DNA of 64,000 bases from Sphaerisporangium rufum (lineage in GTDB: Bacteria > Actinomycetota > Actinomycetes > Streptosporangiales > Streptosporangiaceae). The stretch is taken from positions 62,001 through 126,000 of the forward strand of contig NZ_BOOU01000041.1 in the NCBI RefSeq assembly GCF_016863395.1, written 5' to 3'. Made by a program: the position numbers and the translations under genes. The notes under the pieces were generated by a model. The model saw only the letters and a program-made list of their open reading frames with translations. It had not been told where the DNA came from and ran no database searches. This document shows, piece by piece, positions 1-64,000 of the stretch (the stretch's first letter is position 1; each line of letters starts with the position of its first letter).

Positions 1-686
1 TCCAGCACGGCGCGCAGCCCGGCGACGTGGGCGCGCGGCTCCGGTGGCGCCTCGGGGGCCGGGCCGAGGTGGCAGCAGACCTGGTCGGCCAGCACGGCGA
101 TCACCTTGGCCGCCAGGTAGGCCCGGACGACGAAGGCCTGCTCGGCGGGGCCGGCGTCGATGTCGGGGAAGCGGATGCCGCGGCCGTCGAGGAAGGCGCG
201 GCGGAACAGCTTGTGCGCGGTGGGCAGGCCGAGCAGCCCGTCGGCCAGCACGTCGGCCCGCTCGCGGTTGCGGCCGAACACCCGCGGCGGCGGGTTGTCC
301 CCGCGGACCAGCCGGCCGATCAGGATGTCCGCGTCGGTCTCGGTGGCGGCCCGGTGCATCATCTCCAGCGCGACCCGCTCCAGCCGGTCTTGCTGCCCCA
401 GCAGGTAGACGTAGTCGCCGCGGGCGACGGCCAGGCCGACGTTGCGGCCGCGGCCGGGGTGCCCGCCGGCGTCGTCCAGGTGCAGCACCCGGACGTTGGG
501 CCGGACGGCGGCGACGGCGTCCAGGCGTTCGCGGGTCGCCTCCCCGCAGCCCTCATCGGCGAAGATCACCTCGTACTCGTCCGAGGGCAGCGACTGCTCC
601 AGGAGCGAGCGGACGCACGCGTCGAACGCGTCGTCGTCCGGCCCCGGCTCCGCCACCGGCACCACCACGCTGACCTTGACACCCAT
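1..686 (-). CDS. Family 2 glycosyltransferase, N-terminal part (cut by window edge)
   Basis: This is the first 228 residues of a GT-A fold, family 2 glycosyltransferase, which would transfer a sugar from a nucleotide sugar at the inner membrane face. The ATG at 686 starts a protein opening MGVKVSVVVPVAEPG, the usual first GT2 strand. DEGCGEAT (about residues 44-51) stands where DDGSTD is usual, and GRGRNVGLAVARG (78-90) is the conserved helix. The metal-binding DxD position reads GQQD (97-100), which is unusual and could mean altered metal use. TAHKLFRR further on is typical of teichoic-acid-type GT2 enzymes. No ribosome binding site is obvious before the ATG. The C-terminus lies off the left edge, so the acceptor cannot be inferred. 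Confidence 0.85.
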   Translation of the reverse strand, partial: MGVKVSVVVPVAEPGPDDDAFDACVRSLLEQSLPSDEYEVIFADEGCGEATRERLDAVAAVRPNVRVLHLDDAGGHPGRGRNVGLAVARGDYVYLLGQQDRLERVALEMMHRAATETDADILIGRLVRGDNPPPRVFGRNRERADVLADGLLGLPTAHKLFRRAFLDGRGIRFPDIDAGPAEQAFVVRAYLAAKVIAVLADQVCCHLGPAPEAPPEPRAHVAGLRAVL

Positions 687-808
687 GCGGGCCAGCGTGC
701 GCCGGACGGCGGTGAAACGGCGTCAGGCTTGCCGAAACCTCAAGCAACCCTGACTAAGAGTTCGCGCCGGGCAGGAAGGGCGCGGGCACCGGCCGGTGCG
801 GTGCCGTG

Positions 809-1537
809 TCAGTACCAGCCCACGGACTGGGAGTGCGCCCAAGCGCCGCACGGAGACTTGTAGCGGGAGGCGATGTAGCCGAGACCCCACTTGATCTGGG
901 TGGCCGGGTTGGTCTGCCAGTCGGCGCCGGCGCTGGCCATCTTGCTGCCGGGCAGGGACTGCGGGACACCGTAGGCGCCGCTGCTGCGGTTCATCGCCCG
1001 CTCGTTCCAGCCGCTCTCCTTGTCCCACAGCCGTTCCAGGCAGCCCCACTCGCTCGCCCAGCCGCGGGCGGCGTTCATCTTCTGGCCGATGGCCTTGTTG
1101 CTGCCGGGGTTCGGCTTGGAGCCGGGCGGGAACGCCGAGGCGTTGAATCCGGCGCCACCGGGCGCCTTCTTCACGATCTTGATGGGGCTCCACTTCGGCG
1201 CGCCGTCGTCCCGGGAGTCCTGCAGCGCCCGGGCCCGGGCGGCCTGCGCGGCCTGCAGCTTCAGCGCGTCCGCTTTCGGGTCGGGCGCGAAGGGGTCGCC
1301 GGCCATCCGGCTGAAATCGTCCAAGAGCAGCGGCTTGGTGGTGCGGGCCAGCTCGGCGTTCTCCTGCATGGTGCGCACGGTGAACACACCGAGCGCACCG
1401 ACCAGCGCCAGCGAGACGCCGGCACCCGCCACGCGCTTGGGAGTCAGCAGTGACCCGCGCTGGCGGGCGCGCCCGCGTGGCGGCCGGGCGTACTCGTCGG
1501 TGCCTGGCTTGTCCCGCAATCGCTGACCTGAGCTCAC
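809..1537 (-). CDS. Secreted/membrane-anchored lytic-transglycosylase-like protein
   Basis: A 242-residue exported protein with a single N-terminal membrane segment (RVAGAGVSLALVGALGVF, about residues 33-50), an Ala/Lys-rich linker and a C-terminal lysozyme-like domain. The domain has WDKESGWNERAMNRSSGAYG, in which the first Glu matches the catalytic acid of SLT/Rpf-type muralytic enzymes. GAYGVPQSLPG and TQIKWGLGYIASRY follow, as in actinobacterial 'aggregation-promoting factor C-terminal-like' transglycosylases. It would cleave peptidoglycan glycan strands in the wall. I chose the GTG at 1537 because it gives a compact basic N-terminus before the membrane segment. The frame stays open upstream to 1789 but is intergenic in character there. 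It is transcribed alone, divergent from the response regulator, with a perfect CRP-type box about 120 bp upstream. Confidence 0.8.
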   Translation of the reverse strand: MSSGQRLRDKPGTDEYARPPRGRARQRGSLLTPKRVAGAGVSLALVGALGVFTVRTMQENAELARTTKPLLLDDFSRMAGDPFAPDPKADALKLQAAQAARARALQDSRDDGAPKWSPIKIVKKAPGGAGFNASAFPPGSKPNPGSNKAIGQKMNAARGWASEWGCLERLWDKESGWNERAMNRSSGAYGVPQSLPGSKMASAGADWQTNPATQIKWGLGYIASRYKSPCGAWAHSQSVGWY

Positions 1538-1654
1538 GATTGACGAGCTTGCCGTGTCTTGGGGGGTGCTTTGCAACCGGAACGGAGAAGTTGGGATGAA
1601 TGGCAACGGCGGACTGTCGCGGATCTGGTAGATAACGTGGGTTTTCCGGGTTCG

Positions 1655-1670
1655 TGTGATTTTCGTCACA
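1655..1670. promoter_or_regulatory. Perfect CRP-type box TGTGA-N6-TCACA
   Basis: The sequence reads TGTGATTTTCGTCACA, the exact CRP/FNR-family consensus in mycobacteria and other actinomycetes. Its centre is 125 bp upstream of the GTG start of the transglycosylase-like gene on the minus strand. An AT-rich TATCTA lies at 1633-1628, where the -10 element of a class II CRP-activated promoter would fall if transcription started near 1621. That placement is an inference. The box could also act on the divergent response-regulator operon starting at 1899. Confidence 0.7.
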
Positions 1671-1898
1671 GCACCCGAACCTCGGGCCGGTCTTCCGGCT
1701 CCCCGGCCGGCGGAACGGCGCGCGGACGGTCGCTCCGGGGCGCACGGTGGTGGGCGGGACCACCGGGCGCCGGCCCCCGAGTCCGGCACGCGGCGTAGGC
1801 CTCTTCAGGGTCCCCGGTCACTGTGCGGACCACGTCCGCGCCGCGTCACGGTTCGATGACACGCAAGAGGATCACGAGCTTTCAGCAATAATGTCCGG

Positions 1899-2573
1899 GT
1901 GGCCGGCATCCTTCTCGTCGAAGACGACCCCTCCGTGCGCACCAGCCTCGAGCTCGCGCTGAGCCGGCAGGGCCACACCGTCACGGCGTACGCGACCGGC
2001 GAGGAGGCCCTGGACCACGTGCGCGCCCGCCGCCCGGAGATCGTCATCCTCGACGTCATGCTCCCCGGCATCGACGGGGTGGAGGTGTGCCGCCGCATCC
2101 GCCGGCTCGACCCGCTGCCGGTCATCCTGCTCACCGCGCGCGGCGACGACCTCGACATCGTCGTCGGCCTGGAGGCGGGCGCGGACGACTACGTGGTCAA
2201 GCCGGTCGAGCCGCGGGTGCTCGACGCGCGCATCCGCGCCGTGCTGCGCCGGCTGGAATCGGCGTCCGCCGACCGCATCTCCTTCGGCGACCTCGTCGTC
2301 GACCGCGGCGCGCTCAAGGTGACCCTCGGCGACCGCGAGATCCACCTCACCCCGACCGAGCTGCGGCTGCTGCTGGAACTGGTCCGCCACCCCGGCCAGG
2401 TGCTCAACCGCCGCTACCTGCTGCGCGCGGTCTGGGACCACAACCACGTCGCCGACTCGCGGCTGGTGGACGCGTGCGTGCAGCGGATCCGCGCCAAGAT
2501 CGAGCCGGTGCCGGCCGAGCCCGCCTACATCCACACCGTGCGCGGTTTCGGGTACCGCTTCAGCCCCCCGTGA
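1899..2573 (+). CDS. OmpR/PhoB-family response regulator
   Basis: A 224-residue two-component response regulator that binds DNA when phosphorylated by the kinase encoded next to it. The receiver domain (1-115) has the acidic pocket EDD (8-10), phospho-acceptor D52 in VILDVMLPG, the switch Thr in LLTARG and the Lys in VVKPVEP. The C-terminal winged helix (about 128-222) ends in YIHTVRGFGYRF, the OmpR/PhoB signature. The GTG at 1899 starts the receiver directly; an ATG at 1891 is out of frame. Its stop overlaps the kinase start (GTGA). The order regulator, kinase, lipoprotein resembles CseB/CseC/CseA and AfsQ1/Q2/Q3 of Streptomyces. Which of these it corresponds to cannot be decided here. Confidence 0.93.
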   Translation: MAGILLVEDDPSVRTSLELALSRQGHTVTAYATGEEALDHVRARRPEIVILDVMLPGIDGVEVCRRIRRLDPLPVILLTARGDDLDIVVGLEAGADDYVVKPVEPRVLDARIRAVLRRLESASADRISFGDLVVDRGALKVTLGDREIHLTPTELRLLLELVRHPGQVLNRRYLLRAVWDHNHVADSRLVDACVQRIRAKIEPVPAEPAYIHTVRGFGYRFSPP

Positions 2574-4006
2574 GCATCGGCAGCCGGCGGCCCACCGGGC
2601 TGCGCGGCCGGCTGGTCATCACCTTCGTCCTGGTCGCGGTGACGGCGTCGGCCCTGGTCGCGGGCATCGGATACCAGCTGGTGCGCCGCGCCCTGCTGGA
2701 CCGGGCCGAGACCACCGCGCTGGCGGACGTGCGCGACGTGCTGCGGCGCACCTCGCTGCCGATCGGCACCACCGACCTGCTGTGGCCGCAGTCGGTCGTC
2801 ACCGAGAGCGACCTCAACGACCTGGCCGGCGCCCTCGGCGGGCCGGACCGGCAGGTAGTCCTGCGGTACGGCGACCAGGTACGGCTGAGCAGCGGCGCCA
2901 GGTTCGGCCTGGACGACGTGCCGGCGACGCTGCGGCGGCCGGCCGGCAGCCGGATGGCCTACCAGCGCCGGTCGATCAACGGCGAGCCGTGGGGATTGAT
3001 CGCCACCGACGTTTACCGGCAGACCCCGACCGGCATCGTGCGGCGCACCGGGATGTCGGTCTTCGTCTTCGTCTCCCTCAAGGAGGAGGACGGGGTGCTC
3101 TCCCGGCTGCGCACCGCGCTCGCCCAGGCGTCCGGGATCACCCTGGCGATCGCCCTCACCGTCGCCCTGGTGTCCGCCCGCAGCGTCCTGCTGCCGGTAC
3201 GGCGGCTCGGCGAGGCCGCGCGCGCCCTGGGCGCCGGCCGGCTGGACACCCGGCTGCCGGTGCACGGCCGGGACGAGCTGGCCGGGCTGACCGCCACGTT
3301 CAACGACACCGCCTCGGCCCTGGAGCGCACCGTCTCGGAGCTGCGCGCCCTGGAGGCGATGTCCCGGCGCTTCGTGGCGGACGTGTCGCACGAGCTGCGC
3401 ACCCCGCTCACCGCGATGACGGCGGTCACCGACATGCTCACCGAGGAGGCCGAACGGCTCCCGCCGGACGCCGGCCAGGCCGTCGAGATCGTGGTCCGCG
3501 AGATCGACCGGCTGCGCGTGCTGGTGGAGCACCTCATCGAGGCGAGCCGGCTGGACTCGGGCACCGCCGTGTTGGTCCGGGAGAACGTGGACGTCGGCAC
3601 CGCGCTGGCCGACGCCTTGGAGATCCGCGGCTGGACCGGCCGGATCCGGCTGGACGTGCCGGCCGACCTGTCGTTCTGGCTGGATCCGCGCCGGTTCGAT
3701 GTGATCGTGGCCAACCTGATGGGCAACGCCCTGCACCATGGCGCGCCCCCGGTGACGGTCACCGCGCGCGTGCTGCGCAGCGGCCTTGAGGTGCGGGTGC
3801 GCGACCGCGGCAAGGGCATCCCCCGCGAGGCGATGCCGCACGTCTTCGAGCGCTTCTACAAGGCCGGGGCGGGGCGGGCGCGCAGCGAGGGCAGCGGCCT
3901 GGGGCTGGCGATCGCCAAGGCCAACGCCGAGCTGCACGGCGGCACCATCCGCGTCGAGGCGCGCGACCCCGGCACCGAGTTCGTCGTCTGGATCCCCCGC
4001 CCATGA
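2570..4006 (+). CDS. Membrane sensor histidine kinase
   Basis: A 478-residue sensor kinase, partner of the upstream regulator. The GTG at 2570 overlaps the regulator stop by 4 bp. Two membrane segments (about residues 15-37 and 180-202) bracket a roughly 145-residue extracytoplasmic sensor domain. A HAMP linker follows (LPVRRLGEAARALGAG), then the H-box VSHELRTPLTAM with phospho-acceptor H274. The ATPase domain has the N-box NLMGNALHHG, G1 box DRGKGIP, F box HVFERFYK and G2 box GSGLGLAIAK. All catalytic boxes are intact, so it should autophosphorylate. Its stop overlaps the downstream lipoprotein ATG (ATGA), so the three genes form a coupled operon. An envelope signal is likely but not shown. 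Confidence 0.93.
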   Translation: MSIGSRRPTGLRGRLVITFVLVAVTASALVAGIGYQLVRRALLDRAETTALADVRDVLRRTSLPIGTTDLLWPQSVVTESDLNDLAGALGGPDRQVVLRYGDQVRLSSGARFGLDDVPATLRRPAGSRMAYQRRSINGEPWGLIATDVYRQTPTGIVRRTGMSVFVFVSLKEEDGVLSRLRTALAQASGITLAIALTVALVSARSVLLPVRRLGEAARALGAGRLDTRLPVHGRDELAGLTATFNDTASALERTVSELRALEAMSRRFVADVSHELRTPLTAMTAVTDMLTEEAERLPPDAGQAVEIVVREIDRLRVLVEHLIEASRLDSGTAVLVRENVDVGTALADALEIRGWTGRIRLDVPADLSFWLDPRRFDVIVANLMGNALHHGAPPVTVTARVLRSGLEVRVRDRGKGIPREAMPHVFERFYKAGAGRARSEGSGLGLAIAKANAELHGGTIRVEARDPGTEFVVWIPRP

Positions 4007-4590
4007 CCCCACCCGTGCTCGACGCGCCCGCCCGGCGCGGGTGGCGGCACCGGCTCGCGGCGCCGGCCGCCGCGGCCGTGCTGGCCTGCGCCGCGGGGTG
4101 CGGCGTGCAGCCGACCGGCGTCATCGACGGCGGGCCGGCCCCGGTGATCAGCGCCAAGGGCGCGGTGGCGACGGTCTACCTGCTGCGCGACGGGCGGCTC
4201 GCCCCCAAGAAGGTCGCGACGGCCTCCGCGGCGGCCGAGGACGTGATCGCGGCGCTGTTCGACCTGGGCCGCCGGCCGGGGGACGGGCTGGGCACGGCGC
4301 TCGACGGGTACCGGCTGGAGCAGAGCGTCCTCAGCAGGTACGGGGTGAACAGCGGGGTGCGCAACGACCCGGAGAACCCGGTCGGCCTGCGGCTGCACGT
4401 AATCGTGAACGGCCCCGGGCGGCTGAGCCGGACGGCGGTGGCGCAGATCACCTGCACCGCCCGGCTGCGGGACGACATCTGGGCGGTGAAGATCACCCAG
4501 ACCACCAACGGCGGGCCGACGGCCCTCGGCGAGCACACCTGCCGGGAGTACCACGACCTGGCCGCCGACACGGTCAACCTGCCCCCCTGA
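4003..4590 (+). CDS. Small lipoprotein linked to the two-component system
   Basis: A 195-residue putative lipoprotein. After a basic N-terminus and a short Ala-rich hydrophobic stretch, a lipobox-like AAGC places Cys33 as the lipidated residue, followed by GVQPTGVIDGGPAP. That opening is seen in the lipoproteins encoded after AfsQ1/Q2- and CseB/C-type pairs. The rest looks like one small alpha/beta domain with TVYLLRDGRL; some relatives carry a GerMN-like fold, but I cannot confirm it here. The start overlaps the kinase stop by 4 bp. In comparable systems such lipoproteins tune the sensor kinase from outside the membrane, so the same role is inferred. A strong hairpin lies downstream at 4715-4751. 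Confidence 0.8.
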   Translation: MTPPVLDAPARRGWRHRLAAPAAAAVLACAAGCGVQPTGVIDGGPAPVISAKGAVATVYLLRDGRLAPKKVATASAAAEDVIAALFDLGRRPGDGLGTALDGYRLEQSVLSRYGVNSGVRNDPENPVGLRLHVIVNGPGRLSRTAVAQITCTARLRDDIWAVKITQTTNGGPTALGEHTCREYHDLAADTVNLPP

Positions 4591-4714
4591 GCCGGCCGCC
4601 GGACCGGGTCGCGTCCGACCGCCACGGCGTCCGGGAAGCGCAGGCCGGGAAGCACGGGCGGGAAGCGCAGGCCGGGAAGGGTGGACCTGAAGACGGGCGC
4701 CCGGGAAGGGCGGA

Positions 4715-4751
4715 GCCCGGGGACGGGCGGCGAAGGCGCCCGTCCCCGGGC
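4715..4751. terminator. Perfect 15-bp stem hairpin between convergent genes
   Basis: The arms GCCCGGGGACGGGCG (4715-4729) and CGCCCGTCCCCGGGC (4737-4751) are perfectly complementary around a 7-nt loop. The hairpin lies between the stop of the lipoprotein gene and the stop of the convergent PhoH gene. There is no U-tract, as is usual in actinomycetes. It probably ends transcription from both sides. The preceding 100 bp contains imperfect repeats of GGGAAGCGCAGGCCGGGAAG with no coding sense. Confidence 0.75.
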
Positions 4752-4755
4752 GGGA

Positions 4756-6087
4756 TCACATGGTGATGTCCTCCAGCATCTCGGTGACCAGGGCCGCGAT
4801 CGGCGAGCGCTCGGAGCGGGTCAGCGTGACGTGCGCGAACAGCGGGTGCCCCTTGAGCTTCTCGACCACGGCCACCACGCCGTCGTGCCGGCCGACCCGC
4901 AGGTTGTCGCGCTGGGCGATGTCGTGGGTGAGCACCACCCGGGAGTTGGCGCCGATCCGGGACAGCACGGTGAGCAGCACGCCGCGCTCCAGCGACTGCG
5001 CCTCGTCGACGATCACGAAGGCGTCGTGCAGGGACCGGCCGCGAATGTGGGTCAGCGGCAGCACCTCCAGCATGCCGCGGTCCAGCACCTCCTCGATGAC
5101 CTCGGGGGTGGTGACCGCGCCCAGGGTGTCGTAGACCGCCTGGCCCCACGGGCCCATCTTCTCGTTCTCCGAGCCGGGCAGGTAGCCGAGCTCCTGGCCG
5201 CCGACCGCGTAGATCGGGCGGAACACGATCACCTTGCGGTGCTGGCGGCGCTCCAGGACGGCCTCCAGGCCCGCGCACAGCGCCAGCGCCGACTTGCCGG
5301 TGCCGGCCCGGCCGCCCAGCGAGACGATGCCGACCTCGGGGTCCATCAGCAGGTCGAGGGCGATGCGCTGCTCGGCGGAGCGGCCGTGCAGGCCGAAAAC
5401 CTCGCGGTCGCCGCGCACCAGGCGCACCGACTTGTCGGGCAGCACCCGGCCGAGGGCCGAGCCGCGGCTGGACAGCAGCCGCAGGCCGGTGTGGGTGGGC
5501 AGCTCGCGGGCCTCCTCCAGCTCGGCCGAGCCGCTGTCGAAGAGGGTCGCGACGTCCTCGTCGGTCACCTGGAGCTCGGCCATGCCGGTCCAGCCGGACT
5601 CTACGACCAGGTCGGCGCGGTACTCCTCGGCGGCCAGGCCGATGGAGGCGGCCTTGACGCGCATCGGCAGGTCCTTGGAGACCAGCACCACGTCACAGCC
5701 CTCGGCGGCCAGCGAGCGGGCCACGGTCAGGATGCGGGTGTCGTTGTCGCCGAGCCGGAAGCCGGCCGGCAGGATCGCGGGATCGCTGTGGTTGAGCTCG
5801 ACCCTGATGGTGCCGTCTCCGATGGGCATCGGCTCGTCCAGCCGGCCGTGCCGCACCCGCAGGTCGTCCAGGAAGCGCAGCGCCTTCCTGGCGAAGTATC
5901 CCAGCTCCGGGTGGTGCCGCTTGGCCTCCAGCTCGGTGATGACGACGATCGGTAGTACTACCTCGTGCTCGGCGAAGCGGCTCATCGCCGCCGGGTCGGC
6001 GAGCAGGACGGAGGTGTCCACAATGTAGGTCCGCCGGGACGACGGGCCGTCAGAGGTAGTGGACGGGTTGCTCGAGGACACAGCCAC
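4756..6087 (-). CDS. PIN domain-PhoH ATPase (PhoH2 family)
   Basis: A 443-residue two-domain protein. The N-terminal PIN ribonuclease domain (about 20-155) opens [13 protein letters not shown] and keeps the spaced acidic residues (Asp24, [19 protein letters not shown]). The C-terminal PhoH ATPase (about 235-440) has Walker [16 protein letters not shown] and the Walker B region [13 protein letters not shown]. Characterised PhoH2 proteins of mycobacteria combine RNA unwinding with PIN-mediated RNA cleavage, so an RNA helicase/RNase role is inferred. The GTG at 6087 is preceded at good distance by GGGGGAGAA. The gene is single, with its 3' end at the shared terminator at 4715-4751. Confidence 0.92.
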
Positions 6088-6236
6088 GCGTTCTCCCCCG
6101 GGCGCCGGAACCGCGCGCCCTGCCAGATGAGGTGGTGATCGGACCGGATCCGTTCTCGTGCCGCCGCCGGAGCGAGGCGACGCCGGATGCCGGCCCTCCT
6201 CGTCGTTTGGCGACGCAAGGGCGGACCCTCTCCCGA

Positions 6237-6260
6237 AGTAGGCCGGATGGACTGCCTACT
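6237..6260. promoter_or_regulatory. Inverted repeat in the PhoH upstream region
   Basis: AGTAGGC (6237-6243) and GCCTACT (6254-6260) form a perfect 7-bp inverted repeat around 10 nt. It lies in the 246-bp gap between the isoprenyl transferase stop and the PhoH start, both on the minus strand. It could be a weak hairpin ending the upstream transcript or an operator for the PhoH promoter. No clear promoter hexamers were found beside it, and nothing else is visible in this gap. Confidence 0.3.
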
Positions 6261-6333
6261 CATTAAGGTACGTCGTGAAACGTCCCTGCCCAACAGCCGG
6301 TCGGTGGACGGCCGGGGGCGGTCATGGGGCGTC

Positions 6334-7095
6334 TCAGCTGCCGTACCGCCGGTGCCGCGCGGCGTACGATCGCAGCGCCCGCAAGAAGTCGACCCTGCGG
6401 AAGTCGGGCCAGTAGGCCTCGCAGAAGTAGAACTCCGAGTGGGCGCTCTGCCAGAGCAGGAATCCGGAGAGTCGCTGCTCTCCCGAGGTGCGGATGAGGA
6501 GGTCCGGGTCGGGGAGGCCGCGCGTGTAGAGATGCTCGGCGATGTGCTCCACATCGAGGACCTCGACGAGCTCCTCGATGCTGGCGCCCTTGCTGGCGTG
6601 CTCCTGGAGGAGGGAGCGCACCGCATCAGCGATCTCACGCCTTCCTCCATACCCAACCGCAACGTTCACAATCAGCCCAGGACGCCTGGATGTCCCCTCT
6701 TTCGCATCTTTAAGGACACGCGCCGTCCGATCGGGCAGCAGGTCGAGGGCGCCCATGGTGTTCACCCGCCAGCCGCCGGCGACCAGCCGCTGCACCGTGC
6801 CCTCGATGATCTCGATCAGCGGGTCGAGCTCCTCCTTGGGGCGGGTGAGGTTGTCGTTGGACAGCAGCCAAAGGGTGACGACCTCCACCCCGGCCTCCCG
6901 GCACCAGACCAGCAGCTCGGAGATCTTGTCCGCGCCCTTCTGGTGGCCGTGGCTGACGTCGCGCAGGCCCATGGCCCGCGCCCAGCGGCGGTTGCCGTCG
7001 ACGACCACGCCGACGTGCCGGGGTATCTGCCCTGGGGACAGCTTGCGCTCCAGCCTGCGCTCGTACAGCCGGTACACGAGATCGCGCACGCCCAT
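6334..7095 (-). CDS. uppS: Isoprenyl transferase (cis-prenyl diphosphate synthase)
   Basis: A 253-residue cis-prenyltransferase that condenses isopentenyl diphosphate onto an allylic diphosphate to make a polyprenyl lipid carrier precursor (or a short Z-prenyl product). The conserved VVVDGNRRWA near residue 28 carries the Asp of the active-site P-loop. LWLLSNDNLTRP, VAVGYGGRREI, DLLIRTSGEQRLSGFLLWQS and the C-terminal YWPDF are all family motifs. The ATG at 7095 follows GGGGAGACC at the right distance; an in-frame start 17 codons upstream is less likely. The N-terminus (MGVRDLVYRLYERRL) resembles the second, short-chain type of actinobacterial homologues, so chain length is uncertain. A GATAAT-like -10 is visible just upstream (about 7147-7152). 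Confidence 0.92.
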   Translation of the reverse strand: MGVRDLVYRLYERRLERKLSPGQIPRHVGVVVDGNRRWARAMGLRDVSHGHQKGADKISELLVWCREAGVEVVTLWLLSNDNLTRPKEELDPLIEIIEGTVQRLVAGGWRVNTMGALDLLPDRTARVLKDAKEGTSRRPGLIVNVAVGYGGRREIADAVRSLLQEHASKGASIEELVEVLDVEHIAEHLYTRGLPDPDLLIRTSGEQRLSGFLLWQSAHSEFYFCEAYWPDFRRVDFLRALRSYAARHRRYGS

Positions 7096-7164
7096 GGAGG
7101 TCTCCCCTTCGCCGCTCGTCCGCTCCGGGACGCTGACCACACGCAATTATCACGTGCCCGGGCG

Positions 7165-7237
7165 CTTGCCCCGTCCCGAATCGGGCAAGGGGGCCTCGTC
7201 GAGGGCGAGGACCGCCAGGCCGCGTACGTGCGCGGCC
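7165..7237 (-). terminator. Two hairpins between pckG and uppS
   Basis: Downstream of the PEP carboxykinase stop, GGCCGCG (7218-7224) pairs with CGCGGCC (7231-7237) across a 6-nt loop. CTTGCCC (7165-7171) pairs with GGGCAAG (7183-7189). Together they form a likely factor-assisted terminator for pckG and separate it from uppS, which appears to have its own promoter. Confidence 0.5.
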
Positions 7238-7263
7238 CGGCGGCCCGTTCCCAGCCCGCCGGG

Positions 7264-9066
7264 TCAGCCCAGCCGCTTGACCAGCGCGTGGTATTCATCC
7301 CAGAGCTCGGCCGGCAGGTGATCGCCGAAGGTCTCCAGATGCTCGGGGATCAGCGACGCCTCCTGCCTCCACACCTCGGTGTCCACCGACAGCAGGGTGT
7401 CGAGGTCGGCGGGCGCGATGTCCAGCCCTTCGGTGTCCAGCGCCTCCTTGGGCGGCAGCAGCCCGATCGGCGTCTCCACCGCCGGGGCGGCGCCGTTGAG
7501 GCGGTCGACGATCCACTTGAGCACCCGGCTGTTCTCCCCGAAGCCCGGCCACAGGAACCGGCCGGCGGCGTCCTTGCGGAACCAGTTCACGTAGTAGATG
7601 CGGGGCAGCCGGCCGGGGTCGGCGGCCGCGCCGACCTTGAGCCAGTGGGCGAAGTAGTCGCCCATGTTGTAGCCGCAGAAGGGCAGCATGGCGAACGGGT
7701 CGTGCCGCAGCTCGCCCACCGTGCCCTCGGCCGCCGCCGTCTTCTCCGAGGCGACGTTGGCACCGAGGAAGACGCCGTGCTGCCAGCTGAAGGACTCGGT
7801 GACCAGCGGCACCGCGGTGGCCCGGCGCCCGCCGAACAGGATCGCCGAGATCGGCACGCCCTTGGGGTCGCGCCACTCGGGGGCGATGGTCGGGCACTGG
7901 GCCGCCGGGGTGGTGAACCGGGCGTTCGGGTGCGCGGCGGGCTCGGGCGAGTCCGGCGTCCAGTCCCGGCCGCGCCAGTCGGTGAGGTGCGCCGGCGGCT
8001 CGTCGGTGAGGCCCTCCCACCACACGTCGCCGTCGTCGGTCAGCGCCACGTTGGTGAAGATGCTGTTGCCCCACAGCGTCCGGATCGCGTTGGCGTTGGT
8101 GGACTGCCCGGTGCCGGGCGCCACGCCGAAGAAGCCGGCCTCCGGGTTGATCGCGTACAGGCGGCCGTCCGCGCCGAACCGCATCCAGGCGATGTCGTCG
8201 CCGACGGTCTCGACCTTCCAGCCGGGGATGGTGGGCTGGAGCATGGCGAGGTTGGTCTTGCCGCAGGCGGACGGGAACGCCGCGGCCACGTACCGGGTGG
8301 CACCGTCCGGCGGGGTGAGCTTCAGGATGAGCATGTGCTCGGCCAGCCAGCCCTCGTCCCGGGCCATGGCGCTGGCGATGCGCAGCGCGTAGCACTTCTT
8401 GCCGAGCAGCGCGTTGCCGCCGTAGCCGGAGCCGTAGGACCAGATCTCCCGCGTCTCGGGGAAGTGGCTGATGTACTTGGTGGTGCTGCACGGCCAGGGC
8501 ACGTCCTGCTGCCCGGGCGTGAGCGGGGCGCCGACGGAGTGCACCGCCTTGACGAAGTCACCGCGCTCCTCGATCAGCCGCAGCGCCTCCTCGCCCATCC
8601 GGGTCATGATCCGCATGGAGACCGCGACGTAGGGCGAGTCGGTGATCTCCACGCCGAGCTGGGAGATCTCGCCGCCCAGCGGGCCCATGCAGAACGGCAC
8701 CACGTACATCGTGCGGCCGCGCATGCAGCCGGCGAACAGCTCGTCGAAGGTCTCGCGCATCTCCTTGGGCGCGATCCAGTTGTTGGTCGGGCCGGCGTCC
8801 TGCGGATCCTCCGAGCAGATGAAGGTGCGGTCCTCCACCCGCGCGACGTCGGAGGGGTCGGAAGCGGCGTAGAAGCTGTTCGGGCGCTTGGCCAGCCGGA
8901 CGAAGGTGCCCTGGGCGACCAGCTGGTTCGTCAGGCGCGTCCACTCGGTCTCCGAGCCGTCGCACCAGACCACCCGGTCCGGGCGGGTCAGCTCGGCGAT
9001 CTCCTGTACCCAGGCGGCCAGGGCGGCGTGGGAGGTCGGGGCGGGCGTTTCACTGGTAACTGACAC
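7264..9066 (-). CDS. pckG: Phosphoenolpyruvate carboxykinase (GTP)
   Basis: A 600-residue cytosolic enzyme converting oxaloacetate plus GTP to phosphoenolpyruvate, the entry step of gluconeogenesis. The length matches the GTP-dependent class. The kinase P-loop region [14 protein letters not shown] contains the mobile-loop Cys typical of this class. Also visible are [38 protein letters not shown] and [15 protein letters not shown]. The GTG at 9066 has an AAGGAGCC ribosome site. The gene is transcribed alone with hairpins at 7165-7237. Its 366-bp upstream region carries a candidate promoter and four palindromes of the GntR/HutC (DasR) operator type, suggesting control by amino-sugar or carbon status. 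Confidence 0.97.
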
Positions 9067-9096
9067 GGGGCCGGCTCCTTACTCTCAGGCCAGTCA

Positions 9097-9125
9097 TCAT
9101 TAACGACAAACCGCGCGGGATCCAA
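9097..9125 (-). promoter_or_regulatory. pckG: Candidate sigma-70-type promoter of pckG
   Basis: Reading the minus strand, TTGGAT (9125-9120) and TAATGA (9102-9097) are separated by exactly 17 bp. This lies about 30 bp before the pckG GTG start at 9066. The -35 is good and the -10 is moderate. A dre-like palindrome abuts the -35 box. No experimental support is available from sequence alone. Confidence 0.4.
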
Positions 9126-9140
9126 TTGGCGTAGACCAGT
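9125..9140. promoter_or_regulatory. DasR-type (dre-like) site at the pckG -35 region
   Basis: ATTGGCGTAGACCAGT matches 13 of 16 positions of the GntR/HutC consensus ACTGGTCTAGACCAGT bound by DasR-type regulators. It adjoins the candidate -35 box of pckG, a position expected to affect RNA polymerase access. It belongs with the three further sites at 9376-9432. Confidence 0.5.
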
Positions 9141-9322
9141 CGATGAAAATGCGGCCCAAGGGTCCCCCAAAAGAGGAGATCGCTCGCAGCCGCTTCATTT
9201 CCCTTTTCCACTCATTGAATTCCCGGCGCCGCCGTGACCCCTGTCCGCTGCCCGTACGAGCGACGTAACGGCAGGCAGGGGACGCGATGGTGCGTGGGAG
9301 TTTACCCACACCTGACCGAGGC

Positions 9323-9347
9323 AAAAAAGCGGCCCCGGCCACCGCCC
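9323..9347 (-). terminator. Possible intrinsic terminator with T6 run
   Basis: On the minus strand a GC-rich stretch able to form GCGG/CCGC pairing is followed directly by TTTTTT (9328-9323), rare in this GC-rich sequence. It lies about 100 bp after the stop of the gene ending at 9433, so it could end that transcript before the pckG promoter. The stem is short and the call is weak. Confidence 0.3.
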
Positions 9348-9375
9348 CCTCTTACCCGGCGACCGGAGCCCACAC

Positions 9376-9432
9376 ATTGGTATAGGCCAATCGGAATGGT
9401 CTGGACCTGTTAAAGGATTGGTTCACACCATT
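9376..9432. promoter_or_regulatory. Array of three dre-like palindromes upstream of pckG
   Basis: Three 16-bp elements resemble the DasR operator core TGGTCTAGACCA: ATTGGTATAGGCCAAT (9376-9391), AATGGTCTGGACCTGT (9395-9410) and ATTGGTTCACACCATT (9417-9432). Centre-to-centre spacing is 19 and 22 bp, about two helical turns, which suits cooperative dimer binding. The array begins right after the stop of the preceding gene and lies about 310 bp upstream of the pckG start. It could serve a distal promoter or loop with the site at 9125-9140. The rest of the 366-bp gap holds the candidate promoter and the possible terminator, with no gene that I can support. Confidence 0.5.
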
Positions 9433-9954
9433 TTACTGGCCGAGGTCGGGGCCGGCGGAGCGCACCCGGTCCACATGCTGGAGCGCATCGCGCAGGTCAG
9501 CGAGCCAGGTGTCGGTGTGCGTGCCGACCAGGCGCACGCACCAGGCGAGCGCGTCGCTGCGGCTGCGCGCGACGCCGGCGGCCACCAGGGTGTCCAGCAC
9601 CCGGCGTTCCTGCTGGCGCAGCCGGGTCATCACCGGGACCGACAGGGTGGTGAACATCACCGTGCGGTCGTCGCAGACGGCTCCCCAGGACACCTTCCGG
9701 CGGAACCGGTGCTCGGCCTCCCGGGCGATCTCCATGCGCCGCTCCCGGGTCTCCTCGCGGAAGCGCTGGACGTGTCCCTCGATCAGCGCCGCCCGCTCGG
9801 CTCCCTCGGTGCCCTCGGCAGGCTGGGGGACCGGCAGCGTCCCGACGATCGAGACCTCCTCGCGGTCCAGCTGGAACTCCGGCGGCCCGGAGAACCACCC
9901 GTCGGGCAGCCGCCCGGTGAACCAGGCGACGATCACTGCTTCTTCGTTTTCCAT
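9433..9954 (-). CDS. Conserved hypothetical protein with RHH-like C-terminal region
   Basis: A 173-residue protein of a family I recall from actinomycetes without an assigned function. The N-terminal half (MENEEAVIVAWFTGRLPDG, then charged helices RFREETRERRMEIAREAE) is followed by VMFTTLSVPVMTRLRQQERRV. The C-terminal DTLVAAGVARSRSDALAWCVRLVG has the pattern of a ribbon-helix-helix/CopG second helix and turn. A DNA-binding role is therefore plausible, not shown. The start codon at 9954 lies inside an 18-bp palindrome (9953-9970), which suggests the protein represses itself. It is divergent from a TetR-type regulator 97 bp away. The frame is open further upstream, but the ATG at 9954 fits the conserved N-terminus. 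Confidence 0.75.
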   Translation of the reverse strand: MENEEAVIVAWFTGRLPDGWFSGPPEFQLDREEVSIVGTLPVPQPAEGTEGAERAALIEGHVQRFREETRERRMEIAREAEHRFRRKVSWGAVCDDRTVMFTTLSVPVMTRLRQQERRVLDTLVAAGVARSRSDALAWCVRLVGTHTDTWLADLRDALQHVDRVRSAGPDLGQ

Positions 9955-9970
9955 GTAATCAACATTACAT
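9953..9970. promoter_or_regulatory. 18-bp palindrome over a start codon (probable operator)
   Basis: ATGTAAT-CAAC-ATTACAT is a perfect 7+7 inverted repeat with a 4-bp spacer in otherwise GC-rich DNA. Its left end overlaps the ATG of the 173-residue RHH-like protein. A bound dimer here would block translation-proximal transcription of that gene and sit within the divergent promoter region shared with the TetR gene. The likely ligand is the RHH-like protein itself or the TetR protein. Confidence 0.55.
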
Positions 9971-10051
9971 AGCAGGCCGCCCGGTTCAAGAGGGCCGGAC
10001 CGGGCAGCGCGGGAGGAGACCAGCACCCCTCCGGCAGGCAAGAATCGGAAG

Positions 10052-10660
10052 ATGAGCTCACCAGCCCGGACCGAGGGCCATCTCGGCCTCCGGGAACGCA
10101 AGAAGGCCCGCACCCGGCGGGCCGTGCAGGAGCATGCCCTGCGCCTGTTCACCGAGCAGGGGTACGAGGCGACCACGGTCGAGCAGATCGCCGAGGCCGC
10201 GGAGATCTCCCCGAGCACCTTCTTCCGCTACTTCCCCAGCAAGGAGGACGTGGTGGCCCGGGACGACTACGACCCCCTGCTGGCCGCGGCCTTCCTCGCG
10301 CAGCCGGAGTCGATGCCCCCGCTGGCCGCGATGCGCCGGGCCGTCCGCCAGGTGTTCGACGAGGTCTTCGCCGAGGACCACGAGACGATCCTGCGCCGGG
10401 TCCGGCTGGTCTGGTCGGTCCCCGCGCTGCGCGCCCGCCAGTTGGAGGGCCAGGTGAACACCATGGCCATGCTCGCCGGCGTCATCGCCCGGCGGACCGG
10501 CCGCGCACCGGGCGACCTGGACGTCCAGGTCTGCGCCGGGGCCGTCACCGGCGCCTGGATCGCCACCGTCGAACGCTGGGCCGGGTCCGGCGGCGCCGAA
10601 CCCCTGCCCGAGCTCATGGACCGAGCCCTGGCCCTGCTGGAGGCCGGTCTCCCGCTCTGA
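10052..10660 (+). CDS. TetR-family transcriptional regulator
   Basis: A 202-residue one-component regulator. The N-terminal helix-turn-helix (about 15-62) reads KARTRRAVQEHALRLFTEQG then TTVEQIAEAAEISPSTFFRYFPSKEDVV, a canonical TetR pattern. The C-terminal all-helical domain (65-202) would bind an unknown ligand and dimerise. The ATG at 10052 has only a short GGAA upstream. The gene is divergent from the RHH-like gene and probably autoregulated from the shared 97-bp region. No target transporter or enzyme lies downstream, since the next gene is convergent, so its regulon cannot be guessed. Confidence 0.92.
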   Translation: MSSPARTEGHLGLRERKKARTRRAVQEHALRLFTEQGYEATTVEQIAEAAEISPSTFFRYFPSKEDVVARDDYDPLLAAAFLAQPESMPPLAAMRRAVRQVFDEVFAEDHETILRRVRLVWSVPALRARQLEGQVNTMAMLAGVIARRTGRAPGDLDVQVCAGAVTGAWIATVERWAGSGGAEPLPELMDRALALLEAGLPL

Positions 10661-10717
10661 GGCGTTCCGGGCACCCCGGGGCTCCACGTGTCCCGGGGGC
10701 GGTGGCGTCCGGCCCGA

Positions 10718-10813
10718 TCAGCGGGCCCGGCAGTGTCAGCGGATCGGCCTGATCAGCGGACCCGGCACTGTCAGCGGACCCGGCAGTGTCAGCGGATCGG
10801 GCGCGGTCAGCGA
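10718..10813. repeat. Six tandem copies of an 18-bp repeat
   Basis: The motif TCAGCGGACCCGGCAGTG and close variants recur with starts at 10718, 10736, 10753, 10771, 10789 and 10807, a period of 18 bp with one 17-bp step. The array fills the 146-bp gap between the convergent TetR and NlpC/P60 genes, and its last copy contains the NlpC/P60 stop codon. It looks like slippage-type expansion. A transcript-end role is possible but no long hairpin is evident. Confidence 0.7.
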
Positions 10814-12090
10814 ACCCGGGCCGCCACCGACGGGACGACCCGCACCACGCCGGCCAGGTTGCGGGTGTAGACCGGGGAGAACTTCACCACGTCGCCGGTG
10901 CGCGGCGCCTGCAGCATCTTGCCGTCGCCCCAGTAGATCGCCACGTGCGAGATGTAGCCGGGGTTGGTCGGGTCGCTGCGCCAGAACAGCAGGTCACCCG
11001 GCTGTGCCTGGGACAGCGGCACCTGCGGGCCGGTCGCCCATTGCTGGTGGGTGACCCGCGGCATGACCACGCCGGCCTGCCGGAAGGCCCACTGCACCAG
11101 GCCCGAGCAGTCGAAGGTGTCCGGCCCCTCCGCACCCCAGACGTACGGCCGGCCCAGCTTGCTCGCCGCGGCGGCCAGGATGGCCTTCATCTGGTCCGCC
11201 GCGATGTAGGACCCGGTCGGCCAGGAGGTCCGCCCGCGCGCCGGCGGCCGCAGCACCGGGTTGATCAGCGCCACCTGGCTGCCCTTCGGCAGCACCTTCA
11301 AAAGCCGCTCGCGCAGCCGGGTGAGGTCGGCGCCGGGGGCGCTCACGACCAGGCCGTTGCGCTCGGGGACGCCCAGCGCCCGCGCGGTGTCCCGGGACAC
11401 CACGGCGTTGATCGAGCCCATGCCCATGGTCGCGTAGGCGCCGACCCGCAGCCGCCGCGGGCCCGCGGTCACCGTGGACCCGAGCTTCACGCCGCCGTCG
11501 CTGCCCAGGATGAACGACACCGCCACGTCACCGGCGGCGACGCTGTTCCACAGCGCGTCGGACCGGGCGGTGGACCGGGGGGTGTAGGCGCGGAAGGTGG
11601 AGGGGTCCACGCCCATGGTCTGCACGCGCTTGCCGTCCATCGCGACGTCGGCGGCGTCGACCGCCTCCACCGCCCGGACGCCGCGGGCCGCGCGCACCCG
11701 GCGCACCGCCGCCTCCGGCAGCGTCCGGGACGACACCACGAACAGGTGCGGTGCCCGCGGCGCGCCGAGCGGTGCCACCGGGGCCGGGGTGGCCACGGCC
11801 GCCGCGGCGGGCGCGGCCGGCACCTCGCGGGCCGCCGCCACGTATCCGGGATCGCGGGCCGGCGGCCGCGCGCGGCGGGCCGCCTCGGCCGCCGCGGTGT
11901 GGTGGGCGTCCATGTCGCGCAGCACCATCACGTCGGCGGCCAGCAGGGCGATCAGCGCGCCGGCCACGACCGGGACCAGGCGGCGCCGTACGACGCGCGC
12001 CGGCCACTGCGGGCCGGCGGGCGCCCGGACCTGCCCCCAGGGGGGAGCCTCTCGGACGACGGCCGATCCCCGCGGTCGCCGATCGAGCAC
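10807..12090 (-). CDS. NlpC/P60 family cell-wall endopeptidase, membrane-anchored
   Basis: A 427-residue exported protein. After a basic N-terminus, one membrane segment (LVPVVAGALIALLAADVMVL, about 38-57) leads into an Ala/Pro-rich linker and a roughly 150-residue domain with no family I recognise. A C-terminal NlpC/P60 domain (about 290-425) follows, with catalytic Cys in DTFDCSGLVQWAFRQAG, GDLLFWRSD and the His in ISHVAIYWGDGKMLQAP. It would cut stem peptides of peptidoglycan. I chose the GTG at 12090 because GAGGGG lies 8 bp upstream; an in-frame start 17 codons earlier is possible. It is downstream of greA but separated from it by two strong hairpins. Confidence 0.88.
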   Translation of the reverse strand: MLDRRPRGSAVVREAPPWGQVRAPAGPQWPARVVRRRLVPVVAGALIALLAADVMVLRDMDAHHTAAAEAARRARPPARDPGYVAAAREVPAAPAAAAVATPAPVAPLGAPRAPHLFVVSSRTLPEAAVRRVRAARGVRAVEAVDAADVAMDGKRVQTMGVDPSTFRAYTPRSTARSDALWNSVAAGDVAVSFILGSDGGVKLGSTVTAGPRRLRVGAYATMGMGSINAVVSRDTARALGVPERNGLVVSAPGADLTRLRERLLKVLPKGSQVALINPVLRPPARGRTSWPTGSYIAADQMKAILAAAASKLGRPYVWGAEGPDTFDCSGLVQWAFRQAGVVMPRVTHQQWATGPQVPLSQAQPGDLLFWRSDPTNPGYISHVAIYWGDGKMLQAPRTGDVVKFSPVYTRNLAGVVRVVPSVAARVR

Positions 12091-12204
12091 GTTCCACCCC
12101 TCTTCCCCGATGCCTGTGCCGGACGTCTGAGAGTGCCGCATACCTGACCGCTCGTCCAGACGTACGCCGTCTCCCTACGCCCGATTGTCGCGAAATCCGC
12201 GGCG

Positions 12205-12267
12205 GATGTCCGGTGTTTCGGACCGGACATCAAGGATCCGCCGGTAGGAACCCGTCTCCGGCGGATC
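12205..12267 (-). terminator. Tandem 10-bp-stem hairpins downstream of greA
   Basis: Two perfect hairpins lie between the greA stop and the NlpC/P60 gene. GATCCGCCGG (12235-12244) pairs with CCGGCGGATC (12258-12267), and GATGTCCGGT (12205-12214) pairs with ACCGGACATC (12222-12231). Tandem GC-rich hairpins without U-tracts are typical actinobacterial terminators, so greA and the hydrolase are probably separate units. Confidence 0.7.
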
Positions 12268-12292
12268 GGTGTGGCAAGGGGGACGGCGCGCG

Positions 12293-12814
12293 TCAGCCGC
12301 CGATGTAGGGGACGGCCTCCAGGATCTCGACCGTGTTCTCCCGCCCGTTGGGCAGGGTGTAGGTGGCCCGCTCGCCGATCTTCTTGCCGTTGATGGCCGA
12401 GCCGAGAGGCGACTGCGGCGAGTAGACGTCGATCGGGGAACCGCTCTCCTCGCGGGAGGCCAGCAGGAAGGTGACCTCGTCGTCGTCGCCGGCGAAGCGG
12501 ATGGTCACCGTCATGCCCGGGCCGACCACGCCCTCGGTGCGCGGCGCCTCGCCGACCCGCGCCTGGTCGAGGAGCTGGCGGAGCTGGAGGATGCGGCCCT
12601 CCATCTTGCCCTGCTCCTCCTTGGCGGCGTGGTAGCCGCCGTTCTCGCGGAGATCGCCCTCTTCGCGGGCCGCCTCGATCTTCTTGGCGATGTCGACGCG
12701 CCCGGGCCCCGAGAGATACTCGAACTCCGCCTTCAGGCGGTCGTACGCCTCCTGCGTCAACCAGGTGACGTTCTCTTCGCGGGAGTCGACCACGGGTTCT
12801 CCTTGCGTGCTCAT
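12293..12814 (-). CDS. greA: Transcription elongation factor GreA
   Basis: A 173-residue GreA that inserts a coiled-coil hairpin into the RNA polymerase secondary channel to stimulate cleavage of backtracked RNA. The N-terminal coiled coil (about 15-95) has NVTWLTQEAYDRLKAE and the tip EEGDLRENGGYHAAKEEQGK, including the acidic residues that hold Mg2+. The C-terminal domain has VTFLLASREE and SPLGSAINGKKIGE. It is about 15 residues longer at the N-terminus than E. coli GreA. Its grouping near mca and a DUF4307 gene is common in actinomycetes. Confidence 0.96.
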   Translation of the reverse strand: MSTQGEPVVDSREENVTWLTQEAYDRLKAEFEYLSGPGRVDIAKKIEAAREEGDLRENGGYHAAKEEQGKMEGRILQLRQLLDQARVGEAPRTEGVVGPGMTVTIRFAGDDDEVTFLLASREESGSPIDVYSPQSPLGSAINGKKIGERATYTLPNGRENTVEILEAVPYIGG

Positions 12815-12882
12815 CGGAGTTGCGAGCGTTCGAATTCCGGGAGACTAACAAGTTATCCCGGTCGAACGCTTTCCCAAAAGTC

Positions 12883-13305
12883 TCAGTGTACGAGATAGCA
12901 GCCCTGGACGCTCACCGTCGTGGCCCGGGCGCTGGTCACCAGCCGTTCGGTGAGGCGTACGTCACCCTCGCCGGCCGGCACCCGGACGTCGCGCGCGCCC
13001 ACCTCCGCCTGCCGGGCGTCCAGGGCGCGCAGCCGGCAGACCATCCCGCGGCCCTCCGGCCGGTGCGCCTCGAAGGTGACCATGACCTGGTCGGCGGCCG
13101 GGTCGAAGGAGAACACGGTGGCCCGGGTGTCCGGCCGCGCGGTCATCATCACGTAGCCCCAGCCGCCCATCGCCGCCACCAGGACGGCCGCGAACAGGAT
13201 GAGCAGGACGGTCTGCCAGGTTCGCCGCTTATCTGGGGGACGCGCCGGATAATCGGCGGGCGTCCCCAGCACCGGCGCCGGCGAACCGGCGTCGTGGTCG
13301 GCCAT
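12883..13305 (-). CDS. DUF4307 family membrane protein
   Basis: A 140-residue protein with one membrane segment (WQTVLLILFAAVLVAAMGGWGYVMM, about 31-55) and a short extracytoplasmic domain containing FSFDPAADQVMVTFEAHRPEGRGMVCRLRALDA and ending SVQGCYLVH. This matches the DUF4307 family regularly encoded next to mca in actinobacteria; its function is unknown. The ATG at 13305 follows GGGAGA. It is divergent from mca with 138 bp between starts. The two extracytoplasmic Cys may form a disulfide (inference). Confidence 0.85.
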   Translation of the reverse strand: MADHDAGSPAPVLGTPADYPARPPDKRRTWQTVLLILFAAVLVAAMGGWGYVMMTARPDTRATVFSFDPAADQVMVTFEAHRPEGRGMVCRLRALDARQAEVGARDVRVPAGEGDVRLTERLVTSARATTVSVQGCYLVH

Positions 13306-13443
13306 GGCGGAATCTCCCAGCGGTGGATCGGTGTTGCAGGAGACAATTGTCCCCCACGGGGCTTCGCCCTCCGCGTCGCCCCAGGAGTGACCAGCCTCTC
13401 CCCTTGGGGGAGCTGTCCGTCCCATCCGAGGAGAAACCGAGCC

Positions 13444-14325
13444 GTGAGTGCACCGCTGAGGTTGATGGCCGTTCACGCGCACCCAGACGACGAGTCGAGC
13501 AAGGGTGCCGCCACCATGGCTCGCTACGCGAGCGAGGGTGTCGAGGTGCTGGTCGCCACCTGTACGGGTGGCGAGCGCGGCTCGATCCTCAACCCCAAGA
13601 TGGACCGGCCGGAGATCCTCGCCGACATCAGCGAGGTCCGGCGGCAGGAGATGGACCGGGCCCGGGAGATCCTCGGCGTGCGGCAGCGGTTCCTCGGGTT
13701 CGTCGACTCCGGGCTGCCGGAGGACGAGAACGAGCCGCTGCCCGAGGGGTGCTTCGCGCTGCAGCCGCTGGAGGCGGCCGCGGCCCCGCTGGTGGCGGCG
13801 GTCCGCGAGTTCCGCCCGCACGTGATCCTCACCTATGACGACGACGGCGGCTACCCGCACCCCGACCACATCATGACCAACAAGGTGTCCGTCGAGGCGT
13901 TCGAGGCGGCCGGCGACCCCGACCGCTACCCCGGCCTCGGCGACCCCTGGCAGCCGCTCAAGCTCTACTACCACATGGGTTTCACCCGGGAGCGGTTCGA
14001 GGCGCTGCACGCGGCGATGACCGAGCGCGGCATCGGCTCGCCGTACGCCGACTGGATCGCCCGGTGGGAGGACCGCCCGCAGAAGTGGGAGGTCACCACC
14101 CGGGTGCCGTGCGGCGACCATTTCGAGACCCGCGACCTGGCCCTGCTCGCGCACGCCACCCAGGTGGACCCGGACGGCTTCTGGTTCGTCTGCCCGCGCG
14201 AGCTGCAGCGCGAGGTGTGGCCCACCGAGGACTACCACCTGGCCCGTTCCCTGGTCGACACCGAGCTCCCGGAGAGCGACCTGTTCACCGGCATCCACGC
14301 CGGCGAGGTCTCGCGCGCCGTCTGA
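13444..14325 (+). CDS. mca: Mycothiol S-conjugate amidase
   Basis: A 293-residue zinc amidohydrolase of the LmbE/PIG-L fold that cleaves mycothiol-toxin conjugates, releasing a mercapturic acid for export. Zinc ligands are in AVHAHPDDESS (H13, D16) and YPHPDHIMT. The glycine-rich ATCTGGERGS and the length fit Mca rather than the deacetylase MshB; the context with DUF4307 and greA also favours Mca. The GTG at 13444 is preceded by GAGGAGA about 10 bp upstream. Mycothiol use restricts the host to Actinobacteria. A perfect 8-bp hairpin follows the stop at 14341-14363. Confidence 0.95.
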   Translation: MSAPLRLMAVHAHPDDESSKGAATMARYASEGVEVLVATCTGGERGSILNPKMDRPEILADISEVRRQEMDRAREILGVRQRFLGFVDSGLPEDENEPLPEGCFALQPLEAAAAPLVAAVREFRPHVILTYDDDGGYPHPDHIMTNKVSVEAFEAAGDPDRYPGLGDPWQPLKLYYHMGFTRERFEALHAAMTERGIGSPYADWIARWEDRPQKWEVTTRVPCGDHFETRDLALLAHATQVDPDGFWFVCPRELQREVWPTEDYHLARSLVDTELPESDLFTGIHAGEVSRAV

Positions 14326-14340
14326 ACGCCGGCCCGAAAC

Positions 14341-14363
14341 GCGCGGCCAGGCGCCGGCCGCGC
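14341..14363 (+). terminator. Hairpin after mca
   Basis: GCGCGGCC (14341-14348) and GGCCGCGC (14356-14363) form a perfect 8-bp stem with a 7-nt loop, 15 bp after the mca stop. It is likely the mca terminator. The remaining 240 bp to the next gene holds no supported feature. Confidence 0.6.
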
Positions 14364-14602
14364 ACCTGGGAAGGCCGTCTTCGGCCGATCGTCAGCCCGG
14401 TGCCGGGGCCGGCGCGCCGTGCCGGAGGGCCGTCGCCCGCCGCGTCCGCCCGCGCCGGCCCCGGCTCGGGGACCGCCTCGTGGACTCGAACGCACTGGCG
14501 ATCTCGGTCGTCGAGACGGCCGATGTCGTCCGGCGGCGCCGCGCGGGAACCGGCGGGGCGGGCGGCGGCGGGGGCGGGACCCGCCGGTGGCAGACTTGAC
14601 GG

Positions 14603-14959
14603 GTGACTGATTTCACCGCACCCGTGACCGCCGCCGCGCCGGGTCTGGCGGCCGCGCCGGCGCCGGTCGGCCCGGGCTGGGTCGCCTTCATCATCGTGGC
14701 CGCGATCGGCGTCGCGCTCTACTTCCTGGTGAAGTCGATGAACAAGCAGATGTCCAAGATCGAGGTGCCCCGCGAGGCCGAGATCGGCGCCGGCCGGCGC
14801 ACCGGCGAGAGCGGAGCGGCCGGCACCCCCGGCTCCGAGACCACCGCCGGGCCCGAGCCCGGCACCCCCGGCTCCGAGACCGGCACCCTCGGGCCCGAGC
14901 CCGGGGCCGCCGGGCCCGAGACGGACGAGCCGGGCCACCGGCCGGGCGACGCCCGATGA
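14603..14959 (+). CDS. Small single-pass membrane protein with repetitive tail
   Basis: A 118-residue protein. One membrane segment (PGWVAFIIVAAIGVALYFLV, about 24-43) is followed by KSMNKQMSKIEVPREAEIG and then a low-complexity acidic tail of G, E, P, S and T. That tail contains two near-identical 13-14 residue units (GTPGSETTAGPEPG and GTPGSETGTLGPEPG). Similar short membrane proteins follow mca in other actinomycetes. Function unknown; a membrane tether or assembly role is possible. The GTG at 14603 lacks a strong ribosome site. Its stop overlaps the next gene's start (ATGA). Confidence 0.7.
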   Translation: MTDFTAPVTAAAPGLAAAPAPVGPGWVAFIIVAAIGVALYFLVKSMNKQMSKIEVPREAEIGAGRRTGESGAAGTPGSETTAGPEPGTPGSETGTLGPEPGAAGPETDEPGHRPGDAR

Positions 14960-15276
14960 CCGGCCCCGCGGCCGAGAGCGGGCCGGCCGACGACGCCGTC
15001 ACCGTGGCCGAGAACCCCGACGCCTCCCGGTACGAGATCACGGTGGCCGGCCGGCTCGCCGGGTTCGCCGAGTACCGCCGGCGCGGCACCCGGCTGGTCT
15101 TCACACACACCGAGGTGTCCCCCGAGTTCGAGGGCCGAGGTCTCGGCGGCCGGCTGGTCGGCGCCGCGCTGGACGCCGCCCGGGCGGCCGGCGAGACGGT
15201 GGTGCCCCGCTGCCCCTTCGTCGCCGCCTACATCGACCGCCACCCGCAGTACGCCGGCCTCGTCGCCCCCGACTGA
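14956..15276 (+). CDS. GNAT-like N-acetyltransferase (COG2388/YidJ type)
   Basis: A 106-residue minimal GNAT domain. The acetyl-CoA loop is in VSPEFEGRGLGGRLVGAALDAARAAGE, and the C-terminal VPRCPFVAAYIDRHPQYAGLV is the signature of the short COG2388 acetyltransferases. Substrate unknown. It overlaps the membrane-protein gene by 4 bp, so the two are translationally coupled. Confidence 0.9.
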   Translation: MTGPAAESGPADDAVTVAENPDASRYEITVAGRLAGFAEYRRRGTRLVFTHTEVSPEFEGRGLGGRLVGAALDAARAAGETVVPRCPFVAAYIDRHPQYAGLVAPD

Positions 15277-15366
15277 TCCCCGCCGTTCCACGGGCCCTCG
15301 TCCCGGCGGAACCCCGGCCGTCCCGCCGGCCTGCACCGCCGGCCCTCGACGTGAGATCCTGCGACC

Positions 15367-16398
15367 ATGGCGGCGGACGGGACGGGCGGGCGCCGAGCGG
15401 CCCGGGCGTTCACCCTGTCCCGGCGGATGGCACTGTGCGGCCTGGCGGTCCTGGCCATCGACCGCCTGGCGCTGGCCGAGGCGGCGCCCGGCGCCATCCG
15501 GCCCTTCGAGACCCCGCCGGACGCGTGGGTCCTGGCCGCCAGACACGACGATATCGCCGCGACCTGCACGCTGTGGGTGGTGGTGCTCTTCGCGGTGCCG
15601 GCGGTCCTGTTCGCCGGGGTGGCACTCCTGTTGAAGCGCGGCTCGCCGGCCGCGACCGCGATCGGGCGGCTCCTGCTGGGCCTGTGCACGCCGCTTTACC
15701 TGGGCTGCCTGCTCGGCGTGGCCTTCGTCGGCGTGCCGTCCGACTGGGGCGGCGAGTTCCCCGAGATGGAGCTCGCGACCTGGTACGCCCCGGTGCGCGG
15801 CGCCGTGCTCGGCGCCGCCGCGCTGGCCCACCTCGCCGGAGTCCATCGGGCCACCCGCGCCGGGGCCGGCCGGCGGACCGCACCGGCGCCGGCCGCGGTG
15901 CCGCTGGCCGCCGGGCACCTGGCGCTGGCCGGGCTGAACATGACCGTGCTGACGATGGTCGCGGTGGACCAGGCCCGCCGGATCGCCCGGCTGGACTTCG
16001 ACCCGGCCCGGCACGCGAGCACCGGCGAAAGCTACCTGACCGGGGTCGCCGACAGCGGCTGGGTGTACGCCGCGCTGCTGGCGGCCGCCGCGGTCGCGCT
16101 GGCGGCGCCCTCGCTGATCGCCTGGCGTGCGGGGGTGTCCGCGCCGCTGCTGGTCTGGTCCGGCGCCGTGGGATGTCCGATCCTGCTGCTGATGGTCGTC
16201 ACGTCCCTCGGAATGCCGTTCTTCGTCGCCGGCGGTGGCGGCGAGCCGGTCCCCGCGGTCATCTCCGACGGACCGCCCCGGTATCTGCCCGCGACCATCG
16301 TGCAGTCGTGTCTCGGCGGGCTCGCCTATCTCGCCGTGGCGGTCCTTTTGGTCCGGACCGCGGCCCGGCACCCGGCGGCGCGGCGGTCAGTCGGGTGA
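15367..16398 (+). CDS. Multi-pass membrane protein of unknown function
   Basis: A 343-residue integral membrane protein with about seven hydrophobic segments (for example TLWVVVLFAVPAVLFAGVAL, LLLGLCTPLYLGCLLGVAFV, ALAGLNMTVLTMVAV, LLLMVVTSLGMPFFV). Its loops are short and no enzyme motif is visible. I do not recognise the family. The ATG at 15367 is the first start of the frame and has no clear ribosome site. Its last 12 bp overlap the last 12 bp of the convergent gene ending at 16387. Confidence 0.65.
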   Translation: MAADGTGGRRAARAFTLSRRMALCGLAVLAIDRLALAEAAPGAIRPFETPPDAWVLAARHDDIAATCTLWVVVLFAVPAVLFAGVALLLKRGSPAATAIGRLLLGLCTPLYLGCLLGVAFVGVPSDWGGEFPEMELATWYAPVRGAVLGAAALAHLAGVHRATRAGAGRRTAPAPAAVPLAAGHLALAGLNMTVLTMVAVDQARRIARLDFDPARHASTGESYLTGVADSGWVYAALLAAAAVALAAPSLIAWRAGVSAPLLVWSGAVGCPILLLMVVTSLGMPFFVAGGGGEPVPAVISDGPPRYLPATIVQSCLGGLAYLAVAVLLVRTAARHPAARRSVG

Positions 16399-17544
16399 CC
16401 AGGCCCGTTCCAGGGCCCTGGGCAGGCCCCACCGGCCGAGCGGGGTGAGCACGGAGTGCTCGTCCACGATGCCGAGGTGGCGCCACAGCGGGGTGACCGA
16501 ACGGAACAGCGCCTCGGTGGTCCGCAGGTCATCCGGCTCGTCCATCTCGACGTCGATGTCCTCGGACTCGGCCACGAACCGGGCGATGCGCTCCGGCGAG
16601 GCCAGCACCCCGGGCCCGCGGCGGGACAGCTCGGCGACGGCGGCCAGCCAGTCGGCGTGGTGGATGGTGCACAGCGCGGCGAGCACCGACTCCTCCTCGC
16701 CGAGCGCGCCGTCGACGTCCCAGCGACCGTCACCGTCCTCGCCGGCCAGGTCCTCGTCCGCCAGGTCGGACAGCGGCGCCGCGATGCCCGCCGCCACCGC
16801 GAGCCACAGCTCGGTGTCGTCGGCCGGCGGCGCGCCGTCGAAGCCCGCGCATGCGCGCAGCACCGACCCGGGGTAGCCGGACTCGGCCAGCGACGCCCGC
16901 AGCCGGGCGGCGGCGGCGGCCAGCTCGCCGGCCGGCAGCTCCGGTTCGGGCAGGTCGGCGAGCAGCCGGCGCAGTTCGCCGAGCGCGAACGCCTCCTCCT
17001 CGTCGAAGGACGCGGTCAGGCCCTCGTCCAGCTCGTCCTCGACCGCCTCGGCCGGCACCCGGCCGTCCGGCAGCGCGGTGTTGAGCCAGCGGTCCTGCAC
17101 CGCCTCGTACTCCCGCCGGGCCGCCTGGTCACCGGCCGCCAGCCGGTCGGGGTCGATGGCACCGCGCGCGACGTGCTCCTCCAGGTGGGCCACCAGCAGG
17201 TCGTACATCTCGCCGGCGACCGGCCCGCGCTCCTCCTCGTCCGGCCAGACGAAGTGGCCGCGGGTGATGAGGATGGGCTCGGAGCCGGTGGACTCCAGCC
17301 AGCGCTGCACGTCGCCCACCGTCGCGGCGCCGGACTCGATGCCGGTGAGCGCGGCCCGCGCCGACTCCCAGAACTCCGGCGACAGCCCGTTGCCCGCCGC
17401 GCCCATCGCGCGGCGCAGGTCGGGCAGCGCGACCAGCGCGTGCCCGCTGGGCACCGCGAGCAGGGCACGGGCGACGTCGCGACGGGTGAGCGCGGCCGCC
17501 GGCCGCCCGGCGTGCTCGGCGACGAAGTCGGGATCGATTCTCAC
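16387..17544 (-). CDS. Hypothetical acidic protein
   Basis: A 385-residue soluble, strongly acidic protein (for example DELDEGLTASFDEEEAF, DEDLAGEDGDGRWDVD, ESEDIDVEMDEPDD). I recognise no domain. The C-terminus VDEHSVLTPLGRWGLPRALERAW reads like a winged-helix tail seen in plasmid-pRiA4b-like or 'plasmid stabilisation' relatives, but this is only an impression. I chose the GTG at 17544, since the upstream open frame reads into the region before the next divergent gene. It is divergent from the histone-like gene and overlaps tail-to-tail with the membrane protein gene by 12 bp. Confidence 0.65.
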   Translation of the reverse strand: MRIDPDFVAEHAGRPAAALTRRDVARALLAVPSGHALVALPDLRRAMGAAGNGLSPEFWESARAALTGIESGAATVGDVQRWLESTGSEPILITRGHFVWPDEEERGPVAGEMYDLLVAHLEEHVARGAIDPDRLAAGDQAARREYEAVQDRWLNTALPDGRVPAEAVEDELDEGLTASFDEEEAFALGELRRLLADLPEPELPAGELAAAAARLRASLAESGYPGSVLRACAGFDGAPPADDTELWLAVAAGIAAPLSDLADEDLAGEDGDGRWDVDGALGEEESVLAALCTIHHADWLAAVAELSRRGPGVLASPERIARFVAESEDIDVEMDEPDDLRTTEALFRSVTPLWRHLGIVDEHSVLTPLGRWGLPRALERAWSPD

Positions 17545-17721
17545 GCTCGGTGAGCCTACGCCCAGCGGCCGGGGTGACGACAGCCGCGGCCGCCGGTCGC
17601 CCGGACGCGGCGCGAACCCGGGCGCCAGCACCTTTTTGACGGGACGAAAGGCCCTACCCAACACCCCTGACCTGGGCAAAGGGTGAAATCACGATTTGGA
17701 CACCCACCTTGAGGAGGGGCA

Positions 17722-19227
17722 ATGGCCGTGACGCAGACGTCGCGTTCGACCCGCGACCGCACCCGGTCGGCAGCTGCTTCCGACGGCGATCTGATCACGC
17801 TCGACACGCCCGTCGCCAGCCTGCACGTTCACCGCCCGCATCTGCCGCGAATGGCGATGCCGCACCTGTTCCACATGCCGCGCGCACGGCAGTCCCGAAC
17901 GCAGGAGATCGAGCGGGCGGTGGAGACGGCCCGCACCTTCCTGCCACCGACGGAGCGCATCGCCTACTACGGAGCCCTCGGCATGCTCGCGGCGCTCGGA
18001 TTGGTGGAGTGGCCGGTGGCGGCCGCGATCGGGGTCGGCACCCTGATCGCCCAGCGCGCCCGCAACGGCGGGCGGGCGGCGGCCGGCCCGGCGATGTCCC
18101 AGGTCGCCGCCCAGCTGGCCGGAGCCGCCCGGGCCGGCGGCACCGCCACCCGTACCGCGGCCCGGCGCACCGCGCGGACGGCCGCCGCCCGGGCGACGCG
18201 GGCCACCGGCACCGCGCGCGCCGCCACCGGGACGTCGCGCACGGCCTCCGGTACGTCGCGCGCGGCCACCGGTACCAAGCGGACCACCACCGCTGCCAAG
18301 CGGACGACCACGGCCGCCCGCACGACCGGCCGGACGGCGGCGGCCCGCACGTCCAGGACGGCCGCGAAGCCGGCGACCGCGCGCACGACCAGGCCGGCGA
18401 CGTCGCGGAGCACGTCCGGCGGCACCACCGCCAAGCGCGCCACCGCCGCCAAGCGGCCCGCGACCACGGCGAAACGCGCCACCACCGGCACCACGACCAG
18501 GCGGACGACCGGCACCACGGCCAGGCGGACGACCGGCACCACCGCCAGGCGGACGACCGGCACCACCGCCAGGCGGACCACCAGCACGCCCGCGCGCGCC
18601 ACCACCGGACGGACCGCCACCACCGCCAGGCGATCGGCCACCACCGCCAAGCGCGCCACCACCGCCAAGCGCGCCACCGCCGCCAAGCGGCCCGCGACCG
18701 CGGCGAAACGCGCCACCGGCACCACCGGGACCACGGCTAGGCGGACGGCCGGCACGACCGCGCGCGCCACCACCGGACGGACCACCACCGCGCGCGCCAC
18801 CACCGCCAAGCGCACCACCGCCACCAAGCGGCCCGCGACCGCGGCCAAGCGCGCCACCGGCACCACCGGCACCACGGCCAGGCGGACGGCCGGCACGACC
18901 GCGCGCGCCACCACCGGACGGACCACCACCGCGCGCGCCACCACCGGACGGGCCACCGGCGCGCGGGCCACCACGGGGCGGACCACCACCACCGCAAGGC
19001 GCACCGCCGCCGGTACGGCCGGGCGGGGCACCGCCGCCGCCCCGCGGGTGCCGGCCACCGCCGCCCCCGCCCAGCGCATGCCGGCCGCCGCCGGTTCCGC
19101 GGCCGCCGGCCGCCCCGCTCCGCCGCCCGCCATGCGGCCGGTCCAGGCCTTCCCGGCGGTCCCGCCGCGCCCGATGATGGCACCGGCGAACTCCACGGAA
19201 AAGTCCGGACACGGCATGGAGGGGTAG
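17722..19227 (+). CDS. Membrane-linked histone-H1-like repeat protein
   Basis: A 501-residue protein in two parts. Residues 1-115 include a helical stretch and a hydrophobic segment (IAYYGALGMLAALGLVEWPVAAAIGVGTLI, about 78-107). Residues 120-440 are almost only Ala, Thr, Arg, Lys and Gly in units such as AKRAT and TTARRTTG, with barely any acidic residue, like the tails of histone H1 or actinobacterial HupS/Lsr2-type basic domains. The last 60 residues are Pro/Ala-rich. A nucleic-acid or polyanion-binding role held at the membrane is inferred. GAGGAGGGG lies before the ATG. It precedes a P-type ATPase gene by 100 bp with a hairpin between them. The tail shows recent internal duplications. 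Confidence 0.8.
   Translation: MAVTQTSRSTRDRTRSAAASDGDLITLDTPVASLHVHRPHLPRMAMPHLFHMPRARQSRTQEIERAVETARTFLPPTERIAYYGALGMLAALGLVEWPVAAAIGVGTLIAQRARNGGRAAAGPAMSQVAAQLAGAARAGGTATRTAARRTARTAAARATRATGTARAATGTSRTASGTSRAATGTKRTTTAAKRTTTAARTTGRTAAARTSRTAAKPATARTTRPATSRSTSGGTTAKRATAAKRPATTAKRATTGTTTRRTTGTTARRTTGTTARRTTGTTARRTTSTPARATTGRTATTARRSATTAKRATTAKRATAAKRPATAAKRATGTTGTTARRTAGTTARATTGRTTTARATTAKRTTATKRPATAAKRATGTTGTTARRTAGTTARATTGRTTTARATTGRATGARATTGRTTTTARRTAAGTAGRGTAAAPRVPATAAPAQRMPAAAGSAAAGRPAPPPAMRPVQAFPAVPPRPMMAPANSTEKSGHGMEG
18490..18585 (+). repeat. Four tandem 24-bp in-frame units
   Basis: Four consecutive 24-bp units (18490, 18514, 18538, 18562) encode TTTRRTTG, TTARRTTG, TTARRTTG and TTARRTTS-like octads within the basic tail. 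They are nearly identical at DNA level, which implies recent slippage. Confidence 0.85.
18688..18945 (+). repeat. 141-bp in-frame tandem duplication
   Basis: A 47-codon block beginning RPATAAKRATGTTGTTARRT (18688-18828) is followed immediately by a second copy (from 18829) identical in protein for about 39 residues, to about 18945. The duplication is in frame and lies in the basic tail. Confidence 0.85.
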
Positions 19228-19262
19228 ACAAGCTCCTGACCTGGGGAGACTTACCGGCGAAC

Positions 19263-19294
19263 GATCAGGCCGCGCGAGGGGAGGCGGCCTGATC
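19263..19294 (+). terminator. Perfect 11-bp hairpin between the histone-like and ATPase genes
   Basis: GATCAGGCCGC (19263-19273) pairs with GCGGCCTGATC (19284-19294) across a 10-nt loop. It lies 36 bp after the histone-like stop and 33 bp before the ATPase start, too close for an independent ATPase promoter downstream of it. It may attenuate read-through rather than fully terminate. Confidence 0.6.
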
Positions 19295-19327
19295 GGCATG
19301 TAGGCACCCGGTCCATCGGAGGCGTTC

Positions 19328-22300
19328 GTGTTCCCGCTGCCTGATCTGAGAGGCCCGGCCGCAGCGCTGACGTCCCTGCTGCCGGAGGCCGTGCGCGGCC
19401 TGCTGCCCTGCCCGCGCCAGGTGCACGACTGCGCGGGCGGGCTGCGCGTCGAGCTGCGGAACATCGGCGGCCCGGGCACCGAACGCCGGGCCCGCGCGCT
19501 GGAGGAGCGGCTCCGCGGCCTGCCGGGCGTCGCCCGGGCCGAGGTGAACGGCGCGCTCGGCTTCGTGTACGTGGGCTGCGACCGGGCCGAGGTGGACACC
19601 GGCGCGCTGGTCGCGGCCGTGGAGGAGTGTGACGCCGAGCATGAGGCCGGCAACCGCACCTCCCGGCACGCCAAGGAGAATCGGGCCCGCGCCCTGGTCG
19701 AGCTTGGCGCCGGCATCATCGGGGTGGGCCTGACCGCGGCCGGCCAGGCGTTCCAGCTGACCAGGGCCCCGGCCGCGCTGCCCGCGCTGCTGCAGCTGGC
19801 CGAGTCGACCCCGCGGGTGCGGCACGAGCTGGAACGCCGCATCGGCCGGCCCGGCGCCGACGTGTTCTTCGCCACCACCCGCTACGCCGCCCAGACCCTG
19901 GCCCTGCGGCCGTTCGCGCTGTTCATCGACTCGCTGGCCGCCGCCGGCCGGCTCGCCGAGGCGGTGGCCGGCCACCAGGCCTGGCGGGCCCGCGAGGAGG
20001 ACTTCGCCGCCCGGCGGGGCGCCTACCGGTACATCCGCGCGGCCGCCGCGCCACGTCCGGTGCCGCTGCCCTACGGGCCGATCGAGCGGTACGCCGACAG
20101 CGTGAGCATCGCCGCCCTGGCCTCCTACGGGGTGACCGCGCTGCTCAGCCGGGACCAGGAGCGGGCACTGGCCACCCTGATCGCGGGCACCCCGAAGGCC
20201 GCCCGGCTCGGCCGGGACGCCTTCGTCAGCGCGGCCGGCCGGGCGGTGGCCCACCGCGGCGGGCTGGTGCTGGACCGCGACGCGATGCGGTCCATGGACC
20301 GGCTGGACACGGTCGTCTTCGACGCCGAGACGCTGACCGCCGACTCCTGGACGGTGCACGAGGTGGTCCCGCTGCCGGCCGCCACCTCGATCGACCCCGA
20401 CGAACTGCACGCGCGCGTCTACGCGTTGCTGGAAGGCGGGGACGCGGCCGGCCGGCGCGTCCAGGACGGGTGGGCCGCCGAGCCGCGGGAGATGGTCCCC
20501 GACCAGGCCGCGCACTGGCCGGAGCAGGGGGTCCGGCCGTTCGTGGTGACGTTCCGCGGCACGCCGGTGGCGTACGCCGGACTGGTCCCCCGGTTGCGGT
20601 CGTACGCCGAGGCGCTGGTGGAGGCGGCGGGCCGCACCTGCCGGGTCCTGGTCGCCGGCGGCGACCCCACGCTGGCCTGGCGGCTCGGCACCGGGGCGCC
20701 GGTCGGCGGCGGCACCCGGCTGCCGGCCACGGTCCGGGCCCTGCAGGCGGCCGGCCACGGCGTCGTGCTGGTCGCCGACCGCCCGCGCCGAGGGCTGCGC
20801 GAGGCCGACCTCGGCATCGGCGTGCTGCTGCGGCCCGGCCGGCCGCCGTGGGACGCCGACGTCGTCGGCGGGCCGGAGGCCGCCTACCTGACACTCGCCT
20901 GCCTGGGGCCGGCCCGCAAGGCGAGCCGGCGCGGCATGAAGGTGTCGGCGGGCGGCGCCGCGCTGGCCGGGACGGTGAGCCTGCTCGGCCCGGCCGCGGG
21001 CTCGGTGCGTCGCGTGCAGCTGGCCGGCGACTTCATCTCCATGGTCGCGCTGGCCGCCGGGGTGTGGTCCGGCCGCGACCTCGGCCGCGACACCATGCCG
21101 CACCTCGACGACGGCACGCCCTGGCACGCGCTGCCGGCGCAGGACGTGCTGGAGCGCGTGTCGTCCAGCCCGGCCGGACTGCCGGCGGCCGAGGCGGCCC
21201 GCCGCCGGACCGCGGACCGCCGCCGCCGGGAGGCGCCGGGGCCGCCGTCGCTGCTGCGGGCGACCGCCGAGGAGCTGGCCAATCCGCTCACCCCGGTGCT
21301 GGGCGCCGCCGCCGGGGTCTCGGCGGCCATCGGCTCGGCGCTGGACGCCGTGCTCATCGCCGGCGTGATGCTGGTCAACGGGCTGATCGGCGGGGTGCAG
21401 CGCCAGGGCGCCGACCGGGCGCTCACCCGGCTCGCGGACATCACCGCCGTCCCGGTCCGGCTGCGCCGGCCGGACGGGCCGTGCCCGGCGACCGCGGACG
21501 ACCTGGTACGCGGCGACGTCATCGAGCTGCGCGCCGGGGACGCGGTCCCCGCCGACTGCCGGGTGATCAAGGCGCGCAACCTGGAGGTGGACGAGTCGAC
21601 GCTCACCGGGGAGTCCGGCCTGGTCGCCAAGTCGCCGGCCCCGACCGCCGCGCCGGCGGTGGCCGACCGCGGCTCCATGGTGTACCAGGGCACGACGGTG
21701 GCGGCGGGGTTCTGCCTGGCGGTGGTGGTGGCCACCGGCACCGCGACCGAGGCCGGGCGCACCGCCGAGCAGGGGAAGCGGGTGGTCGCCCCGCCCACCG
21801 GGGTGGAGTTGCGGCTGCGCGCGCTGAGCCGGCAGATCATGCCGGTCGCGATCGGGTCGGGGATGCTGCTGCTGCTGACCAGCCTGCTGCGCCGCTCGCC
21901 GCTGGCCACCGCGCTCGCCCCGGCGGTCAGCCTGGCGGTGGCCGCGGTCCCCGAAGGGCTGCCGTTCATCGCCACCGTGGCCGAGCTGGCCGCGGCCCGG
22001 CGGCTGTCCACCCGGGAGACGCTGGTGCGCAACCCGTCCACCATCGAGGCGCTCGGCCGGGTGGACGTGCTGTGCTTCGACAAGACCGGAACCCTCACCG
22101 AGGGACGCATCACGCTGCGGCGGGTCTCCGACGGGCGGGTCGACCATCCGGTGGACGCGCTGCCGGCCGGCTGCCGGGCGATCCTCGCCGCCGCGCTGCG
22201 GGCCGGGCCGCAGCCGGACGGCGAGCGGGTGATCCCGCATCTCACCGACCGGGCGGTACTGGAGGGGGCCGAGCGGGCCCGGGTGACGCCCGCCGAAGGG

Positions 22301-23737
22301 CTCGCCGGGTGGGAGCGGATCGCCGAGTTGCCGTTCGAGCCGGCCCGGGGGTATCACGCGGTGCTCGGCCGGACCGGCGGGCCGGACGGCGGGCTGCTCC
22401 TCAGCGTCAAGGGGGCGCCGGAGGTGGTGATCACCCGGTGCACGGGCATGCTGAGCGACGGCGTGGTGATGCCGGTGGACGAGGAGGCGGTGCAGAGCCT
22501 GGGCAAGGAGGTCGACCAGCTCGCCCAGCAGGGGTATCGGGTGCTGGCGGTGGCCGAGCGGGCCGCCTCCGCCCGCCAGGAGCTGGACGAGGCACGGGTG
22601 GCGGACCTGACCTTCCTCGGTTTCCTGGCGCTGGCCGACCCGGTGCGGCCGACCGCCGCGCGCAGCGTCGGCCGCCTGGTCCGGGCCGGGGTACGGGTCG
22701 TGATGATCACCGGGGACCATCCGAGCACGGCCGAGGCCATCGGCGCCGAGCTGGGCGTGCTGAACGGCCTGCGGATCATGACCGGCCCGGAGCTGGACCG
22801 GATCGACGACGAGGCGCTGGCCGGGGTCCTGCCGCAGGTGTCGGTCTTCGCCCGGGTGAGCCCGGCGCACAAGGCGCGCATCGTGGCCGGCCTGCAGAAG
22901 GCCGGCAAGGTGGTGGCGGTGACCGGGGACGGCGCCAACGACGCCCCGGCGATCCGGCTGGCCGACGTCGGCGTGGCGCTCGGCAGCCACGCCACCCCGG
23001 CCGCCCGGGCGGCGGCCGACGTGGTGGTGACCGACGACCGCATCGAGACGATCGTCGAGGCCATCGTGGAGGGCCGGGCGATGTGGAGTTCGGTACGCGA
23101 CGCGCTCGGCGTCCTGCTGGGCGGCAATCTCGGCGAGATCGCCTTCACCGTCGGGTCGAACCTGCTCACCGGGCACAACACGCTGAACGCCCGGCAGCTG
23201 CTACTGGTCAACCTGCTGACCGACATGGTGCCCGCGCTGGCGATCGCGGTGCGCCCGCCGGCCGCGACCAGCCCGGAGAAGCTGCTGAACGAGGGGCCGG
23301 AGGCGTCGTTGGGCGCGGCGCTGACCCGGGACATCTACACGCGCGCCGCCACGACGGCGGCGGCGGCCACCGGCGCCTGGATCTTCGCGCGGCTGACCGG
23401 CAGCGAGCGGCGGGCGGACACCGTCGGGCTGATCGGACTGGTCTCCGCCCAGCTGGTGCAGACGCTGCTGGTCGGCGGGCGGGACCGGACGGTGATCGTC
23501 GCGGCGTCGATCTCGCTGGGCTGCCTGGTGGCCGCGGTCTCCGCGCCCGGCGTCAGCCAGGTCTTCGGCTGCCGCCCGGTGGGCCCGGTGGGCTGGACGA
23601 TCGGTCTGGGCAGCGGCACGCTCGCCGCGCTGGCCGGCCGGTGGCTGTCCCCGGGGGAAGACGACGTTCACCAGGTGTTCACCGAGCCGTCCCCGACATC
23701 TGGACATCTAGTCACGAACGACACTAATCCTGTATAA
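19328..23737 (+). CDS. Large P-type cation-translocating ATPase (CtpH/CtpI-like)
   Basis: A 1469-residue P-type ATPase, the length of the long actinobacterial Ctp pumps. The first ~560 residues form a degenerate extra half with two heavy-metal-associated-like folds lacking CxxC and an incomplete pump module. The second half is complete: TLTGESG near residue 759, phosphorylated D918 in FDKTGTLTEG, KGAPE nucleotide-binding segment, TGDGANDAPAIRLADVGVALG near 1200 and six C-terminal membrane helices. The transmembrane AVPEGLPF motif is of the P2 type, pointing to Ca2+, Mn2+ or another hard cation rather than Cu; the ion is not known. The GTG at 19328 follows GGAGG. It probably shares a transcript with the histone-like gene upstream. 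Confidence 0.93.
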   Translation: MFPLPDLRGPAAALTSLLPEAVRGLLPCPRQVHDCAGGLRVELRNIGGPGTERRARALEERLRGLPGVARAEVNGALGFVYVGCDRAEVDTGALVAAVEECDAEHEAGNRTSRHAKENRARALVELGAGIIGVGLTAAGQAFQLTRAPAALPALLQLAESTPRVRHELERRIGRPGADVFFATTRYAAQTLALRPFALFIDSLAAAGRLAEAVAGHQAWRAREEDFAARRGAYRYIRAAAAPRPVPLPYGPIERYADSVSIAALASYGVTALLSRDQERALATLIAGTPKAARLGRDAFVSAAGRAVAHRGGLVLDRDAMRSMDRLDTVVFDAETLTADSWTVHEVVPLPAATSIDPDELHARVYALLEGGDAAGRRVQDGWAAEPREMVPDQAAHWPEQGVRPFVVTFRGTPVAYAGLVPRLRSYAEALVEAAGRTCRVLVAGGDPTLAWRLGTGAPVGGGTRLPATVRALQAAGHGVVLVADRPRRGLREADLGIGVLLRPGRPPWDADVVGGPEAAYLTLACLGPARKASRRGMKVSAGGAALAGTVSLLGPAAGSVRRVQLAGDFISMVALAAGVWSGRDLGRDTMPHLDDGTPWHALPAQDVLERVSSSPAGLPAAEAARRRTADRRRREAPGPPSLLRATAEELANPLTPVLGAAAGVSAAIGSALDAVLIAGVMLVNGLIGGVQRQGADRALTRLADITAVPVRLRRPDGPCPATADDLVRGDVIELRAGDAVPADCRVIKARNLEVDESTLTGESGLVAKSPAPTAAPAVADRGSMVYQGTTVAAGFCLAVVVATGTATEAGRTAEQGKRVVAPPTGVELRLRALSRQIMPVAIGSGMLLLLTSLLRRSPLATALAPAVSLAVAAVPEGLPFIATVAELAAARRLSTRETLVRNPSTIEALGRVDVLCFDKTGTLTEGRITLRRVSDGRVDHPVDALPAGCRAILAAALRAGPQPDGERVIPHLTDRAVLEGAERARVTPAEGLAGWERIAELPFEPARGYHAVLGRTGGPDGGLLLSVKGAPEVVITRCTGMLSDGVVMPVDEEAVQSLGKEVDQLAQQGYRVLAVAERAASARQELDEARVADLTFLGFLALADPVRPTAARSVGRLVRAGVRVVMITGDHPSTAEAIGAELGVLNGLRIMTGPELDRIDDEALAGVLPQVSVFARVSPAHKARIVAGLQKAGKVVAVTGDGANDAPAIRLADVGVALGSHATPAARAAADVVVTDDRIETIVEAIVEGRAMWSSVRDALGVLLGGNLGEIAFTVGSNLLTGHNTLNARQLLLVNLLTDMVPALAIAVRPPAATSPEKLLNEGPEASLGAALTRDIYTRAATTAAAATGAWIFARLTGSERRADTVGLIGLVSAQLVQTLLVGGRDRTVIVAASISLGCLVAAVSAPGVSQVFGCRPVGPVGWTIGLGSGTLAALAGRWLSPGEDDVHQVFTEPSPTSGHLVTNDTNPV

Positions 23738-23769
23738 AACAGGCACAGCTCCCCCTTCGTGAGGTTCCA

Positions 23770-23883
23770 ATGTCCAGCTTCTTTGCTTCCGTGCTCGCCA
23801 AGGCCGCCGTCATGCTGGTCGAGGCCATCGTCATCCGCCTGGTCCAGGTCTGGATCGGCCGCATGCTCCCCGCCGCCGCCTGA
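23770..23883 (+). CDS. 37-residue hydrophobic peptide
   Basis: A short ORF starting ATG with GAGG at correct distance, translating to a hydrophobic helix MSSFFASVLAKAAVMLVEAI followed by VIRLVQVWIGRMLPAAA. It lies 32 bp after the ATPase stop on the same strand. A TATAAA in the inverted repeat CCTGTATAAAACAGG (23729-23743) just upstream could be a -10 element or an operator. Its composition (one amphipathic or membrane helix with Lys and Arg at intervals) suggests a small membrane peptide, perhaps a partner of the pump. Too short for homology by eye. Confidence 0.6.
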   Translation: MSSFFASVLAKAAVMLVEAIVIRLVQVWIGRMLPAAA

Positions 23884-24026
23884 GACGGCACCGCCCCGCG
23901 CGCCCGGCCGGCCACCCACCGGTCACCGCCGGGCGCTGACACCGCCCCCGCCGGCTCGCCCGGGACGGCCGGGGTGGCGGCCGGGTGCGGCATGATGGCA
24001 GGAGTCCGCCTGAGGAGGTCCTGCCG

Positions 24027-24749
24027 GTGGCCGAGCGCCCGTACGTCCTGCTGTCGGCCGCCATGTCGATCGACGGCTTCATCGACGACCGTGCGAGCGG
24101 CCCGCTGGCGCTGTCCAACGCGGCCGACTTCGACCGGGTCGACGAGGTGCGGGCCGGCTGCGACGCGATCCTGGTCGGGGCGGGCACCGTCCGCGCCGAC
24201 GACCCCCGGCTGGTCGTCCGCTCCCCCGAGCGCCGGGCGGCCCGGGCGCGGCGCGGCCTGCCCGAGACGCCGCGCAAGGTCACGCTGACCGCCGGCGGCG
24301 ACCTCGATCCCGGCCGGCGCTTCTTCACCCTCGGCGACGTCGAGAAACTCGTCTACGCCCGCGGCCCGGCGGCCCCGGCGGCCCGGGAGCGCCTGGCGGG
24401 CGTGGCCACCGTCGTGGACGCCGGCGACCCGATCGACCTGCCCGGCGTGCTCGCCGATCTCGCCGGGCGCGGGGTGGGCCGGCTGATGGTCGAAGGCGGC
24501 ACCGCGGTGCACACCCTGTTCCTCACCGCCGGCCTGGTGGACGAGTTGCACCTGGTGGTCGCCCCGTTCTTCGTCGGCGACCCGGCCGCGCCGCGCTTCG
24601 TCGGCGCCGGCGCCTTCCGGTACGGGCCGCAGGACCGGCTGCGGCTGGCCGAGGCCCGCCCGATCGGCGACGTGGTCCTGCTGCGCTACCTGGTCCCGCC
24701 GGCCGCGCCGGACCGCCCGGCCGCCGGCGCCGCGCAGGACGCCCGGTGA
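24027..24749 (+). CDS. RibD C-terminal (DHFR-fold) reductase
   Basis: A 240-residue reductase of the RibD C-terminal/dihydrofolate-reductase fold, expected to reduce the ribosyl group of a pyrimidine riboflavin precursor with NADPH, or a similar substrate. PYVLLSAAMSIDGFIDD, AILVGAGTVRADDPRLVVR, a glycine-rich GRGVGRLMVEGGTAVHTLFL and LVDELHLVVAPFFVGD are the family motifs. The GTG at 24027 is preceded by GAGGAGG. Its stop overlaps the start of the deaminase gene (ATGA), so the two RibD activities are on separate coupled genes rather than one bifunctional protein. Confidence 0.9.
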   Translation: MAERPYVLLSAAMSIDGFIDDRASGPLALSNAADFDRVDEVRAGCDAILVGAGTVRADDPRLVVRSPERRAARARRGLPETPRKVTLTAGGDLDPGRRFFTLGDVEKLVYARGPAAPAARERLAGVATVVDAGDPIDLPGVLADLAGRGVGRLMVEGGTAVHTLFLTAGLVDELHLVVAPFFVGDPAAPRFVGAGAFRYGPQDRLRLAEARPIGDVVLLRYLVPPAAPDRPAAGAAQDAR

Positions 24750-25471
24750 CCGGCCCGCGCGCCGGCGGATCGCCCGAGACGCCCGAGACGCCCGAGACGC
24801 CGCAGGCGCCGGAGTTCCGTGACATCCCGGAGATCCGGCAGAACCCGGCGAGCCGCCAGAGCCGCGACATCCCCGGCGACCGCGACATCCCAGAGCGCCG
24901 CGATCTTCGGGGTGACCATGACATCCCAGAGGACCGCGATCTTCGGGGTGACCATGACATCCCAGAGGACCGTGATCTTCTGGAGGCCCGGGAGGACCCG
25001 GCCGTGCCGGGTGTGCCCGGCGACCCGGCGGCCGACCGGCGATATCTGGCCGAGGCGGTCGCGCTGGCCCGCCGCTGCCCGGTCTCCACCACCGCGTACG
25101 CCGTGGGCGCGCTGATCGTCACGGCCGGCGGCCAGGTGCTGGCCACCGGCCACTCCCGCGAGAGCGACCCGCGCGAACACGCCGAGGAGGCCGCGCTGGC
25201 CAAGATCACGCCGGCCGATCCCCGGCTGGCCACCGCGACGATCTACACCTCGCTGGAGCCGTGCACCACCCGGGCCTCCCGCCCGCGCGGCTGCGCCCGG
25301 CTGATCATCGACGCCGGCCTGCGCCGGGTGGTGCTCGCCTGGCGGGAGCCCGACCTGTTCGCCGACTGCACCGGAGCCGAGTCGCTGCGCGCGGCCGGCG
25401 TCGAGGTCGTCGAACTCCCCGAGCTGGCCGCGCCGGCCCGCGCCGCCAACGCGCACCTGTTCCCCGGCTGA
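24746..25471 (+). CDS. RibD-type cytidine/pyrimidine deaminase with repeat-rich N-terminus
   Basis: A 241-residue zinc deaminase of the CDA/RibD N-terminal family. Residues about 90-235 carry HAEEAALAK and LEPCTTRASRPRGC, the His/Glu and Cys...Cys zinc signature (PCxxRxSxPxxC). Residues 1-88 are an unusual charged extension with repeats of RDLRGDHDIPED, encoded by perfect 36-bp tandem repeats (24901-24972). It overlaps the reductase gene by 4 bp, so the pair probably carries out deamination and reduction in a riboflavin-like or specialised pyrimidine pathway. No other rib gene is in the window, so a role outside riboflavin synthesis is possible. Confidence 0.88.
   Translation: MTGPRAGGSPETPETPETPQAPEFRDIPEIRQNPASRQSRDIPGDRDIPERRDLRGDHDIPEDRDLRGDHDIPEDRDLLEAREDPAVPGVPGDPAADRRYLAEAVALARRCPVSTTAYAVGALIVTAGGQVLATGHSRESDPREHAEEAALAKITPADPRLATATIYTSLEPCTTRASRPRGCARLIIDAGLRRVVLAWREPDLFADCTGAESLRAAGVEVVELPELAAPARAANAHLFPG
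24901..24972 (+). repeat. Two perfect 36-bp tandem repeats inside the deaminase gene
   Basis: Copies at 24901-24936 and 24937-24972 are identical and begin CGATCTTCGGGGTGACCATG. A degenerate partial copy flanks each side. The period is a multiple of three, so the repeat adds 12 residues per unit in frame to the N-terminal extension. It is AT-richer than its surroundings, which may indicate a recent insertion or expansion. Confidence 0.9.
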
Positions 25472-25590
25472 GCACCGGCCGGGTTCGCGGGCGAGCGGCC
25501 CGGGGAACGGCGCAAACCACCCTTGCACCAGGGACCCGTTAGGCTGCATCCCGGTCCGTACCGGTCACCGTGATCCCAGGAGGAAGTGGC

Positions 25591-25683
25591 ATGAACAAGG
25601 AGTTCGCGATCGAGGTCGTGATGTGGCTGATCCCGGTCGCGATCCTGCTGGGCGTCGCCTACCTGGTCACCGCGACCGGCTGA
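25591..25683 (+). CDS. 30-residue single-helix membrane peptide
   Basis: The ATG at 25591 has a full AGGAGG ribosome site 7 bp upstream. It encodes MNKEFAIEVVMWLIPVAILL then GVAYLVTATG: an acidic/basic start, one membrane helix and a short polar end. The strong ribosome site and codon pattern support a real gene although it is only 93 bp. Function unknown; size and topology are those of small regulators or subunits of membrane complexes. It stands alone between the deaminase gene and the end of the convergent operon. Confidence 0.6.
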   Translation: MNKEFAIEVVMWLIPVAILLGVAYLVTATG

Positions 25684-25732
25684 CCGCGTGACCGGGTCCG
25701 GCCGCCACCACCCGGATTCCCGGACCCTCGGG

Positions 25733-25808
25733 CCGCACCGCACCGCACCGCACCGCACGGCACCGCACGGCACCGCACGGCCCGGCAGGCACGGCCCGGC
25801 AGGCACGG
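25733..25808. repeat. Short tandem repeats between convergent units
   Basis: The 172-bp gap between the 30-residue peptide gene and the end of the accessory operon consists largely of simple repeats: CACCG units, three copies of CACCGCACGG (25751-25780) and two copies of CCCGGCAGGCACGG (25781-25808). Copies of CACGGCCCGATC follow to the operon stop. No clear hairpin terminator for the operon was found in it. Confidence 0.7.
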
Positions 25809-25855
25809 CCCTGATCCCACGGCCCGATCGGCACGGCTCCAGCATCACGGCCCGA

Positions 25856-27811
25856 TCACCACGGGCGGGCCAACCGGCGGGCGTCCAGCCGCTCTCCCGC
25901 GGCCGGGCCGGCCTGGGTGAGCTCGGTGAGCCGGTCGGCCACCAGCCGGTCGCGATGCGCGGTGTAGGCGCGGGTGATCTCGGTCCAGCCGGGGCCGTTG
26001 GCGTGCGGGCCGAGCGGCCCGGCGCCGGCCACCCCGCCGGCCGTCCCGGCCGCCCACGGGTTCGGGCCGGTGCACACCGGCAGCACCCGGATGGGCACGC
26101 CGCCCACCGCCCCGGCCCGCGGATCGGAGCGCGACTCGGCGGCGTCCACCGCGTGCAGGGCGTCCGCCGGATCCAGCCGGTCCAGCCGGAACCCCTGGCC
26201 GGCCAGGAACGCCGCCCGGGTGACGAACTCGCCGGTCAGCAGCGGCCGCCGCTCGCGCAGATCCGCGATCATGGTGAGGGCGTGCACCGGCAGCGCCTCG
26301 CAGCCCAGCATCCGAAGCCAGGCGCCGCCGGACGGGTGCGCTCCGTGCGACGGGCCGGCCCGCGTCTCGCCGAACTCCACCGTCCGCAGGTACGCCGCGC
26401 CGGCGCCCGCGCCGGCCCCGCACGCCGGGCAGGTCTCCACCACAACGTCGAGCGGCGGCGGGTGGCAGGTGGTCCGCTGGAACACCGCGGCCTCCCGTCC
26501 GGCCAGTGCCCGGACGAGGTCTGCCAGATCCGGGCCGGCACCGTCCGGTGCGGCGCCGTCCGGTGCGGCATCGGCCGCCTCGTACCAGCTGCTCGGCGGC
26601 GCGGTGCCGCGCCGCCGGCCGGCCGCCAAACCTCGCTCCAGCGCGGCGACGCCGAGGTCGATCAGCACGTCCCGGCCGGCCGGGGTCAGCGCCGCGTGGT
26701 CGGCGGGCAGCAGCCCCGAACCGACCCAGCCGGCGACGGCCGCCCGCCGCAACGGCCCGGTGAGCGCGCCCGCGTCCGGCCCGCCGGCATCCGAGTGGCC
26801 GGTGCTGCCGCCGTCCGGGTGCCCGGTGGGGGCGGGGTCCGGGTGGCCGGTGCGGCCGGCGTCCAGGCCGAGCAGGTAGGCGGCCGCCCGCAGCTCCACC
26901 GCGGCCCGCGACTCCGCGACGGCCGCCGGGTCGAGCACCGGAGCGGCGGGGCGGTCCGGCCCGCCGAGCACCTCCTGCCGGGTGAGCCCGAGCACGCCGC
27001 ACCAGTCGCTCCACCGGCCGAACGGGTGCCGCACGCACTCTCCGCCCGCCGGGCGCAGGAAACCCACAAAGCACGTCGAGAAGGCGAACGTCACCGAGAA
27101 GTCCCAGCCGGACGCGCCGGCGGCGCGCATCACGGCCCCCTTGTCGGCGGGCGGCGCCGCCCGCCAGCGCTCGGGCCGCAGCTCGGCACCGGGCAGGAAC
27201 ACGGTGGCGCGCCGCACCCCGTGCGCGTCGTTGCCCGCGACGCTGCCCGTCTCGTCGTGGTCCAAAAGGTGCGGGACGGTGGCCAGCACGCACCGGTCAT
27301 GTTCCCGCAGGAACAGCTCGATCACCGTGTCGTCGTCGCGGACCTCGTCCGGGACGGCCGCCAGGTAACCGGCCAGGTCCGCGGCCAGCTTCACCGGCAG
27401 CAGCAGGCCCTGCGCGGGCGCCCACTCCCCCGGCACCAGCCGTGCCCAGGCGGCACCGGCCGCCGCGGCCTGCCGGACCGCGTAGGAGTTGTAGGGGGAG
27501 TTCCAGTGCGTGTAGAGGGCGAGCACGTCGTCGGGCCGGGCATCGACCGCGGCCAGCAGGTGCCCGGCGAACCCGGGCACCGGCAGCACGTCGTCCTGCA
27601 GCACCAGGTGATGGGTGGCCGCCGGGTCGTAGGCCTGCCAGGCCCGTTTCGCGGTGCGCAGCGGGCTGGGGAAGGAACCGGGATCGGGGTCCGGCACCGG
27701 GACCGGCCGCAGCGGCCGGCACGCCTCGGCCAGCCGGGGGATCCGGTCCGCCCGGTCCGGGTGGTACATCACCGCCACGCTGACGCGCGGGCCGGCCGCG
27801 GCGTCACGCAT
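25856..27811 (-). CDS. GT-A-like protein with unknown C-terminal half, last gene of accessory operon
   Basis: A 651-residue protein. Residues 1-230 look like a GT-A nucleotide-sugar fold: VSVAVMYHPDRADRIPRL, then HHLVLQDDVLPVPGFAGHLL, with QDDV in the metal-binding position, and GEWAPAQGLLLPVKLA. Residues about 250-651 match nothing I recognise. They contain repeats of TGHPD/TGHSD, a CPACGAGAGAG segment that could be a metal site, and a helical C-terminus. The ATG at 27811 overlaps the upstream GT2 stop by 8 bp. It is probably a sugar (or similar) transferase fused to a second activity serving the cluster product. I cannot say what the C-terminal half does. Confidence 0.8.
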   Translation of the reverse strand: MRDAAAGPRVSVAVMYHPDRADRIPRLAEACRPLRPVPVPDPDPGSFPSPLRTAKRAWQAYDPAATHHLVLQDDVLPVPGFAGHLLAAVDARPDDVLALYTHWNSPYNSYAVRQAAAAGAAWARLVPGEWAPAQGLLLPVKLAADLAGYLAAVPDEVRDDDTVIELFLREHDRCVLATVPHLLDHDETGSVAGNDAHGVRRATVFLPGAELRPERWRAAPPADKGAVMRAAGASGWDFSVTFAFSTCFVGFLRPAGGECVRHPFGRWSDWCGVLGLTRQEVLGGPDRPAAPVLDPAAVAESRAAVELRAAAYLLGLDAGRTGHPDPAPTGHPDGGSTGHSDAGGPDAGALTGPLRRAAVAGWVGSGLLPADHAALTPAGRDVLIDLGVAALERGLAAGRRRGTAPPSSWYEAADAAPDGAAPDGAGPDLADLVRALAGREAAVFQRTTCHPPPLDVVVETCPACGAGAGAGAAYLRTVEFGETRAGPSHGAHPSGGAWLRMLGCEALPVHALTMIADLRERRPLLTGEFVTRAAFLAGQGFRLDRLDPADALHAVDAAESRSDPRAGAVGGVPIRVLPVCTGPNPWAAGTAGGVAGAGPLGPHANGPGWTEITRAYTAHRDRLVADRLTELTQAGPAAGERLDARRLARPW

Positions 27812-29051
27812 GGTCGCCCCCGGCGGGGCCGGAGTCCGGCCCGCCGGGCCGCCACCAGACGTCCCGGGCGATCCGCGCCGCCTCCCGCTCCAGCAGGCCG
27901 ACGGCCCAGCGGGGATAGGCCCGCAGCGACGCCGCGAGCTCGGCCCGCTCGAACGTCCCGGCGTCGAACAGCGTGCGCATGCCGTACAGCGGGAGCACCT
28001 CGGTGCCGGCGGCGTGCCGGCGGACGTGCCGGGCGAGGCCGGGATCGGGCTCCAGGCAGACCGCGCCACCGGTGCCGGGCAGGCAGTCGGCGCCGAACAG
28101 CACCGTGCCCGGCGCCCCGGCCGGTGGCCCGGCCGGCGCGCCGCCCGGCGGGCCGACGCGGGCGCGGGCCAGGGCCAGCCGCCGCGGCGTCGCCGCGCGC
28201 AGCTCGGCCAGCCGGGGGTGCAACTCGTGCGCCCAGCAGACGGTCGACACCTCGACGACCGGGTCGACATGCTTCTTCAGCAGCAGCAACGCGTGCGCCT
28301 CATAGCTGGGCCGCAGCGCCGCAAGGTCGCGCTCGTGCGGGATCTCCACGATCGCCGCCGCCCGGGCCAGCCGGAACGCCAGCCCTTTCTCGTACAGGCG
28401 GCGGCCCAGCTCCACGTCCTCACCGCTCCAGCCGACGAAATCGGGGTCGAAGCCGCCGACCGAGCGGAACTCGTCGGCTCCGACGGACACGTTGCCGGTC
28501 CAGAAGAAGATCCACGGCGCGGCGTACCGGGTCAGGTCGTCGCCGAGCTCGCGGTAGGTGGGTTCCCGCATGTCGAGATGGCGGCCCGACTCCAGCAGCC
28601 GGCCGGCCAGCTCGTCGGGGTCGCGGTCGAGGTCGCCCGGCCCGATCCGGCCGGCCAGGTCGTGGTCGTAGCCGAACATGTAGCCGATCACCGCCTGGCC
28701 GGCGTCCCGGTGCGCCGCCAGGTGCGCCGAGAGCAGGCCGCGGGTGGCGAGGGTCCCGCTGTCCAGGAAGACCAGGATCCGCCCGGCGGCCCGGGCCGCG
28801 CCGAGGTTGCGCGCCTGCCCGGCCCGGAAGCCGTCGTCCTCCTGGTGGACGTAGCCGATCTCGAACGCCTCGTCCTGGGCCGCCACGACGGCGCGGGTGT
28901 CGTCCGTGGAGCCGTCGTCGGCGACGATCACCTCGTAGCGGTCCGGCGGCAGGTCCTGGCAGGCCAGGGTGCGCAGCGTGCGGGCCAGCTCCCGGGCGCG
29001 GTTGTAGGTGGGGATGATGACCGAGACGTCCGGCCGCGGCCGCTCAGCCAC
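27804..29051 (-). CDS. Family 2 glycosyltransferase
   Basis: A 415-residue GT2 enzyme. The GT-A domain (about 8-235) shows VSVIIPTYNRARELARTL, VIVADDGSTDDT, GQARNLGAARAAG, and FLDSGT in the DxD position. The acceptor-side GWSGEDVELGRRL is typical of GT2 proteins with a Glyco_transf_7C-type segment. The last ~110 residues (from GTVLFGADCLPG) form an additional small domain I do not recognise. The GTG at 29051 overlaps the substrate-binding protein stop by 8 bp, and its own stop overlaps the next gene. It probably glycosylates the cluster product or a carrier. Confidence 0.9.
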   Translation of the reverse strand: MAERPRPDVSVIIPTYNRARELARTLRTLACQDLPPDRYEVIVADDGSTDDTRAVVAAQDEAFEIGYVHQEDDGFRAGQARNLGAARAAGRILVFLDSGTLATRGLLSAHLAAHRDAGQAVIGYMFGYDHDLAGRIGPGDLDRDPDELAGRLLESGRHLDMREPTYRELGDDLTRYAAPWIFFWTGNVSVGADEFRSVGGFDPDFVGWSGEDVELGRRLYEKGLAFRLARAAAIVEIPHERDLAALRPSYEAHALLLLKKHVDPVVEVSTVCWAHELHPRLAELRAATPRRLALARARVGPPGGAPAGPPAGAPGTVLFGADCLPGTGGAVCLEPDPGLARHVRRHAAGTEVLPLYGMRTLFDAGTFERAELAASLRAYPRWAVGLLEREAARIARDVWWRPGGPDSGPAGGDHA

Positions 29052-30087
29052 TGATCGCCTCGCGCAGCACGCCGGTGTCCACCAGCTCCGAGACGGGAGG
29101 CAGCGAGGTGATCCCCCGGGCGCGGAGCCCGGCGTAGACCGGGCCGGACAGGTGCGCGGGGTCGATGGCGCACAGACCGCGCTCGGCGTCCTGGGTGCCG
29201 CGGATGAGGTCGGCCTGCACCTCGTTCTCCCGCCGGACGGCCGCCGGGTCGAGCCCGAGATCCTTGCCGTACTTGTCGAGGGTGAGCCGGACGCCGAGGG
29301 CCGGGTCGCGCAGGTCGTGCTGGTAGCCGCGGACCACGGCCCGCAGGTAGCGGACGAACCGCGCGCGGTCCGCCCGCAGGTCGGCCCGGCGGACCGCCAT
29401 GACGAGCGCGTAGTCCGGCAGCCCGAGCCTGCCCTGGGTCACGCTGACCACCTTCACGCCCTGCTGTTCCAGCGCCAGCGGCTGGGCGGTGACATAACAC
29501 GCCATGACATCGCAGTCCCCCTTGGTGAGCGCCGCGGTGCCGGCCCCCACCGGGACCCGTTCGTACTTGTTCGGCAGCCCGTTGACCTTCAGGATCGCCT
29601 CCACCAGCACCTCGGCCCCCGGCGACAGGCCGATGCGCCGGCCGACCAGGTCGGCGGCGGTGCGGACCGGGCGTTCGGCCAGGCTGACGAAGCCGCCCGG
29701 GGTCTCCTGGAACACCGCGCCGATGGCGACCAGGTCGGCCTCGTTCTCGCGCGCCTTGAGCAGCGCGGCGAAGTCCAGCAGCGCCACGTCGGCGCCGCCC
29801 GCGGTGACGACGCTCGCGGTGTCGGGGACGTTCGGCCCGCCGGCCAGCAACGGGGCCGAGAGCTTCTCCTTGGCGAAGTAGCCCTGGTCCTCGGCGATGT
29901 AGAAGCCGGCGAAGGTGACCGACTTCAGCCAGGACAATTGGGTCCGTACCGGCGTGCTGCCGGCCGGCCGGTCGCCGCCGGGCGCGGCGGCGCAGGCGGC
30001 GAGCACTCCCGCGGCGCCGAGCCCGCCGAGAGCCGTGGTGGTGCGGAGGAAACCGCGCCGGGTCAGTTGTTCCACCCTTGGTGCCAT
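29044..30087 (-). CDS. ABC importer substrate-binding lipoprotein (NMT1/THI5-like)
   Basis: A 347-residue solute-binding protein with a twin-arginine signal (RRGFLR, residues 10-15) running into lipobox LAAC. It would be folded in the cytoplasm, exported by Tat and lipid-anchored. The mature part opens TQLSWLKSVTFAGFYIAEDQGYF, the hallmark of the NMT1/THI5-like branch of the NitT/TauT family, whose members bind pyrimidine precursors, riboflavin, sulfonates or aromatic acids. AAAAGG precedes the ATG at 30087. It follows two permease genes and an ATPase gene, completing a full importer inside the oxygenase operon. The ligand cannot be read from sequence. Confidence 0.92.
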   Translation of the reverse strand: MAPRVEQLTRRGFLRTTTALGGLGAAGVLAACAAAPGGDRPAGSTPVRTQLSWLKSVTFAGFYIAEDQGYFAKEKLSAPLLAGGPNVPDTASVVTAGGADVALLDFAALLKARENEADLVAIGAVFQETPGGFVSLAERPVRTAADLVGRRIGLSPGAEVLVEAILKVNGLPNKYERVPVGAGTAALTKGDCDVMACYVTAQPLALEQQGVKVVSVTQGRLGLPDYALVMAVRRADLRADRARFVRYLRAVVRGYQHDLRDPALGVRLTLDKYGKDLGLDPAAVRRENEVQADLIRGTQDAERGLCAIDPAHLSGPVYAGLRARGITSLPPVSELVDTGVLREAISG

Positions 30088-30109
30088 CCTTTTTCTCGTT
30101 CTCGTGCGT

Positions 30110-30868
30110 TCAGTTCTTGTGCAGGGAGAGACGGTCGCGGGTGCGGCGCTCGGCCAGGTCCAGCACCTCGTACGCCAGCAGCGAGGTGGCCAGCGAGGTG
30201 AGCAGGATCGCCCACACCGTCGCGGTGTCCAGCAGTCCCTGCGATCGGGCCAGCAGTGCGCCGAGGCCGTCGTTGGCGGTGAGGAACTCCGCGGTGAGCG
30301 CGGCCAGGACGCCGACACACGAGGTGAGCTTGGCCGCCTGTACCAACTCCGGCAGGGCCACCGGGACCGAGACGTGACGCAGGACGACGCCCCGGCCGCC
30401 GCCGCCGACCCTGATGACGTCGGCCAGGGCCGGCGGCACCTGGCCCAGCGCCGCGCCGACCAGGGCGAATGCCGGGAAGAAGCTCATCATGGTGGCGGTG
30501 GCCAGCGCCGCGGGACCGCCGTAGCCGAACAGCGTCGCGATCAGCGGGCTGAGCGCGAGCACCGGCACGCACCGCATGATCATGCCGCCGGCCCGGGTCA
30601 ACGGCTCCAGGATCGGCAGCAGGTGGGCGGCCAGGGCGAGCGCGGTGCCGAAGGCCAGGCCGAGCGCCGTGCCGGCCGTGGCGCGCACCACGGTCAGACC
30701 GAGGGCGGCCGGATCCAGCAGGACCTTGGTGACCAGGCTGCGTGCCACCCGTCCCGGATCGGGCACCAGCAGGGCGGGCACCGCGCCGCCGGCCCGGACC
30801 GCGACCCAGGTCAGGGCCAGCACGCCGAGCAGCAGGAGGTAGCCGAGCAGCCGCCGGACACCGGTCAT
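30110..30868 (-). CDS. ABC importer permease (NitT/TauT type), second
   Basis: A 252-residue inner-membrane permease with about six helices. The cytoplasmic loop EAA-type segment reads LADVIRVGGGGRGVVLRHVSVPVALPELVQAAKL, where a Gly-rich stretch replaces the usual residues. The ATG at 30868 overlaps the stop of the other permease by 4 bp. It pairs with that permease to form a heterodimeric channel for the substrate delivered by the lipoprotein encoded 22 bp downstream. Confidence 0.9.
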   Translation of the reverse strand: MTGVRRLLGYLLLLGVLALTWVAVRAGGAVPALLVPDPGRVARSLVTKVLLDPAALGLTVVRATAGTALGLAFGTALALAAHLLPILEPLTRAGGMIMRCVPVLALSPLIATLFGYGGPAALATATMMSFFPAFALVGAALGQVPPALADVIRVGGGGRGVVLRHVSVPVALPELVQAAKLTSCVGVLAALTAEFLTANDGLGALLARSQGLLDTATVWAILLTSLATSLLAYEVLDLAERRTRDRLSLHKN

Positions 30869-31632
30869 GTCCGGCGTCCCGTCATCCCGCGCCGGCGGCG
30901 CACCGCCCGCGCCCAGCGGGTGAACACCGCGTACACCAGCGAGGAGACCGCCACCACCAGCACGCTCACCGCTCCCACCAGGCCGTCCTGCCCTTCGCGC
31001 AGCCCGGACACCAGCAGCACGCCGAGGCCGCGCTCGGCGCCGAACCACTCGCCGATCAGCGCGCCGAGCAGCGCGCCCGGCACCGCGAACCGGACGCCGT
31101 CGATCAGGTAGGGGAACGCGCCCGGTGCCTCCAGCAGGAGCAGGGCGCGCCGGCGCCCGGCGCCGTGCACGGCGAGCAGGTCGCGCAGCCGGCCGGGCAC
31201 CGCGCCCAGCCCGGCCTCGGCGGCCGAGAAGACCGGCAGCGCCACGCTGATCGCCGCGGCGATCACCGGGATCGCCGCCCGGTCCAGCGCAGCGGTCAGC
31301 AGCGGCCCCACCGCCACCAGCGGGACGGCGTAGCAGACGAGCATGAGGTGCTGCAGGGGGACGCGGGTGCCGGCGGCGGCGCGCGCCGTCCAGGCGGCCA
31401 CCACCGCGAGCACCGTTCCGGCCAGCAGGCCGGCCGCGGACGCGCGCAGGGTGACGCCCGCCGCGCCGGCCAGCAGTTCCCAGCGCCCGGTCAGCACGGC
31501 GGCCACCTCGCCGGCCCAGCCGGGCTCCGGCCGGTGCCCGGCGAGCAGCGCGGCGGCCGGGAACAGGGCGGGCAGCAGGGCCGGGATCAGGGCGGGCCCC
31601 GCGGCGGCGCGCCGCGGCGGGGGGCTAGCCAT
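30865..31632 (-). CDS. ABC importer permease (NitT/TauT type), first
   Basis: A 255-residue permease with about six membrane helices and a recognisable ATPase-coupling loop (LRDLLAVHGAGRRRALLLLEAPGAFPYLIDGVRFAVPGALLGALIGEWF). It is diverged from the other permease, indicating a heterodimer. The ATG at 31632 overlaps the ATPase stop by 8 bp. Confidence 0.9.
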   Translation of the reverse strand: MASPPPRRAAAGPALIPALLPALFPAAALLAGHRPEPGWAGEVAAVLTGRWELLAGAAGVTLRASAAGLLAGTVLAVVAAWTARAAAGTRVPLQHLMLVCYAVPLVAVGPLLTAALDRAAIPVIAAAISVALPVFSAAEAGLGAVPGRLRDLLAVHGAGRRRALLLLEAPGAFPYLIDGVRFAVPGALLGALIGEWFGAERGLGVLLVSGLREGQDGLVGAVSVLVVAVSSLVYAVFTRWARAVRRRRGMTGRRT

Positions 31633-32404
31633 CGAGCGCCTCCAGGCACTCGCGGACCGCGTCCCGCAGCGCGTCGTCGGCGGGCGCGGGCCGCGGCCGC
31701 GGCAGCGGCACGGTGATCTCCCGGACGATGGTGGCCGGCCGGCCGGACATGACCACGACCCGGTCGGCGAGCAGCACCGCCTCCTCCACCGAATGGGTGA
31801 CCAGGATGGTGGCCGGCCGGACCGCGCTCCAGATGCGCTCCAGCTCCCCGTTGAGCCGGCGCCGGGTGATGGCGTCCAGCGCGCCGAACGGCTCGTCCAT
31901 CAACAGCAGCGACGGCTCCATGACCAGGGCCCGCGCCAGAGCGGTCCGCTGGCGCATCCCGCCGGACGCCTGGTGGGGGCGCAGGTGCGCCAGCCCGGCC
32001 AGGCCGACCAGCTCCAGAGCCTGCTCGACGCGGTCGGAGTCCGGGCGGCGCCCGGCCACCCGGTAGACGAACTCCACGTTGCGCCGCAGCGACGCCCAGG
32101 GCAGCAGCGCCGGGTCCTGGAACACCATGCCGATCCGGTGCTGCCGGGCCAGCGCGGCCGGCGGCCCGCCCCAGCAGGTGACCGTGCCGGTGGTGGGCCG
32201 TTCCAGCCCGGCCACCATGCGCAGCAGCGTGGTCTTGCCGCAGCCCGACGGGCCGAGGATCGCCAGGAACTCCGCCTCGCCGACCTTCAGGCTGACGTCC
32301 TGGACGGCCGCCACCTGTCCCCGGCCGGAGCCGTAGGCCTTGGACAGGGCCTGGGCGTGGATGGCCGCGCCGTCGCCGGCGGTCCGCCGGTCAGGCGTTC
32401 TCAT
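31625..32404 (-). CDS. ABC importer ATPase (SsuB/TauB type)
   Basis: A 259-residue nucleotide-binding subunit. Walker [15 protein letters not shown]-loop [12 protein letters not shown], signature [15 protein letters not shown], Walker [14 protein letters not shown] and the H-loop [10 protein letters not shown] are all intact. The sequence type is that of nitrate/sulfonate/taurine importers. I chose the ATG at 32404, which overlaps the Rieske gene's 3' end by 14 bp in another frame; an in-frame ATG 11 codons earlier is possible but lies deeper in that gene. Confidence 0.93.
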
Positions 32405-33539
32405 CGGGCCCCGCCCCAAGCGACGCGGGCTCCGCACCGAGCGACGCGGGCTCCACCCCGAGCGACGCGGTACGCCGGTCCGGTCCGGGCAGGCGGGCGG
32501 CGGGCCATCGCCCGGCGGGCGGCCCGGCCTGCCGGGCGTAGGACTGCCAGCGGGCGCGCAGCAGGCGCTCGGCCGCGGCCGACACCGGGTTGAGCTCGCA
32601 GCGCGGCTCGTCAGGCCGGCTCTCCCAGGCGACCTGCTCGCGCACGCCGATCCAGGCGTCCTGCTCCTGGATGCGGGCGAGCACCAGGCGGCGGAAGAAC
32701 GGCTCGGCGACCTGGCGCAGCCGCCGGGTGCCGCGCCGGGCCCGGATGTACAGGGTGATGTAGACGGTGACCCGGTCGCGTTCCTCCGGCCGGAAGAAGA
32801 CCCACACCACCATGCCGTCGCCGAGGACGGCCTGGTGGTGGGGGTAGTCGTAGTGCACCTCCAGCGGGTGGCTGACCGTGGGCGCGGCCCGGTCGGCGCC
32901 GAGCAGCAGCCGCAGCACGCGCTCGGCCCGCCCCCGCCCGCTGGTCACCTCGTAGGAGCCGGAGACCCGGCCGTCGTCGGCGGTCAGGCCGAGCAGCCGC
33001 AGCCGCGACCACGGCTGGTACTTGCGGTGCAGGTGGAAGTGGGTGTAGTCCATCCCGTTGATCAGGCCGATGCCGTAGTGGTTGTGGAACACCCGGTCCT
33101 GGCGGAAGGAGAACCATTCGCCGCCGTCGTCCCAGGCCGAGGTGTCCGGCGGTGGCGGCGGCAGCGGGTCCACCGGCTCGGGCACGAACCACACCAGGCC
33201 GCTGCGCTCGGTGACCGGGAAGCCGCGCACCCGCAGCCGGGGCAGCTCCTCGTCTTCCTCCCAGTACGGGATGCGCTCCAGCGCGCCGTCCGGGCCGAAC
33301 TCCCAGCCGTGGTAGGGGCACACGATGCGGCAGTCGCGCACCTCCCCCTCGTGCAGGGCCACCCGGCGGTGCGCGCAGGCGTTGTCCAGGCAGTGCGCCG
33401 CGCCGGCCCGGTCGCGGAAGACGACGTAGGAGCGGCCGAGGAAGCGCACCTCGATGGCCTGTCCGGGGCGCAGCTCGTCGGTACGGCAGGCGGGATACCA
33501 GCAGCGGGGGTCGACGCCCACGTCGCAGAGGTTGCTCAT
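32391..33539 (-). CDS. Rieske non-heme iron oxygenase, alpha subunit
   Basis: A 382-residue oxygenase. The Rieske [2Fe-2S] ligands are C55-x-H57 and C74-x2-H77 (CAHRR and CPYHGWE). The mononuclear iron site is D164-YTH167-FHLH171, with a later carboxylate in EQDAWIG. Such enzymes hydroxylate, demethylate or desaturate small organic molecules using electrons from a separate ferredoxin/reductase, which is not in the operon. The 382-residue single-component length fits the monooxygenase-like group rather than alpha3beta3 ring dioxygenases. The last 25 residues are a tandem EPASLGA repeat. The ATG at 33539 follows AGGAGAAAG and overlaps the preceding stop (ATGA). Confidence 0.93.
   Translation of the reverse strand: MSNLCDVGVDPRCWYPACRTDELRPGQAIEVRFLGRSYVVFRDRAGAAHCLDNACAHRRVALHEGEVRDCRIVCPYHGWEFGPDGALERIPYWEEDEELPRLRVRGFPVTERSGLVWFVPEPVDPLPPPPPDTSAWDDGGEWFSFRQDRVFHNHYGIGLINGMDYTHFHLHRKYQPWSRLRLLGLTADDGRVSGSYEVTSGRGRAERVLRLLLGADRAAPTVSHPLEVHYDYPHHQAVLGDGMVVWVFFRPEERDRVTVYITLYIRARRGTRRLRQVAEPFFRRLVLARIQEQDAWIGVREQVAWESRPDEPRCELNPVSAAAERLLRARWQSYARQAGPPAGRWPAARLPGPDRRTASLGVEPASLGAEPASLGAGPDENA
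32418..32470 (-). repeat. 21-bp tandem repeats in the Rieske C-terminal tail
   Basis: Two full 21-bp units and one partial (32418-32438, 32439-32459, 32460-32470; core AGCGACGCGGGCTCC) encode the EPASLGA repeat at the end of the oxygenase. They are in frame and close to the overlap with the ATPase start. Confidence 0.8.
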
Positions 33540-34531
33540 CTTTCTCCTGTGATCCGTGCACGGACCTGGGCGAGCGCCCGGGCCCGGTCGGTGATGCCGT
33601 CGTCGGCCTCCCACCGGCCGGCCGCCACGTCGCGGGCGAACGCGTCCAGCTGGTACCGGTAGGAGGTGTCGGATCCGGGCACCGGGTCCGGGGCGCCGGC
33701 GCGCGGGCTCCACCGGGCGGCGAACCGCCGGACCGGTGCGGCGCCGCCCGGCAGCACCGGCAGGAAGGGCGCGCGCAGGCCGAGGGTGCCGCGGCTGCCG
33801 GTGACCCGGGCGGCGCACACCGGGCCGGCCGCCCGCAGCGAGGCCCACAGCCGGGCCCGCACCGGGCCGGACCGCAGCGCCACCACCCCGGTCAGGTCCA
33901 CCCCGGTCCGGCCGATCTCCGCGCGGGCGCCGGTCACCTCCACCGGGGCCGCGGTGAGGTGCCGCACCAGGTCGACGCCGTAGCAGCCGACGTCCATCAC
34001 CGCGCCGCCGTCCAGCGCCGCCGACAGCCGGATGTCGCCCGGCCGCTCCAGCCGCCAGCCGAACCGGACGTCGATCCGGCGGACGGCGCCGACCGCCCCG
34101 TCCCGCACCGCCGCCAGGGCGGCGGCGACGGCGGGATGCGCGCGGTAGTGGAACGCCTCGCGGACGATCACCCGCCGCCGGCGCGCCTCGGCGAGCAGCG
34201 CGGCGACCAGCGCGGGGTCGCGGCCGAGCGGCTTCTCGCACAGCACGTGCTTGCCGGCCCGCACCGCGTCCAGGGCGAGCGGCAGGTGCGTCGCGTTGGG
34301 CGTGGCCAGGTAGACCGCGTCGACGTCGTCGCGGGCGAGCAGGTCGGCCCAGCCGCCGGCCGCCGGAACGGACCAGGCGCGGGCGTAGCGGCGGGCCCGC
34401 GCGGCGTCCCGGGAGGCCGCGAACGCCACCACGGCGGGCGAGCCGTCGCGGATCGGCCGGTGGATCGCCCAGTCGGCGATCCAGCCGGTGCAGGCGAGCC
34501 CGAGCCGGACCGGCGGCGCGGTATCCGTCAC
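33536..34531 (-). CDS. Gfo/Idh/MocA-family oxidoreductase
   Basis: A 331-residue NAD(P)-dependent dehydrogenase. The Rossmann domain (1-120) has LGLACTGWIADWAI, AVYLATPNATHLPLALDA and KHVLCEKPLG, with the catalytic-type EKP Lys. The C-terminal domain has EAFHYRAHPAV and GGAVMDVGCYGVDLVRHL. Family members oxidise or reduce sugar, inositol or related hydroxyl groups, or reduce imines and biliverdin. The GTG at 34531 overlaps the stop of the preceding dioxygenase gene (GTGA). It probably acts on the same substrate as the oxygenases. Confidence 0.92.
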   Translation of the reverse strand: MTDTAPPVRLGLACTGWIADWAIHRPIRDGSPAVVAFAASRDAARARRYARAWSVPAAGGWADLLARDDVDAVYLATPNATHLPLALDAVRAGKHVLCEKPLGRDPALVAALLAEARRRRVIVREAFHYRAHPAVAAALAAVRDGAVGAVRRIDVRFGWRLERPGDIRLSAALDGGAVMDVGCYGVDLVRHLTAAPVEVTGARAEIGRTGVDLTGVVALRSGPVRARLWASLRAAGPVCAARVTGSRGTLGLRAPFLPVLPGGAAPVRRFAARWSPRAGAPDPVPGSDTSYRYQLDAFARDVAAGRWEADDGITDRARALAQVRARITGER

Positions 34532-35445
34532 CTCGCCCCCACCGGAGCGGCCCGGATCAGGCAGCGCTGCAGCCAGCGGTCGGTGCCGTCGTAGCGCGGC
34601 CGGTAGCCGGTCCGGCCGTGCACCACGTGCACGTTGTCGATGAACAGCAGGTCGCCGGCCCGCAGGGTCACGGTGGCCGCCTCCGCCGCGATGGCCTCGC
34701 GCAGGGTCCGCAGCGCGGCGTCGTGACCGGGTCCGGTGGCGCACAGGGCGTCGGCGTAGTTGAAGCGCGGCCGGTCGCGCCACCGGGTCACCACCGGTTT
34801 CGGCTCGGTCGTCGTGCCGCCGGGCAGCCGGAAGGCGAAGGCCGGCTCGGCCAGCGCGCGCCGGGTGGCCTCGTCGAACCGCGGCCACAGGTCCAGCAGG
34901 TCGCACACCAGGGTCCGCGCCTCCTGGTCCGGGCGCAGGCACAGCAGGATCACCCCGTCGGGGGTGTTCGGCCGGAACGCCGTCTCGGTGTGCATCTCCA
35001 GGTGGACCGCGTTGCTCGCGCTCTGCCCGGTCGCCTGGTCGGGCAGCGGGTACAGGTTCTGCACCCGGTCGCCGCCGTGCCAGTCGGCGAAGGAGATCAC
35101 CTCGCCGGCCAGGCCGGCCAGCGCCAGCAGCAGCCGCTCGGTGCCGACCGGACGGCGCACCTCCACGTACGGGCGGCCGGGGGTCGGCGGGAGGCCGGCC
35201 GGGACCGCCACCCCGGCGACGCGCAGCACGCCCGCCGCGCCGAGGTCCCGGCCGAAGCGCGCCGCCGCCGCGGCCACCTCCGGAACCAGGCCGGCCGGCC
35301 ACTCCGGGACGGCCGCCTCGGCGGGCTCCCCGGCCGGCCGGTCGCCGCCGTAGGCGCCGGACGCGCCGGCCGCCGACCACCGGGCCACCTCCGCGGCCTG
35401 GCCCGGCGGCAGCCGCAGCCGCGCGCCGCGGCGGGTGTCAGGCAA
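34528..35445 (-). CDS. Clavaminate-synthase-like Fe(II)/2-oxoglutarate dioxygenase 1
   Basis: A 305-residue non-heme iron dioxygenase. The iron triad is H152-x-E154 (HTET) and H276 in VVHGR; R290 in YDGTDRWLQR should bind 2-oxoglutarate. The HTET and FIDNVHVVHGRTGYRPRYDGTDRWLQR pattern is that of the CAS-like group, including amino-acid hydroxylases such as VioC, AsnO and lysine hydroxylases, so a free or bound amino acid is a likely substrate. The only start matching the operon geometry is TTG at 35445, which overlaps the radical SAM stop by 8 bp; a GTG about 20 codons in is the alternative. Confidence 0.9.
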   Translation of the reverse strand: MPDTRRGARLRLPPGQAAEVARWSAAGASGAYGGDRPAGEPAEAAVPEWPAGLVPEVAAAAARFGRDLGAAGVLRVAGVAVPAGLPPTPGRPYVEVRRPVGTERLLLALAGLAGEVISFADWHGGDRVQNLYPLPDQATGQSASNAVHLEMHTETAFRPNTPDGVILLCLRPDQEARTLVCDLLDLWPRFDEATRRALAEPAFAFRLPGGTTTEPKPVVTRWRDRPRFNYADALCATGPGHDAALRTLREAIAAEAATVTLRAGDLLFIDNVHVVHGRTGYRPRYDGTDRWLQRCLIRAAPVGAR

Positions 35446-36553
35446 GGCTGAACACCCCCGAGAACACCGGGAGCTTGAACTCGTCGATGATCTCGTTGAA
35501 CCGGACGTGCACGTCGATCAGGCCGTCGAGGTCGTAGACGAACGGGATCTGCTGCTGCTTGACCACGAACGCGGTGAACACCGTGGGCGAGGGGACCACG
35601 CCGAGCTCGGCGATCGTCCGCAGGCCGCGCAGGGTGTCCTCGGCCGGTTCGATGCCGGCCAGCAGGCAGCTGCCCACGTTGTGCACGCCGAACACCTCGA
35701 CCGCGTCGGTGAAGACGTCGACGTAGTCCTCGAAGGTGATGCCGGATTTGTAGCCGTGGATGAGCCGGCGCCGGTAGTCCGGCCGCACCACCTCGATACC
35801 GCTGTTGAACCGGGACACGCCCGACTCGCGCAGTGCGGTCAGGTACTCGATCCGCCGGGCGTGGTCACCGATGAGGCTCGGCGGGATCACCTGCGAGACG
35901 TAGACGCCTTCCCGGTAGCCGGCCTCGCGCAGCGCCCGCGCCATCCGGCGGTGCCGGTCGAGTTCGAGGTCCTCGTTGGTGATGCTGCCGGTGCACAGCC
36001 ACACGATGTCGTACTTGGTGTGGAAGTCGGTGGCGTGGTCGCGCACGTACTCCAGGCACTTGTCGAAGTTGGCCTGGTAGGTGCCGGTCCGGGTGCCCTG
36101 GACGGCCAGCACCTCCCATTCGCTCTCCTTGAAGCAGAAGTCGCAGGAGTAGGCGCAGTAGGTGTGGTAGTCGAAGACGAAGCTGCGGGTGCCGTTCTCC
36201 CGCAGCAGCCCGAAGTTGTACATGCCGGTGGGCGCCCGGTCGTCGTCGACGAACTGCTCGCAGGCGACCTCCCGTTCAGCGCCGTTGAGCGAGGCGCGCA
36301 GGCGCGCGCCGTCGAACACGAACGGGGACGACTGGTTCACCCGTACCGTGATCTTCTTCTGGAAGTCCGGCCCGCTGATCACGAGTTCCACCCGCGGCAG
36401 CACCTGGCCCAGCAGGGGAAGCCGGATCGCGGTGGTCGCGAAGCGCACGCCGTCGCGCAGCGCGCCGAGGCGGAAGACCTCCTCGACGCGCACGCGGTCG
36501 AGATTGGCCAGGGTCAGCGGAGTCAGCGAATCACGGGGAGTGCCTCGTGGCAT
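35438..36553 (-). CDS. Radical SAM enzyme of unrecognised family
   Basis: A 371-residue radical SAM protein. The [4Fe-4S] motif is C133-AYS-C137-DF-C140 (CX3CX2C) in YHTYCAYSCDFCFKE, followed by a barrel with a GGE-like region and IEVVRPDYRR, SCLLAGIEP and TVFTAFVV strands. About 130 residues precede the cluster motif (a beta-rich N-terminal domain containing VRVNQSSPFVF), much more than in minimal radical SAM enzymes. No C-terminal SPASM Cys-rich region is seen. It will generate a 5'-deoxyadenosyl radical for a difficult C-H or rearrangement step. The ATG at 36553 follows GGAGG. Confidence 0.9.
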   Translation of the reverse strand: MPRGTPRDSLTPLTLANLDRVRVEEVFRLGALRDGVRFATTAIRLPLLGQVLPRVELVISGPDFQKKITVRVNQSSPFVFDGARLRASLNGAEREVACEQFVDDDRAPTGMYNFGLLRENGTRSFVFDYHTYCAYSCDFCFKESEWEVLAVQGTRTGTYQANFDKCLEYVRDHATDFHTKYDIVWLCTGSITNEDLELDRHRRMARALREAGYREGVYVSQVIPPSLIGDHARRIEYLTALRESGVSRFNSGIEVVRPDYRRRLIHGYKSGITFEDYVDVFTDAVEVFGVHNVGSCLLAGIEPAEDTLRGLRTIAELGVVPSPTVFTAFVVKQQQIPFVYDLDGLIDVHVRFNEIIDEFKLPVFSGVFSLA

Positions 36554-36595
36554 GTGATCCTCCGTCGCAGGATGGCGTCGCCGGGACCGGCGAGC

Positions 36596-37735
36596 TCACT
36601 TGTCGAGCAGGCGCCGGGCGTTGCCGCCGAGCAGTGCCGGGCGCAGGCCCGCGGGCAGCCCGGCGAGCACCGGTTCCCACTCCTCGGCCGGGCGGAACGG
36701 GGTGCCGGGGTGGGGGAAGTCGGTGGCGAGCAGGACCCGGGGGTGCAGTTCCTCCGGCAGCGCGTCCAGCCGCTCGCCGAGCCCGGTCGAGAAGAAGAAG
36801 TCGTCGCGGTCGCACAGGTAGTGCCGCGGCGGGTGGTCGGGAGTGGGCCGCCCGGTCTCGCGCAGCGTCTCGAACGACTCCTGCGCCCGCTCCAGCCAGG
36901 CGGGCAGCCAGCCGATGTTGCACTCGTGGAAGGCGAACCGCACCCGGGGGTACCGGTCGGGGACCCGGGCGTCCAGCAGCCCGGCCAGGAACAGCTGCCC
37001 GGGCAGGATCTCGTTGACGTGGTTGAAGAAGGCGCCCGCGCCCGGCGCGGAGATGCTGGTCGGCAGCGGCATCGGCAGCAGGTGCGGCACCGCCACCTTG
37101 TGCAGGTGCACCACCATGCCGTGCTCCTGGACGGCCGCCCAGAACGGGTCGAGGCCGTCCAGGCCGCCTGCCACGCCGTGCGGCAGCATCACGTGCCGGA
37201 ACCCCGCGCCGGCCAGCGCCGCCACCTCGGCCGCGACCGGCGCGTGCGGGGACAGCGCCAGCTGCCCCACCGGGACCAGCCGGTCGGGGGCGGCGGCGGC
37301 GAAATCGGTGATCCACCGGTTGTAGGCGCGCAGGTGGGCGACCGCGTACGGCGAGGCCGGGTCCAGCTCGCGCGGCCAGATCAGCCCGAGCGACGGGAAC
37401 AGCACGGTGGCCTCGATCCCGTTGGCGTCCAGCCAGGCCAGCCGGGCCGGGCCGTCGTAGGACGCGGGCGGGCTCGACTCCCGGTAGGAGGCGTACTCGC
37501 CGCGGCGCAGCGTGTTCCAGTCGACGATCGGGCGGCCGGGGTCGTACGGCACGCCGCCGAGCCGGCGGATCAGCCGGGACGGCCGTCCCTCGATGATGAG
37601 GCGGTCCCCGTCGGCGGGATCGCGCTCCACCCGCAGGCAGTTCTCCCGGAACTCCGGGTCGATGTACTCGGTCCACAGCGTGCCCGGTTCGACCACGTGC
37701 CCGTCGGAGTCGACGACCGGATGACCATTCCACAT
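36596..37735 (-). CDS. Amidohydrolase family 2 (ACMSD-like) metalloenzyme
   Basis: A 379-residue TIM-barrel metal hydrolase or decarboxylase of the COG2159 group. VVDSDGHVVEP holds the first metal ligands, VVHLHK and FHECNIGWLPAWL further ones, and LLATDFPHPG the catalytic Asp region. Family members decarboxylate aromatic or muconate acids (ACMSD, 5-carboxyvanillate and resorcylate decarboxylases) or hydrolyse amides. The ATG at 37735 follows GGAGG. It is 42 bp from the radical SAM gene and 30 bp from dioxygenase 2, in the same operon. A decarboxylation step on the shared substrate is the simplest reading (inference). Confidence 0.88.
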   Translation of the reverse strand: MWNGHPVVDSDGHVVEPGTLWTEYIDPEFRENCLRVERDPADGDRLIIEGRPSRLIRRLGGVPYDPGRPIVDWNTLRRGEYASYRESSPPASYDGPARLAWLDANGIEATVLFPSLGLIWPRELDPASPYAVAHLRAYNRWITDFAAAAPDRLVPVGQLALSPHAPVAAEVAALAGAGFRHVMLPHGVAGGLDGLDPFWAAVQEHGMVVHLHKVAVPHLLPMPLPTSISAPGAGAFFNHVNEILPGQLFLAGLLDARVPDRYPRVRFAFHECNIGWLPAWLERAQESFETLRETGRPTPDHPPRHYLCDRDDFFFSTGLGERLDALPEELHPRVLLATDFPHPGTPFRPAEEWEPVLAGLPAGLRPALLGGNARRLLDK

Positions 37736-37765
37736 GCGCGGGTCCTCCTTTCGCGGTGGCGCCGG

Positions 37766-38806
37766 TCAGGACCGGGCGGCGGGCTGTCGCAGGGCCTGCC
37801 GGTAGTCGGTGGGGTAGTTGGCGTACCGCCGGTCGGACACCAGCCGCCCCTCGGCCCGGTGCGTGCCGTCCAGCAGCCGGGTGGTGACGAGCATGCGCTG
37901 CAGCCAGCGGTCGGTGCCGTCGTAGGCGGGGACGATGGCGTTGCGCCCGTGCACGACGCGCCCGTTGTCCAGGACCAGCAGGTCCCCCCGCTCCAGGGCG
38001 ATGTCCACCGCGGTCGCCAGCACCCGCCGGCCGAGGTCGTCCAGCGCCCGCTGCGACTCGGCGTCGGTGGCGACCAGGTCGCCCACGTACTCGATGACCC
38101 GGGTCCCGTCCCGCTCGCTGATGATCGGCTGCGGCTCGGTCAGCCCGCGGCCGTCGAGCACGACGACCGGATTGTCGGTCTCGAAGGCGTACCGCGGCCG
38201 GGCGAGCACCGCGATCTCGGCCTCGCTCAGCGTGCCCACCACCCGGCGGATGTCGGCCACCCGGGTCTTCGCCCGGCCGGTGGGGTCGGCGCGCAGGCAG
38301 AGCAGGGCCAGGTAGTCGGGTGACACGTCGCGGAACGGCGTCTCGGTGTGCAGCAGGAACTCCACCGCGTTCGAGCCGAACTGCAGGTCCCGGTGGGCCT
38401 GGATGGGGTACTTGTTGTGCACCAGGTGCCCGGAGTCCCACTCCAGGTAGCTGAACGGCTCGCCCAGCGCGTCCGCGGCGCAGGCGAGGACCGCCTCGGT
38501 GCCCACCGCGCGGATCTCCGGAAGCGCGGCGAACGATCGCCGGGGGGTGGGCGGCAGATCGTGGGGGATGGGCAGGTTTCGGACGAGCAGCGCGCCCGGC
38601 CCCCGGGCGGCCCGCAGGTCGGCGAGCGCCGAGCGCATCCGCTCGGGCAGCGCGCGCGGCCGTTCGCGCACCTGGTCGATAAACGGGTCGAATGCCTGAT
38701 AGGGGTTGGCGGTCACCGGGGTGATCTCCGACCGGAAAAGCTCTCTCTCCTCGTCGGAAAGTTCCACCACCGAAATGTCGGTCAGCGGCTCACGCGATTC
38801 TGGCAT
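37766..38806 (-). CDS. Clavaminate-synthase-like Fe(II)/2-oxoglutarate dioxygenase 2, first gene of accessory operon
   Basis: A 346-residue dioxygenase related to dioxygenase 1 in the core but clearly distinct in its N-terminus. Iron ligands are H153-x-E155 (HTET) and H286 (VVHGR); R300 in YDGTDRWLQR binds 2-oxoglutarate. The C-terminal extension RRYANYPTDYRQAL is longer than in enzyme 1. Two paralogous hydroxylases in one operon suggest sequential oxidation of one molecule. The ATG at 38806 has only a weak ACGGA upstream. As first gene it defines the operon promoter region (38807-39008), which holds a GGTAGG/CCTACC palindrome. Confidence 0.9.
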   Translation of the reverse strand: MPESREPLTDISVVELSDEERELFRSEITPVTANPYQAFDPFIDQVRERPRALPERMRSALADLRAARGPGALLVRNLPIPHDLPPTPRRSFAALPEIRAVGTEAVLACAADALGEPFSYLEWDSGHLVHNKYPIQAHRDLQFGSNAVEFLLHTETPFRDVSPDYLALLCLRADPTGRAKTRVADIRRVVGTLSEAEIAVLARPRYAFETDNPVVVLDGRGLTEPQPIISERDGTRVIEYVGDLVATDAESQRALDDLGRRVLATAVDIALERGDLLVLDNGRVVHGRNAIVPAYDGTDRWLQRMLVTTRLLDGTHRAEGRLVSDRRYANYPTDYRQALRQPAARS

Positions 38807-38899
38807 GACATTGTCCGTTCCGTTCGCGGAGTTGATCGCTTGCCGTGGAACCTCGAATTCCGGCGAGCATGCCGGCGAGGGTCCGGGCGAACCGGATCA

Positions 38900-38915
38900 G
38901 GTAGGACCGCCTACC
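38900..38915. promoter_or_regulatory. Palindrome upstream of the accessory operon
   Basis: GGTAGG-ACCG-CCTACC is a perfect 6+6 inverted repeat 94 bp before the first operon gene and about 95 bp after the end of the LuxR-family regulator gene. It is a candidate binding site for that regulator or a short attenuating hairpin. No clear -35/-10 pair was found between it and the ATG at 38806. The rest of the 202-bp gap is unremarkable apart from an AT-richer patch near 38965-39010. Confidence 0.4.
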
Positions 38916-39008
38916 ACTCCTTTCGGCGGTTCCGTCGCCCGATGTCGGGACCGGTTCGGCAGAGCTCGATTAAACAGCGGGCCGCTTGCCGAGTCATTGG
39001 GGAAACCC

Positions 39009-41780
39009 CTATACATGTTCCGGCCGGGCCGGGAACGACGGCCGCTCGGCGTCCGGACCCGCGGCCATCCGGACGGCGAGCTCGGTGCGGCTGCGCACTC
39101 CGAGCTTCCGGTAGGCGCTGGACAGGTGGCTCTCCACGGTCTTCACGCCGACCGCCAGCTCCCCGGCGATCTCCTGGTTGGTCCGGCCCTCGGCCGCCAG
39201 CAAGGCCACCCGCGCCTCGGAGCGGGTCAGGAATCCCGGGGTGGCCAGCGGTGCCCGCAAGCTCACGCGGGCCGCCCACCCGTCGGCGCCGATCTCGGTG
39301 AAGATCGCCCCGGCCCGCGCCGCGGTCCGCCGGGCCGCCTCCCGCCGGCGCAGCCGGGTCTCGGCCTCGCCCAGCGCGAGCAGCGTGCGCCCCAGCTCGA
39401 AGGCCATGCCGGCCGCGGAGAACTCCCCGGCGGCGGCCCGCAGCTCGCCGCTGCCGCGTTTCGGCGAGCCGGTCGCGGTGAGCAGCAGGCCGCGCGCCCG
39501 GCCGGCCAGCCCGCGGACGGCCGGGCGGCCCGCGGCCTGGGCGGCCCGGTGCAGCCGATCGGCGCGCTCGGCGGCCTGGTCGTGCCGTCCCAGCTTCACC
39601 AGCGCCTCGACGTGGTCGGCGCCCGCCGCCGGGTGGACGGTGTCCAGGACGACGCCGAGCGACCCGGCCAACCGGCCGGCGGCGTCCAGCCGGCGCAGCG
39701 CCGCCATGAGATCGCCGTCGGACAGCTCGATGAAGCCCAGCAGGGCGAGCACGCCGATCGCGGCCGTGCGGTGGCCCGCCGCCTGCGCGGCCGCGAGCCC
39801 GTCACGGGCGAGCCGGCGGGCCCGGTCCAGCTCGCCGCGCCGGGCGAGCAGGTGCGCCTCGGCGAGCAGCGCGGCGCCGGAGGGCCGGCCGCTCGCCTGC
39901 CCGGCCCGGGCGGCGAGATCGGCGTGCCGGGCGGCGGCCCGCAGGTCGCCGGCCAGGCACTCCACCTCGGCCGCCCAGGCCGTCTCCCAGCCGGCCGAGT
40001 CCGCGGCGCCGGTGTCGGCGAGCGCCTCGCGCAGCGCGCCGAACGCGGCGCGGGCGGCCGGCAGGTCGCCCCGGCTCCGGCTCAGATAGCCGTGCATCCG
40101 CAGTGCCACCAGGAACGGCGCCTGAGGGTCGGGCCCGCGGCGGTGGACGGGCAGCGCCAGGTCGGGAGCGGGGCCACCACCCATGAACTCCAGCACCGCC
40201 AGGATGGCGGTGGCGGCCTCGGCGGTGGCGGCGTCGCCGGCGCCGCGCGCCAGCGACAGCAGTTCCCGGGCCTGGGCGACGGCGGCCGGCAGGTCACCGT
40301 GGTGCATGCAGAAGTAGGCGAGGACCGCGGTGATCGGGATGACCAGTTCGACCTGGCCGGCGGCCTCGGCGCGCCCCTGCCGCAACGGGGTGATCGAGCC
40401 TGGCACGTCCCCGGCGCAGAAGATCGCCTGCCCGAGCAGGAAGTACGCCTTCGCCCGGCCGGGGCCCGGCGAGCAGTGGGCCAGCGCCTCCTCCAGCACG
40501 GTGCGCGCCGTCGCCCCGTCGCCGCCGGCGATCAGATGGCGGGCGGCGGTGAACCGGCGGCGCTGGCCGATCTCTCGCTGGTCGGCGGGGGTCAGCCGGG
40601 CGGCGTGCGCCGCCATCTCCCCGGCGGCGAGCGCGGCGCCCCGGCCGGCGGCGATCAGGGCGGCGGCGTCCAGGGTGACGGCCACCGCGGCGTCGGGGCC
40701 GCTGGTGGTCACGGCCAGGTGCCGGGCCCGTTCCTCCACATCGCTCACCGATCGGGCGAGCCTCAGGTGGGTCTCCCGCCGGCGCAGCGGACCGGCGGCG
40801 TCCAGCACGGCGGCCCGCAACAGCGGGTTGCGGAAGCTCGGCGTCTCACCGTCCAGCACGATGACCTGCCGGGCGACCGCCTCGGCGAGCCCGGTCACCT
40901 CGCCGGTCACCTGCTCGATGATGGCCACGGTGGGCCGGACCGCGCAGGCGACGACGAGTGCCGCCTCGGTGGCCTCCGCGGAGAGCGCGGAGATCCGGGC
41001 GCGGAGCAGGTGGCGCAGGCTGTCCGGCAGCGGCGGGTCGCCGCCCGGGCCGGGCGGCCCGGCCCACAGCCGGGCCATCTCCAGGCCGAACAGCGGATTC
41101 CCGCCGCACGCCTCGTGCAGGCGCCGCAGCACCGGCCGGGTCAGGACCGTCCCGTGCCGCCGTTCGACCAGCGTCGCCAGGGCGTCCAGGGACAGCGGAG
41201 GCGTCTCCCAGCGGGTGACCCGGTCGGCGGGCACGACCTGGGTGAGGGCGGGCCAGTGGTCGGCGCCGTGCGGGCCGCCGCCCACGGTGGCGAGCACCTT
41301 CACCGGCTCGTGGACCAGGCGGCGCAGCACGAAGGACAGGACGACCTCGGTCGCCGGGTCGAGGGACTGCAGGTCGTCCAGGGCGATCAGCACCGTGTCG
41401 TCGGCGGCCAGCCTCCGGACCATCTCCAGCACGGCGAGCGCGACGGCCCGCCGGTCGGGGGGCACGCTGCCGGGGTATTCCCACCACAGCGCCGTGGCGA
41501 GCGCCCGGAACAGCGGTGCCGGAAGGTCGCGTACCGCGGGCGAGTCCTCCACTCCCCGGACGAGGTCACCGAGGCCGGCGTAGGCCAGATCGGTCTCGCG
41601 GGGGTCGGACCGGCAGGCGAGCACCCGGCGGGACCCGGCCGCGGCGAGCGCGGCGGACCAGATCGTCGATTTGCCGGCACCCATATCACCGACGAGCACC
41701 CCCACCCGGGGGCCGGGCGCCGCGTCGCCGATCCAGGTCGCGATCGTGCCTATTTCATGGGCCCGGCCGAAAACGTCCAT
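39009..41780 (-). CDS. LuxR-family regulator with N-terminal ATPase (LAL type)
   Basis: A 923-residue large ATP-binding regulator of the LuxR family. The AAA/STAND ATPase has Walker A VGDMGAGKSTIWS near residue 30 and Walker B TVLIALDDLQSLDP. The middle is TPR-like helical repeats rich in Ala and Arg. The C-terminal HTH (about 850-910) has FLTRSEARVALLAAEG, NQEIAGELAVGVKTVESHLSSAYRKLGVRSRTEL. Such proteins are commonly pathway-specific activators of natural-product clusters (PikD, RapH, NysR types). AGAGGAACC precedes the ATG at 41780. It reads toward the accessory operon on the same strand and is divergent from the fused exporter gene. Confidence 0.93.
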   Translation of the reverse strand: MDVFGRAHEIGTIATWIGDAAPGPRVGVLVGDMGAGKSTIWSAALAAAGSRRVLACRSDPRETDLAYAGLGDLVRGVEDSPAVRDLPAPLFRALATALWWEYPGSVPPDRRAVALAVLEMVRRLAADDTVLIALDDLQSLDPATEVVLSFVLRRLVHEPVKVLATVGGGPHGADHWPALTQVVPADRVTRWETPPLSLDALATLVERRHGTVLTRPVLRRLHEACGGNPLFGLEMARLWAGPPGPGGDPPLPDSLRHLLRARISALSAEATEAALVVACAVRPTVAIIEQVTGEVTGLAEAVARQVIVLDGETPSFRNPLLRAAVLDAAGPLRRRETHLRLARSVSDVEERARHLAVTTSGPDAAVAVTLDAAALIAAGRGAALAAGEMAAHAARLTPADQREIGQRRRFTAARHLIAGGDGATARTVLEEALAHCSPGPGRAKAYFLLGQAIFCAGDVPGSITPLRQGRAEAAGQVELVIPITAVLAYFCMHHGDLPAAVAQARELLSLARGAGDAATAEAATAILAVLEFMGGGPAPDLALPVHRRGPDPQAPFLVALRMHGYLSRSRGDLPAARAAFGALREALADTGAADSAGWETAWAAEVECLAGDLRAAARHADLAARAGQASGRPSGAALLAEAHLLARRGELDRARRLARDGLAAAQAAGHRTAAIGVLALLGFIELSDGDLMAALRRLDAAGRLAGSLGVVLDTVHPAAGADHVEALVKLGRHDQAAERADRLHRAAQAAGRPAVRGLAGRARGLLLTATGSPKRGSGELRAAAGEFSAAGMAFELGRTLLALGEAETRLRRREAARRTAARAGAIFTEIGADGWAARVSLRAPLATPGFLTRSEARVALLAAEGRTNQEIAGELAVGVKTVESHLSSAYRKLGVRSRTELAVRMAAGPDAERPSFPARPEHV

Positions 41781-42083
41781 GGTTCCTCTCGGGGCCGGCC
41801 CCGCCCGCCGGCACCGGCGGTGGAGCGAATCACCATCGCCATCGAGCGAAGAGCACTAGTTTATGGCAGAACTTCAGGGTTTTCCCGGAGGCTCACGCCA
41901 GAAATGTCTTGTTTACTCCATTCGGTATGTCGAATACGGTTCTCTTGATCGAATGCCAATGCGGCGGCTCGCCGGATCGCGGGGGTGGCACGCCGGCCGT
42001 CCCACCGCCACCGACCCGGCCGGTGGAACTTTCCGGACCGGCCGCCGAACCGTCACGACCTTCACGAAGAGGTATTTCAACCG
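41781..42083. promoter_or_regulatory. AT-richer divergent promoter region
   Basis: The 303 bp between the LAL regulator and the fused ABC exporter is distinctly lower in GC than its surroundings, especially 41840-41970. It holds the inverted repeat ATTCG-N6-CGAAT (41920-41935). It must contain both divergent promoters, but I could not assign convincing hexamers. A GAAGAGG (about 42065-42071) precedes the exporter start. No gene is visible in it. Confidence 0.5.
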
Positions 42084-43910
42084 TTGAGTGTTTTTGATTC
42101 GGTCAGCCCTAAACCCCCGGTCACCACGCGCGACACCCCGCAACCGGCCCGCCGGCGCCCGCCGGCCATCGAGTGCCGCGACCTGTATCGCCGGCACGGT
42201 ACCCACGTCGCGATCGACGGGATCTCGCTCACCGTCCCGGCCGGCGAGCGGCATGGCCTGGTCGGGCCGAACGGCGCCGGCAAGACCACCCTCATGCGGA
42301 TGATCAGCGCCACGCTCGCCCCGCACCGCGGCACGCTCCGCGTCCTCGGCCACGACGTCGCGCGGGCCCCACGCCAGGTCAAGGCACGCATCGGCGTGGT
42401 GCCGCAGGGCATGACCTACGACAACGAGATCCTGGTCCGGGAGAACCTCACCACCTTCGGCCGCTACCACGGCCTGTCCGGCCGGCACGCCGCCGCCCGC
42501 GCCGACGAGCTGCTGGACACCGTCGGCCTCACCGCCCACGCGCGGGCCCGCCCCGACACCCTGTCCGGCGGCATGCAGCGGCGGCTGCTCATCGCCCGGG
42601 CCCTGGTCAACGACCCCGAGCTGATCCTGCTGGACGAGCCGAGCACCGGGCTGGACGTGGAGAGCCGGCTCCTGCTGTGGGAGCTCCTCGGCACGCTGTG
42701 CGCCGGCGGCAAGACGCTGGTCATCACCACCCACTACCTGGAGGAGGCCGAGCGGCTCTGCGACACGGTCACCGTGCTGCGGGCCGGCCGGATCCGCCGA
42801 TCCGGCTGCCCCCGGCGGCTGGTCGCCGCGACGGTGCCCCCCTACGTGGTGGAACTGGACCTCGCGCGGCGGGACGCCCCCGCGCCCGCCTGGGCCGGCG
42901 GGCGCCCGAGCCTGCGGATGGGCCACCGCCTGCTGGTCTTCACCGACTCCCCCGACAGGCTCGACGCCGGCGCCGCCCCGGACGGTGCCCTGGACGGCGC
43001 CCTGGACGGCGGGGCGGCCGTGGCGGCGCCGCTGGTGCGCCCGAGCTCGCTGCAGGACGCGCTGCAGGTGCTGGACCGGGAGGAACCGCCCGGCCCCGAG
43101 GCCGCCCCGCCACCACCACCGGGCCGCGCCCGCCGGGCCGTCGCCCGGCCGTCCCTCCGGCTGGCCGGCCGGATCTGGTGGCGCGACCTCACCCTGTTCC
43201 GCAAGTCCTACAAGACGACCATCGTCCCCAACTTCTTCGAGCCGGTCTTCTCGCTGGCCGCCCTCGGCATCGGTCTCGGGTACTACGTGAACGGCGCCGC
43301 GCTCGGCGCGCCGTACGCGGACTTCGTCGCGCCGGGACTGCTCGCGGTCACCGCCATGAACGGCGCCGTCTTCGAGGTCACCTACAACGTGTTCGTCCGG
43401 CTGCGGCACGCCCGCAGCTACGACGCCGCCGTCACCAGCCCGGTGGAGCCGGCCGACATCGCCCTCGGCGAGCTGCTGTGGGCGATGACCCGCTGCCTGG
43501 TCTACACCGCCGTCTACCTCGGGATCGTCGCGGCACTCGGCCACGCCCCCGCGGCGACCGCGGCGCTCGCCGTGCCCGCCCTGCTCCCGCTCGGGCTGGT
43601 CTTCGCGTGCGCCGGCCTGATCTTCACCGGCGTGGTGCGGGCCATCAACGCCTACTCCTACTTCTACACGCTGGTGCTGACCCCGCTCACCCTGCTGAGC
43701 GGGGTGTTCTTCCCGGTGGCGCGGCTACCGGCCCCGCTGCGCGCGTTCGCCGAGACCACGCCGCTGTACCACGGGGTGGCGCTGTCCCGGGCGCTGGTCA
43801 CCACCGGTGACCTGCGCGCCGCCGCCGGGCACCTCGCCTGGCTGCTCGCCGTCGCCGCGCTGCTCGCCGGGCCCGCGCTGTACAGCCTGAAGCGGCACCT
43901 GTGCGCCTGA
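42084..43910 (+). CDS. ABC exporter: fused ATPase and ABC-2 (NodJ-like) permease
   Basis: A 608-residue protein joining both exporter halves. Residues about 25-270 form a NodI/DrrA-type ATPase: Walker A GPNGAGKTTLMRM, signature LSGGMQRRLLIARAL, Walker B ELILLDEPSTGLD and H-loop VITTHYLEEAE. After an Ala/Pro linker, residues 350-608 form a six-helix NodJ-type permease (LTLFRKSYKTTIVPNFFEPVFSLAALGIGLGYY, LTLLSGVFFPVARLPAP). NodI and NodJ are usually separate genes. The TTG at 42084 suits the spacing from GAAGAGG; a GTG at 41985 in frame is the alternative. It probably exports the cluster product or an oligosaccharide-like molecule. Confidence 0.9.
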   Translation: MSVFDSVSPKPPVTTRDTPQPARRRPPAIECRDLYRRHGTHVAIDGISLTVPAGERHGLVGPNGAGKTTLMRMISATLAPHRGTLRVLGHDVARAPRQVKARIGVVPQGMTYDNEILVRENLTTFGRYHGLSGRHAAARADELLDTVGLTAHARARPDTLSGGMQRRLLIARALVNDPELILLDEPSTGLDVESRLLLWELLGTLCAGGKTLVITTHYLEEAERLCDTVTVLRAGRIRRSGCPRRLVAATVPPYVVELDLARRDAPAPAWAGGRPSLRMGHRLLVFTDSPDRLDAGAAPDGALDGALDGGAAVAAPLVRPSSLQDALQVLDREEPPGPEAAPPPPPGRARRAVARPSLRLAGRIWWRDLTLFRKSYKTTIVPNFFEPVFSLAALGIGLGYYVNGAALGAPYADFVAPGLLAVTAMNGAVFEVTYNVFVRLRHARSYDAAVTSPVEPADIALGELLWAMTRCLVYTAVYLGIVAALGHAPAATAALAVPALLPLGLVFACAGLIFTGVVRAINAYSYFYTLVLTPLTLLSGVFFPVARLPAPLRAFAETTPLYHGVALSRALVTTGDLRAAAGHLAWLLAVAALLAGPALYSLKRHLCA

Positions 43911-43928
43911 ACCGGGTCCGGCTCCGCC

Positions 43929-43953
43929 GCCCCCCGCCGGGCCGGTGGGGGGC
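43929..43953. terminator. Hairpin between convergent exporter and aspS genes
   Basis: GCCCCCC (43929-43935) pairs with GGGGGGC (43947-43953) with an 11-nt loop in the 50-bp gap between the two stop codons. It may serve both genes. Confidence 0.5.
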
Positions 43954-43960
43954 GTGCCGG

Positions 43961-45259
43961 TCACGGGGTCAGACGGTGCAGGTCGCGGGGGAACAACGTG
44001 GTCCAGCGGATGTTGTCCGCACCGGTCATCCGCGCGACGAACCGCTCCAGGCCGAGCGCGAACCCGCCGTGCGGCGGCATGCCGTGCGCGAACGCGGCCA
44101 GGTAGCCGGCGTAGGGCTCAGGGCTCTCGCCCCGGGCCGCCAGCGCGGCCAGGTAGTCGGAGTGGCGGTGCAGCCGCTGCCCGCCGGTGACCAGCTCCAG
44201 CCCGCGGAAGAGCAGGTCGAAGCTGTTGGAGAACTCCGGCCGCTCGGGGTCGGGGTGGGTGTAGAACGGCCGCTTGGCCATCGGGTAGCCGGTGACGAAC
44301 AGGAACTGCGAACCGTGCTCGCGGACCGCCCAGTCGCACAACCAGCGCTCGTGCGCCGGGGCGAGGTCCGGCTCGCCGCGCGGGTCCTCGTCGGTCTCCC
44401 GGGCCAGCAGCTCCTGCGCGTCGGCGAAGTGGATCGACGGGATCTCGGCCGGCACCTCGGGCAGTTCCACCTTCAGCAGCTCGACCGCCGCCGGAGCCCG
44501 CTCGGCGATGGCGGCGACCATTCCCGCCACCGCGTCGCGGACCACGGCCATCACGTCCCGGTGGTCGGTGACGAACCCGAGCTCGGCGTCCAGGCTGGTG
44601 TACTGCGCGAGGTGGCGGGCGGTGTCGTGCGGCTCGGCGCGGAAGACCGGCCCGACCTCGAAGACCCGCTCGAAGACGCCGACCATCGTCTGCTTGTAGA
44701 ACTGCGGCGACTGGGCCAGGTAGGCGTTGCGGCCGAACCAGTCGAGCTTGAACACGTTCGCGCCGGACTCGGTGGCCGAGGAGACCACCTTGGGCGTGTG
44801 GATCTCGGTGAAACCGAGCCCTTCCAGCGCGCCGCGGAACCCGGACACCGAGGCCGCGGAGATCTCGAACGGCGCCCGCAGCCGCGGGTGGCGCAGCGTC
44901 ACGGCGGCGTTGTCCAGCACGGTGGGCAGCGCGGCGGTCACGACCGGCCGGTAGATGTCGAACGGCGGGGTGAGGGCGGGGTCGGACAGCTCGCGCAGCA
45001 CCGGCGAGGTGATCTCCACGCCGCCGGGCGCCTGCGGGTTGGCGGTGGCGGTGCCCTCCACCTCGACCACCGTCTCCTCCGGCAGCTCGCCGAGACGCTT
45101 GACCAGCTCGGCGTCGGCGGCCACCACCTGGACCAGACCGGCCCGGTCGCGGACCACCGCGAAGGTCACCGACTTCAGCGCGCGCACGCGGTGCAGCCAG
45201 CCCGCGACGCACACCGTTTCCCCGACATGCTCGGCCACCTGGGAGGAAAGAATACGCAT
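43961..45259 (-). CDS. aspS: Aspartyl-tRNA synthetase, short archaeal/eukaryotic type
   Basis: A 432-residue class IIb synthetase. The OB-fold anticodon-binding domain (1-100: VCVAGWLHRVRALKSVTFAVVRDRAG) leads into a catalytic core. Motif 2 is VFRAEPHDTARHLAQYTSLDAE, then LVTGGQRLHRHSDY, and motif 3 is MPPHGGFALGLERF. It lacks the GAD insertion of the usual bacterial AspRS (about 590 residues), so it is the archaeal-type AspRS2, often non-discriminating for tRNA-Asp/Asn. The host should have a standard aspS elsewhere. Its long leader carries a T-box signature. Its place between cluster transporters makes a self-resistance role conceivable. AsnRS is the alternative, disfavoured by the motif 2/3 sequences. 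Confidence 0.88.
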   Translation of the reverse strand: MRILSSQVAEHVGETVCVAGWLHRVRALKSVTFAVVRDRAGLVQVVAADAELVKRLGELPEETVVEVEGTATANPQAPGGVEITSPVLRELSDPALTPPFDIYRPVVTAALPTVLDNAAVTLRHPRLRAPFEISAASVSGFRGALEGLGFTEIHTPKVVSSATESGANVFKLDWFGRNAYLAQSPQFYKQTMVGVFERVFEVGPVFRAEPHDTARHLAQYTSLDAELGFVTDHRDVMAVVRDAVAGMVAAIAERAPAAVELLKVELPEVPAEIPSIHFADAQELLARETDEDPRGEPDLAPAHERWLCDWAVREHGSQFLFVTGYPMAKRPFYTHPDPERPEFSNSFDLLFRGLELVTGGQRLHRHSDYLAALAARGESPEPYAGYLAAFAHGMPPHGGFALGLERFVARMTGADNIRWTTLFPRDLHRLTP

Positions 45260-45287
45260 GGAAACTCCGCCGTCAGAACGCCCTGGA

Positions 45288-45546
45288 GTCCCTGGCAGGC
45301 GCGGGCGAGCAGGGACCTTGCACTCGCGGTGCCACCGCACCTTCGCCCCGCCGCCGGCGGGGCCTCGTCGCGGCCCGGTCACGGAGGCCGTCCGGCGGGG
45401 CATTGGACGGCCGCCCTGGCGGTGCCGTCGTTCCTCCCCGCAGCTCGGAAGGGTCTTCGGCCGGGGGGCGAGGCCGCCTTTCCAGCACCGGCGGCTCTCT
45501 GCTGACTCGCCTGATCCAGGCCTACTTGGCTTCGTCGCAGCTTTGC
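45288..45546 (-). ncRNA. T-box leader upstream of aspS
   Basis: The roughly 285-nt leader of aspS carries hallmarks of a tRNA-sensing T-box RNA. In order on the minus strand: GACGAAGCCAAGTAG, then CAGAGAG opening a GCCGCC/GGCGGC hairpin with GGTGCTGGAAA in its loop (45501 to about 45473), and the invariant T-box bulge GGTGGCACCGCG (45336-45325). After it a GTCCCTG/CAGGGAC hairpin (45288-45316) can act as terminator or sequestor. A GAC triplet (45455-45453), the Asp codon, lies where the specifier is expected, but its pairing context was judged by eye. A TACACT -10 (45557-45552) sits just before the leader. Uncharged tRNA-Asp would switch on synthetase expression. Confidence 0.75.
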
Positions 45547-45592
45547 GCCCGAGTGTATCCGAGATCGCGGCCGCGGCGCGCCGGCGGGACCG

Positions 45593-47458
45593 GTGACCCG
45601 GGCGCCCAGGTGGCCCGGCCGGCCGGGCCGGTCCGCCCGCACCGGCCGGCACGCCGCCGTGGCCCGGCTGCTGCCGTACGCCGGGGCCGGCCCGCTGGCC
45701 GCCGCGGTACTCCTGAACGTGATCCTCGGGCTGCTGCCGGCCGGCTTCATCGTCGCCACCAGCGTGCTGCTCGGCCGGGTTCCGGCGCTCGCCGCGACCG
45801 GCGGCCTGGCGGCCGCGGGCGCCACCCTGGCCGTCGCCGTCGGCGCCTACGTCCTGCAGCAGTGCCTGGTGCCGTTCCAGGCGGCGGCGGGCGAGGTGAT
45901 CGCGCGGCGGGTGGACGCCCGGTGCGCGCGGCGGCTGATGTCGGTGACCCTGACCGACGCCCCGATGGAACTCCTCGAACGGGACGACGTCGCCGGCCGG
46001 ATCGGCGACGCGCGGGACGGTCTCGGCCGGCTGCCGCCCACCCCCGGCGAGGCGGTGGCCGGCACGATCACGCTGATCGCCCGGTACACCCACCTGGCGA
46101 GCGCGGCGGTCCTGGTCGCGATCGTGCTCTCCCCGGCCGCGGCCGGGGTCGCGGCGGCCACCGCGCTGGCGATCCGGCGCGGGCAGCGCGGCTCGTTCGG
46201 CCGGCTGGGCCGGCTGTGGCACGAGCTGTCCGCGCCGCGCCGCCGGGTCGGCTACCTGCGCGACACCGGCACCGCGGTCACCGCCGCCAAGGAGTTCCGC
46301 GTCCTCGGGCTGCTCGGCTGGTACCGGCGGCGGCACCGGGACGATGCCGGGGAATACCTGCGGGCGCTGTGGGCCGGGCGGCGGCGCATCCTGCTGTGGC
46401 CCTACGTGGGATACAGCATGGTGGGCCTGGCCGGCGGCGGGGTGCTGCTGCAGGCCGCCGCACGGGGCGGGCTCGGCCTGCTGGAACTCTCGGTCGCCCT
46501 GCAGGCGTCCATGGTCGCCATCCGGTTCGGCGCCTTCTTCCCGGAAAGCGATGTGCAGACCCAGTACGGGCTGAACGCCTATCAAGCACTGGTGGAGCTG
46601 GAGAGCCGGGTGTCCGCCGCCGCCACCACCGCCACCACCACCGCTCCGCGCGGCGCGCCGCCGGCCGCGCGGCCGCTCCGGCGGGCCATCCGCTTCGACG
46701 GCGTCGGCTTCGGATACCGGAAGGACCGGCCGGTCCTGGCCGGGCTCGACCTGGAACTGCCGGCCGGCCGGTCCACCGCGATCGTCGGGCTCAACGGGGC
46801 GGGCAAGACCACGCTCGTCAAGCTGCTGACCCGGCTGTACGACCCGGGCGAGGGCCGGATCACGGTGGACGGCGAGGACCTGCGGCGGCTGGACCCGCGG
46901 GACTGGCAGCGGCGGATCGCCGTGATCTTCCAGGACTACATCCGCTACGAGCTGCCCGCCGGCGTCAACATCGGCCTCGGCGCCCCCGAGGCGCTGGACG
47001 ACGAGGCGGCGCTGCTGGCGGCGGCCCGCCGGGCCGGCGCGCTCGAGGTGATCGAGGCGCTGCCGGCCGGCCTGGCCACCCCGCTGTCCCGCCAGTACGC
47101 GGGCGGGCGGGACCTGTCCGGCGGGCAGTGGCAGCGGATCGCGCTGGCCCGCGCGTTCCTCGCCGTCGAGCGGGGCGCGTCCATCCTGGTGCTGGACGAG
47201 CCCACGGCCCAGCTGGACGTCCGGGCGGAGGCGGAGTTCCACGACCGGTTCCTGGCGATCACCGCGGGACTCACCACGCTGATCATCTCGCATCGTTTCT
47301 CGACGGTGCGGCGGGCCGACCGGATCGCCGTGCTCGAACACGGCCGGGTGGTCGAGCAGGGCGATCACCAGGGACTGCTGGCGGCCGGCGGCCGGTACGC
47401 GGACCTGTTCCACCTGCAGGCACGACGGTTCCGGACCGGAACGGAGGCGGGCAAGTGA
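45593..47458 (+). CDS. ABC exporter half-transporter 1
   Basis: A 621-residue half-transporter. An N-terminal six-helix exporter domain (about 20-330) precedes an ATPase with Walker A GLNGAGKTTLVKL, Q-loop VIFQDYIRYELP, signature LSGGQWQRIALARAF and Walker B ILVLDEPTAQLD, and the H-loop ISHRFST. Its Q-loop style resembles exporters of peptide natural products in actinomycetes. The GTG at 45593 is only about 36 bp from the aspS promoter on the other strand, so its own promoter must overlap the aspS leader in antisense. A later GTG (VARLLPY) is possible. It pairs with the next gene, overlapping by 4 bp. Confidence 0.9.
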   Translation: MTRAPRWPGRPGRSARTGRHAAVARLLPYAGAGPLAAAVLLNVILGLLPAGFIVATSVLLGRVPALAATGGLAAAGATLAVAVGAYVLQQCLVPFQAAAGEVIARRVDARCARRLMSVTLTDAPMELLERDDVAGRIGDARDGLGRLPPTPGEAVAGTITLIARYTHLASAAVLVAIVLSPAAAGVAAATALAIRRGQRGSFGRLGRLWHELSAPRRRVGYLRDTGTAVTAAKEFRVLGLLGWYRRRHRDDAGEYLRALWAGRRRILLWPYVGYSMVGLAGGGVLLQAAARGGLGLLELSVALQASMVAIRFGAFFPESDVQTQYGLNAYQALVELESRVSAAATTATTTAPRGAPPAARPLRRAIRFDGVGFGYRKDRPVLAGLDLELPAGRSTAIVGLNGAGKTTLVKLLTRLYDPGEGRITVDGEDLRRLDPRDWQRRIAVIFQDYIRYELPAGVNIGLGAPEALDDEAALLAAARRAGALEVIEALPAGLATPLSRQYAGGRDLSGGQWQRIALARAFLAVERGASILVLDEPTAQLDVRAEAEFHDRFLAITAGLTTLIISHRFSTVRRADRIAVLEHGRVVEQGDHQGLLAAGGRYADLFHLQARRFRTGTEAGK

Positions 47459-49443
47459 AGTGGATCGCGACCACCGCGGGGTTCGTGCTGCGGATCGCCG
47501 CCGGCGCCGACCGCGCCCGCCTCGTCAAGGCGATCGCGCTGATGGGCGCCGGCTACCTGGCCACTCCCCTCGCGGCGGCCGGGCTGCGGGAGTTCACCGA
47601 CGCGGCCGTCGCCGGGCGGGCGGGGCCCGCCGCGCTGGCCGCCGGCGCCGTGGCAGTGCTGCTGATCATGGAGTTGATGCTGGGGCACTTCGCGCATCTG
47701 TACTACTTCGAGGTCGGCGAGCTGGCCGAGAGCACGCTCAACGAGGAGCTGATCGCCCAGGTCAACGGGCCGGGGAGCCTGGAGCGGCTGGACGACCCCG
47801 CCTTCGCCGACACGGTGAACCTCGTCCGCGAGGACCTGGGCCGGACCCGGACCGCCGTCGAGTCAGTGCTCCAGCTCGGCGGGCTGGGACTCCAGCTGGT
47901 GGTGACCACGGTGCTCCTCGCCACCCTCGACCCGCTGCTCGCCCTGCTGCCGCTCGCGGCCGTACCGTCGGTGCTGATCGGCCGGCGGGCCCAGGGGCTG
48001 GTGGAGCGGGCCAAGGAGGAGACCGCCGAGCACACCCGCCGCACCCGCCATCTGCTCCGGCTCGCCACCGACCCCGCGTCGATCAAGGAGATCCGGCTGT
48101 TCCAGGCCGAGCGGCCGCTGCTGGACGAGCACGACCGGTCGTGGCGAGCGGCGAGCACGGCGCTGCGCCGGGCGCAACTGCGGGCCGCCGCGCTCAACGC
48201 CCTCGGCCAGCTCGCCTTCGCCGTCGCCTACGGCGGCGCGGTCACGTTGCTGCTGTGGCAGGCGGTGGCCGGCCGGGCCGGCGCCGGTGATGTGATCATG
48301 GTGATCGCGCTGGCCGTCCAGGTGAGTGCGCAGGTGGCCGGGGTGGCCACCCTGCTCACCACGCTGCACGGCACCGCCCGCACCCTGGACCGCCTCACCG
48401 CGCTGGCCGCTCCCCGGCCGGCCGCCGGCACCACCTCATCGGCCGGCGCCGTCGCCCCCGCCGGCACCGTGTCTCCCGTCGGCACTCCGTCCCCTATCGG
48501 CACCCCGTCCCCCATCGATGGTGTGTCCTCCGCCGGCACCGTCTCCGCCACCGGCGCCATGTCCACGCCCGGTCCGGCGGGTGCCACCGCCACGCCGGCC
48601 CTCCCGCCCGGCGGCGCGGCGGCCCGGCCCGGTCCGGCGGCCGCGCGGGCCCGGGTCCCCGACCGGTTGCGCGAGGGCATCGTGCTGGAGAACGTCGGCT
48701 TCACCTACCCGGGCACCGACCGGCCGGTGCTGCACGACGTCAGCCTCACCATCCCCGCCGGCGGCTCGGTGGCACTGGTCGGCGAAAACGGCGCCGGCAA
48801 GAGCACGCTGGTCAAGTTGCTCTGCGGCCTCTACCGGCCCACCTCCGGCCGCGTCCTGGTGGACGGCGTCGACCTCGCCGCCGTCCCGGTCACCGACTGG
48901 TGGCCCCGGGTGGCCGCGCTGTTCCAGGACTTCGCCCGCTTCGAGCTGCTGCTGCGGGAGAACGTGGGCACCGGCGACCTGCCCCGGCTGGCCGACGACG
49001 CGGCGGTCCGGGGCGCGATCGGGCGGGCCGAGGCCGACCCGATCGTCGCGGCCGTACCGGGCGGGCTCGCCGGCTTTCTCGGGCACGGCTACGGTCCGGG
49101 CACCGAGCTGTCCGGCGGCCAGTGGCAGCGGCTCGGCCTGGCCCGCGCCCTGATGCGCGAGGACCCGCTGCTGCTGGTGCTGGACGAGCCGGCCGCCGCC
49201 CTGGACGCGGCAGGCGAGCACGCGCTGTTCGAACGCTACGCCGCGTCCTCCGGCGCGGCCGGCCGCCGGTCCGGCGCGATCACCCTGTTCGTCTCGCATC
49301 GTTTCTCCACGGTGAAGATGGCCGGGAAGATCGTCGTCCTGGACCGGGGGCGGGTGGCCGAGCATGGCGACCACCCCACCCTGCTCGCCGCAGCCGGCCT
49401 GTACGCCGAGCTGTACGGACTCCAGGCGCGTGCCTACCGGTGA
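47455..49443 (+). CDS. ABC exporter half-transporter 2 with long low-complexity linker
   Basis: A 662-residue half-transporter, the partner of the preceding protein. Six membrane helices (about 15-320) are followed by an unusual ~75-residue Thr/Ser/Pro/Gly/Ala linker (322-400, repeats of GTPSPIGTPSPI type) and then the ATPase: Walker A GENGAGKSTLVKL, Q-loop LFQDFARFELL, signature LSGGQWQRLGLARAL, Walker B LLLVLDEPAAALD (Ala for Thr after the Pro). The insert between membrane and ATPase domains is not normal for the family. The GTG at 47455 overlaps the previous stop and follows GGAGG. Together the two form a heterodimeric exporter. Confidence 0.9.
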   Translation: MKWIATTAGFVLRIAAGADRARLVKAIALMGAGYLATPLAAAGLREFTDAAVAGRAGPAALAAGAVAVLLIMELMLGHFAHLYYFEVGELAESTLNEELIAQVNGPGSLERLDDPAFADTVNLVREDLGRTRTAVESVLQLGGLGLQLVVTTVLLATLDPLLALLPLAAVPSVLIGRRAQGLVERAKEETAEHTRRTRHLLRLATDPASIKEIRLFQAERPLLDEHDRSWRAASTALRRAQLRAAALNALGQLAFAVAYGGAVTLLLWQAVAGRAGAGDVIMVIALAVQVSAQVAGVATLLTTLHGTARTLDRLTALAAPRPAAGTTSSAGAVAPAGTVSPVGTPSPIGTPSPIDGVSSAGTVSATGAMSTPGPAGATATPALPPGGAAARPGPAAARARVPDRLREGIVLENVGFTYPGTDRPVLHDVSLTIPAGGSVALVGENGAGKSTLVKLLCGLYRPTSGRVLVDGVDLAAVPVTDWWPRVAALFQDFARFELLLRENVGTGDLPRLADDAAVRGAIGRAEADPIVAAVPGGLAGFLGHGYGPGTELSGGQWQRLGLARALMREDPLLLVLDEPAAALDAAGEHALFERYAASSGAAGRRSGAITLFVSHRFSTVKMAGKIVVLDRGRVAEHGDHPTLLAAAGLYAELYGLQARAYR

Positions 49444-49552
49444 ACCTCGGCGGCCGCCGGGACGCGCGGCGGCCGGTCTAGGGTGAGAAGAACGGGGAAT
49501 GGGTGCGGCCGCGCCGCCACGCGTCCGGCGGCCCGCACGGGGAGGGGACCCG

Positions 49553-51523
<1,971 letters not shown>

Positions 51524-51572
51524 TGGGCCGCCGGCACGTCGCCGCCGGGGCCGGCGTCCTGGTCCGCGGCCG

Positions 51573-52568
51573 TCAGGTGATGAAGGCGGCGACGTCGGCG
51601 GCGATCTCGCGCGGGTACTCGCCGTTGATCGCGTGTGACGCCTCCGGATAGGTCTTCACGGTTCCGCGGACCAGGGTCCGCCGCGCCACCCGGGCGGCCT
51701 CGGCCGCGTCGTGCAGCCGGGACTTCCCGGCCATCAGCACCAGCACCGGCAGCCGGACCGCGGCGAGCCGCTCCTCGCTCGGGCGGGTGGGGGCGGGCAG
51801 CTTCGTCACGTAGGCCTGCAGGCCGGCCTCGATCATCCGGGCGACCGGCACGTCCTTGACCGGGGCGTCGTTCGCCGTCCAGGCGGTGAAGGCGTCCCGC
51901 CACGATCGTGGTGCCCACCGGAGGCCGGCCGGGATCGAGCGCAGCACCACCCCCGGTGACAGGCCGGCGAAGACCATGATCGGATCGAGCAGCACGACCC
52001 CGGCGATCTTCTCCGGCCGGCGCACCGCCAGGTTCATCGCGGTCCAGCCGCCGAACGACACGCCGAGCAGGTGGATCGCCGGCTCGGGCAGGGCGAGCAG
52101 CACCTCGTGCAGCCACCGCGCGTGATCGTCGGCGTCCTGGACCGGGCGCTGCTGGATGCTCATGCCCGGCTCGCCGAGCAGATCGACCGTGTAGACGCTG
52201 CGCAGCCGCAGCAGCGACGGCAGGTTGTCCGCCCAGATCGGTGAGGCCGACGCCCGGCCCGGCAGCAGCAGCAGGGGTGGCGCGGCCGGGTCGGTGCCGC
52301 CGCTGAAGTGGTACACCCGCACGACGCCGTACCCGGTCCGGATGTCCGACGTCCGGTCGGGGGCGGGCAGGCCGGCCATCGCCGCGCGGTACGCGGCGGT
52401 GAAGCGGTCGTGCGCCTGCGCCGAGACGAAGTACCCGACCGGGGCCGGGTCGCGCAGCGCGTAGGCGAGGACCGCCGCGAGCACGGCGAGCACCGCGGCG
52501 ATCCGGGCCGGTCGCCGGCGGCGCGGGCCGGCCCGCGCCGCCGGCTTGGGGACGCTCGAAGTAACCAT
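51573..52568 (-). CDS. Alpha/beta hydrolase with N-terminal membrane anchor
   Basis: A 331-residue hydrolase. A short basic N-terminus and one membrane segment (ARIAAVLAVLAAVLAYAL, about 21-38) place the enzyme outside the membrane. The hydrolase core has the oxyanion region LLLLPGRASASPIW, nucleophile elbow GVSFGG (Ser), acid in LVLMAGKSRLHD and the His in YPEASHAINGEYP. Substrate unknown; esterase or lactonase are both possible. It is divergent from a TetR regulator over an operator-like palindrome cluster. A -10-like TAGTCT lies only 6 bp before the ATG, so the mRNA may be leaderless. Confidence 0.9.
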   Translation of the reverse strand: MVTSSVPKPAARAGPRRRRPARIAAVLAVLAAVLAYALRDPAPVGYFVSAQAHDRFTAAYRAAMAGLPAPDRTSDIRTGYGVVRVYHFSGGTDPAAPPLLLLPGRASASPIWADNLPSLLRLRSVYTVDLLGEPGMSIQQRPVQDADDHARWLHEVLLALPEPAIHLLGVSFGGWTAMNLAVRRPEKIAGVVLLDPIMVFAGLSPGVVLRSIPAGLRWAPRSWRDAFTAWTANDAPVKDVPVARMIEAGLQAYVTKLPAPTRPSEERLAAVRLPVLVLMAGKSRLHDAAEAARVARRTLVRGTVKTYPEASHAINGEYPREIAADVAAFIT

Positions 52569-52570
52569 GC

Positions 52571-52616
52571 GGTCAGACTACTGACCGAACGGTAGAAAAT
52601 CCAACCACTCGGTCAG
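52571..52616. promoter_or_regulatory. Divergent TetR-type operator cluster
   Basis: Three half-site types overlap in 46 bp. GGTCAG-ACTA-CTGACC (52571-52586) and ACCGAACGGT (52584-52593) are perfect palindromes, and TCGGTCAG (52609-52616) inverts CTGACCGA (52581-52588). The minus-strand hydrolase promoter (TTGGAT, 18 bp, TAGTCT) runs through it. The TetR protein encoded on the right is the obvious ligand and would repress both genes. Confidence 0.6.
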
Positions 52617-52650
52617 GAGGTGGATCTCCGCGGACCGGTACGGTGGGCGG

Positions 52651-53268
52651 GTGCCACCCGACTCCACGCCCGCGCGGGCCCGTGCCACCCGGCCGCTCAC
52701 CATCACCGAGCGGGCGCGGCGCGCGCAGCTGATCGGCGTGACCATCGAGGTGGTGGCGCGGTACGGCCATGCCGGCACCTCACTCGCCCGGATCGCCGAG
52801 GCGGCCGGCATCTCCAAGGCCGCCGTCCTCTATCACTTCCCCACCAAGGACGCGGTCGTCCAGGCCGCCTACGCCTCGGTCCTCGAGTCGCTCACCGAGT
52901 ACGTCGGCGCCGCGGTCGACGCGCGATCCGGCGCGGCGGCGGTCGACGCCTACGTCCGGTCGCTGGTGGCGTACCTGCGCGACCATCCGGCCCATACCCG
53001 CATGATCGTCGAAGGACTGGGCGGCGCCACCGGCAGCGCCGACAGCGCCGACCAGGCCGGCCGCCGGGAGGCCGTCGCCGGGCTGGTCGGCGCCGCGAAG
53101 GCGGCCGGCGAATATCGAGCCGACGTCGAGCCGCAGATCACTGCCGTGATCATCAACGGCGCCGTCGACGCGATCGTGTCCGAGAGCCTCGCCGACCCGG
53201 CCTTCGACACCGCGCGCGCGGCCGACGAGCTGGTCACCATGCTCGACCGGGCCCTCGCCGGCAAGTGA
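52651..53268 (+). CDS. TetR-family transcriptional regulator
   Basis: A 205-residue regulator. The HTH (about 18-66) reads RAQLIGVTIEVVARYGHAGTSL, ARIAEAAGISKAAVLYHFPTKDAVV. The C-terminal ligand domain is helical. The GTG at 52651 is the only good in-frame start; an AGGAGG 30 bp upstream is too far to serve it, so the ribosome site is weak. It is divergent from the alpha/beta hydrolase, its likely target, with the operator cluster between them. Confidence 0.92.
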   Translation: MPPDSTPARARATRPLTITERARRAQLIGVTIEVVARYGHAGTSLARIAEAAGISKAAVLYHFPTKDAVVQAAYASVLESLTEYVGAAVDARSGAAAVDAYVRSLVAYLRDHPAHTRMIVEGLGGATGSADSADQAGRREAVAGLVGAAKAAGEYRADVEPQITAVIINGAVDAIVSESLADPAFDTARAADELVTMLDRALAGK

Positions 53269-53471
53269 ACGCCTGGGGCCAGGCGGCGGCCCCGGCCCCG
53301 CGGGGACGACGCGCCGGTCATCCCGCACCGGACCCATCACCGGCCGGTCGCCGGCCGCCCGGCACACTGCCCGTTTCGGTCCGCCTTCCGCTTTCCGGTC
53401 CGCCGCCGCTTACCAGGGCCGGACGCCCGTTCTCGGCGCCACGGGTCCCTGGTGCCGTGAACGGAAAGGCG

Positions 53472-53490
53472 GCCGGGCACCGGGCCCGGC
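53472..53490. terminator. Hairpin between convergent TetR and PBP genes
   Basis: GCCGGGC (53472-53478) pairs with GCCCGGC (53484-53490) over a 5-nt loop, 38 bp from the penicillin-binding protein stop. The 259-bp gap contains other GC-rich self-complementary stretches near 53330-53365 but no gene. Confidence 0.5.
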
Positions 53491-53527
53491 GAAGGCGCTG
53501 AGCCGGCACAGGTCTCCGGTCACAGCA

Positions 53528-55711
53528 CTAGCGGCGGACGGGCCGTACGTCGGCGGGGGGCGGGCCGCCCGGGCCGCCCGGGCCGCCCGACGGGTCGGGG
53601 ATCTGGCCGTCCGGCGGCGGGCCGGTGTCGGTGGGCGGCGGCGGCTCGGTGCCCGGCGGCGGGGAGCCCGGACCGCCGTCCGGCGGGACGGGGGTGTTCC
53701 CGCCGCCGCCCTGACCGTCGCCGTTCCCGCCGTTCGGGCCGCCCTGGCCGTTCCCGCCCCAGCCGTCGCCCCAGCCGCCCTGGCCGTCGCCGTTCCCGCC
53801 GTTCGGGCCGCCCCAGCCGTCGTACCAGCCGCGGTTGGGGTCGTAGGAGGACGGGCCGGGGAAGTCCTCGACCGGCCGGCCGTCCATCGCCTCGGCCATG
53901 AACGCCCGCCACACCTGCGCGGGCAGCGAGCCGCCGTACAGGGCGCCGTAGCCGGGGACGCTGACGGTCTTGTTGTCGTCGCGGAACATGTCGACCGCGG
54001 TGGCGAGCTGCGGGGTGAACCCGACGAACCATACCGAGCCGGAAGAGTCGCTGGTGCCGGTCTTGCCGGCCACCGGCCGGTCGGCCAGCCGGGCGGCGCG
54101 GCCGGTGCCACCCTCCACCACCTGCTGCATGGCGTAGGTGGCGTCGCCGGCGGTCTGCTCGCTGAACGCCCGCTCGGCGGGAGAGGTGAACTTCCGGGTC
54201 CGGCCGTCGCCGTCGGTCACCGAGCGGATGACGTGCGGATCGCGGTGCACGCCTCCGGCGGCGAAGGTGGCGAACCCCGACGCCTGCTGGACCGCGCTCA
54301 CCGAGGCGGTGCCGAGCGGGAAGGTGGGGAAGTCCTTCTGCCGGGCGATCTGGCCGGCCGGGATGCCCGCCGCCTCGGCGGTCTCGGCCACCTTGGCCAG
54401 CCCGACCCGCTGCCCGAGATCGACGAAGGCGGTGTTCACCGAGTTGCGCGTCGCCTCCACCAGGTCGATGGACGAGCCGTAGGAGGTGTTGCCGGAGTTC
54501 TGGATCGCCTTCTTCGCCGAGGCGATCCGCATCGGCGAGTTCCCGTTGACCCGGGTGTTCAGGTCCAGGCCGTCCTCCAGGGCCGCGGCCAGCGTGTACG
54601 GCTTGAACGTCGAGCCGGCCTGCACCTTGGCCGAGAACGCGTTGTCGTACTGGTTGGCCTGGTAGTCCTTGCCGCCGTAGAAGGCGACGACCTCGCCGGA
54701 CCGCGGGTCGATCGCCGCCAGGCCGGTGCGCACCTTGCCGGACGTGCCGTCGGGCAGGGTGTCGCGTACCGCGTTCTCGGCGGCGGCCATCAGGCTCTTG
54801 CTGAACGTCGTGGTGATCTTGAGTCCGCGCTGGTGGATGTCCTCGTCGGTGTAGCCGCGCCGGTTGAGCTCGTCGCGCACCTGGGCCAGGGCGTAGCCCT
54901 TCTGGCCGTTGAGCGCCAGCGGGTTCTTCATCTTGGCCAGCTCGGGGAAGTTCATGGCCGCCGCGTCGGCCGGGGTGACCGCGCCGGTGCGCACCATGCC
55001 CTGGACGACCGTGCGCCACCTGGCCTGGGCGGCGTCCAGGTCGGCGCCCTTGGGGTCGGCGAACCGGGACGGCTGCTGGATGACGGCGGCGAGATACGCC
55101 CCCTCGGCCGGGCTGAGCTTCTGCACGTCCTTCCCGAAATACGCCTGGGCGGCGGCTTGGACACCGTAGGCGCCGCGGCCGAAATAGATCGTGTTGAGAT
55201 ATTGCTCCAGCACCCAGGATTTCGGCTTGGACTGATCGACCTTGATGGCGATCATGATTTCCTTGAGCTTGCGGGTGACCGAGCGTTCCTGGCTGAGCCC
55301 GCTGTAATAATTGCGCACCAGTTGCTGGGTGATCGTGGAACCGCCCTGGATCTGCGCGCCGGTCACCGTGGACCACATGGCCCGCGCGGTACCCGGCAGC
55401 GAAACGCCCTGATCCTGGTAAAAAGTGCGGTTCTCGATGGCGATAACGGCGTCGCGCACCCCGGCCGGCACCTTCTCCAGCGGGACGGTCTTGCGGTTGA
55501 CCCCCACCCTGGCCAGCACGGACTTGCCGTCCCGGTAGTACACCACCGACCCCTCGGCGGTCGCGAGCTTCTGCGTGGTGTCCGGAATCGGGGTCATCGC
55601 CCAGACGGCCGCGACCATCCCGGCCAGCGCCAGCAGAGCGATGCCTCCGGCGATCAGGAATCGGTGGAGAAGACGGCGCCTCGGGCGGCGCTCCTTCCCG
55701 GCGTCCCGCAC
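53528..55711 (-). CDS. Class A penicillin-binding protein (transglycosylase/transpeptidase)
   Basis: A 727-residue bifunctional peptidoglycan synthase. After a basic cytoplasmic start and one membrane segment (LIAGGIALLALAGMVAAVWAM, about 19-39) comes the GT51 glycosyltransferase domain: AIENRTFYQDQG with catalytic Glu, GGSTITQQLVRNYY and VLEQYLNTIYFGRGAYG. The transpeptidase has S367 in STFKPYTL, SVNT and K550 in GKTGTSD. The last ~110 residues are a Gly/Asn/Asp/Pro tail with repeats of GGPNGGNGDGQGG, probably wall-spanning or disordered. The GTG at 55711 has a weak ribosome site. It is transcribed alone; TATCTATCG upstream (near 55777) is a candidate -10. Confidence 0.95.
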   Translation of the reverse strand: MRDAGKERRPRRRLLHRFLIAGGIALLALAGMVAAVWAMTPIPDTTQKLATAEGSVVYYRDGKSVLARVGVNRKTVPLEKVPAGVRDAVIAIENRTFYQDQGVSLPGTARAMWSTVTGAQIQGGSTITQQLVRNYYSGLSQERSVTRKLKEIMIAIKVDQSKPKSWVLEQYLNTIYFGRGAYGVQAAAQAYFGKDVQKLSPAEGAYLAAVIQQPSRFADPKGADLDAAQARWRTVVQGMVRTGAVTPADAAAMNFPELAKMKNPLALNGQKGYALAQVRDELNRRGYTDEDIHQRGLKITTTFSKSLMAAAENAVRDTLPDGTSGKVRTGLAAIDPRSGEVVAFYGGKDYQANQYDNAFSAKVQAGSTFKPYTLAAALEDGLDLNTRVNGNSPMRIASAKKAIQNSGNTSYGSSIDLVEATRNSVNTAFVDLGQRVGLAKVAETAEAAGIPAGQIARQKDFPTFPLGTASVSAVQQASGFATFAAGGVHRDPHVIRSVTDGDGRTRKFTSPAERAFSEQTAGDATYAMQQVVEGGTGRAARLADRPVAGKTGTSDSSGSVWFVGFTPQLATAVDMFRDDNKTVSVPGYGALYGGSLPAQVWRAFMAEAMDGRPVEDFPGPSSYDPNRGWYDGWGGPNGGNGDGQGGWGDGWGGNGQGGPNGGNGDGQGGGGNTPVPPDGGPGSPPPGTEPPPPTDTGPPPDGQIPDPSGGPGGPGGPPPADVRPVRR

Positions 55712-55944
55712 GGTTCAACCCCCGATCTACTGCCCGGGTCCAACCCCCTGCCCAGGCGGATCGTCCACACTAAACGATAGATACCGATGCTCGGCCCCGT
55801 CGAGTGCCCGGCCGGCGGACCGGCCCTGTCGCCCCCGGAATTCCCAATGAAACGTATGGGAAACCGCGCCGGGTTCCCGGTTTTCGTGGCCGCCAGGTCG
55901 GCCGTATTCCAGATTTCCGGCGATTCCCGGCACGGCGTCACCGC

Positions 55945-56424
55945 TCAGCCGGGCCGGCGCCGGGCCACCTCGGCGACCAGCGGCAGCATCCGGTACGCCA
56001 CCGGCGTGTCGAGGGCGATCACCGAGGAGGTGCGCACCACCCCCTCCACCTCCACGATCAGGTCGATGACCCGCTGGAGGTCGGCGTTGCTGCGCGCGAC
56101 CACCCGGCACAGCATGTCGTCGCCGCCGGTGATGGTGTGCACCTCCAGCACCTCCGGGATGGCCGCCAGCAGGCTCGCCACCGGGTCGTGTCCGCTGACC
56201 TGCCGGATCTGCAGCGTGACGAACGCGGTGACGTGGTAGCCGAGCGCTCCGGGGGACAGGTCGGGGCCGAACCCGGTCACCACGCCCCCGGCCACCAGGC
56301 GGTCCAGCCGGGCCTGCACGGTGCCGCGGGCCACCCCCAGACGCCGGGAGGCCTCCAGGATGCCCACCCGCGGTTCGGCGGCCAGCAGGGCGATGAGGCG
56401 CGCGTCCAGATCATCGATCGTCAT
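55945..56424 (-). CDS. Lrp/AsnC-family regulator
   Basis: A 159-residue regulator. The N-terminal HTH (1-50: TIDDLDARLIALLAAEPRVGILEASRRLGVARGTVQARLDRL) and C-terminal RAM/ACT-like domain (VTAFVTLQIRQVSGHDPV, HTITGGDDMLCRVVARSN) are both complete. The ATG at 56424 opens the HTH directly. It is divergent from 4-hydroxyphenylpyruvate dioxygenase with 102 bp between starts, so it probably controls tyrosine breakdown in response to an aromatic amino acid or ketoacid. That arrangement is common in actinomycetes. Confidence 0.93.
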   Translation of the reverse strand: MTIDDLDARLIALLAAEPRVGILEASRRLGVARGTVQARLDRLVAGGVVTGFGPDLSPGALGYHVTAFVTLQIRQVSGHDPVASLLAAIPEVLEVHTITGGDDMLCRVVARSNADLQRVIDLIVEVEGVVRTSSVIALDTPVAYRMLPLVAEVARRRPG

Positions 56425-56502
56425 GGTGTACAGAAATACCCCGGTCACCGGCTTCACACTGAACAATCTGCCCAGCGATCCACCAGACACTTGCGCATAT
56501 AG

Positions 56503-57627
<1,125 letters not shown>

Positions 57628-57801
57628 CGCCCACCGCTCGCCCCACCGGCCCGCCGCCGCCCGGTACCCCCCCTCCCGGGCGGCGGTGCGGCGCCGGCCG
57701 CGCGCCGTTCATCCCGCCCGGCGGCGGGGCCCGGCGGCTCCGGGACGGCGGCCGGTCGCCGGTCGGGTCCGCCCGGCCGGCTCGCCCGGGAAAGTAGCCG
57801 G

Positions 57802-57832
57802 CTTTGCCCGACAAAGCTGCCGCGACCTTTGT
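57802..57832. promoter_or_regulatory. CTTTG/CAAAG inverted repeats before the M1 peptidase
   Basis: CTTTG (57802-57806), ACAAAG (57811-57816) and CTTTGT (57827-57832) make two overlapping inverted repeats about 45-75 bp before the peptidase start, in AT-richer sequence. They could be an operator or a small hairpin. The preceding 170 bp after hppD is C/G-rich with nothing I can support. Confidence 0.35.
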
Positions 57833-57877
57833 GGTAGATGCCGGATGACCAGGCATTTCTCACGTAGGCTGCTCCGC

Positions 57878-59320
57878 ATGCAGCTCACCCGCCCCGTGCG
57901 GCCGGCGACCGCCGTACTGCTCGCCACGGTGCTCGCCACGGTGCCCGGCCTGGCCACCGCCTGCTCGGCGTCCGACGGCGCCACCGCCCCGAGCGCGCCG
58001 CCCGCACGCGCCCAGGAGGGCGGCCTGCCGGGTGCGGACGGCATCGGCGACCCCGACTTCCCCACCGACGGCAACGGTGGCTACGACGTCGGTCACTACG
58101 CGCTCAAGCTGTCCTACGACCCGGCCGCCACCCGGCTGTCCGGCACCGCCAGGGTGACCGCCACCGCGACCCAGGCGCTCTCCCGGTTCAACCTCGACCT
58201 GCACGGATTCACCGTACGGTCGGTCACCGTGGACGGCCGGGCGGCGGGCCACTCCCGCGCGGACGACGAGCTGGTGGTGACCCCGGCGCAGCCCCTCGCC
58301 AAAGGGGCCCGGTTCGAGGTCGCCATCGACTACGCCGGCCGCCCCGAGCCGGTGCGCAACTCCTCCAACCTGGGCACCTACGGCTTCATCCCCACCAAGG
58401 ACGGCGCGTTCGTCACCGCCGAGCCGAACGGCGCGCGCACCTGGTTCCCGTCCAACGACCACCCGGCCGACAAGGCGACGTTCGACTTCGACGTCACCGT
58501 GCCGGCCGGCCTGACCGTGATCGCCAACGGCGAGCTGCGCGGCCGGCCGGTCACCACCGGCGGGCGGACCACGTTCTCCTGGCGGGAGACCCACCCCATG
58601 GTCACCTACCTGGCCACGATCACCATGGGCCGGTTCGAGGTGCGCACCGGCCGCAGCCCCGGCGGCCTGCCGGTCTACGCGGCCACCGACCCCCGGTACC
58701 GCGAGCACCTGGACTTCCTCTACCGCACCTCGGCGAAGGTCACCGACTACTGGTCCACGGTCTTCGGGAACTACCCGTTCTCCTCCACCGGCGGGGTGAT
58801 CGACGACTTCTCCGCCGGCTACGCCCTGGAGAACCAGACCAAGCCGATGTACGGCGGCTTCCAGCCGGACGAGAGCATCATCGCCCACGAACTCGCCCAC
58901 CAGTGGTTCGGCGACAGCGTCAGCATCACCCGGTGGAAGGACCTCTGGCTCAACGAGGGCTTCGCCACCTACGCCGAGTGGCTGTGGTCGGAGCACAACG
59001 GCGGCACCACCGCCGCCCGCTCCTTCCAGGACTACTACGGCTCCGAACAGGCGGCGCTGTGGAAGTACCCGCCCGGCGTGGCCAGACCGGACGACCTGTT
59101 CAACGCCTCGGTGTACGTGCGCGGGGCCATGACGCTGCACGTGCTGCGCGGCCGGATCGGCGACGACACCTTCTTCCGGCTGCTGCGCGCCTGGACCGGC
59201 GAGCACCGGTACGGCAACGCCACCACCGAACAGTTCATCGCGCTGGCCGAGAAGATGTCCGGCAAGCAGCTGGACGATCTGTTCGACGCCTGGCTCTACC
59301 AGCCCCGCCGGCCCAGCTAG
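57878..59320 (+). CDS. M1-family zinc aminopeptidase, lipoprotein
   Basis: A 480-residue exported metallopeptidase. A signal peptide ends LATACSAS, a plausible lipobox with Cys28, so the enzyme is likely lipid-anchored outside. The beta-rich N-terminal domain contains YALKLSYDP and FVTAEPNGARTWFPSNDHP. The peptidase core has GYALENQTKPMYG, the GxMEN-equivalent with Leu-Glu-Asn, then H337-ELA-H341 and E360 in LWLNEGFA, the full HExxH-18-E zinc site. The ATG at 57878 gives a good signal peptide; an in-frame ATG at 57845 adds 11 residues. It lacks the long C-terminal helical domain of PepN. Confidence 0.92.
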   Translation: MQLTRPVRPATAVLLATVLATVPGLATACSASDGATAPSAPPARAQEGGLPGADGIGDPDFPTDGNGGYDVGHYALKLSYDPAATRLSGTARVTATATQALSRFNLDLHGFTVRSVTVDGRAAGHSRADDELVVTPAQPLAKGARFEVAIDYAGRPEPVRNSSNLGTYGFIPTKDGAFVTAEPNGARTWFPSNDHPADKATFDFDVTVPAGLTVIANGELRGRPVTTGGRTTFSWRETHPMVTYLATITMGRFEVRTGRSPGGLPVYAATDPRYREHLDFLYRTSAKVTDYWSTVFGNYPFSSTGGVIDDFSAGYALENQTKPMYGGFQPDESIIAHELAHQWFGDSVSITRWKDLWLNEGFATYAEWLWSEHNGGTTAARSFQDYYGSEQAALWKYPPGVARPDDLFNASVYVRGAMTLHVLRGRIGDDTFFRLLRAWTGEHRYGNATTEQFIALAEKMSGKQLDDLFDAWLYQPRRPS

Positions 59321-59405
59321 CCGGCGCGCTTCGCGCGCGGGTCCGGGAGGGGTGGCGGTGGGGGAACGGCTTGCTGTCGCGGACGGGGAGGCTTGACGCG
59401 GGTTT

Positions 59406-59473
59406 CGCGACATATCTTGATTTTGAGGTGGGACGCGACATATCGTGTGCGGCGAAGCAGACGCGATATGTCG
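59406..59473. promoter_or_regulatory. Three CGACATATC elements over the monooxygenase promoter
   Basis: CGCGACATATC occurs at 59406-59416 and 59434-59444, and its inverse GATATGTCG at 59465-59473. Copies two and three form a 10-bp inverted repeat CGACATATCG/CGATATGTCG with an 18-bp spacer. A promoter TTGATT (59417-59422), 18 bp, TATCGT (59441-59446) threads through them, so a repressor bound here would cover the -35 and -10. PadR-family regulators bind similar ATAT-containing sites; no such gene is adjacent. The start of the gene is at 59488. Confidence 0.55.
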
Positions 59474-59487
59474 TGATTGGAGCGGGC

Positions 59488-61161
59488 ATGTACGACGAGC
59501 GGGTTCCGGTGCTGGTGGTGGGGGGCGGGTACGCGGGGCTGTCGGCGGCGCTGCTGCTGGCCTGGCGGGGCGTAGGGGTCATGGTGGTGGAGCGGCATCC
59601 GAGCACGTCGGTCCAGCCCAAGGCGTTCGGCGTCAACCAGCGCGCGATGGAGATGCTGCGGGTCGTCCCCGGCGTGGAGGACGACCTGATGGAGATCTCC
59701 CGCGGCATCGCCGACGACATGCGCATCGCGATCGCCGGCACCCTCACCGACCCGAACCCGCGCATGATCGTGGAGAGCGAGGACCAGTTCGCCTTCGTCC
59801 GCGAGATCACCCCGGTCGCCGGCGCGGGGCTTCCGCAGTCGAAGGTCGAGCGGGTGCTGCGGGCGCACGCCGAGGCGCACGGCGCGGACCTGAGGTTCGC
59901 CACCGAGCTGGTCTCCTTCGAGCAGGACGCCGGCGGCGTCACCGTGGTCGTCCGCGACCGGGGCAGCGGCGAGACCAGTACCGTACGGGCCGGCTACCTG
60001 ATCGGCGCCGACGGGCATCGCAGCCCGGTCCGCGTGGCCGCCGGCATCCCGGTCGAGGGGTTCGGCGAGCTGGGGATGAGCCGCTCCATCCTGTTCGAGG
60101 CGGATCTGTCATCGGTGGTGGACGAGCGGGTGGTCACCCTCTGGTACCTGCAGAACCCGGACTTCGACGGGGCCTTCATCACCGGAACCGGCGTCGGCGT
60201 CCACGTCATGACGGTCAGCTTCGACCCGGCCCGCGGCCAGAGCGAGGCGGACTTCACCGAGGAGCGCTGCGTCGAGCTGGTCCGCATCGGCACCGGCATC
60301 CCGGACCTGGTCGTCAAGATCGTCGACCAGAACACCTGGGCCTTCGCGCACGCGGTCGCCACCCGGTTCTCCGCCGGCCGGGTCTTCCTGGCCGGGGACG
60401 CAGCGCACACCATGCCGCCGACCGGCGGACAGGGCGGCAGCACCGCGCTCCAGGACGGCTGCGACCTGGCCTGGCGGCTGGCCCTGGTGATCTCCGGGCA
60501 GGCCGGTCCGGGGTTCCTCGACGCCTACGACGCCGAACGCCGGCCGGTGGGCAAGATGACCGCGGACGGCCAGCTCGGCAACATGGCCGTGCGCATGCCG
60601 CCCACCCGGCGGGCCGGCCTGCCCGAGGCGCCGGCCGACCCGTTCGCGATCATCCTCGGCTGCCGGTACCACTCCGGCGCCGTGCTCGCCGAGCCGGGGG
60701 ACGACGGCTCGCTCACCGAGGACCCGCGCCATCTCAGCGGCCGGCCCGGCGGCCGGGCCCCGCACTTCGCCGTCGTCCGCGCCCCTGCGGCCGGCGCCGC
60801 CCCGGGTGCCGCAGGGGCGCGCCCGGAAGGCGGCGCGGGGACGGAGGGCCGGGAGATCTCCGTCATCGACCTGTTCGGCCGCGGCTTCGTGCTGCTCACC
60901 GGCCCGGGCGCGGACGGGGACGCCTGGACCGCCGCCGCGGATTCGGCCGCCGGCGGGCTCGGCGTCGAGCTGGCCGCCTACCGGGTGGGCCGCGACCTGG
61001 AGCCGGTCACCGGCGGCTGGACCGCCCGGTACGGCATCACCGGGTCCGGCGCGGTGCTGGTGCGCCCGGACGGGTACGTCGCCTGGCGGTCCCCCACCGC
61101 CGTGCCCGACCCGGAGACCACGGTGCGCGACGTCCTGGCCGCCGTCCTGGCCCGCGGCTGA
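59488..61161 (+). CDS. FAD-dependent aromatic hydroxylase
   Basis: A 557-residue class A flavin monooxygenase. The N-terminal Rossmann motif VLVVGGGYAGLSAALLLA binds FAD, GADGHRSPVR is the DG motif and FLAGDAAHTMPPTGGQGGSTALQDG the GD motif. A C-terminal thioredoxin-like domain (about 385-557) is present, as in anthracycline and polyketide hydroxylases (RdmE, PgaE) and rifampicin monooxygenases. The FAD domains have all key residues, so it should be active on an aromatic compound, including possibly an antibiotic. The ATG at 59488 has GGAG 7 bp upstream. It stands alone behind a three-copy operator. Confidence 0.93.
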   Translation: MYDERVPVLVVGGGYAGLSAALLLAWRGVGVMVVERHPSTSVQPKAFGVNQRAMEMLRVVPGVEDDLMEISRGIADDMRIAIAGTLTDPNPRMIVESEDQFAFVREITPVAGAGLPQSKVERVLRAHAEAHGADLRFATELVSFEQDAGGVTVVVRDRGSGETSTVRAGYLIGADGHRSPVRVAAGIPVEGFGELGMSRSILFEADLSSVVDERVVTLWYLQNPDFDGAFITGTGVGVHVMTVSFDPARGQSEADFTEERCVELVRIGTGIPDLVVKIVDQNTWAFAHAVATRFSAGRVFLAGDAAHTMPPTGGQGGSTALQDGCDLAWRLALVISGQAGPGFLDAYDAERRPVGKMTADGQLGNMAVRMPPTRRAGLPEAPADPFAIILGCRYHSGAVLAEPGDDGSLTEDPRHLSGRPGGRAPHFAVVRAPAAGAAPGAAGARPEGGAGTEGREISVIDLFGRGFVLLTGPGADGDAWTAAADSAAGGLGVELAAYRVGRDLEPVTGGWTARYGITGSGAVLVRPDGYVAWRSPTAVPDPETTVRDVLAAVLARG

Positions 61162-61233
61162 CCGCGGGACACCACCGGCCGGCGGCACCACCGAAGACCG
61201 TCGGGCGCGGCGGAACGTGCGCCGGGGCCCGGG

Positions 61234-62448
61234 TCAGCTGAAGATGAGCTTGTAGCCGTACCGCCGCAGGCCGGACAGCACCTCGTCGCAGTGCACCGGG
61301 CCCTTGGTCTCCACGTGCATCAGCACCTCGGCCTCGTCCAGGTGCAGGCGGGGGCTCATCCGCTCGTGCCCGACGTCCAGCACGTTGGCGCCCAGCTCGG
61401 CCACCCGGCCGAGCAGGGTGGCCAGCGCGCCGGGGCGGTCGGGCAGGTGGATGCGGAAGGCGAGGTAGCGCCCGGCGACCGACAGGCCGTGCCGCAGCAC
61501 CTTGGACAGCAGCAGCGGGTCGATGTTGCCGCCGGACAGCACCGCGACCACCGGCGGCTCGAAGGCGTGCGGCCAGTCCAGCAGCGCGGCCACCCCGGCC
61601 ACTCCGGCCGGCTCGACCACCTGCTTGCCGCGCTCCAGGCACAGCAGCAGCGCCCGGGAGAGGGTCTCCTCCGACACGGTGACCACGCTGTCCACCAGGT
61701 AGTGCACCATCTCGAAGGTGATGTCGCCCGGCCGGCCGACCGCGATGCCGTCCGCCATGGTGGACACCGGCTCCACCATCATCGGACGGCCCGCGGCCAG
61801 CGAGGCGGGGTAGGCGGCGGCCCGCTCGGCCTGCACGCCGACGACGCGCACCCCCGGGCGCATCGACTTCACCGCCAGGGCCACCCCGGCGGCCAGGCCG
61901 CCGCCGCCGACCGCCAGGGTGATCGTGCCGACCTCGGGGAGCTGGTCGAGGATCTCCAGGCCCAGGGTGCCCTGGCCGGCGACCACGTCGGGGTGGTCGA
62001 AGGGGTGGATGAACACCGCGCCGGTCTCCTCGGCGTGCTCCTTGGCCGCCGCGAGCGCGTGGTCGACGGTGGTGCCGGCGAAGATCACGTCGGCGCCGTA
62101 CCCGCGGGTGGCCTCGACCTTGGGCAGCGGCGCGCCCTGCGGCATGAACACCGTGGCCTTGCAGCCGAGCAACTCCGAGGCCAGCGCCACCCCCTGGGCG
62201 TGGTTCCCGGCGCTGGCCGCGACCACGCCGCGGCCCCGCTCCTCGTCGGTGAGCCGGGCGATCCGCACGTAGGCGCCGCGGACCTTGAACGATCCGGCCC
62301 GCTGCACGTTCTCGCACTTCAGGTAGACCGGACCGCCGATCAGTTCCGACAGCACGCGCGAGTGCAGCAGCGGCGTGCGGACGGTGACGCCGGCCAGCAG
62401 GTCACGGGCGGCGACCACGTCCTCGTAGGTCACCTCGGGTTGTGCCAT
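61234..62448 (-). CDS. ilvA: Threonine ammonia-lyase with ACT domain
   Basis: A 404-residue PLP enzyme that deaminates threonine to 2-oxobutanoate, the first step to isoleucine (or threonine catabolism). K55 in AGSFKVRGA forms the Schiff base, SAGNHAQG binds the phosphate-side substrate and VGGGGLAAG the PLP phosphate. A single C-terminal ACT domain (about 325-404: LAFRIHLPDRPGALATLLGRV) marks the short actinobacterial/TdcB-with-ACT type, which may be allosterically regulated. The ATG at 62448 has a weak GGGACA-like upstream. Single gene. Confidence 0.94.
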   Translation of the reverse strand: MAQPEVTYEDVVAARDLLAGVTVRTPLLHSRVLSELIGGPVYLKCENVQRAGSFKVRGAYVRIARLTDEERGRGVVAASAGNHAQGVALASELLGCKATVFMPQGAPLPKVEATRGYGADVIFAGTTVDHALAAAKEHAEETGAVFIHPFDHPDVVAGQGTLGLEILDQLPEVGTITLAVGGGGLAAGVALAVKSMRPGVRVVGVQAERAAAYPASLAAGRPMMVEPVSTMADGIAVGRPGDITFEMVHYLVDSVVTVSEETLSRALLLCLERGKQVVEPAGVAGVAALLDWPHAFEPPVVAVLSGGNIDPLLLSKVLRHGLSVAGRYLAFRIHLPDRPGALATLLGRVAELGANVLDVGHERMSPRLHLDEAEVLMHVETKGPVHCDEVLSGLRRYGYKLIFS

Positions 62449-62520
62449 GTCCGTAGTGTCCCACTAGCGGCCATTGCAGACCTTCGCCCGGTGTGCTCAT
62501 TCAGGGCCCGGTCCGGTAGA

Positions 62521-63210
62521 TCAGCTCCCCGGCGGCGGGGTGGCGTCCCCGATGTCGAACGCGCCGGGGTCGTCGACGGGCACGCACGGCGGGACCTGCC
62601 CGGTCGCCACGCCGTAGGAGAACTGCCAGACGACCCCCGGCTTCTCGACGGTCGGCGTCTCGGTGTTCTCCATCAGCACCACCACGACGGTCTGCCCAGG
62701 CTCGATGCGCGACGGGCGGAAGGTCACGCCGCCGTGGCCGGTCCCGACCGGCGCGGTCGCGTCCGCCCGCCTGATCGCGGCCCGCACCCGTCGCTGCACC
62801 GCCGGGTCCTTGCTCTCCAGATCCTCCTCGGGGATGTCCACCGTGCTGCCGGGCGCCCGCGTGTAGCGCGGCTCCTGGCAGGCGCGTCCCAGCGGCAGGT
62901 AGGTGATGTCGGCCCGCACCCCGGCGGCGGCCAGCTCCCGCTCCGCCCCCTCCGGGTCCCGGAGCTCTTTGATCTTCAGGAAGACGGTGCCGTCCGGCTG
63001 CTTCGTCACCGCGTACGCGGGCGCCGGCGACGTCACGGTCAGCGGGACGATCACGGCCGCCGCGGCGGCGACACCGAGCACCCCGGCACCGGCGAGCACC
63101 CGGCGGTGGATCCGGCGGCCCGCGGCCACTTGCACCGGCGCCTGCCCGGCCCGGGCGGCGATGTCCGCCTTGAGCTCGTCCAGCAGCTTGTCATGGAACG
63201 TGCGGTTCAT
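62521..63210 (-). CDS. Membrane protein encoded with ECF sigma factor
   Basis: A 229-residue protein. A cytoplasmic start of about 35 residues (MNRTFHDKLLDELKADIAARAG), one membrane segment (VLAGAGVLGVAAAAAVIVPLTV, about 38-59) and an outer domain (VTKQPDGTVFLKIKELRD, VVVVLMENTETP) are visible. Similar proteins follow ECF sigma genes in actinomycetes and may act as anti-sigma or sensor partners, but no zinc anti-sigma motif (HxxxCxxC) is present, so the role is open. AAAGGAAAA precedes the ATG at 63210. It lies 25 bp after the sigma gene on the same strand. Confidence 0.75.
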   Translation of the reverse strand: MNRTFHDKLLDELKADIAARAGQAPVQVAAGRRIHRRVLAGAGVLGVAAAAAVIVPLTVTSPAPAYAVTKQPDGTVFLKIKELRDPEGAERELAAAGVRADITYLPLGRACQEPRYTRAPGSTVDIPEEDLESKDPAVQRRVRAAIRRADATAPVGTGHGGVTFRPSRIEPGQTVVVVLMENTETPTVEKPGVVWQFSYGVATGQVPPCVPVDDPGAFDIGDATPPPGS

Positions 63211-63235
63211 CGGTTTTCCTTTCGAGATTCACGAT

Positions 63236-63808
63236 CTACTGGACGGCGTCCATCGCCGGCGCGGGCGTGACGCCGGGGACGCGCCGGAGGGTGTGCCGGG
63301 CGCGGTGCAGCCGGACCCGCGCGGTGCCCTGGCGGATGCCCAGCGCCGCGGCGGCCTCCGGGACGGTGAGCTGGTCCACCGCCACCAGTTCCAGCACGGC
63401 GCGCTCGCCCTCCGGCAGCTCGGCCAGCGCGGCGAGCGCCCGCCGGGCGGCATCCTCGGCGTCGATCCGCTCCTCCAGCCGGGCCACGTCGTCGGCGTCC
63501 AGCAGCCGGCGGCCGGCGATCCGGCCGGTGGCCCGCAGCTCGCGGGCCGCCCGCCGCCACTCGCCGAGCACCGTGTTGCGCGCCACGCCGTACAGCCAGG
63601 CGGTCTCGCCGCCGAGCTTCGGGCGGTAGGTGTGGCAGGAATCGAGCACGGCCAGGAACACCTCGGCGACCAGGTCGGCCACCTGGTGCGGGTCACCGGT
63701 CCGGCGGGCCACGAACCTGGTCACCGCCTCGAAGTGCCGCCGGTAGAAGTCCTCGAACGCCTCGGGGTCGGTGGCGAGCCCGGCCAGTCCCCCCTGTTTC
63801 AGCGGCAC
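63236..63808 (-). CDS. ECF RNA polymerase sigma factor
   Basis: A 190-residue sigma-70 family ECF factor. Region 2 (about 18-85) has DFYRRHFEAVTRFVARRTG, VADLVAEVFLAVLDSCHTY and WLYGVARNTVLGEWRR. Region 4 (about 125-178) has LPEGERAVLELVAVDQLTVPEAAAALGIRQGTARVRLHRAR. The GTG at 63808 directly opens the short N-terminus. It is co-transcribed with the downstream membrane protein, the probable modulator. No auto-regulated promoter could be pinned down in the 62-bp gap before it. Confidence 0.93.
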   Translation of the reverse strand: MPLKQGGLAGLATDPEAFEDFYRRHFEAVTRFVARRTGDPHQVADLVAEVFLAVLDSCHTYRPKLGGETAWLYGVARNTVLGEWRRAARELRATGRIAGRRLLDADDVARLEERIDAEDAARRALAALAELPEGERAVLELVAVDQLTVPEAAAALGIRQGTARVRLHRARHTLRRVPGVTPAPAMDAVQ

Positions 63809-63870
63809 CGGCCCGGCTCCCCTCGTCGTTTTCGTCTCACACGACTGCTTGGACGAAGGCCGGCGAACCG

Positions 63871-64000
63871 TTACAGATCCCGCCCGGTCGCGGTCCAGTA
63901 GCGGTCGGCGGCCAGGACGAGGGCGGCGGCGCCGATCAGCCCGGCGTCCTGGCCGAGCGCGGCCGGCACCACGCGCAGCCGGCGGGCGAAGTCCATCCGG
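63871..64000 (-). CDS. ROK-family sugar kinase, C-terminal fragment
   Basis: The last 43 codons of a minus-strand gene cut by the right edge. RLRVVPAALGQDAGLIGAAA and a Leu/Ala-rich end closing DRYWTATGRDL with TAA form the typical C-terminus of ROK glucokinases, which phosphorylate glucose with ATP. The catalytic and zinc motifs would lie outside the window, so kinase versus ROK repressor cannot be fully separated, although the length after LGxxAGL fits a kinase. Confidence 0.7.
   Translation of the reverse strand, partial: RMDFARRLRVVPAALGQDAGLIGAAALVLAADRYWTATGRDL

Follow-up and report, generated by a model that had tools for sequence, protein, structure and literature searches.

An aspartyl-tRNA synthetase linked to a rare oxygenase and radical SAM operon in Sphaerisporangium rufum: a proposed case of self-resistance

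Producers of mupirocin, indolmycin, albomycin and obafluorin have a resistant second tRNA synthetase, distantly related and linked to the biosynthetic cluster. The mupirocin-insensitive IleRS2 is described in a 2022 review (PMC9437257), a table of which gives no auxiliary function for a second aspartyl-tRNA synthetase (AspRS). For AspRS itself, the natural inhibitors named in the excerpt of a 2021 review (PMC7916415) are the microcin C type, plus tobramycin, which acts on yeast tRNA-Asp; microcin C itself is a peptide-nucleotide for which self-immunity comes from acetylation and hydrolysis (MccE, MccF). A 2014 survey (PMC4206432) counts genomes, most of them from Actinomycetales, that lack AsnRS but have an additional AspRS, and leaves the reason open; its excerpted text makes no link to a cluster, an actinomycete T-box or resistance.

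Here we analyze a locus in a 64,000-nucleotide stretch of the S. rufum genome (the window). As in the mupirocin, indolmycin, albomycin and obafluorin producers, a distantly related synthetase is linked to a cluster; the differences are that it is an AspRS, that it has a T-box-like leader, and that two genomes lack the housekeeping gene. Among open-licence papers, judged mostly by title and abstract opening, none turned up that reports this cluster, an actinomycete protected by its own AspRS, or a pathway with this gene set, just as the first-pass annotation had supposed.

The operon and the island around it

Twelve minus-strand genes fill positions 25856-38806:

37766..38806, minus strand: TauD1, AsnO-like Fe(II)/2-oxoglutarate oxygenase (Pfam TauD; AsnO 2og5, E 2.9e-44; HTE...H site)
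36596..37735, minus strand: amidohydrolase-fold protein, predicted dinuclear oxygenase (ARO) (Pfam PF04909; PtmU3, E 7.9e-25)
35438..36553, minus strand: radical SAM enzyme, core gene (Pfam Radical_SAM 31.7 bits, cut-off 29.5; CX3CX2C)
34528..35445, minus strand: TauD2, second AsnO-like oxygenase (Pfam TauD; AsnO best, E 8.8e-30)
33536..34531, minus strand: Gfo/Idh/MocA oxidoreductase (Pfam; missing in Microbispora)
32391..33539, minus strand: Rieske oxygenase, 382 aa (Pfam Rieske)
31625..32404, minus strand: ABC importer ATPase (Pfam, NCBIfam)
30865..31632, minus strand: ABC importer permease (Pfam)
30110..30868, minus strand: ABC importer permease (Pfam, NCBIfam)
29044..30087, minus strand: NMT1/THI5-type binding protein (Pfam NMT1; best solved relative ThiY 3ix1, E 1.7e-12, a family-level match)
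27804..29051, minus strand: GT2 glycosyltransferase (Pfam Glycos_transf_2)
25856..27811, minus strand: GT-A-like protein, C-terminal part of unknown fold (phrog_854 glucosyltransferase, residues 10-193)

With the starts chosen here, 8 of the 11 junctions are overlaps of 4-14 bp, which bears out the overlaps first described for most genes, and at the other three 22, 42 and 30 bp separate the genes. Eleven of the 12 genes have a Pfam match. The exception is the GT-A-like protein, for which both Pfam and NCBIfam gave no match; its residues 10-193 match the phage family phrog_854 with E 1.9e-13, its profile found nothing among PDB sequences at E <= 1, and its AlphaFold model (mean pLDDT 41.4) is too poor for use. 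The Rieske oxygenase reaches 133.7 bits against the NCBIfam 4beta-methylsterol monooxygenase, for which the cut-off is 600.

The twelve-gene operon is real, but it is only part of a larger unit. Sphaerisporangium corydalis and two Microbispora species have the same genes in the same order (both Microbispora clusters lack Gfo/Idh and are otherwise as in the window), which is more than chance. The first-pass annotation ended the unit at 38806; the conserved unit reaches ~49443, adding the AspRS, the regulator and three exporter genes. The regulator and exporters, which the annotation had cited in favour of biosynthesis, are conserved in the four full clusters:

39009..41780, minus strand: LAL-type regulator (GerE and AAA_16 domains; kept in four full clusters)
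42084..43910, plus strand: ABC-2 exporter (domain matches; recurs in related clusters)
45593..47458, plus strand: ABC exporter half 1 (domain matches; recurs in related clusters)
47455..49443, plus strand: ABC exporter half 2 (domain matches; recurs in related clusters)
25472..49552, no strand: whole island, from the RibD pair to the DsbH-like gene (empty site in G220)

Comparison with ten congeners delimits this 24-kb island (~25472-49552). The site is empty (~260 bp) in one complete congener, G220, and holds other contents in G216, G217, G218 and G223. We rejected the RibD-type pair at 23985-25471 as a pathway part, because it belongs to the flanking chromosome: in 10 of the 10 congeners searched, it and the DsbH-like gene share a contig. 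The island borders, the AspRS with its leader and the loss of aspS had gone unmentioned in the first-pass annotation.

The cluster, one of soil actinomycetes, is rare. Its radical SAM gene occurs in 7 of 345 genomes of the order (six loci in one scan of genome contigs), and a class-level scan for relatives gave 2 of 394 genomes, both among the known carriers; the protein is 66-83% identical across eight genomes. As to whether the neighbours vary freely, which would have spoken against a single pathway, the answer is divided: they are invariant in the four genomes with full clusters (Gfo/Idh apart), and in four more distant carriers the twelve operon genes are reduced to between one and three, radical SAM always among them, together with an AspRS.

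The oxygenases and the radical SAM enzyme

AsnO, an L-asparagine 3-hydroxylase, is the best solved relative of both dioxygenases (for TauD1 with a 5-row profile), and its metal triad is the same as theirs: H153, E155 and H286 (HxE...H) are invariant in 9 of 9 TauD1 and TauD2 rows. TauD1 differs from AsnO in having Glu at the Asp241 position in 5 of 5 rows, where AsnO is numbered with an inferred offset of 24; for TauD2, two alignments disagree on the residue at this position. The comparison with AsnO also differs in that the island cluster has no NRPS to use hydroxyasparagine. By Pfam there is no adenylation, condensation or ketosynthase domain in the 17 cluster genes, and the earlier statement that NRPS and PKS are lacking stands.

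ACMSD-like hydrolases and decarboxylases have an N-terminal HxH and a catalytic His. The PF04909 protein had been called ACMSD-like, an identity that we reject: instead of the N-terminal HxH, it has DGH (D11, H13) and E271 in 7 of 7 sequences. All of D11, H13, H212, E271, D339 and H342 are invariant in these seven, and they match the six metal ligands (D, H, H, E, D, H) named for LynB7, mapped by motif through PtmU3. The protein is thus predicted, from its metal-site residues, to be an amidohydrolase-related dinuclear oxygenase of the PtmU3/LynB7 type. PtmU3, AibH2, SfbO and LynB7 have the fold family and the six ligands in common with it; the island differs from these systems in carrying no small Rieske ferredoxin gene, only the 382-aa Rieske oxygenase.

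For the radical SAM enzyme, an MSMEG_0568 (Nit1C-type) identity was rejected, as the match is limited to residues 236-322 and scores 42.5 bits vs. a cut-off of 303.7. Its profile has two weak matches among PDB sequences (E 0.14 and 0.16), both LuxF-like flavoproteins, and its structure model has pLDDT 72.6 and pTM 0.75.

The aspartyl-tRNA synthetase and its leader

Within the island lie two further features:

43961..45259, minus strand: archaeal-type (non-discriminating) AspRS, proposed self-resistance enzyme (NF003483 543 bits, cut-off 353; start ATG 45259)
45298..45547, minus strand: T-box-like leader with GAC (Asp) specifier, preceding the AspRS gene (Rfam RF00230)

The island AspRS is of the NF003483 type, as opposed to the TIGR00459 type of the housekeeping aspS, and its nearest solved structure is Thermus AspRS2. 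It looks catalytically complete, with both Pfam domains, the class II motifs (alignment read by eye) and the OB-fold, and it is the sole PF00152 match in the window genome. At the conserved aspS locus of the two carriers in the window's genus (g1), the flanks are continuous, and there is no aspS fragment at E <= 1. With aspS missing from its conserved locus in these 2 of the 7 order carriers, each of the two, the window genome included, apparently has no AspRS other than the island copy. The five carriers outside the genus retain bacterial aspS, and six non-carriers are also without it.

Against the full-length RF00230 model the leader scores 35.4 bits (501 bases searched, E 2.7e-6), and nine other leader matches score 30.3-71.9 bits, all of them below the gathering score of 93. 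AGTAG, AGAGAG, GAAGAC and GGTGGCACCG align across eight leaders, covering the stem I signature, the specifier and the antiterminator core. The GAC specifier, whose position is our reading of the alignment, does not vary among the eight leaders aligned, and its identity (Asp) agrees with the gene downstream. No T-box was found by strict motif at four Actinocorallia/Streptacidiphilus loci, or by Rfam at the G014 locus.

A proposed AspRS inhibitor and its self-resistance

Our preferred reading, which we take to be somewhat probable, is that the island is biosynthetic, that its operon produces a small molecule, derived from an amino acid, that inhibits bacterial AspRS, and that the archaeal-type AspRS confers self-resistance. 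All 8 of the 8 known radical SAM loci have an AspRS no more than 7.5 kb away, and the linked enzymes belong to two very different lineages separated by a 100/100 branch, which fits target-based self-resistance; each lineage also has members outside the cluster. Further points in favour are the Asp specifier of the leader, the position of the AspRS inside the island, the likeness of the oxygenases to AsnO, and the LAL regulator and exporters that accompany the operon. Points against are the archaeal-type AspRS of genomes that lack the radical SAM gene, the lone AspRS at this site in G223, the bacterial aspS retained by five carriers and lacking in six non-carriers, the low T-box scores and the loci with no T-box, and the reduced core of G016. 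Archaeal-type AspRS is present in 2/2 Microbispora carriers vs. 0/13 non-carriers (g30, 15 genomes; Fisher 0.0095) and in 7/7 radical SAM carriers vs. 112/338 other genomes order-wide (Fisher 5e-4), while bacterial aspS is missing in 2/2 g1 carriers, the window genome included, and present in 9/9 non-carriers (Fisher 0.018), all three values overstating independence because the genomes are related.

The same linkage weighs on an alternative that we consider unlikely, in which T-box-controlled backup charging enzymes spread in the order and one came to lie, as a passenger, at a variable site beside a biosynthetic operon with which it has nothing to do. Archaeal-type AspRS is indeed common (119 of 345 genomes); the neighbours of the non-cluster copies examined (ten proteins from four loci) have no biosynthetic theme, and the leader occurs at them too. 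In G223 the AspRS stands alone at the island site, with an intact aspS elsewhere in the genome. But a passenger would hardly be expected in every radical SAM locus from two distant lineages, in Microbispora carriers only, and there at the identical internal position despite other flanks.

It is rather improbable that the AspRS is instead a biosynthetic enzyme, supplying aspartyl-adenylate or Asp-tRNA to a radical SAM pathway. This would suit the smallest version seen, in G016, where the core is radical SAM and AspRS only and purifying selection acts on the former (dN/dS 0.16 vs. G014). On the other hand, an enzyme that is apparently the only AspRS in two genomes must charge tRNA for translation, its class II motifs and OB-fold are complete, and none of the 17 cluster genes has a Pfam match to a tRNA-dependent transferase. 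Catabolism of a sulfonate, aromatic or pyrimidine brought in from outside, suggested by the NMT1 importer with its ThiY-like binding protein, a weakly SsuC/TauC-like permease and the Rieske and TauD families, is very improbable given that the closest relatives of both dioxygenases are amino acid hydroxylases, that conservation extends to two glycosyltransferases, LAL, exporters and AspRS, and that the cluster is so rare; the first-pass annotation had likewise preferred biosynthesis.

Under self-resistance, a warhead would be built from an Asn/Asp-like amino acid by the radical SAM enzyme with two oxygenases, one AsnO-like and one dinuclear with an amidohydrolase fold. TauD2 and the Rieske oxygenase, joined by Gfo/Idh in the clusters that have it, would then modify the warhead. 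Such a scaffold is suggested by the pair of AsnO-like oxygenases together with the AspRS; of the amino acid, sugar or pyrimidine first suggested, the amino acid is favoured, and for a sugar or pyrimidine there is only the family-level likeness to ThiY. The product is probably glycosylated, by the GT2 and the GT-A-like protein. The NMT1 importer may take up a building block or return the product, the ABC exporters would provide efflux, and LAL would activate the cluster. By reading GAC, the leader would let more AspRS be made in the presence of uncharged tRNA-Asp, as under AspRS inhibition. With the original aspS apparently gone in the window genome, the island AspRS would take its place, and the producer would survive because this enzyme is not blocked by the product. 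The proposed target is that of microcin C; the 17 cluster genes gave no Pfam match to a microcin C-type ThiF adenylyltransferase.

More tentatively, and short of calling it probable, we suggest that this is the first actinobacterial antibiotic family acting on AspRS, that the archaeal-type AspRS, in many genomes behind an Asp-reading T-box leader, is inducible resistance spread against such compounds, and that some producers discarded aspS. If so, there would be a reason for the second AspRS of many actinomycetes, and a bacterium that gave up its aspS for a resistance copy would be a clear example from nature of an essential gene being replaced. For the combination of radical SAM, amidohydrolase-fold and AsnO-like enzymes, no described pathway turned up among open-licence papers. 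Because the cluster carries a substitute AspRS, tests of its likely target need not wait until the molecule has been identified, and an anonymous oxygenase operon that predicts its own target would become a directly testable antibiotic lead in publicly named strains.

Extent of the cluster and its insertion site

The twelve minus-strand genes of the operon described in the first-pass annotation are all present as it stated, and the overlaps of 4-14 bp it claimed for most of them are seen at 8 of the 11 junctions, with gene starts picked by overlap, ribosome-binding sites, and homology. The operon does not stand as the whole unit: when the four full clusters are compared, the conserved run is longer, beginning with the GT-A-like gene and ending with two ABC exporter genes (about 25856-49443), and it is common to two Sphaerisporangium and two Microbispora genomes. 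It also takes in the LAL regulator, an ABC-2 exporter, and, at 43961-45259, one gene absent from that annotation. Gfo/Idh is absent from both Microbispora clusters.

The genome (G000, 7.8 Mb) shares its genus with S. corydalis (G215). The cluster is flanked by a RibD pair on one side and a DsbH-like gene on the other, and these share one contig in 10/10 congeners searched; we inspected the interval in five (G216, G217, G218, G220, and G223). In the one-contig genome G220, it is about 260 bp. In G216, G217, and G218, cluster genes were not found in the interval at the threshold used, and other DNA lies there. The other DNA amounts to several to 13 kb in some congeners, and the interval is 24 kb in G000 and G215; at the G223 site, AspRS is the sole cluster gene. 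Because the site is near-empty in G220 and holds other DNA in other congeners, 25472-49552 is an insertion at a site variable within the genus. In Microbispora, the cluster genes sit between different flanks.

Among 345 genomes of the order, a radical SAM protein search matches 34 at E <= 0.001, of which only 7 encode a relative of nearly full length (E below 1e-160): two Sphaerisporangium, two Microbispora, and three Actinocorallia. A scan of genome contigs, possibly excluding the window's own genome, reports 6 loci, one in Streptacidiphilus melanogenes. A class-level search matches 2/394 genomes, both among carriers already found, and known carriers total eight. The enzyme has the motif CX3CX2C, 66-83% identity between the window's and the seven other copies, and dN/dS of 0.16-0.42 (seven pairs).

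The island AspRS and its leader

Two features lie within the conserved run:

43961-45259, minus strand: aspartyl-tRNA synthetase (AspRS), NF003483 543 bits, cut-off 353; likely start ATG 45259
45298-45547, minus strand: T-box-like leader, whole Rfam T-box model matched, 35.4 bits, E 2.7e-6 in 501 bases

Among solved structures, the island AspRS is nearest to Thermus AspRS2, which is archaeal-type and non-discriminating. About 7.4 kb separates the radical SAM gene from AspRS in the four full clusters; in Actinocorallia and Streptacidiphilus, the radical SAM gene adjoins an archaeal-type AspRS. The latter belongs to another lineage, with about 40% identity to the window's, and a very long 100/100 branch separates the two in a tree of 37 sequences, in which both lineages include members outside the cluster. 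That two different AspRS enzymes join one radical SAM family argues that an AspRS is needed at these loci. The stand-alone AspRS of G223 (L092:9522-10799) is 88-90% identical to the cluster's and has a GAC leader; biosynthetic genes are absent from the site and the bacterial aspS is retained.

The leader's 35.4 bits fall below the Rfam gathering score of 93, at which there is no T-box across the whole window. We find T-box matches at 9/10 AspRS loci searched (E <= 0.1; 30.3-71.9 bits, one partial), Actinocorallia G014 being the sole locus without one. In a survey of 27 of the tree's 37 AspRS loci, a strict core motif is present in 14/27 leaders (full clusters 4/4, Actinocorallia/Streptacidiphilus 0/4, others 10/19). 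All 14 contain GAAGAC, and GAC is kept in 8/8 aligned leaders. GAC codes for Asp, and our reading is that the putative specifier is the GAC directly after GAA. Asp-reading T-box-like leaders also appear upstream of non-cluster archaeal-type AspRS in several genera of the order (L055, L060, L071, L077, L101, and others). An in-silico survey, as far as its text is drawn on here, places T-boxes upstream of ileS in some actinobacteria (PMC2494555).

Synthetase types and the missing aspS

Archaeal-type AspRS occurs in 119/345 genomes at E <= 1e-60 (114 above cut-off), and bacterial-type AspRS (TIGR00459) in 337/345. By Fisher tests, which count related genomes as independent, the archaeal type is in 7/7 carriers vs 112/338 non-carriers (5e-4) and in just 2/15 Microbispora genomes, both carriers (0.0095), and the bacterial type is in 0/2 carriers vs 9/9 non-carriers in Sphaerisporangium (0.018) and is missing order-wide in 2/7 carriers vs 6/338 others (0.009). 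All 5 carriers outside Sphaerisporangium have both types. The six non-carriers without the bacterial type (G017, G018, G036, G045, G051, G056) have possibly incomplete assemblies; archaeal-type AspRS is present in G051 and G056.

In G220, the order is hisS, aspS, and then, after other genes, a convergent gene. At this locus aspS is absent from G000 (contig C81) and G215 (contig C77), with flanks unbroken; the stop codons of the adjacent genes lie 61 bp and 111 bp apart, respectively, with no fragment of aspS there at E <= 1. G217 and G223 have aspS at the same locus. PF00152 has one match in G000, the island AspRS gene (a looser initial look had shown two candidates). In a six-genome locus tree, G215 groups with G217 and G223 (95%); since G000 and G215 are not sisters, aspS may possibly have been lost twice, separately in each.

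Oxygenases, reduced loci, and the proposed reading

The amidohydrolase-fold protein is closest to PtmU3 (E 7.9e-25), then to SfbO and DitZ; amidohydrolase-related dinuclear oxygenases include PtmU3, AibH2, and SfbO, in the portions of PMC10811679 and PMC10401708 used here. The LynB7 metal ligands D11, H13, H197, E252, D320, and H323, as given in an excerpt of PMC10127204, correspond by motif to D11, H13, H212, E271, D339, and H342, unchanged in 7/7 sequences. AsnO is the best match of both TauD-type enzymes (TauD1 profile 2.9e-44, TauD2 8.8e-30), and a substrate table in PMC9968057 pairs AsnO D241N with L-aspartate and AsnO with L-asparagine. Glu at the AsnO 241 position in 5/5 TauD1 speaks for a substrate that would carry an amide or cationic side chain; the TauD2 residue there differs between alignments.

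Reduced versions exist. The Actinocorallia G015 and Streptacidiphilus loci have TauD1, amidohydrolase, radical SAM, and AspRS; G014 has no TauD1 orthologue; G016 has radical SAM and AspRS only, and its best matches to TauD1 and the amidohydrolase are remote (E 4e-35 and 1e-20). The reduction reflects either erosion of these loci or a product centred on the radical SAM step. Next to the G016 pair (L039:15451-17987) are a DUF5753 regulator and a DUF6879 gene, which G014 also has close to its pair. In the draft genome of Streptacidiphilus melanogenes, about 450 bp interrupt the AspRS match (L046:11247-13020) and TauD1 is in two pieces (L046:7792-8789), from either real decay or a sequencing fault.

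The best account of the cluster is target-based self-resistance, with a predicted product directed at AspRS. The product would inhibit AspRS, and the island would supply a replacement AspRS controlled by a sensor that responds to uncharged tRNA-Asp. The homology to AsnO, together with the supposed target, suggests an Asn/Asp-like scaffold, and the two glycosyltransferase genes suggest that it is glycosylated. The mupirocin and indolmycin systems are cases of target-based self-resistance, and the proposed one would work like them. We did not find the cluster reported in searches of an open-licence library. The principle of a second synthetase that resists the product is already established; within the scope of those searches, the novelty would lie in the target, the set of enzymes, the leader, and the absence of the housekeeping gene.
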